Positions 1-26,165 of a stretch of 26,165 bases of DNA are shown here, one piece after another. The notes below the pieces were generated by a model, which was not told the DNA's origin, ran no database searches, and was given only the letters and a program-made list of their open reading frames with translations. The position numbers and the translations under genes were made by a program. The DNA is from a virus. The number at the start of each line of letters is the position of its first letter. The stretch's first letter is position 1. The stretch lies in IMG/VR virus record IMGVR_UViG_3300023049_000221, positions 1-26,165 of that record; one strand, written 5' to 3'.

Positions 1-8
1 CTTGCTAT

Positions 9-242
9 TTATTGAGTCCTATTTGTTTCAATTGTTAGTTCTCGCTTTGAAAAAGTATCAAAATCAACAATAACTTGTAAGGGTGGTTTGCTTTGCAATT
101 CAGCTTTTTTCAACCAATCCACTGACTGTTCAGAAAATTTAAAGGGAGGTGGATACCAAGCTTGTTCAGTTTGTAGGGAGCATTCACAAGCGGTCAAGAG
201 CATCAGCAATGGAACCAGCAACAGGTTTTGCTTGTATTTCAT
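9..242 (-). CDS. o-spanin (Rz1-like outer-membrane lipoprotein)
   Basis: Outer-membrane half of a two-component spanin, which joins the i-spanin across the periplasm and fuses inner and outer membranes in the last step of lysis. The 77-residue protein starts Met-Lys-Tyr-Lys, has a leucine-rich signal sequence and an LLTAC lipobox, so Cys19 would be lipidated after signal peptidase II cleavage. The mature part is short and contains a Pro run (YPPPF), as is common in Rz1 proteins. The ATG at 242 was chosen over an upstream in-frame ATG at 275 because it puts the positively charged n-region directly before the hydrophobic core; AAAGAAG lies just upstream. The gene begins inside the i-spanin gene in another frame and runs 175 nt past its stop, an overlapping Rz/Rz1 arrangement. 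Lipobox and overlap are seen; the fusion role is known for the family. Confidence 0.85.
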   Translation of the reverse strand: MKYKQNLLLVPLLMLLTACECSLQTEQAWYPPPFKFSEQSVDWLKKAELQSKPPLQVIVDFDTFSKRELTIETNRTQ

Positions 243-405
243 CTTCTTTAGCCTTTGCTTTTTTGTATTCTGCAAATTGTGCTTTTACAATTTTTACAGC
301 AGTCAGTGCTTGTTCCCTTTGGGCTTGTAGTCTTCCAAGCTTTTTGAATTGGTAAAGTACAAGCAAAAAAAGTAGCGCACTGACTGCTGTTAATATATAG
401 AGCAT
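184..405 (-). CDS. i-spanin (Rz-like inner-membrane protein)
   Basis: A 73-residue protein with one N-terminal membrane segment (about residues 2-20, ending LYQF) followed by a Lys/Glu/Ala-rich stretch with coiled-coil character (about 25-60). This is the topology of an inner-membrane spanin: N-in, C-terminal helix in the periplasm reaching toward the lipoprotein partner. It starts 2 nt after the holin stop codon (TAATCATG), so translation is probably coupled. The o-spanin gene begins within its last third in another frame. It is shorter than lambda Rz (about 150 residues) but within the range of small phage spanins. Sequence identity to a named family was not recognised; the call rests on topology plus the embedded lipoprotein gene. 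Confidence 0.75.
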   Translation of the reverse strand: MLYILTAVSALLFLLVLYQFKKLGRLQAQREQALTAVKIVKAQFAEYKKAKAKEDEIQAKPVAGSIADALDRL

Positions 406-407
406 GA

Positions 408-620
408 TTAACCAGCACCTTTAGCAGGCGCCATAATCGCTTTATTAAGTTTCTTTTTCGCTGAGTGTTTATCCCAACCAGACCAACCAATAGCAACAAT
501 AGCCATGATCGAAGAAACTAGTAAATTTTGTTCATCAGAATTGATAAGGCCAAGACCACCAAGATAGCCAGAACCAATAGTCAAAAGGTGACGAACAAAA
601 CCTTTAATTAAATCAAACAT
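408..620 (-). CDS. holin-like small membrane protein (Pam3-gp28-type)
   Basis: A 70-residue protein with two short hydrophobic stretches (about residues 12-27, Gly-rich, and 35-50 ending IGWSGWDKH) and a basic C-terminal tail (KKKLNK). The pattern of an Arg/His before a glycine-rich helix, a short polar turn and a second helix ending in W-S-x-x-x-K/D resembles the Pam3-gp28 family of putative phage holins. The ATG at 620 was chosen because AAAGGAG sits seven bases upstream; a longer start at 644 would overlap the endolysin and lacks such a site. Position between endolysin and spanins supports a lysis role: permeabilising the inner membrane so the endolysin reaches the cell wall. Family membership is from memory of the pattern. 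Confidence 0.72.
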   Translation of the reverse strand: MFDLIKGFVRHLLTIGSGYLGGLGLINSDEQNLLVSSIMAIVAIGWSGWDKHSAKKKLNKAIMAPAKGAG

Positions 621-636
621 ATAAAAACTCCTTTGA

Positions 637-1065
637 TTAACCAATTAACTCAAAATGAACGAGATCATCAAAATTTTGATCCCAGTAGTCATAATCACCA
701 TCCCAGTCACCGCCCCATCGCAGGTCAACTCCTTTTTGCCAAGCAACATATTTAACTAACATTGCAAACTCATAGAATTTAACTCGGTCTTTCCACTTTG
801 CTCCCCAACTAACTCCTCCAGGAATTGGCCATGGAGCAGCATCAATTGCAAAACTCAAACCAACTTTATTTGGCTTGTGTTTTGTTTTTGAGTACGGAAC
901 TTGTGTTGAACCTCTTTGGATCAATGTGTTATGACGTTTCTCTGATCTTACACCCTCAAGAACTGTGACATCATAGAATTTAATCAATTCTTCAAAAATT
1001 TCAACTAATCGTGGATCACATGTATCTAACCTAGAGCGTGATCTTTTTGAGTAACTATAAGACAT
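637..1065 (-). CDS. endolysin, peptidase M15 family (L-Ala-D-Glu / D-Ala-D-Ala type)
   Basis: Predicted zinc peptidase that cuts peptide cross-bridges of peptidoglycan to release progeny. With the ATG at 1065 the protein is 142 residues. Visible family features are an EGVRS segment (37-41), the zinc-binding pair His63 and Asp75 in a Ser-Lys-Thr-Lys-His ... Phe-Ala-Ile-Asp-Ala-Ala-Pro arrangement, a WGGDWD block (117-122), and the third zinc ligand His137 in DLVHFEL. This layout is that of phage M15 endolysins and the length is normal for a single-domain member. There is no signal peptide or separate cell-wall-binding domain, so export depends on the holin. A TTG start at 1080 is an alternative: an AGGAAG lies 3 nt before it, too close, and about 18 nt before the ATG, too far. 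The end overlaps the region upstream of the holin start. Confidence 0.88.
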   Translation of the reverse strand: MSYSYSKRSRSRLDTCDPRLVEIFEELIKFYDVTVLEGVRSEKRHNTLIQRGSTQVPYSKTKHKPNKVGLSFAIDAAPWPIPGGVSWGAKWKDRVKFYEFAMLVKYVAWQKGVDLRWGGDWDGDYDYWDQNFDDLVHFELIG

Positions 1066-1103
1066 AATAAATAATAACAACTTCTTCCTACAAAAGCAAC
1101 TTC

Positions 1104-2282
1104 TTAGATTTCACATAGAGTTACATGGCCTGAATCTGGACCACTTTTTCCTTGAAAACTCCATAAGAATTTATAAGGATCATCATCTGTACCTGTAAAC
1201 AAAATTCCACTTTTACTTGGAAAGTATGTTCCACCAACACCATTTAAAAATGAGTTCCAAGAACGAGTAACACCAGCAGCAGTAGAAAAGAAAAGATAAT
1301 CAGCTGAATCAGAGTCTACTACAGCTTTAGCAAATATATTGGAGTCAGAAACTATTGGCCAATAAGTTGTTAAATCATAACCAGCACTAGATACACCACT
1401 ATTTAAAAGGACAATACCCTCAGAACCTGTTCCTGTTTTGTCCCAGTAATGTTGCTGAAAATTACTTCCACTGTCTAAATGACAAAACAACAGACCACTA
1501 ACTTCCCCAGTAAACTCAACATTTGAACCATTCTGACCATAGGCTGTAATTGTTATGTTCAGTGAACCATCAAGATTAACAAGTGCTCCAAAAATATCTA
1601 CACCAGTCAAACAATTGAACCAATGATCAGAATCAATATCTGTGTTTTGTTTTGAACAAAGACATTGTTCCCTTGTTGAAAATGTAGTTAAACCTGTAAC
1701 AGTTTCTTTATCAACTAAAGCCCATGTTCCAGAGGTTTCTTGTAGGGTTAAAACAGTAAAGACTGTGGAACCTCGATGAAATAGGAGAAGCTTATCATCA
1801 TTTTCTCCTATCCATTTCATGTCAAAATCTGCTAGTTCAATACTACTATTAACAAAACTAGCACCCTCAATTCCGGACAAGAGAACTGTTTTTGTTGGAT
1901 TACCATCTGCTTCCAAAACTGAGGTAAAGTCATATTCAGCAAGCACTCCATTTTCATCAAGTACAGCTATTTTCTGTGGACTTGTTTTATACTGTAATGC
2001 TCTTACAGGTTTGTTTGTTTCATTGTAGTTGTTTTCAACAATAGTTCCGGAGTTGTTATAAAAAGTCCCAATATGTTTTGTTGAACTATTCATTCCGACA
2101 CAAGCAATGGAAAGCCCAGAGTTGTCAAGATCAAACAAAGTTTGAGTTAGACCTGTAGCACCAAAAAGCCTGTATGCAATTGGTTCATTGTCTACTCTCT
2201 CACCTGTTGTTGCTGCAACCCATTTCCCAAGAGGAAATGGTTTTTTAACTGAGTTAGGTGTTGTGTGTCCATAAATAGCCAT
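1104..2282 (-). CDS. distal tail / putative receptor-binding protein (unknown family)
   Basis: A 392-residue protein not recognised as a named family. It is rich in Gly, Ser, Thr, Asn and aromatic residues, and alternates short predicted beta strands with Asn/Asp/Gly turns (for example AVLDENGVLAEYDF and DFDMKWIGENDDKLLLF), suggesting an all-beta domain, possibly propeller-like. It contains several cysteines (CVGMN, CLCSKQ, FNCLTG, FCHLD, TLCEI), unusual for this window. It is the last tail gene before lysis and shares a TAATG junction with the fibre-stalk gene upstream, so it is coupled to it and probably sits at the tail tip or fibre end, where host recognition takes place. The receptor-binding role is inferred from position and composition only. 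The N-terminal NSVKKPFPLGKW may be the attachment segment. Confidence 0.6.
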   Translation of the reverse strand: MAIYGHTTPNSVKKPFPLGKWVAATTGERVDNEPIAYRLFGATGLTQTLFDLDNSGLSIACVGMNSSTKHIGTFYNNSGTIVENNYNETNKPVRALQYKTSPQKIAVLDENGVLAEYDFTSVLEADGNPTKTVLLSGIEGASFVNSSIELADFDMKWIGENDDKLLLFHRGSTVFTVLTLQETSGTWALVDKETVTGLTTFSTREQCLCSKQNTDIDSDHWFNCLTGVDIFGALVNLDGSLNITITAYGQNGSNVEFTGEVSGLLFCHLDSGSNFQQHYWDKTGTGSEGIVLLNSGVSSAGYDLTTYWPIVSDSNIFAKAVVDSDSADYLFFSTAAGVTRSWNSFLNGVGGTYFPSKSGILFTGTDDDPYKFLWSFQGKSGPDSGHVTLCEI

Positions 2283-3262
2283 TATATATCCTCAGAATTT
2301 TTTGTTAACATAATTGAGCCTTTTGCATTTTTTAAAGTTGTTGCTGAGGTTACTTTAGCAACAACATATCTTGGACTTCCAGAGGCAACTGTATTGTTAC
2401 CTGTAAAAGTATTTGAATCAGGAGTTCCAGCAGAAACGGAGAAAGAACCCCCAGTGACTGCTACTCCACTTGCTGAGGTTTTATTAGCTGAAAGATAAAG
2501 TTCAATCGTTGCGGAACCTTCATCTGGATCATAGCTCCCCCCTGAAAGAGTTGAATCATAATCAATATATCCAATAACATAATCACCCTCAATTATTTTT
2601 CCAGCTAGAGACCCATTCTGAGGGTAAGTAACTGGAGTGTTTGTCAAACGAATGTTGTTTACTGTTTGGCTATTACCATCAAGCGTTGAAATTAGTTTTA
2701 CAAGAGGTAAATTTTGGACAATCCATTTGTTGATTGCAGTATCATAAAGTAAAATATAACTTTGACCACTAGAAATTTCACCAGAAGTTAAACTACGATT
2801 CCCACGGTCAACAATTTCATAAGGATTTCCGTTTGTTGTTTCTTCTAATGTTGGGGCAACTCCACAAGTCTTATCAAAGTTTACACGTATCGCTACACTA
2901 TCACCAATTGTCAAATCTGAATTTGTGAATTCATAAGCTGTTGATGTACCCGTAGTTGATGCAACAGGTAATTGAGCACCAACTACAGCCGCTTCAGCCG
3001 CTGTTTGGGCAAGTTCAGCCGCAACTACACTAGCATTTGCAGTTACTACATCAGCGTTTGTTAACACTACGTCAGCGTTTGTTAACACTACGTCAGCCGC
3101 TGTTGCATTTGCATTTGTAGTTGAAGTAGCCGCTGCATCTACTACTTGAGTTCCAACTGTTGCAACATCAGCAATGATTGCTGGAAACTCAGTTAAGTGT
3201 CCATAATTTAAAAACTCTGCCGCTGTATATGTATTTCCATTAATTGTTACTGGAAAGCTCAT
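2282..3262 (-). CDS. tail fibre / stalk protein with heptad repeats
   Basis: A 326-residue tail protein. Residues about 30-100 are almost pure Ala/Val/Thr/Asn with a 7-residue periodicity (units such as DVVLTNA, repeated twice exactly, then degenerate copies), typical of a trimeric coiled-coil stalk. After that come beta-rich segments: one resembling the collar-like YEFTNSDLTIGDSVAIRVNF region (about 110-135) and a C-terminal strand-rich domain (about 220-320). Seen: the repeat and composition change. Inferred: a homotrimeric fibre attached to the tail tip through the N-terminal domain (MSFPVTINGNTYTAAEFL). It overlaps the upstream gene by ATGA and the downstream gene by TAATG. It could also be a tip spike rather than a side fibre. 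Confidence 0.65.
   Translation of the reverse strand: MSFPVTINGNTYTAAEFLNYGHLTEFPAIIADVATVGTQVVDAAATSTTNANATAADVVLTNADVVLTNADVVTANASVVAAELAQTAAEAAVVGAQLPVASTTGTSTAYEFTNSDLTIGDSVAIRVNFDKTCGVAPTLEETTNGNPYEIVDRGNRSLTSGEISSGQSYILLYDTAINKWIVQNLPLVKLISTLDGNSQTVNNIRLTNTPVTYPQNGSLAGKIIEGDYVIGYIDYDSTLSGGSYDPDEGSATIELYLSANKTSASGVAVTGGSFSVSAGTPDSNTFTGNNTVASGSPRYVVAKVTSATTLKNAKGSIMLTKNSEDI
3051..3092 (-). repeat. two exact tandem copies of a 21-nt repeat in the fibre gene
   Basis: Positions 3051-3071 and 3072-3092 are identical 21-mers, each coding for one heptad (DVVLTNA, in phase). Degenerate units flank them on both sides. Exact identity at the DNA level, including third codon positions, indicates recent duplication in the stalk. 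Confidence 0.9.
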
Positions 3263-4407
3263 GTTAGTAATCCTCCTTGAACTTCTTCTATGATTGCACT
3301 AAAACCCATGTGAGAAAAATAGGCGTAAGTAAGTGAATTAAGTGATTGTAAAGTAGCTGTGAAACTACGTCTGTGTAAATTTTCTACATCATCTGGATCA
3401 AAAATGAAAAACATTTGTTTATTAATTCCTTGTATCCGCTGCATTTCTAAAGCTTGTGTTAAAGCTTCCGACTCAGGTAAGTGATCAATGCTAAATGTTA
3501 GCGTCCTGTAAGCTTGTTTTTGACTGTAGGATTTTTCACCACCCCATGACTTTTCAAATTCAGTGTCTGTTTGGTATTGAAAAGCAGCTCCGTATACTGG
3601 GTTGATTGAAGGTTGCCATCCTGGAGTTAAAAAGCAACGTGATATTGCAAAGTCACTAGGGTTTGTTGAATCAAAAAATTCATACCTTGCATATGTACCA
3701 ACAACAGCTTCCAATAGCATCGTATCAATAATTGGGAATTTTAAAGTTTGTCGTTCTTCTTCTGTTGTTTTACCATTCCAGTAACTTGGATGTTGGAATG
3801 GTAAACTTCCCCATTCATATATTCTATCAAAAATATCTTTTTGAGTGCTATCAAAAACAGGAGCTGAAAAATCTCCAGTGTTGCAACGAATTGTATCCCC
3901 AACTGATAAAGCACTTTGTACAGTAGCATTGTGAATGTCATTTGTAGCAACACTTGCTAAATTAATAACCCCAGTTGCACCCCCAGAGACGGTAAGTGTG
4001 GTGTTTGACTTATATAAAGTCTCACCAATTGTAAAAAAGTCACCTGAAACAACAGGGAGTGCAACTCCAACAGGGGCTTGAAAAGTTACACTTGTTGCAC
4101 CAATGCTTGCGTCAGCTCCAACAGTTGCACTATTACTAAAAGAAGGCGTGTTTGAAATTCTTAAGCGCCGCTGTCCTTCGATTGTTGAACTAGTACTTGG
4201 TATTGCCCCTAAAGAAATATCGCGTGGAGCGCCAAGATCAATATCAAACCATGTTGCTGAGTTTGAAGAGCCATCGGCAAGAGCAGGTAGGCTCAAACGA
4301 TCATCTTGTAAATTAGTGAGAGGTAGTTTCCAGTCACCACCAGTCAGCACCACATTAAAGAATGTGTTGTCAATATAGTTTGGAAACCCCATTATACAAT
4401 TACTCAT
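3259..4407 (-). CDS. tail tip protein (hypothetical, 382 residues)
   Basis: A tail tip protein placed between the hub-like gene and the fibre gene; not assigned to a named family. The N-terminal third has a jelly-roll-like pattern (ATWFDIDLGAPRDISLGAI) such as is found in carbohydrate- or protein-binding modules of distal tail proteins. The middle contains an insertion-like module with VSGDFFTIGETLY (about 115-135), and the C-terminal third (about 290-375) is denser and more conserved in character (YRTLTFSIDHLPESEALTQALEMQ), ending in a strand-helix pattern typical of tail assembly proteins. AGG is positioned 8 nt before the ATG at 4407, three bases downstream of the stop of the hub gene; an in-frame ATG at 4392 is the alternative. 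It overlaps the fibre gene by ATGA. The role in the tip is inferred from order. Confidence 0.6.
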   Translation of the reverse strand: MSNCIMGFPNYIDNTFFNVVLTGGDWKLPLTNLQDDRLSLPALADGSSNSATWFDIDLGAPRDISLGAIPSTSSTIEGQRRLRISNTPSFSNSATVGADASIGATSVTFQAPVGVALPVVSGDFFTIGETLYKSNTTLTVSGGATGVINLASVATNDIHNATVQSALSVGDTIRCNTGDFSAPVFDSTQKDIFDRIYEWGSLPFQHPSYWNGKTTEEERQTLKFPIIDTMLLEAVVGTYARYEFFDSTNPSDFAISRCFLTPGWQPSINPVYGAAFQYQTDTEFEKSWGGEKSYSQKQAYRTLTFSIDHLPESEALTQALEMQRIQGINKQMFFIFDPDDVENLHRRSFTATLQSLNSLTYAYFSHMGFSAIIEEVQGGLLT

Positions 4408-4410
4408 TTA

Positions 4411-6165
4411 TCAGCCTAGAACAATATATTTAATTTTTGATTTTCTTAAATTAATTTCTTTGCCAAGTATAACGGTTTTTTTACCAGAAGACAAATCAAA
4501 CCGACCATCAATTTGCAAAGTAACAATATCACCTAAGTTTAAAGGAGTTAAATCATAGGTTGAAAATTCAAAAAACTGTCTGTCAATCTGTCTTAAATTT
4601 TCTTGCCTAGTTAGCTCAGTTTGGGTATCTGTTTCATTAACAAAATGAGTATCAATTTCAAATATTGGAGCGTTTGGGTGTTTTCTAGAAACTGCTTCAT
4701 TTTCAACACTAGCTAATTCCCTATACTTAGTGTTGTATAGGAGTTGGTCACTTGTTCCAATTACAGAACCTGCAAAATTATTATCAGCAATTACCTTGTA
4801 GTTTTTCTTGTAGTTTAGTTTGATTTGCTTTGGAGGTACTCCTTGGCCGCTGTCTTTACTTTTAAAAGTAGAAAGGTCAATAACAGAATCTTGCTTAAAA
4901 GTTTTCACACTTGTTCCAGAGTCTGGGCTTTTGAAAATTCCAACTCGGAGTTTGTTATCAGTATCAGAAATTAAGTAACCTCCAATTCCACTCATAATTT
5001 CAACTGCAAGTTTTTGAACGGTACTAGAGTCCTCAACATAGAGCTCTTGTGAGCTACTGTTATCAGAGTCAACATCTGTAAAAGTTGAGTTTACATAATC
5101 ACTTGTTGTGAAACCAATTCTTTCAATTAAGTTTTTTACAATTGCAGCACCCGTCAGCGAACTTTGTGTAAAATTTGCTGTCACCTCCCCAGCAGGAGCA
5201 CCTGCTAATCTAAAAAGACCTTCAGCTTTACAAGTTACAAATTTACCAGAAGCAATTGTTGCAGCTTGCAATGCTGCAAGATTTGCAAAGTCACCACTTG
5301 TTCCAACAGTTGTGTCTAAAGATTTACCCAGTCCTTTGTCAAGAACATCAAGATCACCTAAAGTTGTAATTGAAGAAGTTGTTCCATCATAATCAAAATT
5401 CAAAGCATAAATTCTAGTAGCTTCATTTACCAAAGCAGGTTTTGCATTTAAAATAGGACCTCCAAGCCCAAAGGGCTTAGGCTGACCTTTGATTCCGTCA
5501 GCACTACCCTCAATTCCAGTTGAACCTACATTTGTACCTAAGAAAAGCTCTTTTTGGGCTTGAACTCCCAGGTCGTCTAAACGGTCAGCAATAGAAAAAA
5601 CAACTTCACTGAATTTAACTTCAGCGTATATAACAGTTCCTGCAAAAACATTTACTGTAGGAACAGCTTCTTTCTGGTTTGAAATTTGCTTGATACGAAT
5701 ACTACCTTTTGCAAAACCCAGTTTACGAACAAAGTCCCAGTATCCGTCTTTGTTATTAACTTTTATTGTACCTTTTGTAGATTTACTCACACCAAAAGTA
5801 GTACCAACTGAAAACATGTATTGTTCTATATTTCCAGGATCAACAATATCACCTCTGTATTCAGTTACTCCAGCAACATGACTAGAGGTTCCTATATTTA
5901 ACGTTCTCGCACCATCAAGTACCCAAGTAGCATAAGTTCCTGACCCAGTTGAACTTGTTACGTCTAAAACCACATTATTTTCAACAACAGTTGTTACAGT
6001 ACCAGTCAGGTAGTTGCTGTCATTATGTTTAGCAATAACTTCCATACCTTTTACAAAAGGTTGGCTACTCAAAAGAGTAAATGCTTTTGTACCTGTTCCA
6101 ACGGACAAGCTTGTTGTGCTGTCCCCTTGTACATTCGTATCAATTTGAATTAATGTAACTGTCAT
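4411..6165 (-). CDS. tail hub-like protein (584 residues)
   Basis: Large protein directly downstream of the tape measure, the slot of the tail tip hub. The first ~90 residues look like an added beta domain (TFTLL-type strands, VLDVTSSTGSG). From about residue 95 onward is a core with motifs seen in related siphophage tail hub proteins: FAGTVIYAEV, a DRLDDLG segment, GQPKPFGLGGPILNAKPALV, EGLFRLAGAPAGEVTANF, and a C-terminal strand domain ending DIVTLQIDGRFDL. Hub proteins form the closing ring under the tube, contact the tape measure and open on receptor binding. It starts with an ATGA overlap with the tape measure stop, so translation is coupled. Seen: motifs and position; inferred: hub function. 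Confidence 0.65.
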   Translation of the reverse strand: MTVTLIQIDTNVQGDSTTSLSVGTGTKAFTLLSSQPFVKGMEVIAKHNDSNYLTGTVTTVVENNVVLDVTSSTGSGTYATWVLDGARTLNIGTSSHVAGVTEYRGDIVDPGNIEQYMFSVGTTFGVSKSTKGTIKVNNKDGYWDFVRKLGFAKGSIRIKQISNQKEAVPTVNVFAGTVIYAEVKFSEVVFSIADRLDDLGVQAQKELFLGTNVGSTGIEGSADGIKGQPKPFGLGGPILNAKPALVNEATRIYALNFDYDGTTSSITTLGDLDVLDKGLGKSLDTTVGTSGDFANLAALQAATIASGKFVTCKAEGLFRLAGAPAGEVTANFTQSSLTGAAIVKNLIERIGFTTSDYVNSTFTDVDSDNSSSQELYVEDSSTVQKLAVEIMSGIGGYLISDTDNKLRVGIFKSPDSGTSVKTFKQDSVIDLSTFKSKDSGQGVPPKQIKLNYKKNYKVIADNNFAGSVIGTSDQLLYNTKYRELASVENEAVSRKHPNAPIFEIDTHFVNETDTQTELTRQENLRQIDRQFFEFSTYDLTPLNLGDIVTLQIDGRFDLSSGKKTVILGKEINLRKSKIKYIVLG

Positions 6166-9100
6166 GATTGTCGCTTAACTGCCTCAGTATTTTCTTCAGT
6201 AGCTTCAACTTGTCGTTCTAACATCTGTTCAAGACGCTTGTAACCTTCTTGACTAACTCCAACCATTGCTCTCATTTCACGTTCAAGATTTGCTAAACGT
6301 TGTTCAACTTCAGCTCCATTTTCCAATGGAATTACTTTACCCCCACTGCCTCCAGCTTGGAAAATTTCTGGTCGAGTTTCACCCACCATAAACAAACCGT
6401 TACCCAAAACATCGCCACCTTTGTTGAAGCCAGGAATACCTAAAGAGCGAGCAGCTTGAATGAACGCTGCATTTGCTGCTGGATTACTTTCAAAGAACAA
6501 GCTTCGTCCACCAACTCCGTCAGCACCAGGAGCCCCAAGAGAGTCAAATACAGGTAAAATTTGTGATAACTGATCTTCACCAACTAATCCAGAGTTTATT
6601 CCTTGAACCAAAGTCTCGTTAGCATTCATCTTTCCAACTTGCAAAGCTTGGTTGATAATTGAACTAACTCTTTCTTGGTTTGTTAAAGAATCATTCAAGA
6701 TTGTTGACATATTGTTTATAGCATCAATTTCTTCTTGAGCTAACTCAACTAATTTCTGTTGAGTTGTTAATTGAGCGTCAGCTGAATTTTTTGCACTTTC
6801 CAAAGCTTCTTGAACAGTGTTGAAATCTTGTACATATTGGTCAGTAGAAGCAAAATACCCCCTACTGATTTCCAAGAACTGTGAACCAAGTGAATCTAGT
6901 TCACCCATTGCACCAATGTCGCCAGTTGAAGCGCGCCCTGCTGTTGCTAAGAAGTTGGAGCGCGCCTCTGCTAAACGCTGCTCTGTTGTGAGTGGGCTTG
7001 TAGAATCTAAACGTAAATTTAAAATTGCGCTTTTAAGTGATGAACTTATATTTGAGTAACTTACAACAAGGCGTTCCGCTGCTTGGGCTTCTGACTGAAT
7101 GAGAGATAGACGTTCAGAGTAGGTATCCCTAACAATGCTCTGTATAAGTTTTTCTTGCTGAACTTGGTAACTTTTATCAAGGAATGTTGTATCAAGCCCT
7201 ACAGAGTTAAATTCACTCAATTGGTTTTGGTAATTATCATACAATCCTCTAAACTGGGTCACTCCAGGAGCAGCAGCATTAAAATAAGAGGTTCTTGCAG
7301 TTTTTTCAAGAGCGTCCTTTGTTTGTTGTAGAGTTTGAACTCGCAAATCCTCAACACGCTGAATGTCTTCTGCAATAAACCCATATTCAGTCATTTTTGA
7401 AATCATTTCTTGAAAGCGTTCATTAATTCCATCAATTGCAACTTCTGTTTGTGTAAAAGTTTCTACAGTCTGTTCTTTAAACATTGCATCAAAGAGCCCA
7501 ATGAAGTCTAAGCGTTCAACTGCTCCATTCAAATCTGTGAAGTCAATTTGATCAACTACTGTAGCAATGTTTGCAGGTAACTCTTCAAGCTGTTCCCGTA
7601 TTCTGTTAACAATTGTTTCAAAAAGAATAGCTGGGTCTCTCTCTACATATTCTTTTTCTTGGTCATCAAATTGGATGTCATAAGAATCACGATTACCAAT
7701 TTTGACTTTGAAGTTTTCAAAGTCTGCTTTATCATTTGTTACTTGTTCAAAAATATTTGCAACAGTTGAACCAATTTTAGCAAAGTTCAATGAAGCATCT
7801 TGGTTTTCTTGGCTGAACTTCTTCCCACTTAAACCCCCTTGGTCAACAACAGCACCAGTACGATTAACTTGTGTCCACTGCCCCTTGTCACTGGGCTTTC
7901 CTCCAAAAAGACCACCGAGAGCAGAACCCCCAAAGGCGGCTAATGAAAAAGCAAGAGGTCCAGTAAACCCTGCTAAAGCTGCAATTGCTGTTCCTGCTGC
8001 GGAACCAATATCTGAATATTCACCTGACAAGCCCAAGAGATCAGAAGCAAGGTTACCAACCATACCCGCTCCAATATTAATTGGGTTAATTGCATTACTT
8101 GCTCCCCCAAAAATTGTACCATCAGGAACTATTGGTCCAGATACCCCAGCAGGTAAATAAGTTGCACCTGCTGCTGTTGCACTTGTTCCTGTATTAAAAA
8201 CAGAATACCCAACTGTATCAAAAACACTTGCAACACTACTTGGTAGTATTGTATCAGCTAGTGCACCACCTCCACTTGTAAACATATCATAGATGCCTGA
8301 ACCTTGTTTTGCCATGTCTACAAGGTTATTCACACCAAACTCATTCCCAATCTGGTTTGTCAGTTGACCACCCAAACCAATAGTTCCTGCAATTTTACCA
8401 ATTATTGGAACAATAATTGGTTTGGCCAAAGCTAGAGCAGAAATATTTGCAACGGAACCTCGTATAACATCAACAATTCTATCACCGTAGTCTTTCCAAG
8501 AACCTAAATCACCAGCAAGAAAATCATCAATGGAACTACTAAAGATATCAAAAATATTTTCAGCAGCACGAGTAACAATGGTTGAAACTTTTGAACTTTC
8601 TTCCCCATACTCTTTGGTTGCTTTTGTTGCTTCTTTTGTTGCTTCTGTTGTCTGTTCCAGAGCTCCTGTAACACCATTATTATCATTGTTTAACTTTTCA
8701 ATAAGGGTTTGTAATTGTACATTGGCATCTTCTGTAGCACTAGAAAACTCATCTGTATCTTTTGCAGCTTGTTGATTTTGTTTTGAAAGTTCTAAAAGAC
8801 GCCTGTCAGTTGCTTGGTCAATAGTTTTGTTCCTTGCTTCCAATTCATCCCGTGAATTTTCTATTGCTTTTGTAAATGATGTTGTAGTTAACTCAAGGAG
8901 AGCATCTCCAGTTGCATTAAAATTCACAGTACTAGAAAAAGGATTTGTAATAAAACTTGTGAGGTCTGATTTAAAAGCATCAAGGACACGTTTTGCATCT
9001 CCAAAAGATTCACTAAAAGTTGTGGAAACCATTCTACCAACATGACCAAACCAACTACCAAGCTTTTGCATTTCTGCGCCAACAACAACACCAATTGCAA

Positions 9101-10625
9101 CAAATGAGTTCATAGCATCTGTTGCTGAACTTACTTTATTGCGTAAAAAGACATAAGCTACTATTGCTGCTCCAAGTGCTAAAGGACCAGCAATAACTGC
9201 TGCAATTTTACCCATACCCGCCATTGCTGAAGCTGCAACAACATGAGCAGTTGCAACCCCCCCAACTGCTGCTGTAAGACGAGACATAGCAATGAAATTT
9301 CCTGCTGCTGCTATTGTGTTTCTTACTATTGCCGCTGTAGCCAAACCAAAAGATATAACAAGACGGCTACCTACAACAATTGACAAAGCTTCAATAATGA
9401 TTAATAGGTTATCAAAATTGTCAATTAAAGTTTTTGTTGCGGGTATAATTACTGTTAGGACTGCATCCCCAATTGTAATAGCAAGATCAACAAATTTCCC
9501 TCTGAGTTGCCCAAACACAAATTGAGGGGTACTTGCCATCTTATTGAAAGCTTCCTCAGTTTCACCTGCTTTGGAACCCATATCTTCTAAAATTTGTTTG
9601 AAATCTTCTCCAGCAGCTCCACTCAAAGCAAGAACAGGGATCAACGCTTCAACACCCCCAAATAATTGTGAAAGTTTCTCTGTTGAACCTCCTGTTTTCT
9701 CTGCAATTTCTTGCATGAAAGCTGCAAAACCTTTTGATTCAAGCCCAGCAGCATTAAAGTCAATCCCAAGTTGTTGGGCAAGATCGCTAGCTTCTTTTGT
9801 TGGTTTTGCAATTGCTGCTAAAGCTGCTCTCATACCTGTAACAGCTTCAGTCGTTTTAATACCACCCTTTGTCAAAGCAGCAATACCTGATAAAAGCTCT
9901 GCTAGGCTTGTATTGGTTTGTGCAGCAAGAGGAGCAACCTTACCAATACTTGCACTGAGCTCTCCAATCGTTGTTTTACCTGCTCGCATTGCAACAAATA
10001 GAGCATCCGAAACATCTGTAGCTGAACCAACACGATCACCGTAAGAATTCATAATTGTTGTTAGTCCATCAGCAGCAATACTGACCTCAGTTACACCACC
10101 AATAGCAAGTTTATTTGCTGCAACTAAAGTTGATGTTGCTTCAGCCGCTGATGATGCACCTGCTGAAATAATTTGATATGCTGCTTTTGCCTGCTGCGTG
10201 GGCAATTGTCCAAAGTCTTTTGAAGTTTGTCGAATACTTTTACTAAGTGTATCAAACGCAAAAGTATCTCCAACAAGTGTTTTAACTTCTGCAAGAGAAG
10301 TTGAGTATTTAACTGCCTCACGAACACTTGCTCGCATAGCAAAGCCTGCTCCAGTAAGTCCTACAGTAAAAGCAGCTAAAGCAAATCCAGTTGATTGAAC
10401 TAAAGAACGTACGGTGGTAAATCGAGACGAGATGCCACCCAGTGGACCATCAATGGCCGCAATACCTGAGCCAACACCGCGAAACGAAGTTTCAAGGTCT
10501 TTGTTTGTATTTTTTGTTTGGTTAGCTTTAGAACGAATATTTTCTAAAGACCGAACAGCTTTGCGTTCTCCAAGTTCAGCATTTTTTGAAGAGATAATAA
10601 CGTCAACTGGAATATTAATCGTCAC
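6162..10625 (-). CDS. tail tape measure protein (TP901-type)
   Basis: The longest gene in the window (1487 residues). It sets tail length and is ejected with DNA. The N-terminal 400 residues match the TP901 tape measure pattern: FGQLPTQQAKAAYQIISAG, GGVTEVSIAADGLTTIMNSY and a GIAALTKGGIKTTEAVTGM segment. Hydrophobic helices follow at about 395-500, then long Gln/Glu/Asp-rich coiled-coil regions, a Gly/Ala-rich segment (about 850-910) and a C-terminal FNKGGDVLGNGLFMVGE motif with a closing coiled coil. No peptidase or transglycosylase motif was seen. The start is GTG with AGGAG eight bases upstream, overlapping the end of the GT reading frame by 11 nt. At about 0.15 nm per residue, the length predicts a tail of roughly 220 nm (inference). 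Confidence 0.95.
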   Translation of the reverse strand: MTINIPVDVIISSKNAELGERKAVRSLENIRSKANQTKNTNKDLETSFRGVGSGIAAIDGPLGGISSRFTTVRSLVQSTGFALAAFTVGLTGAGFAMRASVREAVKYSTSLAEVKTLVGDTFAFDTLSKSIRQTSKDFGQLPTQQAKAAYQIISAGASSAAEATSTLVAANKLAIGGVTEVSIAADGLTTIMNSYGDRVGSATDVSDALFVAMRAGKTTIGELSASIGKVAPLAAQTNTSLAELLSGIAALTKGGIKTTEAVTGMRAALAAIAKPTKEASDLAQQLGIDFNAAGLESKGFAAFMQEIAEKTGGSTEKLSQLFGGVEALIPVLALSGAAGEDFKQILEDMGSKAGETEEAFNKMASTPQFVFGQLRGKFVDLAITIGDAVLTVIIPATKTLIDNFDNLLIIIEALSIVVGSRLVISFGLATAAIVRNTIAAAGNFIAMSRLTAAVGGVATAHVVAASAMAGMGKIAAVIAGPLALGAAIVAYVFLRNKVSSATDAMNSFVAIGVVVGAEMQKLGSWFGHVGRMVSTTFSESFGDAKRVLDAFKSDLTSFITNPFSSTVNFNATGDALLELTTTSFTKAIENSRDELEARNKTIDQATDRRLLELSKQNQQAAKDTDEFSSATEDANVQLQTLIEKLNNDNNGVTGALEQTTEATKEATKATKEYGEESSKVSTIVTRAAENIFDIFSSSIDDFLAGDLGSWKDYGDRIVDVIRGSVANISALALAKPIIVPIIGKIAGTIGLGGQLTNQIGNEFGVNNLVDMAKQGSGIYDMFTSGGGALADTILPSSVASVFDTVGYSVFNTGTSATAAGATYLPAGVSGPIVPDGTIFGGASNAINPINIGAGMVGNLASDLLGLSGEYSDIGSAAGTAIAALAGFTGPLAFSLAAFGGSALGGLFGGKPSDKGQWTQVNRTGAVVDQGGLSGKKFSQENQDASLNFAKIGSTVANIFEQVTNDKADFENFKVKIGNRDSYDIQFDDQEKEYVERDPAILFETIVNRIREQLEELPANIATVVDQIDFTDLNGAVERLDFIGLFDAMFKEQTVETFTQTEVAIDGINERFQEMISKMTEYGFIAEDIQRVEDLRVQTLQQTKDALEKTARTSYFNAAAPGVTQFRGLYDNYQNQLSEFNSVGLDTTFLDKSYQVQQEKLIQSIVRDTYSERLSLIQSEAQAAERLVVSYSNISSSLKSAILNLRLDSTSPLTTEQRLAEARSNFLATAGRASTGDIGAMGELDSLGSQFLEISRGYFASTDQYVQDFNTVQEALESAKNSADAQLTTQQKLVELAQEEIDAINNMSTILNDSLTNQERVSSIINQALQVGKMNANETLVQGINSGLVGEDQLSQILPVFDSLGAPGADGVGGRSLFFESNPAANAAFIQAARSLGIPGFNKGGDVLGNGLFMVGETRPEIFQAGGSGGKVIPLENGAEVEQRLANLEREMRAMVGVSQEGYKRLEQMLERQVEATEENTEAVKRQS

Positions 10626-11342
10626 TTTTTAGTCTCCTAAGGTGGTTCAACATCGTTGAGTCTAAAGCTTGTATGTAGTCAATAAACTCTTCTATGTTTC
10701 TACACTTTATTACGTTATTTCCGTAGTCAATAATACTTTGTATTTGTAAAGGCTCAGCTCCTCCCATTCCACTTAATCGTGAAGAATGTAATCTCCAAAA
10801 TGCAGTCCAAACTTCAGCTAAATCTTCAAAAAGAAAAGGTCTTTCATCATAAAATTTAAAAGACTTTCCTTTCAAAATTTGAACTTTAAGTTTTTCTACT
10901 TTGTCCCCGTAGTCGATTCTCCACTTGAGGACTTCTTGGAGTTTTTTACCGACTCATCCACTTCCTGTTGTTTGAAAGTTTCTGCTTCCTTTGCAATATA
11001 CAAGATATCAGCTTTAAAACGCTTTAAGCTTTCATCAATAAGAATCTTGTAAGAATTTTCAAAACTGTATTTTAGTTTGTTACCTTCGCGGTCTGTAACA
11101 CCTTCCCAATCTAAAAGAATTGTTTGAGCAATTGCTTTTGTATGGATGTCTTCTTCAATAGTTTCATCCATTGAATTGCGACGACGTTGGTTTTTGTAAG
11201 GTGCAAACATTTTCTCCATAGCTTTCTGATGGGCTTTGTTACCCAGAGCAGCTACTTTGACTTTTACACCTCCTGAAAGGTCTACCCAGACACCACCTTC
11301 TTCGAGTTTTGTATCTGTTTCGTATGCTTCGTATAGACTCAT
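10615..11342 (-). CDS. tail assembly chaperone GT fusion (-1 frameshift product)
   Basis: Frameshifted form of the tail chaperone. Ribosomes slipping -1 at A-AAA-AAC (10941-10947) leave the G frame after Lys133 and read on into the second frame, giving KLQEVLKWRIDYGDKVEK and then the domain KSFKFYDERPF...LKSDD, about 242 residues in total. The second frame has no ATG; its only possible start is a TTG at 10875, which supports synthesis by frameshifting instead of independent initiation. The frame offset was checked by coordinates and is -1. In lambda-like phages the G and GT proteins coat the tape measure and recruit tube subunits, and are absent from the virion. The small ratio of fusion to G is set by the slip. 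The T domain is short (about 109 residues). Confidence 0.85.
10896..11342 (-). CDS. tail assembly chaperone G
   Basis: A 148-residue protein upstream of the tape measure and downstream of the tail tube gene, the standard place of gpG-type chaperones. It contains WVDLSGGVKVKVAALGN (about 18-34), an acidic/basic helix region and an ADILYIAKEAETFKQQE helix (about 113-129), ending in a Ser/Lys-rich unstructured tail that is lost in the frameshifted form. It assists tail tube assembly around the tape measure. Start ATG at 11342 with AAGGA about 10 nt upstream; a 12-bp hairpin lies just before this ribosome binding site. Function is inferred from position and the slippery sequence, since the family is poorly conserved. 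Confidence 0.85.
   Translation of the reverse strand: MSLYEAYETDTKLEEGGVWVDLSGGVKVKVAALGNKAHQKAMEKMFAPYKNQRRRNSMDETIEEDIHTKAIAQTILLDWEGVTDREGNKLKYSFENSYKILIDESLKRFKADILYIAKEAETFKQQEVDESVKNSKKSSSGESTTGTK
10941..10947 (-). promoter_or_regulatory. -1 programmed ribosomal frameshift site (A AAA AAC)
   Basis: The minus-strand heptamer AAAAAAC lies in the correct phase (GTA AAA AAC in frame 0) 14 codons before the G stop. Eight bases downstream, GTCCTC (10932-10927) can pair with GGGGAC (10908-10903) to give a 6-bp stem with one G-U pair, the right distance for a stimulatory structure. The downstream frame is open for 109 codons and has no ATG. Confidence 0.85.
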
Positions 11343-11363
11343 GAAACTTTTTTCCTTATTATT

Positions 11364-11398
11364 GAAGGGACACTACACGCTGCACATAGTGTCCCTTC
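11364..11398 (-). terminator. 12-bp perfect hairpin between tail tube and chaperone genes
   Basis: GAAGGGACACTA (11364-11375) and its exact reverse complement TAGTGTCCCTTC (11387-11398) surround an 11-nt loop. No U-tract follows on the minus strand, so it is not a textbook intrinsic terminator. It may act as an attenuator, an RNA-processing or stabilising structure at the 3' end of the highly expressed tube mRNA, or a control of chaperone translation, since it ends about 8 nt before the AAGGA. Confidence 0.6.
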
Positions 11399-11408
11399 TT
11401 ATCTAACA

Positions 11409-12572
11409 TTAAGCAGCGATTTTTGTAATACCAACAGTACTACCTAAAGCACCGTTTAAGTAGGCTTCATAACCAAAACGCTGAATTACATCTTGATCAA
11501 GTCCGCTAGTGGGGTCTTCACCACTTGCAGGAGCAGCAGTTGGGAAATCAAAGATATAAGCATTGCCTGCAACATCCTCAACAATAACTGCTAACTTCGC
11601 GTTAGTGAAAGCCAAGTAGTCTGTAAGAAGAGTATTGTCTTCTAAGTAAGCTTCAATGTTGATAGTGGCTGTCTGTGTACCAGAACCAATACCTACGTTA
11701 GCAAGTTTACCAATAGCTTGTTGATCACGTAGGGCTGGACTAATAGTAAAGTTGAAATTAGTAATATCCAAAGTACTCAAACTTGAACCAAGGTATACAC
11801 CCTTGATATTATCAACAGCATTCATGCTACGAGTAGTATCAGCAGCAGTCGGGGAACCGTCTCCTTGAGTAACTGTAGCAACCTTCATCTCTTTGCCTCG
11901 CATGGAGAATGAACCTGTTACGAGCGACCCAGGAGTAAACGTAAATTGATTTTGACCAACACGACATCCAGGAAAATACTTGAAAATAGTTTTATCAGTA
12001 CGTTCAACTTCGACTAAAAATGACTGATCAGTTGTTGCGTTCTTCAGCAAACCACCTTTCATTGTTACTGCATCACCTGCTGACTCATCTGTAAGAGTAC
12101 CGCCTTCAACTTTGATTGTTCCTGCCGCAACTTCAGTTACTCTGAAGAATCCATTATTATCAGCAGTTGTAAACCCATCAGTTTTAATCCATTGTCCAAC
12201 TTGAACAGAAGCAGAAACAAAGCCGTTACCAGAGTCTGTAAAAGTATTATCTGAATTAACAGCAGCAAAAGTTGTACCAGAAAGCCCAATATCAGCAGCA
12301 AATTCAGAACGTAGGCAACCCTCCATTAGGTATTCAATTCCAACACCAAAATTCATTTCAACACCAATATCACCACCTGCTCCAATTCCAACACGATTTA
12401 CACTTTGTGTGTTACCTGTTGCATTGATGTTTTGGCTTCTTGTTGTATTAGTTTGTTGTGACAAGTTTTCACTTGTTACGTTTAGGTTTTTCATCTTATT
12501 AGAAACACTAGGAGTTTCAGCCCAAGTTGTCTCTTTAAAGATTCTAACCTGTGTCTTTGAAGAGTCTGACAT
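11409..12572 (-). CDS. major tail tube protein
   Basis: A 387-residue structural protein in the position of the tail tube subunit, immediately before the G/GT chaperones. N-terminal sequence (TQVRIFKETTWAETP, NLNVTSENLSQQTNTTRS) and the central GSFSMRGKEMKVATVTQG plus C-terminal AYLEDNTLLTDYLAFTNAKLAVIVEDVAGNAYIFDFP follow the pattern of siphophage tube proteins of the longer type. Residues about 95-165 (SDNTFTDSGNGF ... GGTLTDESAGDAV) look like an inserted beta domain exposed on the tube surface. The protein forms stacked hexameric rings around the tape measure. ATG with AAGGAG overlapping the stop of the preceding 56-residue gene, so both are read from the TTGCAA/TATAAT promoter just upstream. 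The insert boundary is by eye. Confidence 0.88.
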   Translation of the reverse strand: MSDSSKTQVRIFKETTWAETPSVSNKMKNLNVTSENLSQQTNTTRSQNINATGNTQSVNRVGIGAGGDIGVEMNFGVGIEYLMEGCLRSEFAADIGLSGTTFAAVNSDNTFTDSGNGFVSASVQVGQWIKTDGFTTADNNGFFRVTEVAAGTIKVEGGTLTDESAGDAVTMKGGLLKNATTDQSFLVEVERTDKTIFKYFPGCRVGQNQFTFTPGSLVTGSFSMRGKEMKVATVTQGDGSPTAADTTRSMNAVDNIKGVYLGSSLSTLDITNFNFTISPALRDQQAIGKLANVGIGSGTQTATINIEAYLEDNTLLTDYLAFTNAKLAVIVEDVAGNAYIFDFPTAAPASGEDPTSGLDQDVIQRFGYEAYLNGALGSTVGITKIAA

Positions 12573-12574
12573 AC

Positions 12575-12745
12575 TTAGTTCTCCTTAATAGTTTTAGAGG
12601 GTTTTACTGGAGTTGAAGGTTTTTCAACTTTGTAGAATTCAGCTACACCACTTTTTACTAAGCGGTCAGCTTCAGCTTCTGGGTAAGTACCTACATAGCC
12701 AACATAAGTACTACCTTTTTCTTTTTTAAACTTCACGGTCTTCAT
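12575..12745 (-). CDS. small protein (DUF7302-like), 56 residues
   Basis: Short protein beginning MKTVKFKKEKGSTYVGY and containing EADRLVKSGVAEFY, followed by a Pro/Lys-rich tail (PSTPVKPSKTIKEN). Many phages carry a similar small protein with a lysine-rich first strand and a Leu-x-x-x-Gly-Val-Ala-Glu motif among structural genes; function unknown. ATG at 12745 chosen because AAGGAG lies 7-8 bases upstream and because a promoter immediately before it would give a leader of about 15 nt. A longer in-frame reading to 12943 would run over the promoter and has no ribosome binding site. It is the first gene of the tail-tube transcription unit and its stop overlaps the ribosome binding region of the tube gene. 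Confidence 0.75.
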   Translation of the reverse strand: MKTVKFKKEKGSTYVGYVGTYPEAEADRLVKSGVAEFYKVEKPSTPVKPSKTIKEN

Positions 12746-12766
12746 TTTAAATCTCCTTAAAAAATT

Positions 12767-12795
12767 ATTATACAAACTTATCAACTTTTTTGCAA
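12767..12795 (-). promoter_or_regulatory. promoter TTGCAA-N17-TATAAT before the tail tube unit
   Basis: -35 TTGCAA at 12790-12795, -10 TATAAT (perfect) at 12767-12772, spacer exactly 17 nt, in the 73-nt gap before the 56-residue gene. The predicted start near 12760 leaves a leader of about 15 nt containing AAGGAG. The same -35 and spacer recur before scaffold and portal. Confidence 0.72.
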
Positions 12796-12818
12796 TGTTT
12801 TCAATTTTTTTTAAAAAT

Positions 12819-13043
12819 CTAAACTTGTTGTGTAAATCCCTCAGGAGCCTCCAAAGAGAAAACAACATCTGTAAATTCAATTTGTAAGTTTGTTTTGTGT
12901 TGTTCTGTAAGCATTGAACTTCCGACAAGATAATGGGTTTCACTCATAAGAGGAGTAATCTGAATTGTTTCCACAACTTCAGAAAAATAAGCTAAGCGAA
13001 ATTCAGTATCAATTATTTTAGGCCATATAACAAATATTGTCAT
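12819..13043 (-). CDS. hypothetical protein, 74 residues
   Basis: Not recognised. The protein begins MTIFVIWPKIIDTEFRL and includes ETIQITPLMSETHYLVGSSML and a C-terminal IEFTDVVFSLEAPEGFTQQV, suggesting a small alpha/beta or all-beta fold; no membrane segment or known motif. ATG at 13043 was chosen because AGGA lies 9 nt upstream; the ten extra codons up to 13073 overlap the end of the decayed LamG gene. It sits directly after that gene's TAA (2 nt gap) and 23 nt before the -35 box of the tail tube promoter. The LamG remnant's last codons contain the ribosome binding site, so the two were probably acquired together. Confidence 0.6.
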   Translation of the reverse strand: MTIFVIWPKIIDTEFRLAYFSEVVETIQITPLMSETHYLVGSSMLTEQHKTNLQIEFTDVVFSLEAPEGFTQQV

Positions 13044-13044
13044 C

Positions 13045-13763
13045 TTAAAAATTCCTGTTTTGTCGCGTTTCAATAAACGCAGTTAATGCTGCTGCCTTGG
13101 TATCATCAAGATATTCATTGCCCATACTTGCGTGATAGAAGCGATCTGTCGTATCAGAGGTCGGAAATAGCTGCATCGCCACTTGCGCCGCCTCAGTACC
13201 ACTTGTGAAAACCGCCGCCGCATCAACTCGCGTTTCATCATTAATCCAAAACTCATTTGTTGGGCTGAAGCATCATAACTTAGTATGCCTATGCAGTCTG
13301 TGTCATCGGGGAACCATGTAGAACCACTATGAAAAATGTTCATTGCACCGCTATTCTGTTGCTGCACGTTAAATTCAGGACTACCACCCCCAGCCTCACG
13401 AATAAGAATCCCATTTGTGTTGGTACGTGTCTGTACCAAAATATGTTGATCCAAGGCCACCATGCTTAAACGCGAAAGCCATCCACCAATCTTGTGTAGA
13501 AGCAGCTTAATGTAAATTAGCAATTAAAGATGTGTTGCCACCTGCAATCACAAACTTGTCGCTACCATCACTAGAGAAGTAAGCAGTAGTTTCACCAGCC
13601 GTTCCATTGAAAGTTGGGTCGTCTGTTGAAACAGAATCTGTTTGACCAAGCAGTTATTGTCTGTGCTGTTCCATCATAACTTGCCGAAAGAGCAACATCT
13701 AAATCAATTTTGGAACTAGGAACAACTTCTGAAATCTTTCGATTACGGTCTTTAGTTTGGAAC
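13045..13763 (-). pseudogene. decayed LamG/concanavalin-like domain gene
   Basis: Reading the minus strand through frame changes gives one continuous LamG-type protein: SASYDGTAQTITAW, then TDDPTFNGTAGETTAYFSSD, DKFVIAGGNTSLIANLH, a TAA, QDWWMAFAFKHGGLGSTY, TNTNGILIREAGGGSPEF, IGILSYDASAQQMSF, WINDETRVDAAAVF and a closing FYHASMGNEYLDD...ETRQNRNF. Lesions: a frame break near 13640-13655 (probably with lost sequence), a nonsense codon at 13507-13509 (TAA where Lys is expected), one extra T in the run at 13438-13441, and one missing T in the run at 13248-13251. No intact start is visible; the 5' end is a copy of scaffold sequence. A 147-codon open frame (13083-13523) is just a mosaic of this gene. 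GC is about 47% for 13081-13260 (hand count) against about 33% in nearby tail DNA, suggesting transfer. Such domains are found in phage fibres and adhesion proteins. Sequencing error could explain the two homopolymer lesions but not all four. Confidence 0.78.
13712..13763 (-). repeat. partial copy of scaffold gene sequence
   Basis: Positions 13731-13763 are identical over 33 nt to 20210-20242 in the scaffold gene and are in the same reading frame (FQTKDRNRKIS). Similarity continues (ISEVV versus ISDVV, then PSS versus PSA) if 30 nt of scaffold, ten codons between two TTGTTC direct repeats, are removed. The tail terminator stop codon lies inside this copy. Confidence 0.88.
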
Positions 13764-14186
13764 AACTGTAGTTCTCTTTACAACTAATTCATCATAATAA
13801 AATGGAAGAGAAACATTTGTTTGGTTCCAACTTTTTGAAACACCAATTTCATTCTTTGTAACTGCACTCAAAATTTCACCTGTATACAAGGATAGGGCTT
13901 CAAAGTTATTTGCAAGGTCATCTGCAATTTGATCAGCTAAAAGAGTACCTGTACCTTCAGGAGTAAAAATTTGAAAAAATATTAGTCCTCGTCTGCGAGT
14001 CCTAACACTTGGACCACTTAGTCCTACAAAGTCACTAATCGTATTTTGGATACTTACCCGAAGCCATGCCGTACCTATTGTAGGCTTAAACTCAACATTG
14101 TCCCATGCAATTTGGTTTGATGCAACACCTGTAAAATTATCACTGATATATTTTTGTAGGTTTTTTCTTGCGTTTTCAAAACTCAT
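13752..14186 (-). CDS. tail terminator protein
   Basis: A 144-residue protein with the pattern of phage tail terminators (DUF4128-like): an N-terminal helix (FENARKNLQKYISDNF), QIAWDNVEFKPTIGTAWLRVSI, RRRGLIFFQIFTPEGTGTLLADQIADDLANNFEAL and a final strand pair. These proteins form a hexameric ring that stops tube growth and joins the tail to the neck. It shares a TAATG junction with the HK97-gp10-like gene. Oddity: the last residues and the TAA are encoded by DNA identical to the scaffold gene (GTTCCAAACTAAAG), so its natural 3' end may have been replaced by recombination. Domain and order are seen; ring function is known for the family. Confidence 0.85.
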   Translation of the reverse strand: MSFENARKNLQKYISDNFTGVASNQIAWDNVEFKPTIGTAWLRVSIQNTISDFVGLSGPSVRTRRRGLIFFQIFTPEGTGTLLADQIADDLANNFEALSLYTGEILSAVTKNEIGVSKSWNQTNVSLPFYYDELVVKRTTVVPN

Positions 14187-14563
14187 TAGACTGACTCCGC
14201 TACCTGTACTGCTTTTTCAATAAACCCTGCTGGGGCTTGCCCTGAGTGACCATTATTTAGAGGTATAATATAATCTAAATTGTTTGTTAAGTGAATTTCC
14301 ATTTCTAATTCTTCTTTTGCAGTAATAATTGTTTGTGTGTTTTTTGAAATTGTTGCTCCTCCTGTTGGGTCAACATCATCAACTTTAATTGCATTTCCAA
14401 ACCCTACTGTAGCAATCCAGTTTGCTCTTGCACGACCAGTGTCCACAGGAGTTGCAAGTATGATTGTTTGGTTTACCCTTAAAGCAGTTTTTTTAACTGT
14501 TTCTACAACTACTTTTTTTATTTCAGCTCTTAGCTCTCTTATTCCCCTGTCAAATTCATTCAT
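14186..14563 (-). CDS. neck / tail completion protein (HK97 gp10-like)
   Basis: A 125-residue protein with the family hallmark VDTGRARANWIATVG (about 40-54) after a basic amphipathic helix (ELRAEIKKVVVETVKKTALRVNQ), and the C-terminal LNNGHSGQAPAGFIEKAVQVA. HK97 gp10-like proteins sit at the head-tail interface and complete tails for joining. It is linked by TAATG overlaps to both neighbours, so stoichiometry is probably set by coupling. The HSGQAPAGFIE segment is the conserved end of the domain. Good confidence from motif and gene order. Confidence 0.88.
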   Translation of the reverse strand: MNEFDRGIRELRAEIKKVVVETVKKTALRVNQTIILATPVDTGRARANWIATVGFGNAIKVDDVDPTGGATISKNTQTIITAKEELEMEIHLTNNLDYIIPLNNGHSGQAPAGFIEKAVQVAESV

Positions 14564-14925
14564 TACTGCCTCAACTGTAGATCATATAATAAAACTATGT
14601 TAGCAGGCTTTAATATTTTTACACTTTTGATTTCCCAAACATCATCCCCAAACTTAATTTTGTCGTCTACTGTTGGGTTTGTTTCTAAAGAAACTGCTTC
14701 AATAATTAAACGCAAATCCCCTTTTTTAATAATTTCACCATCAACTTGTGATAAATTATAATTCAATTTAACACCTTTGAGGGTTGTTTCAACTTCCGAA
14801 GAATCTAAAAATGAATTAGTACTTGCATAGTACCCACCATTTTCAACAAGTAAAAATGTTACATCCGAACCAAAATTTGCTATAAGGTTTTTTGCAGTAA
14901 GAGCTAATGCAGTGTAGTTAAGCAC
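14563..14925 (-). CDS. head closure / head-tail joining protein
   Basis: A 120-residue protein between the adaptor and the gp10-like gene, the usual place of the head closure protein. It is strand-rich: DVTFLLVENGGYY, GVKLNYNLSQVDGEIIKKGDLRLIIEA, DDKIKFGDDVWEIKSVKILKPANIVLLYDLQLR; the block of a 'defined by tool' beta-barrel with a W-x-I-x-S-V strand is typical for small phage joining proteins. Start is GTG with TAGGAG six bases upstream, overlapping the adaptor stop by 8 nt. The family was not named with certainty; call by fold pattern and position. It would seal the connector channel and hold the tail. Confidence 0.7.
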   Translation of the reverse strand: MLNYTALALTAKNLIANFGSDVTFLLVENGGYYASTNSFLDSSEVETTLKGVKLNYNLSQVDGEIIKKGDLRLIIEAVSLETNPTVDDKIKFGDDVWEIKSVKILKPANIVLLYDLQLRQ

Positions 14926-15418
14926 GATACACTCCTACACTCATGCTTCCTTGCTTTGCTATATAAAGCCCAGAAAGAAGGCGGTCAGTGAACTTGTACA
15001 TCCTATCAGTTGGAGCATCAGTTCTGTATTCAACTTCTAACTCTCCAACTTTTTCTTTCTTCACGTAATTACTACTACTAGTATTTTGTACAAGTTCCTC
15101 ACTCAAAGAAGCAAGAGCAAGTTCATATGCAGCTTGTTTAATAAGGGTAGGTACAGACTCTTTGATGTCCCTACCCTCTTTGTCATAAACCCCAGTACGA
15201 GGCCAACCTAAAGCTTGTTCAGTTGTGTAAATTATACCAATCCAAGAATAAGTTGTGTCGAGGTAAGTTGTAGCTTTGCGTAGAGCAGATTCTTTTACAG
15301 CAGTTGTACCTACCCAAGTTAAATTTGATAAATTTTCAAAGTATGTATCTGCTTCTGTAGTTGAAACATAACTTTCAGCAGTTTCCAAACCAGTTCCATC
15401 TTCAACAATCAAAGTCAT
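14918..15418 (-). CDS. head-tail adaptor (DnaT-like connector protein)
   Basis: A 166-residue protein beginning MTLIVEDGTGLETAESYVST, followed by EADTYFENLSNLTW, an Ala/Tyr-rich helix (ESALRKATTYLDTTYSW), GWPRTGVYDKEGR and an IKQAAYELALASL helix. This is the pattern of the family annotated in phages as 'putative DnaT-like ssDNA binding protein', which by gene order is the adaptor ring under the portal; real DNA binding is doubtful. It overlaps the upstream coiled-coil gene by ATGA and the downstream closure gene. The C-terminal segment (LLSGLYIAKQGSMSVGVYRA) probably inserts into the neck. Confidence 0.82.
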   Translation of the reverse strand: MTLIVEDGTGLETAESYVSTTEADTYFENLSNLTWVGTTAVKESALRKATTYLDTTYSWIGIIYTTEQALGWPRTGVYDKEGRDIKESVPTLIKQAAYELALASLSEELVQNTSSSNYVKKEKVGELEVEYRTDAPTDRMYKFTDRLLSGLYIAKQGSMSVGVYRA

Positions 15419-15882
15419 TTACCCATTCCTTTGGAAATCTTAGTTAATAGTTGTTTGATTTCGGTTATATCCTCATCAACATTTTGTAAATCTCGTTCAT
15501 TTGAATAAACAATGTTTTCAATCCTACTCATCCAAGTATTTTTTTGTACTAATTGTTCTGTGTTTTGTCTAACTTGTTGAGTAATAGGTTGAAGTTGGGT
15601 TGTAAAATCATCTTTTGTAAAATTAGGTTTTGCAAAAAATTGGTCTGCTTCAATTTTATATTCTTTAAAAGCTTCTTTTACATATTTTGTTTCAATTATG
15701 TTTGCTTGTAAGTCATATTTCATTCCAAACATCATTGAAAAAATTGCAAGAATTCCAGCAGCACAAATTGTTACACCCCCTCTCATCAAGATTTCCCCAA
15801 AAGTTTTATCGCTCCTAGTGGACTTATTAACAGCAGCAACTATATGAGTAATTGACTCTTTATCAGAAACTGTTAGACTCAT
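15415..15882 (-). CDS. membrane-anchored coiled-coil protein of unknown function
   Basis: A 155-residue protein with one clear membrane segment (about residues 32-52, GVTICAAGILAIFSMMFGM) after a charged N-terminal domain, and a long Gln/Glu/Lys-rich region (about 60-150) with coiled-coil periodicity (TQLQPITQQVRQNTEQLVQ, DLQNVDEDITEIKQLLTKI). Not a recognised family. A membrane protein inside a head-connector operon is unusual. It overlaps both neighbours by ATGA, so it is co-translated with the SGNH protein and the adaptor. Possibilities: a host-membrane protein acting during infection (such as superinfection exclusion), an extra lysis component, or an ejected protein. No evidence chooses among these. 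Confidence 0.7.
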   Translation of the reverse strand: MSLTVSDKESITHIVAAVNKSTRSDKTFGEILMRGGVTICAAGILAIFSMMFGMKYDLQANIIETKYVKEAFKEYKIEADQFFAKPNFTKDDFTTQLQPITQQVRQNTEQLVQKNTWMSRIENIVYSNERDLQNVDEDITEIKQLLTKISKGMGK

Positions 15883-17501
15883 TGCAAGCTTCCAAGTTCA
15901 ATACCAATTTCTTCAGCAGCATCCATGTCATAGTGAATCCCATTTGGTGTTTCTTCTCGCCAAGAAAGACTTGTAGCTACTGTGACAGGATTAACAATTG
16001 AGAGGTTAGAATCAGACCCAGCTAGTGCATCTTGAGCAGTTTGAACAACTCCCTCAAATGCATATTTTCCATCATTTCTTGAATCTGTATCTTCAACAGC
16101 TGTTCGTAAAAGATAAATAGGTAGGTTTGAACTAAAGAGCCCACGTAGGTTTGTGTTCAAAGTTACAATTGCAGCAGAATACTGACCACTCCTAGTTTCT
16201 GTGTCTTGGTCATTTGTTCCAAGTGATACAACAGCAGCTTTGTAGTTTGGAGTTAGTCCAATTGACTTTAAATAACTTTCAAACGCTGTTTTCTTTTCAA
16301 GAAGCTTGTCCCAAGAATTATTGCTATCACCTTCTGGTAACCATTTTGTACTAGCAATGTCACCTGCAACAGCCTGCTTCAAGAAAGCAAAATGTTTTGT
16401 GGGATTGTCAGCTTCTAGTTTATGAGCCATTGTTAAATCTGGTCCGAAACCCCAAAATCCAGGAGAAGAACTAATTTCAACTTGTGAGTTTCGTGGGGAC
16501 ATTGGGTGGAGTCCAAGTTGAGTATTCGTTAAACCCTGCCTGTAGCCCCAAACAACTGAACGAGGTTTTACACTTTCATAGGAAGAGTCAAGACCTGCTG
16601 TATTTAAAGCACCTCCGTTCATTAGGGAGTCACCTAACATAATATAAGTATCAATTGTACGTAACATTCCATAGTAAATACGCAAGGCTTTTAACAGAAC
16701 TGCTCTATCACTGTCTGTAAGTTTGTGGTCAAAACAAAGCCAACCTTTAAACGTACCTTTTGTACTAACACATAGGCGTACAGGATCAGAGTGATCCCCA
16801 GAGTTGTAGGCAAGTCCATAAGAATTAAACCCGTAGACTTCAGCACCATTTACAGATAGGGAAAACTCAGTAGCAGGGGATGCTACATCTTTATTATAGC
16901 CATGTAAAATTGAGGTCACGTTCACAGGAATTGCACCAACTGAACCTATTCCCCCAGATGTAGCGGCCATACTTGCATCGTAAGTTGTACTTGCACCCCT
17001 AGTAACCCAGTGAAGGTCTTCATCTGTGTCTAAGCGAACATAACCACCAGGATTTGATGAACCTGAAATGTTACTATAAAAGACAAAACCGTTTCCTCCT
17101 GCCGTTGAATCAGCTTCATTAATAAAGAACCATTCACAACCTGTTCCGTTGTGTAAAAAGTTGCGATCACCTGAATCTCCAAGTTGGTAATTGTTTTGTG
17201 AACCTCCACAAGTAGCACCTTCTGTAGAGTCAACCATGAAAGTGTTACTAATGTGAGTTAAAGCATCAGAACTTGAGCCTTTGTTCCCAATTTCTGTTAT
17301 GTTAGTTCCACTTAAAGTTTTCTGTAGAGAATCCGTTGCATCAATCCAATCAAAAGGAGCAAGACTTTGAATTGTCTTAGCAGCAGCAGCAAGTTCCCCT
17401 GCTAACTTTTCCAAACGATTTTCACGCGCATTGAAAAGAGAAGCTTGCAAAGCCGCCTTCACTTTCCGACTGGAATTGAAACCTGCGATTTTGCTAGGCA
17501 T
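15879..17501 (-). CDS. SGNH-hydrolase (esterase-like) virion protein with beta-rich N-terminal domain
   Basis: A 540-residue protein. Residues 1-50 are helical and basic; 50-275 form a Gly/Ser/aromatic-rich region like a LamG-type beta sandwich, ending LTDSDRAVLLKALRIYYG. Residues 285-540 are an SGNH hydrolase: block I YIMLGDSLMNGG (Ser292 nucleophile), an AVAG segment around 377-380, block III VVSLGTND (Gly428, Asn430), and block V NGIHYD (His523), in which the usual Asp three residues before His is Asn520. SGNH enzymes remove acyl groups from sugars, so deacetylation of surface polysaccharide is plausible. Its gene lies in the head module, not among tail fibres, suggesting a capsid-attached fibre or decoration. 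Upstream AAGGACC serves as ribosome binding site. Fold motifs are seen; substrate and location are inferred. Confidence 0.82.
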   Translation of the reverse strand: MPSKIAGFNSSRKVKAALQASLFNARENRLEKLAGELAAAAKTIQSLAPFDWIDATDSLQKTLSGTNITEIGNKGSSSDALTHISNTFMVDSTEGATCGGSQNNYQLGDSGDRNFLHNGTGCEWFFINEADSTAGGNGFVFYSNISGSSNPGGYVRLDTDEDLHWVTRGASTTYDASMAATSGGIGSVGAIPVNVTSILHGYNKDVASPATEFSLSVNGAEVYGFNSYGLAYNSGDHSDPVRLCVSTKGTFKGWLCFDHKLTDSDRAVLLKALRIYYGMLRTIDTYIMLGDSLMNGGALNTAGLDSSYESVKPRSVVWGYRQGLTNTQLGLHPMSPRNSQVEISSSPGFWGFGPDLTMAHKLEADNPTKHFAFLKQAVAGDIASTKWLPEGDSNNSWDKLLEKKTAFESYLKSIGLTPNYKAAVVSLGTNDQDTETRSGQYSAAIVTLNTNLRGLFSSNLPIYLLRTAVEDTDSRNDGKYAFEGVVQTAQDALAGSDSNLSIVNPVTVATSLSWREETPNGIHYDMDAAEEIGIELGSLQ

Positions 17502-17517
17502 TGAAGGTCCTTATAAT

Positions 17518-18000
17518 TTATAGCCCAGAGGATGCAAGAATAGCTTCACGACGAGCAGCTTTTGTAATACGTTGTTGATTTTGACTTTTGATGAAAAACA
17601 TAATGTCTTTTTGAGTTGTTTGTCTCGAATGTTCTTTTGAATGAACTGTTAGGTAGTTGTCCAACTCCTTGCGGGCTACAGAGTGAGTTTTCTGAGCTAT
17701 TGCTACAGCAATAGCGGCTTCATCTACCTTAGCTTGTAATTCTTCTTTTTCATTTATTGTTACTACTTCTTTTTGTAGCCCTTTGATTTCGGTTTTGATT
17801 TCTTCATCTGGGGTCTCCTCAATTTTAAATTCAACTCCAATTACAGGGTTTTCCCGTGTAAAATGAGGAGCAACTTTTACCAACTCTTTTCGTGTTACCT
17901 TAAAAGGAAATGAGTCTAGTTTGGGCTTGCCATCAGCTGTCCAAACTTCATCATCTTCTGTTTGTAGTGTTTTTAAAGTTTCAATAATTTGATTTGACAT
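17518..18000 (-). CDS. head-associated protein of unknown function
   Basis: A 160-residue protein. The N-terminal half carries LKTLQTEDDEVWTADGKPKLD ... VTRKELVKVAPHFTREN split over residues 8-52; a short 'WTADG-x-P' segment of this kind recurs in small structural-region proteins of many phages. The central part is Glu/Lys-rich with coiled-coil character (EIKGLQKEVVTINEKEELQAKVDEA in parts), followed by a basic helix (ITKAARREAIL). No enzymatic motif. It lies between the decoration-like protein and the SGNH protein, preceded by GAGGAGTAACTT as ribosome binding region. It could be a minor capsid component or head-fibre attachment protein; not known. Confidence 0.7.
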   Translation of the reverse strand: MSNQIIETLKTLQTEDDEVWTADGKPKLDSFPFKVTRKELVKVAPHFTRENPVIGVEFKIEETPDEEIKTEIKGLQKEVVTINEKEELQAKVDEAAIAVAIAQKTHSVARKELDNYLTVHSKEHSRQTTQKDIMFFIKSQNQQRITKAARREAILASSGL

Positions 18001-18026
18001 AAGTTACTCCTCGTGAATTGTTTTTA

Positions 18027-18554
18027 TTAGTCATCACCTAAAACGATGTAAGCAATATGCATAGCACCGCTTGCAGTCAAGACAACACTTTCGTCATTAG
18101 TTATTTCAGCAGCGTCAACTAGGACGTTTAGATTAAGTTCAAGTGAACCGTCTGTGTTGTTAAGGATAACACCACACAAAGCTCCACCGCCTTCACCGCG
18201 AGTAAGGGCGCTTACTTCAGCAGTTGCAGCAGCAACAGCAGTTGAAGCAATAATATCAACATCAGTGTCACTAATTGTAGCATCCGCTGCTGGAGTTGTA
18301 CCTACACCATAATCACCTGCCCAGTCAGCAGTTAAATTAGCATCACTACCTGAACCAGATAATTTAAGGTAGCTAACAGCACCCAAGAACAATATATTAC
18401 CTTGTGGAAAACCACCAATTACAACAGAACCAAAACCAACAGCAGCTCCAGTAGCAGAGACTGTTACTGTTTTTTCAATTGCAAAAGATTGCTTAATCAC
18501 CTCTTGTTTTAATGCGTCTCCACGAGACATAGAACGTGGTAAACCTTTACTCAT
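18027..18554 (-). CDS. capsid decoration-like protein
   Basis: A 175-residue protein rich in Ala, Gly, Thr, Val and Asp directly after the major capsid gene. After a basic N-terminal arm (MSKGLPRSMSRGDALKQE) come beta strands (FAIEKTVTVSATGAAVGFGSVVIGGFPQGNILFLGA) and TADWAGDYGVGTTPAAD, ALTRGEGGGALCGVILNN and a closing strand HIAYIVLGDD. Position, size and beta-rich content fit a capsid-stabilising decoration protein. It has its own TAGGAG ribosome binding site but no obvious promoter, and lies downstream of a strong terminator, so its expression needs read-through or an unrecognised promoter in the 35 nt between them. Confidence 0.75.
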   Translation of the reverse strand: MSKGLPRSMSRGDALKQEVIKQSFAIEKTVTVSATGAAVGFGSVVIGGFPQGNILFLGAVSYLKLSGSGSDANLTADWAGDYGVGTTPAADATISDTDVDIIASTAVAAATAEVSALTRGEGGGALCGVILNNTDGSLELNLNVLVDAAEITNDESVVLTASGAMHIAYIVLGDD

Positions 18555-18587
18555 GACAAATACTCCTATTTAAAGTAAATACTTTTT

Positions 18588-18620
18588 AAAAAAAAAGAGG
18601 GAGGGTTTTTACGCCCTCCC
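18588..18620 (-). terminator. intrinsic terminator after the major capsid gene
   Basis: Minus-strand hairpin with a perfect 7-bp GC-rich stem GGGAGGG (18620-18614) / CCCTCCC (18605-18599), 8-nt loop, followed by TC and nine U. It begins 8 nt after the capsid stop codon. A textbook intrinsic terminator that would cap the capsid mRNA and reduce transcription into the downstream head and tail genes. Confidence 0.93.
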
Positions 18621-18627
18621 ATTAAAA

Positions 18628-19680
18628 TCACGCTTCACGAGTAATAAGCCGAGCAATCTTGATTTGTTTACGCTCAGGGTAAACACGTTCCCATGATGTA
18701 GCAGCAGCAAGGTTATTTGTCGTTGCAGCATTACTCGGACCGCCATTAGGAGCGGAACCCGCGTACTTGTGACCAACAGGGTGCAAACACCATTCAACAC
18801 GATTGTATAGGATTTCTTGACCACCACCGTTACCAGCATCAGGCTTGCGATTTGCTTCAGTTGGAACTTTAGGTGAACTCTGACCAAAACGGACAGCACC
18901 TGAACCAAACAACCAACTCTCATAAACACCAGAAGAAGCAGGAACTGAATCATCAATAATTACCAAGCGACCTAGGAATGTCGGAATCTTCACATTACCT
19001 TGGGCGTCAGGAACAAAGTCAATCAAGTTATTCTTCTGCATACGATTGTATACAATAGAATGAACCATCATCATACCAAGGTCTTCCATGCTGTCACCCA
19101 TTGTCACAGCAGCGTCAAGGAACGCTTCCGCAGAAAAATCGGTAACACCAGCGGAATAGGTTGCTCCAGAAATGTCATTTGTTAAATCATGTTGTGTATG
19201 TTCTGAACCGCTAGGAGCAGCAGCATTGTCGGCAAATACACCAGTCATAGTTGCTATAAAAGCTTTTTGAAGGCGGCGCGACCAATAACGTGAGACTGAT
19301 TCAGCAATCGCAGCCATTGGATCAGTACCTGCAAGAGCAGTTGTCAAATCTGAACTAGACCAACTTTGGTTACGAGAAAGACGTACACCAGTTTCCTGAG
19401 AGGTTTGAATTTTCTTAGGAGCAGAGTTAGCTGAGCCTCCAGTGAAGACATCATCACCAGTATCAGCTGAAACATTGTCGTCGTCGTTGTCAAGATCACG
19501 AAAGCTAGGCATTTCAAAGGTAATACCTCCACCTGCAAGCTTGTTTGTAATATCAGCATCAACAACCAATGCACCAGATTGCACTAGTCGAGATTTTTCT
19601 TCAGTTTGTTGTTGTACATAAGGGGAAAAGATTTCTGGGACAATAACGTCTGAAATCAAAGTAGTTGGTCCTGTAGCCAT
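18628..19680 (-). CDS. major capsid protein
   Basis: A 350-residue protein after the scaffold gene. N-terminal TLISDVIVPEIFSPYVQQQTEEKSRLVQ (in two parts, residues 6-33) is the typical extended arm and start of the spine helix; ITFEMPSFRDLDNDDDNVSADT follows, then the long helix region DPMAAIAESVSRYWSRRLQKAF (about 115-136), a DFSAEAFLDAAVTMGD segment and the A-domain SIVYNRMQKNNLIDFVPDAQ, LVIIDDSVPA. This matches phage 'major capsid protein 13-like' sequences with HK97-type fold. The ATG at 19680 was chosen over 19695 because GGAGA lies eight bases upstream and includes part of the earlier ATG. It is read from its own upstream element and ends at a strong terminator. No prohead protease gene is present nearby, consistent with a separate scaffold protein. 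Confidence 0.9.
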   Translation of the reverse strand: MATGPTTLISDVIVPEIFSPYVQQQTEEKSRLVQSGALVVDADITNKLAGGGITFEMPSFRDLDNDDDNVSADTGDDVFTGGSANSAPKKIQTSQETGVRLSRNQSWSSSDLTTALAGTDPMAAIAESVSRYWSRRLQKAFIATMTGVFADNAAAPSGSEHTQHDLTNDISGATYSAGVTDFSAEAFLDAAVTMGDSMEDLGMMMVHSIVYNRMQKNNLIDFVPDAQGNVKIPTFLGRLVIIDDSVPASSGVYESWLFGSGAVRFGQSSPKVPTEANRKPDAGNGGGQEILYNRVEWCLHPVGHKYAGSAPNGGPSNAATTNNLAAATSWERVYPERKQIKIARLITREA

Positions 19681-19791
19681 AAGAATAGTCTCCATTTATA
19701 GTTGAAAAAATTATTTCGGATATAAACAGCGACTAGCCACATGACCAGACCGAGGAGTACCCATGCACTCAAAACCGAATCTACTACTACT

Positions 19792-19819
19792 AGTATAATG
19801 CTTTCAAGCCCAAAAGCAA
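19792..19819 (-). promoter_or_regulatory. putative promoter TTGCTT-N16-TATACT before the capsid gene
   Basis: In the 144-nt gap between scaffold stop and the capsid ATG: TTGCTT at 19814-19819, TATACT at 19792-19797. The segment CTTTTGGGCTTG followed by AAAG and TTATACT is shared with the gap before terS. Predicted leader about 105 nt, in which nothing else was recognised. Confidence 0.55.
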
Positions 19820-19824
19820 ACCCT

Positions 19825-20646
19825 TTATTTTATAGCAGGTTTTAGTCCACCAATAGTTGTACCAGCAGAGATAGCCAACTGTTGGGCTCGTGCAGGGTTT
19901 TCACGATAAACACGACCTTGCTCACTCATGTTCCATGCTGAACTGCTCCAAGGATTACCAGAACCACCAGAACCACCAGAACCACCAGAACCACCGCCAC
20001 CTTGGCTTTGCGGCCACCAGTGAGGTCGTTTCTGTTGCATTTCAGTCAACCAAACAGTTGGATCAATTCCTGGAGTAACACCAACTCCATCTTTAGCCAT
20101 TACTGTTCCATCTTCAGACAACTCAAAGCTACGTTCTGCAATCATTAGAACGTCTTCAACAGCACTAGGAACAATTTTTTGTTCTGTTGCTGCTTGTCGA
20201 ACAACATCCGAAATCTTTCGATTACGGTCTTTAGTTTGGAACTCTCCAATAGTTTGGGCTTGTTCCCCACTTACTGCTTTCAATTGGTCACGTTCGCGCT
20301 CAAGTGGAGCAATACGGGACTTGATACGAGTCTCAACCATTTTGTTGAGTTTTTCATCATCAATTTTATCACCAGAAACAGCTTCCAACTCTTCAAAGCG
20401 ATCAAGCTTATCAAGAATTTCAGTTGGAGAAAGGTTGAGGCTACGAATACCAGCGTACTCTTCTAGTTTAGTTTTCGTTTTCTTGTGATCATTGCGTTCC
20501 ATATTCAGAGCATTTTGAACAGCAGAAACATCATTGTCAGTTCTAATACCTGTTACGTCAAGTTGGAACTTACCATTAACTTCTTTGTAGTATGTGTGTA
20601 GTGAAGCGTCCACTTCATCGAGTGAATCAATTAGAAATTTTAACAT
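19825..20646 (-). CDS. capsid scaffold protein
   Basis: A 273-residue protein with the expected layout: acidic N-terminal part (FLIDSLDEVDASLHTYY), a long Lys/Glu coiled coil (about residues 40-150: ALNMERNDHKKTKTKLEEYAG, RIAPLERERDQLKAV), a helical region, and a conserved C-terminal capsid-interaction segment NPWSSSAWNMSEQGRVYREN then ARAQQLAISAGTTIGG. It is an internal scaffold for prohead assembly, absent from mature heads. Just before the C-terminal segment is a (GGS)n linker (about 217-229), unusual. Part of this gene (20160-20242) recurs at the end of the tail terminator gene. ATG with AAAGGA upstream, driven by a TTGCAA/GATAAT promoter. Confidence 0.85.
   Translation of the reverse strand: MLKFLIDSLDEVDASLHTYYKEVNGKFQLDVTGIRTDNDVSAVQNALNMERNDHKKTKTKLEEYAGIRSLNLSPTEILDKLDRFEELEAVSGDKIDDEKLNKMVETRIKSRIAPLERERDQLKAVSGEQAQTIGEFQTKDRNRKISDVVRQAATEQKIVPSAVEDVLMIAERSFELSEDGTVMAKDGVGVTPGIDPTVWLTEMQQKRPHWWPQSQGGGGSGGSGGSGGSGNPWSSSAWNMSEQGRVYRENPARAQQLAISAGTTIGGLKPAIK
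19961..19996 (-). repeat. 9-nt tandem repeat coding Gly-Gly-Ser linker
   Basis: Four tandem copies of the plus-strand unit gaaccacca (last copy with one change), at 19961, 19970, 19979 and 19988. It codes for a GGSGGSGGSG linker in the scaffold protein. Such short repeats can expand or contract by replication slippage. Confidence 0.92.
20160..20242 (-). repeat. scaffold segment duplicated at 13712-13763
   Basis: Donor-like copy of the sequence that reappears after the tail terminator. The intact scaffold version contains ten codons (RQAATEQKIV) between two TTGTTC repeats that are missing from the other copy. Base identity is complete over 20210-20242. Confidence 0.88.
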
Positions 20647-20705
20647 TTTTAGGTCCTTTCATTGATACCAGTAACAATAAAACCTACCCCATGGTCGGCT
20701 GAGTT

Positions 20706-20734
20706 ATTATCATCAATTATCGGGGAAATTGCAA
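20706..20734 (-). promoter_or_regulatory. promoter TTGCAA-N17-GATAAT before the scaffold gene
   Basis: -35 TTGCAA at 20729-20734, -10 GATAAT at 20706-20711, spacer exactly 17 nt, in the 92-nt gap between the MuF-like gene and scaffold. Predicted leader about 55 nt, ending in AAAGGACCTAAAAATG. Same architecture as the portal and tail-tube promoters. Confidence 0.68.
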
Positions 20735-20738
20735 GGTA

Positions 20739-21926
20739 TTAAAACTCAAGTCCAGCATCAATGAAGGCTTCTTTGTGTTTGCTCGCAAGTTGTTTGAGTG
20801 AAAGTTCACCTCCTTTTTGGTCAGTGAACTTGTCAAGAGTCAAACCACCTTTCCGGAACAACTGTGCTTTTGTTTTCCCAAGTGTATCATCTTGAAAACT
20901 GTTGCTCTGTTTTGTAAGCCAATCTTGGTAGCTCGTTTTTGCTGGCACTTGTCCAGTGAGTTCACGTACTCGTTTTCGTTTATATTCATCATAAGACCCT
21001 TTGTGACCTTTTGGTAATGTTGCGCGGTTTTTTGCTGATAGTCCATTTGCTTTGTTATACTCACCAACAAATTGTTTTTCATTGAAAGGTTTTGCTGGGC
21101 GTTCACCTAAAACTTTCCCATCAATTACAGGTACACGCAATGAACGACAATTAAAATGAAGTGGAGGAACTGGTCCTTTCCCAATTTCAAATTTCTTACC
21201 GTCGTTGCCAGCACAAACAAGAGTCGTTCTGTTATCAAGTGTAGCAACATAGAGTTCGGATTCATAAAGGTCTTGATTCTCTTTGTAGAATTCAGAACGT
21301 GCAGCTCCTGCTAAACTGTTTATAGCAGTACGAGTTATTGCTTGGGCATTGTTACGAGTGAGCTGGGTAATTCCATCTACACCTTTTTTTGCAGTAGTTC
21401 CAACAATGCGTCGAGCAATTCTTTGTGAACTTTCACCTTGGATCATTCCAATTAAAATTTGACTTTCAATTCTGTTAACATCCGCTACTGCAATATCCCG
21501 CGCCCAGCTTTTAAGAACACGACCTTCAAAAGGGTGGTTAGTTACAAGCCCACGGAGGGTGGCAACAGTTGGGAGTGCAGTTTCAAGAACCACAGGTGAA
21601 ACTGCACTGAGCATAGCAGCAGCACCAGCAGCCTCATCCTGAACTAACTCTGTAAATTCAGAAAGCCACATTTTTTCAGCATCTTTCCATGCTTTGCCTC
21701 GTAGATTGCGGATGTAAGCTTTTAGAAGTTTGTATTTCTTTAGTGACCTCGGGGACAAACCTTTTGTACCTGCTAAATCATTCCTGATTTTTGCAGCTAG
21801 GTCAGTTTCAGTTGCGTTTAAAAGGGTGTTTATTTTGTTGCGGACTTCACTTGAATATCTCATCAAATAAGTTTGATGTCTAATCAAAGCATCAAAATAT
21901 TCCTCATTGACTTTCTTCTTGAGCAT
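20739..21926 (-). CDS. MuF-like head morphogenesis protein
   Basis: A 395-residue minor head protein. The MuF domain is recognisable at about residues 140-265: helices SWARDIAVADVNRIESQILIG and NAQAITRTAINSLAGAARSEFY, then YVATLDNRTTLVCAGNDGKKF and GPVPPLHFNCRSLRVPV with Cys238, His257 and Cys260 in the usual places. MuF proteins bind portal and are needed early in head assembly; some copies enter the capsid. The C-terminal 120 residues (KTSYQDWLTKQSNSFQDDTLGKTKAQLF in part) form the usual tail of this protein, with no toxin domain. ATG with TAGGA eight bases upstream, overlapping the portal stop by 23 nt. Confidence 0.9.
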   Translation of the reverse strand: MLKKKVNEEYFDALIRHQTYLMRYSSEVRNKINTLLNATETDLAAKIRNDLAGTKGLSPRSLKKYKLLKAYIRNLRGKAWKDAEKMWLSEFTELVQDEAAGAAAMLSAVSPVVLETALPTVATLRGLVTNHPFEGRVLKSWARDIAVADVNRIESQILIGMIQGESSQRIARRIVGTTAKKGVDGITQLTRNNAQAITRTAINSLAGAARSEFYKENQDLYESELYVATLDNRTTLVCAGNDGKKFEIGKGPVPPLHFNCRSLRVPVIDGKVLGERPAKPFNEKQFVGEYNKANGLSAKNRATLPKGHKGSYDEYKRKRVRELTGQVPAKTSYQDWLTKQSNSFQDDTLGKTKAQLFRKGGLTLDKFTDQKGGELSLKQLASKHKEAFIDAGLEF

Positions 21927-23364
21927 CTTCTATTCCTACGCCTTCAAGCTCTGGTGTTTCTTCTTCAATAGCTGCAAGTTCTTCTTCATAATTCAGCTCC
22001 GTTAAACCTTTGTTCTGCATGTTTAGGTGGATTGTACGTTTACTAATTGGTGCTCCAAGACTTTTTGCAGTCATGTATTCAACAAGTTCTTTTGCTGCAA
22101 TTTTGTCATCAACAAAGTCAAGATTTGGGGTAACAACAACATCATCAGGATTTGCACCTACCCACTCAGCAGCGAATCGCAAGATTTTTTCTAAACCTCC
22201 AGCACCAGCTAAAGCAATTTGAGTTAGTGTTGCTGTCTGGGCTGAAATGCGTTTTGTAAGTGCTACACCACTTTCTTTTTGTTTGCTACGAGTGTCAATT
22301 AATTGTCCTGCTTTGTTTGAGGCAACTGTTTTATCATTGTCTAACGATTCACGCTGTTCTGTAAGTCCAGCTGAGTTTACTCCAATGAATTTTGCATCAC
22401 CTCCAGCAGGTAGCACTAAAGCTGCTCCTGCTCCAACACGAACCGCTTCATCTTTACTGCTACCTATAACAACTAACGTATCTTGGCCTTGTAGGTGCAA
22501 TGACTGACGATAATCAGCTTCTCCACGGTAGATTGTAAGTCCAAGGCGGGCAAGCCCAACGAGTGGAGGGGAATCAGGGGATGCAACAATGTCCTTTGAA
22601 TTGATAAAAGTGAATGGAATTTTGTCTAATGTTTTGCCTGCAATAAGTGGAGTTTTTAAAGAGTTTTCATCAAACATTGCATTTACATCTTCAAAAACGC
22701 CCACACTATAAGCAGCAGTACCTCTTTTTTCATTGGCAAACACTTCACCATAAACAAGAGTACGGTATTTATTTTTCCATTCCCAATTGAAATCAGCATT
22801 GCGTTGATATTCACTTTCATCAAGAACAACAAGATTTAAGCTGTCTTGAGCTACCTCATTGCGCTGTCCATCATCCCAGTTCAAGATATTTTCAGCTTCA
22901 TAAAGTGCAATGTAAGGTATTGTACCAAAAGGTTGGGGCGTTGTTGGTAAATCTAAAAGTAAACCTACCCTGCCCGTGATTAGCTGCTGTTCATTGATGC
23001 GACGCAACAGTTGAAATAAATTTTCATTCTGAATTGTTGCATTTTCAAACATAGCCTCTAGTTGCTTTGGGAGTTCAATAACTGGAGGCTTTGACCACAT
23101 GATTCCCATGTATGTTTCTACAGCTGTCTTCATGAAGTCGTGGAATACTGCTTTTTCTTTGTAGGCTTCGTAGGCTTGAAAGCCTATCGAATTTGTGTTC
23201 AAAGATAAACTACTAAGCATTCCATCAGCGCGGTGACCTGCTGTTGGCGACAAATAGGTAGTACCTTTTGACTTAACAATTCGTTCCCCTTGATAAGAGT
23301 CACGACAGAGGACCCAGTCTTGGTCAAATTCAGAGTATTTTGGGTGTTTACTGTTTATTGCCAT
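21904..23364 (-). CDS. portal protein (DUF4055 type)
   Basis: A 486-residue portal subunit; twelve copies form the DNA channel at one capsid vertex. The N-terminus KHPKYSEFDQDWVLCRDSYQGERIV (in parts) then TTYLSPTAGH is the signature of DUF4055 portals; also AVFHDFMKTAVETYMGIMWSKPP, LITGRVGLLLDLPTT, and YRGEADYRQSLHLQGQDTLVV. The C-terminal domain ends in an acidic tail (EEELAAIEEETPELEGVG). The start at 23364 keeps the conserved N-terminus. There is no Shine-Dalgarno sequence; instead a TATAAT box ends 6 nt before the ATG, so the mRNA is predicted to be leaderless. The next gene upstream on this strand is terL, separated by two plus-strand genes. Confidence 0.92.
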   Translation of the reverse strand: MAINSKHPKYSEFDQDWVLCRDSYQGERIVKSKGTTYLSPTAGHRADGMLSSLSLNTNSIGFQAYEAYKEKAVFHDFMKTAVETYMGIMWSKPPVIELPKQLEAMFENATIQNENLFQLLRRINEQQLITGRVGLLLDLPTTPQPFGTIPYIALYEAENILNWDDGQRNEVAQDSLNLVVLDESEYQRNADFNWEWKNKYRTLVYGEVFANEKRGTAAYSVGVFEDVNAMFDENSLKTPLIAGKTLDKIPFTFINSKDIVASPDSPPLVGLARLGLTIYRGEADYRQSLHLQGQDTLVVIGSSKDEAVRVGAGAALVLPAGGDAKFIGVNSAGLTEQRESLDNDKTVASNKAGQLIDTRSKQKESGVALTKRISAQTATLTQIALAGAGGLEKILRFAAEWVGANPDDVVVTPNLDFVDDKIAAKELVEYMTAKSLGAPISKRTIHLNMQNKGLTELNYEEELAAIEEETPELEGVGIEDAQEESQ

Positions 23365-23370
23365 GGATTG

Positions 23371-23399
23371 ATTATAAGCTTAGGAAAATTAAATTGCAA
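23371..23399 (-). promoter_or_regulatory. promoter TTGCAA-N17-TATAAT abutting the portal ATG
   Basis: -35 TTGCAA at 23394-23399, perfect -10 TATAAT at 23371-23376, spacer exactly 17 nt. The portal ATG (23364-23362) begins 7 nt after the last base of the -10 box, which is where transcription normally starts, so the transcript should begin at or next to the A of ATG. Confidence 0.75.
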
Positions 23400-23501
23400 A
23401 TAATTAAAGATAGTGGTCGCGTTCTGTTGAACAAAGCCTTATATTAAGAATATGGACAGCAAACAAGTCCACCACAGAAACAAAGATAGAAAGAAATTAA
23501 A

Positions 23502-23738
23502 ATGCAAAAACCATTTGTAACAGTTCAAGCTTATAAAGCAATCTACAATTTCACTCGTGAAGAGTGCTTAGAGCAACTTGCTAACTGGGAACAGTGTAGC
23601 CAAGTCGACAACCTAACAAGATGGCTTTTTTGGAGATTCATTCGTGATGGAAAACCAAAGTGCATGGCAAAAATCATGACACAAACTATTCTTGAGTTTG
23701 GTAGCAGTGTTCTTATTGATGTAAGACGGGAGGACTAA
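23502..23738 (+). CDS. hypothetical protein, plus-strand cassette gene 1 (78 residues)
   Basis: Not recognised. The protein starts MQKPFVTVQAYKAIYNFTREE and contains four Trp/Arg-rich turns (ANWEQCSQVDNLTRWLFWRF), three cysteines (residues 20, 29 and 54) and a helical C-terminal half (AKIMTQTILEFGSSVLIDVRRED). No membrane segment or known motif. It is one of only two plus-strand genes in the window and lies divergent from portal. The region upstream has a GA-rich stretch (GATAGAAAGAAATTAAAATG) as a weak ribosome binding site. It is followed directly by the second gene (TAA then GTG), so the pair is translationally coupled. Codon structure and tight packing support it as a real gene; function unknown. 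Confidence 0.65.
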   Translation: MQKPFVTVQAYKAIYNFTREECLEQLANWEQCSQVDNLTRWLFWRFIRDGKPKCMAKIMTQTILEFGSSVLIDVRRED

Positions 23739-24017
23739 GTGCTAATAAAGAGGTATGAATTAACAGGTTATGAAGACGGTGAAGTGTCTGACATTTGTGC
23801 AAAACTAAATAAATTAGGTGTTCCATTTGGTACCCAAGAGAAAGAATTTGGTAAAATCATTGTAATTGATTGGCCTAGTGAAAAACATCTAAGAACTTTC
23901 TATGTTTGGTTTGTGGACAATGGTCAAGTAGTTTGGGATGAAGAGTTTACCCTGCAAGAAATTGAAAAGCGTTATGAAGATTTTAATCTTGAAGCAATTT
24001 GTGGTCAACTTAACTAA
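23739..24017 (+). CDS. hypothetical protein, plus-strand cassette gene 2 (92 residues)
   Basis: Not recognised. An acidic alpha/beta protein: MLIKRYELTGYEDGEVSDICAKLNKLGVPFG (in parts) shows a strand-helix start, then KIIVIDWPSEKHLRTFYVWFVDN and a Glu-rich C-terminal helix (FTLQEIEKRYEDFNLEAI). The GTG start follows the preceding stop with zero spacing and has GGGAGG five to ten bases upstream, so coupling is strong. It ends one base away from the terL stop codon on the other strand, leaving no room for a terminator between the converging genes. The pair may be a moron acting in host takeover or defence; nothing in the sequence shows which. Confidence 0.68.
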   Translation: MLIKRYELTGYEDGEVSDICAKLNKLGVPFGTQEKEFGKIIVIDWPSEKHLRTFYVWFVDNGQVVWDEEFTLQEIEKRYEDFNLEAICGQLN

Positions 24018-24018
24018 A

Positions 24019-25524
24019 CTAAATCATTCCAATTGTAGTAGTCGACTTGCCGCGCTTAGACATTGAACGGACACGATAGCGGACTTCATCAGCAATGTGA
24101 TCCTCAGCATCTGTGTCAACATCATCCATATCTTTTGGGCAGCGCGGCAAAACAGGAACAGTCCTTAGGAACTGTTGGCAATTCTTGAAAATAAATAATC
24201 CTGGCTTTTCACGAGGCATTCCTTCAACTGGAATTGAGGCTTTCAACATTTCACGCATTTTCTCCCACCCTGTTTTACGGCTTCCTGGACTTTTGTCAGC
24301 AGGTACAAAATAAACACCGCTGTAAGTTTGACCTCCTTCAAGGCGAACATCATCTTCCATATCGTCTCCAATGCAATTACCGTTCTCCACTTTGTAAATA
24401 GAGGAGTCAGCTGGTCCTGCTTTACATAAATTCCGGATGTTCATTTTCATTTCACGTTCAACAATACCCCTAGCAATTTCACTTGCTAACAACCTGAGTC
24501 CCTCATTAGGCTTGCCATTCCAACCATACCACTCTGCAATACGAAACAAATCACCCCGAACAGTAGAATGCCATGTTCCATCCTCTGCTTGGTAATCACT
24601 TCCATCACTTTCAGCCCACCAACCTACACTGAATGGAGCAGATGAACCCCAGTCAAACGAACGATCAATTCTCCAGTTAGTTGGAATATTAAAACGTTCT
24701 TTGACATGAACTTTAGGTGACCAAACATCGTCAAACATGCCTCCAGCAACAATGTCCCAGCTTCCATAAAGCCATGCTTGTTTCTCAGCATCATTTCTTG
24801 CAGCACTTGCTAAACGCTCTAAATAGTCTGGGTCTGCTTCAAGTAAGATTGTGTTTTCATTAATGTCACTAAACAGAGCAAGGCGTGGCGGCTGTTTATA
24901 ACTTTCTTCATCAAAGGGTGTCCAGTCAACAATTCCTCGGCTTCCTGGAAGATTGAATCTATGCTTTACCCAATTGTGTCCAGGACCGTAGGGATTTGTT
25001 GTTGAACGTACACGAATAATTTTAGCAATTTCAGGGTCTGAAGAGCGACATGTAGACATCATTCGTTTATATCCTCCTGGAGAATGCCAATTGCATAATT
25101 CCTCCCAACCCATCCAAGGATATTCGTGACCATGGTAATTCCAATAATCATCTTCACGAAGAAATTGGCGCAATAAAAGCTGCTCTCCTCCTGGGAAACT
25201 CCAATAATGCTCGCTTGCATTGTAGCGCGCTTCAGGATAAGCTTGGTAAAACCATTTCTTACTTTTTGTTATGACATCAGTAAGCTGCTTATATGTCTGT
25301 CTGAATAGAATACCTTTCCAAGATGCTCCATATCCTTTTCCAACATCAGACAAGAAATCCATCAACAGTGTATCGGTTTTGCCTCCACCACGTGTTCCTT
25401 CTCCTAATACTTCAAAAATGCATTTTGATTCTAAAAACTGTTCTTGATATCCTGGGAGCCAATGCCATTTAACATTTTTGAGACAAGTAGGAGGTTTAAG
25501 AATCACCTCTTTGTTGTTTCTCAT
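24019..25524 (-). CDS. terL: terminase large subunit
   Basis: Packaging motor ATPase and nuclease, 501 residues with the ATG at 25524. Walker A is GEGTRGGGKT (41-50, Lys49), Walker B-like strand PWMGWEE (136-142) with the catalytic Glu at its end, and coupling motif RSTTNPYGPGHNW (173-185). The RNase H-like nuclease domain has Asp291 (RSFDWGSS), Asp373 (AGPADSS) and Asp475/Asp479 (EDHIADEVRY). It binds DNA brought by TerS, docks on portal and cuts genome units. GGAAAG is six bases before this ATG; a TTG at 25545 would overlap terS more and is less likely. The start overlaps terS by 29 nt. The gene is separated from portal by two genes in reverse orientation. Confidence 0.95.
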   Translation of the reverse strand: MRNNKEVILKPPTCLKNVKWHWLPGYQEQFLESKCIFEVLGEGTRGGGKTDTLLMDFLSDVGKGYGASWKGILFRQTYKQLTDVITKSKKWFYQAYPEARYNASEHYWSFPGGEQLLLRQFLREDDYWNYHGHEYPWMGWEELCNWHSPGGYKRMMSTCRSSDPEIAKIIRVRSTTNPYGPGHNWVKHRFNLPGSRGIVDWTPFDEESYKQPPRLALFSDINENTILLEADPDYLERLASAARNDAEKQAWLYGSWDIVAGGMFDDVWSPKVHVKERFNIPTNWRIDRSFDWGSSAPFSVGWWAESDGSDYQAEDGTWHSTVRGDLFRIAEWYGWNGKPNEGLRLLASEIARGIVEREMKMNIRNLCKAGPADSSIYKVENGNCIGDDMEDDVRLEGGQTYSGVYFVPADKSPGSRKTGWEKMREMLKASIPVEGMPREKPGLFIFKNCQQFLRTVPVLPRCPKDMDDVDTDAEDHIADEVRYRVRSMSKRGKSTTTIGMI

Positions 25525-26041
25525 ACTTTTCTTTCCACTGTTCAACAGTCAAACCCGTTGGAACTGCAATTGCACCAACAGGCTCTCCTTTTGTTGTGAA
25601 GTCAATTTGTGCTTTGTCTTGGTAACCTTCTCCATGGCGTTTTAACATTGCTAAACGTAAAGGAGTTTCAAAAACTCGTTTTTCTTGAATCAAGTTTCCG
25701 TCTTTGTCATAGTGTAAACTCGTGTGTCCTTCAATGGCTTCTTTTTCTAAACGCTGGACAATGCGTGTTGAACGCATTTTCATAACTTCTTCCTGTGCTG
25801 CTGCAAACTCTAAGTCATCTTCTAAATGTCTATAAAGTGTAACTGGTGCAATGTCTGCTGCTTTAATTGCAAGCATCACTTGTCCATGTTGTTCCAAGAA
25901 TTGTAAATAGACACCTTTGCGGTCGTCTGTAAATCTTTGTAGTTTGTAGGTCTTCTTCCGCTTTGGTGAGTCACACAAGTCATGTCGCCAATTTGTTGGA
26001 TCAACAGTCGGGAAAGAATCTGGTTGGTCTTCTTTTATCAT
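25496..26041 (-). CDS. terS: terminase small subunit
   Basis: DNA-recognition subunit of the packaging terminase, 181 residues. Residues about 43-85 (VYLQFLEQHGQVMLAIKAA then VTLYRHLEDDLEFAAAQEEV) form a helix-turn-helix of the 'phage terminase small subunit' type, followed by a helical oligomerisation region (RIVQRLEKEAIEGHTS) and a C-terminal segment (FTTKGEPVGAIAV, LTVEQWKEKYEKQQ) that would contact TerL. Gene order terS-terL supports the call. There is no clear Shine-Dalgarno sequence before the ATG; a GC-rich palindrome-like sequence CGCGAGCGCG lies 4-13 nt upstream. Confidence 0.85.
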   Translation of the reverse strand: MIKEDQPDSFPTVDPTNWRHDLCDSPKRKKTYKLQRFTDDRKGVYLQFLEQHGQVMLAIKAADIAPVTLYRHLEDDLEFAAAQEEVMKMRSTRIVQRLEKEAIEGHTSLHYDKDGNLIQEKRVFETPLRLAMLKRHGEGYQDKAQIDFTTKGEPVGAIAVPTGLTVEQWKEKYEKQQRGDS

Positions 26042-26084
26042 TATCGCGCTCGCGTTAGAAATTTTTCATTGCTATCAGAGTTTC

Positions 26085-26113
26085 AGTATAACCTTCCAAG
26101 CCCAAAAGGGCAA
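26085..26113 (-). promoter_or_regulatory. putative promoter TTGCCC-N17-TATACT before terS
   Basis: -35-like TTGCCC at 26108-26113 and TATACT at 26085-26090 with a 17-nt spacer. The spacer holds CTTTTGGGCTTG, shared with the element before the capsid gene; GCCCTTTTGGGC can also form a 4-bp hairpin. Predicted leader about 37 nt. The remaining bases to the window end (26114-26165) show nothing recognisable. Confidence 0.55.
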
Positions 26114-26165
26114 GCGTCAACCTATCCCTCACGTTTATTTCAGTAATTACAACAGCTTAACCTAA

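Follow-up and report, generated by a model that had tools for sequence, protein, structure and literature searches.

The stretch of DNA analysed here, called the window in the following, comprises the 26,165 nt of the IMG/VR record IMGVR_UViG_3300023049_000221, which derives from an uncultured tailed phage. The genes discussed around the tail terminator, as well as the scaffold gene, are all located on the minus strand (Table 1). The gene names scaffold and tail terminator, which had been assigned in an earlier note from the sequence alone, were borne out by matches to PHROG and Pfam families.

Table 1. Features of the window at the tail terminator junction and in the scaffold gene
Feature	Position	Strand	Evidence and remarks
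Tail tube gene	11409..12572	-	Pfam PF18906; 60-63% identity to L030 and L031
Small ORF (56 aa), native here, delimits the insert at its far end	12575..12745	-	49-54% identity to the ORF that separates terminator and tube in L031 and L030
Small ORF (74 aa), second cassette gene	12819..13043	-	36% identity, E 6e-8, to the L038 gene directly after the LamG-type gene
LamG-type pseudogene without 5' end	13045..13719	-	Frameshift-aware alignment to intact L038 and L036
Second AGTTGTTCC of the flanking 9-nt repeat	13719..13727	-	
Ectopic patch of scaffold-gene sequence	13720..13763	-	42/44 identical to 20199-20242
Tail terminator gene	13752..14186	-	PHROG 179, E 6e-28; Pfam PF13554; 52% identity to L030 and L031; stop inside the patch
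First AGTTGTTCC of the flanking 9-nt repeat	13759..13767	-	
Head scaffolding protein gene	19825..20646	-	PHROG 206, E 1e-44; relatives with 43-48% identity align across the source segment
Source segment within the scaffold gene	20199..20242	-	Codons for EFQTKDRNRKISDVV

A cassette inserted between tail terminator and tail tube

In the two closest relatives of the tail module, L030 and L031, the next gene after the terminator is a small ORF of about 60 aa, behind which lies the tail tube gene. L003 has the tail tube gene itself directly after the terminator. Since the 56-aa ORF preceding the tube in the window is native, about 1 kb (12746-13763) is extra DNA, and this insert was not found at the same place in L030, L031 or L003. 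It contains a LamG-type gene and a 74-aa ORF. Relatives of the LamG-type gene were present on viral contigs (L021-L026) and bacterial contigs (L036-L040). On L038 an intact LamG-type gene of 270 aa is followed by a relative of the 74-aa ORF with an overlap of 4 nt. Because the two genes are adjacent there as well, they form a unit found in genomes that are otherwise unrelated.

The LamG-type gene of the window is a pseudogene. When positions 13770-13040 were read against the intact relatives by frameshift-aware alignment, frameshifts were detected near 13645-13651, 13419-13467 and 13249-13261, together with one stop codon ending at 13507, and the terminator gene showed no lesion in this alignment. 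The 74-aa ORF is intact although its LamG partner is dead. It matched no family, and searches of viral contigs, phages and plasmids gave no match, the only relative found being that beside the LamG-type gene of L038. Protein and DNA comparisons with annotated phages yielded no counterpart of the pseudogene. Neither the pieces of the pseudogene nor four intact LamG-type relatives matched a Pfam profile, so that the designation LamG-type, adopted from the earlier note, describes a resemblance and not membership of a curated family. The one PHROG match among these sequences was to a family of unknown function.

Like the morons of phages, the insert consists of extra genes which are placed between conserved structural genes and are missing in relatives. 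It differs from morons in that its main gene is dead and no promoter or terminator of its own was found: promoter-like sites did not exceed those in shuffled sequences and no terminator-like site was detected. For this reason we speak of an inserted cassette and not of a moron in the strict sense.

The gene cluster contains a second accessory gene at 15879-17501, which is esterase-like (Pfam SASA, E 1e-7) and has a LamG-like N-terminal part. It is followed by 15415-15882 and looks like another insertion, since L030 has nothing between its counterparts at this place. While the tail module of the window resembles those of L030 and L031, its head module resembles L013-L020, and the stretch upstream of the tail genes in L030 did not match the major head protein of the window. 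This suggests an exchange of head and tail modules.

Scaffold sequence at the end of the terminator gene

The boundary between the terminator and the LamG-type gene is occupied by a short patch which is nearly identical to a segment of the scaffold gene. The match is exact over 33 nt (13731-13763 and 20210-20242), the minus strand reading GTTCCAAACTAAAGACCGTAATCGAAAGATTTC at both 13763-13731 and 20242-20210, and extends over 11 more bases to 13720 and 20199, respectively, with two mismatches. The 33-nt identity had been pointed out in the earlier note; the match over 44 positions is far beyond chance. With up to three mismatches allowed, the 33-mer was found nowhere else in the window, and none were expected from shuffled sequences; exact repeats reached at most 18 nt in 200 dinucleotide-preserving shuffles, and a BLAST search against the record gave an E value of 1.5e-15. 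A short in-frame tandem repeat, GGSGGSGGSGGS, is located at 19957-20000 of the scaffold gene and probably gives rise to the next longest exact repeat of the window (30 nt).

Read toward the LamG-type gene, the patch retains the reading frame of the scaffold gene and gives FQTKDRNRKISEVVPSSKIDLD. The terminator enters it in a different frame, reads VVPN* and ends within the copy at a TAA codon (13752-13754). The retained scaffold frame and the stop within the copy agree with the earlier note.

The direction of copying is clear. Five scaffold relatives with 43-48% identity align across the copied segment (..QTKDRNRKISDVVRQAA..), which is absent 3' of the terminator in L003, L030 and L031. The segment is part of the scaffold family in relatives, which makes the scaffold gene the source, and the terminator end received the copy. 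Of the recombination between head and tail modules about 6.5 kb apart that had been proposed, the ectopic copying of scaffold DNA to the boundary of terminator and LamG-type gene thus stands; that the donor was the same genome is not strictly shown, and a sibling phage present in the same infection could have provided the scaffold gene.

The contig L012 (IMG dataset 3300028405), which was assembled independently, comes from this phage or from one very close to it. Its positions 1-4573 are 100% identical to 18701-23273 of the window, which confirms the scaffold side, and the contig ends short of the junction. L012, with the scaffold gene itself, was also the only other contig found to contain the 22-mer core of the patch or any coding of DRNRKIS(D/E)VV. 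The copy-specific junction pattern was found in no second contig by a search that may miss near-identical records.

It might be thought that a junction seen once, in the record of an uncultured virus, is an assembly chimera. We consider this very unlikely. The 33-nt repeat alone cannot join the terminator to the LamG-type gene, as reads must contain each of the two patch edges. Furthermore the copy carries two mismatches, the native order resumes beyond the insert with the small ORF and the tube gene, and the LamG-type gene and its small ORF are a natural unit.

The presence of two near-identical copies could also indicate a functional site, such as a mobile repeat, a regulatory or recombination site, or the template and variable repeats of a diversity-generating system. 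This is extremely improbable: the window contains only two copies, the patch had no match in phage or plasmid records, neither a terminator-like nor a promoter-like site was found within it, and the copy folds no better than shuffled sequences (z = +1.1). Together with the death of the LamG-type gene, the lack of such sites, of an unusual fold and of database matches indicates that the patch is most likely a passive scar.

The two sides of the junction and their possible origin

On the terminator side the patch has left few traces. The alignment with the terminator of L031 is free of gaps up to 13764, the base just before the patch, and the patch contributes no more than the stop and roughly the three codons preceding it. 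With 144 aa the protein falls within the size range of its relatives (137-148 aa). The suggestion of the earlier note that the C-terminus was altered hence found little support. Judged from these alignments the terminator appears barely changed, the position of its native end being uncertain owing to the poor conservation of the C-terminus.

On the other side the native start of the LamG-type gene is missing and the patch occupies its place. In the relative on L038 a start of its own is present together with some 20 N-terminal codons, and the protein begins with MSQILTLFGGNRSIAPLNSLFPSSSVFDLDATIAASY. The window reads ..FQTKDRNRKISEVVPSSKIDLDVALSASY, where the part before Val-Pro-Ser-Ser is scaffold-like, and similarity to the LamG-type relatives starts about where the patch ends. 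As had been claimed, scaffold sequence is joined to the LamG-type gene. The patch thus forms a bridge between the terminator and a gene deprived of its start, for which it could supply a putative TTG start codon (13765-13763).

We regard it as likely that the junction is a recombination scar, formed by insertion of the cassette with capture of a scaffold patch at the left breakpoint. The foreign cassette of two genes would have entered between the terminator and the small ORF preceding the tube, its left end breaking within the 5' part of the LamG-type gene. A patch of 33-44 nt, for which the scaffold gene of the phage itself or of a near-identical sibling served as template, would then have bridged the gap. 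Its ends coincide with GTTCC on the terminator side and GTTGTTC on the LamG side, and this microhomology of a few bases may have guided the capture. The terminator would have received its stop codon from the patch and the LamG-type gene possibly a TTG start; the latter gene would have decayed afterwards, leaving a patch that probably has no present function. The order of these events is a conjecture, since we found no sibling that has the insert but lacks the patch. Both illegitimate and homeologous recombination are considered to have a part in phage mosaicism; for the RecA or Red pathways a minimal homology of about 30 bp is given (Martinsohn et al. 2008, PMC2327257). The matches at the patch ends are well below this length and therefore point to illegitimate recombination.

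Several paths fit within this explanation. According to the earlier note, homology continues to about 13712 if 30 nt between two TTGTTC repeats are deleted. Scaffold and LamG sequence would have been joined at TTGTTCCTAGT, and the 30 nt lost later by slippage between the repeats. TTGTTCCTAGT is indeed present both in the copy and 30 nt further on in the scaffold gene, and the deletion is in frame. The extension is possible but weak: it requires two steps and gains only the five bases CTAGT, for which the chance expectation is about 0.001. Moreover, L038 carries Pro-Ser-Ser at the same place (FPSSSVFDLD). Because intact LamG-type relatives share these residues, the bases of the extension may belong to the LamG-type gene. 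We rate this path as possible but doubtful.

An alternative is offered by a feature that is absent from the earlier note, namely the 9-nt direct repeat AGTTGTTCC which flanks the patch with a spacing of exactly 40 nt. An in-frame fusion of the LamG-type gene to the terminator end might have come first. A polymerase would later have switched at AGTTGTTCC to the scaffold gene (GTTCC), copied about 33 nt and returned via GTTGTTC. The resulting insertion of 40 nt would have restored the stop of the terminator and cut off the LamG-type gene, which then decayed. In agreement with this, the flanks joined without the 40-nt unit form an open frame from the terminator into the LamG-type gene (..KRTTVVPSSKIDLDVALSASY..), and one of the two mismatches, at 13727, is accounted for by a terminator-type A. 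However, a terminator-LamG fusion was found in no relative, in a search that may miss near-identical records, and a shared frame would arise by chance in about 1 of 3 cases. The repeat adds about 5 matching nt, with a chance of about 0.0015 that is similar to the CTAGT coincidence. The templated insertion, which can be put forward only tentatively, explains the anatomy of the junction about as well as recombination followed by a 30-nt deletion, each path leaving unexplained a coincidence of similar size by these rough, post-hoc estimates.

A homeologous crossover within the N-terminal part of the LamG-type gene itself, at ATTTCxGAxGTTGTTC, was also considered. ISEVVPSS of the window resembles ISRLGLSS of L023, and both mismatches would then be LamG sequence, but the relationship of the homologs is too remote for a decision. 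One junction is too little to fix the exact mechanism, and none of these paths is firmly preferred within the general reading of cassette insertion with patch capture.

Relation to known recombination events

The mosaic junctions of temperate phages, as presented by Martinsohn et al. (PMC2327257), likewise show a foreign gene at a gene boundary of the structural cluster, with no long homology. The present junction contains in addition a short patch that stems from a third locus, another gene of this genome, and for such patches we found no description there. A parallel to the patch may be the templated insertions formed by microhomology-mediated template switching (MMBIR; PMC8421209), in which a short insert is copied from elsewhere in the genome and flanked by microhomology. 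The patch shares the property of being a copy of another locus (42 of 44 positions). The MMBIR insertions in that account were described for cancer cells, whereas here a single inferred event in a phage is concerned. A literature search for partial duplication of a scaffold gene near a tail terminator returned nothing.

A more far-reaching version of the templated insertion would be that the 40 nt copied from the scaffold gene repaired an in-frame fusion of terminator and LamG-type gene by restoring the stop and silencing the LamG-type gene. This is rather unlikely; if true, it would mean that intragenomic template switching can repair faulty gene fusions in phages. The junction is an unusually clear mosaic-junction scar of an ordinary kind of event, probably without function, and by itself changes no view of phage biology. 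The molecular steps behind phage mosaicism are for the most part deduced from junctions in which the traces are no longer distinct, and an identifiable patch from the same genome beside a decaying cassette represents a small, readable record of one such step.

Follow-up and report, generated by a model that had tools for sequence, protein, structure and literature searches.

The classical moron is flanked by its own promoter and terminator, and its base composition is unlike that of its neighbors. In the available part of the report on AXL1, this Stenotrophomonas phage and other Pamexvirus members carry a YbiA operon on the opposite strand inside the morphogenesis module, with a promoter reported 58 bp upstream (PMC9206674). 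The accessible portion of a study on Bacteroidetes phages places reversed bS21 genes within the region of terL, portal, prohead protease and MCP (PMC9723584). Among named phages of the Queuovirinae and Mesyanzhinovviridae, R7M, ECP2304, JenP1 and YuA have a terL and a portal related to those of the window, the whole 26165-base virus record analyzed here, and the same gene order. Unlike in the window, terL and portal are contiguous in these four phages, and none of the nine examined named phages with a related terL or portal, from 634 with a terL match, has an insert between them.

The window carries two small genes, g1 and g2, at this junction, opposite in strand to the virion morphogenesis module. 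As far as the available text on AXL1 goes, its operon is similar in consisting of small opposite-strand genes of mostly unknown function that interrupt the virion module. However, that operon is placed downstream in the module, with the portal and minor head genes ahead of it and the major head gene behind it, and its six to seven genes include a YbiA/NADAR homologue; the likeness drawn here is one of arrangement (PMC9206674). The bS21 genes likewise lie on the reverse strand inside a packaging and head block, whereas they encode a known ribosomal protein, are reported to be expressed late and belong to large phages, with no homology noted (PMC9723584). No report of reversed genes in the terL-portal slot was found in the literature searched, where subscription journals are thinly covered. 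The arrangement has published precedents and, judged by their sequences, g1 and g2 are two new families, present in none of the libraries searched.

Layout of the reversed cassette

Based on their family matches, the genes on both sides are firmly identified as the terminase large subunit gene terL (24019..25545, minus strand; phrog_979, E 2e-21) and the portal protein gene (DUF4055; 21904..23364, minus strand; phrog_145, E 2e-105; PF13264). The two plus-strand open reading frames that an earlier note on this DNA had described between them are present in both the sequence and the ORF list: g1 (23502..23738, plus strand, ATG start, 78 aa) is divergent from portal, and g2 (23739..24017, plus strand, GTG start, 92 aa) is convergent with terL. 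The coupling geometry was also as described, with the TAA of g1 followed directly by the GTG of g2 (0 nt between), and the g2 stop codon (24015-24017, plus strand) is separated by 1 nt from that of terL (24019-24021, minus strand). Every long gene-like ORF elsewhere in the window is on the minus strand and the terL/g2 junction holds no terminator-like site, both in agreement with the note; the sole terminator-like site in 23200-24200 falls within terL, at a level expected by chance.

When 23365-24018 was shuffled 2000 times with its dinucleotides preserved, an adjacent plus-strand pair of ORFs, each of at least 78 aa, occurred in none of the shuffles, so the pair is more than chance would give. 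Considering that a single ORF of at least 92 aa was obtained in 140 of 2000 such shuffles, ORF length alone is weak evidence. Codon-usage scores were dropped as evidence for genes, some of 12 antisense control ORFs scoring equally high. The GC content averaged over codon positions is about 39% in g1, 34% in g2 and 38% in the other genes.

In another part of the window, 12944-13751 (minus strand) has no intact long gene and contains pieces that read like a structural, lectin-like protein with shifted frames. Here, 44 nt (13720-13763) are 95% identical to 20199-20242, which lie inside another window gene. This region resembles a gene that has been broken or has recombined, or the result of assembly errors.

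Coding and expression signals

The Shine-Dalgarno sequence of g2 (GGGAGG, 23728..23733, plus strand) is located inside the end of g1 and, at -10.3 kcal/mol, is the second-strongest among the genes scored. The g2 protein is acidic (pI 4.5), as the earlier note had stated, and shows no match above chance in Pfam, PHROGs, PADLOC or NCBIfam; PDB sequence searches returned chance matches only. A scan of viral contigs with g2 found one contig, from the same virus.

The first protein had been called basic in the same note, but it is near neutral, with 11 K+R against 10 D+E and a pI of 7.7; it contains 3 Cys and 3 Trp. The Shine-Dalgarno sequence of g1 is weak (-1.5 kcal/mol), and its protein has no match above chance in Pfam, PHROGs, PADLOC or NCBIfam. 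Same-virus copies excepted, no g1 homologue was found in viral contigs, in named phages at E 1 or in the surveyed loci including the sister virus described below, and the viral contig scan found a single contig, from the same virus. The predicted g1 model is all-helical with low confidence (pLDDT 51), and it was discarded as evidence because it was too poor. Since no relative was found, the support for g1 consists of its frame, the overlap of its end with the g2 Shine-Dalgarno sequence and the shuffling test on the ORF pair.

The 137-nt intergenic leader between portal and g1 (23365..23501) would have to hold the cassette promoter. No plus-strand sigma-70-type promoter was found in it at 9/12, in a scan that leaves phage-specific promoters aside, and no leader motif clearly common with the rest of the window was found. 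The RNA folding of the leader is ordinary (z -0.76), and Rfam gave 0 matches in 21500-26165. On the minus strand, a promoter-like TTGCAA-17-TATAAT (23371..23399) lies just before the portal ATG, as a consensus match only, with the hit total near the shuffle expectation. The portal ATG has no clear Shine-Dalgarno sequence (-1.6 kcal/mol) and the TATAAT stands 7 nt before it; a leaderless or almost leaderless portal mRNA is possible. Compared with the classical moron, the window cassette shows no promoter match, no terminator at its junction and a composition like that of its neighbors. For these reasons, the strict definition of a moron does not apply to it.

The sister virus and the wider terL-portal slot

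Same-virus copies aside, the nearest terL relative among the viral contig matches listed is IMG/VR contig 3300017782_007107, denoted as L004, with 69% identity in terL and 57% in portal. In the terL tree, L004 and the window form a sister pair (SH-aLRT 99). The terL-portal slot of L004 spans 3.48 kb and holds nine ORFs counted as genes and five tRNAs (Gln, His, Leu, Pro and Trp), all opposite to terL. Its first gene beside portal (10002-10304, minus strand, reversed, 100 aa) encodes a homologue of g2 with 29% identity over 79 residues. The E-value of this match varies by setting, being 1e-8 in pairwise BLASTP, 1e-6 without composition correction and 3e-4 across all compared loci with composition correction; the Smith-Waterman score is 92 versus a maximum of 56 in 5000 shuffles. 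Considering the same place, the same orientation and the sister position in the terL tree, common descent of the two proteins is likely. This comparison is the strongest evidence for g2, which, given also its strong Shine-Dalgarno sequence, is very probably a real gene. The earlier note had proposed synteny in relatives as a check and a lack of frame conservation as grounds for rejection; g2 passes, since the position and reversed orientation of its L004 homologue match those in the window and the frame is conserved.

When the two g2 sequences were aligned and compared with viral contigs, the matches were the same-virus contig and L004 only. There was no match to the alignment among genome contigs, and none to g2 or its L004 homologue among named phages at E 1. 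The AF2 model of g2 built from the two sequences (mean pLDDT 63) has a beta-alpha-beta-beta-alpha core at residues 1-66, which deserves moderate trust, and none is placed in the model beyond it. These are the first five of the six ferredoxin-like elements (beta-alpha-beta-beta-alpha-beta). Compared with the PDB, the model resembles many ferredoxin-like and PII-like proteins, with a best Z of 8.0 over 64 residues; since values up to this level are common for such models, no function of g2 follows from the fold matches. Foldseek against viral structures gave 0 matches at E 1e-3.

While the L004 cassette shares slot, orientation and g2 with that of the window, it differs in its 3.5 kb length, other genes, five tRNAs, internal promoter-like motifs and lack of g1. 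A scan with its 169-aa protein found its own contig only. The palindrome-like motif CTAAAANNNATTTTA has 12 matches in L004 versus 0.01 expected, in nine places after overlapping plus and minus matches are merged (repeats at 2891-3329, 7938-7974, 8477-8512, 9217-9231 and 10332-10347, twice in tandem 21 nt apart). It stands before three reversed transcription units and at the end of a fourth, and also between the primase gene, which follows a gene for a Cro/C1-type HTH protein, and the small genes preceding terS. For two of these reversed units, the motif overlaps a TTTACA-17-TAGTAT-like sequence, as read by eye. The motifs are likely operators of an undescribed regulon. Since those of the reversed genes also stand beside the primase block, we infer a repressor-type, non-late control of the L004 reversed genes. 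The motif is absent from the window and from all other compared loci except copies of the L004 contig, so this control cannot be carried over to the window. A single in-frame stop, at codon 32, interrupts the L004 portal gene (10415-10510), although the remainder aligns at 57% identity, and the L004 assembly may therefore hold errors.

We surveyed the slot in 118 deduplicated loci from 187 rows, the window included, keeping the best 80 loci of the terL scan, so the survey is a sample. Among the matches listed, the median terL-portal distance is 65 nt, and it exceeds 150 nt in 21 and 500 nt in nine of the 118 loci. The window cassette thus interrupts genes that are contiguous in its relatives, as in the nine named phages. 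Reversed genes occupy four of the nine slots longer than 500 nt, namely those of the window, L004, L093 and L170; this count covers slots above 500 nt and not those of 150-500 nt, and the content of L118 and the strand of L120 lie outside it. In L093, six reversed ORFs each follow a GGAG-type ribosome site. In L170, a phage region of a Lentisphaerae MAG, the reversed gene (5989-6927) encodes a 312-aa protein with a DUF2806 match, which also scores 28.5 bits against Abi_alpha, just below the curated cut-off of 29. The last reversed stop codon overlaps the terL stop in L004, L093 and L170, compared with the 1-nt gap in the window. Three other inserts lie on the same strand as terL: that of L156, a gene of 414 aa in L008 (4897-6141), which matches HTH weakly and whose product reads like a metallophosphoesterase, and a GIY-YIG endonuclease in L119 (3863-4513); the terL-portal distance of L118 is the same as that of L119. 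The terL tree omits eight of the 118 loci, those with a short terL, including L118, L120 and L156. The reversed genes of L093 and L170 belong to two other lineages. Since L170 sits on a long branch and the tree does not resolve L093, they are probably, not certainly, separate acquisitions.

Explanations for the cassette

We favor, with somewhat more confidence than doubt, the view that the cassette is a reversed accessory, moron-like operon at the terL-portal junction, which has its own expression and encodes small non-virion proteins acting on the host. The virus itself would be a relative of Queuovirinae and YuA among the siphoviruses. The 137-nt leader, in which cassette and portal meet back to back, would contain a promoter for a plus-strand transcript giving both proteins by coupled translation, and the timing or control of the cassette would differ from that of the packaging genes. 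The products would be dispensable for assembly and may serve in takeover of the host cell or in counter-defence. The earlier note had likewise described small unrecognised genes in a reversed slot, as good candidates for host takeover, counter-defence or superinfection exclusion, or for a toxin-antitoxin-like pair; the reversed accessory slot recurs in L004, L093 and L170, and the DUF2806 and near-cut-off Abi_alpha matches of L170 fit host conflict, while the toxin-antitoxin version was not supported. Two small coupled genes, the second acidic, would suit such a pair, but neither has a match in Pfam, PHROGs, NCBIfam or PADLOC, and g2 occurs without g1 in L004, the sole relative found, so we consider it very unlikely.

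A back-to-back promoter could also serve portal and the reversed genes jointly while virions are being made, with g1 and g2 aiding late translation or assembly as proposed for the reversed bS21 genes, for which the accessible text gives a precedent with late expression (PMC9723584). The divergence from portal and the promoter-like site for portal in the common leader are consistent with this. However, the operator-like motifs of the L004 reversed genes are common with the primase-side block and not with head genes, and no virion or translation domain was found in Pfam or PHROGs; late helper functions thus seem unlikely. A decaying insertion, in which g1 and g2 would be what is left, free of selection, of a larger cassette like that of L004, would agree with the far smaller cassette of the window and the weak signals of g1, but is made quite improbable by two intact, tightly packed frames and the strong Shine-Dalgarno sequence before g2. 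Convergent genes without a terminator could mean that the reversed transcript, antisense to terL, tunes expression of the packaging gene and the proteins are incidental. Yet the g2 protein sequence is conserved, at 29% identity, and other genes make up the 3.5 kb of the L004 slot, and we give a mainly antisense role hardly any credence.

Returning to the reversed accessory operon, a broader version is that several phage lineages have independently used the terL-portal junction as a recurrent docking site, in which reversed host-conflict and tRNA islands with their own repressor-type promoters were compacted until the last stop overlapped that of terL, g1 and g2 being two new counter-defence families; we put this forward tentatively and think it unlikely. 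The L004 cassette adds a concrete regulon candidate, with a repeated operator-like motif both before reversed genes and beside primase. If the reading as a reversed accessory operon is right, the terL-portal gap would be a simple address at which unknown genes of host interaction could be sought across this large group of siphoviruses, and a scan for opposite-strand ORFs in this gap would need no homology.
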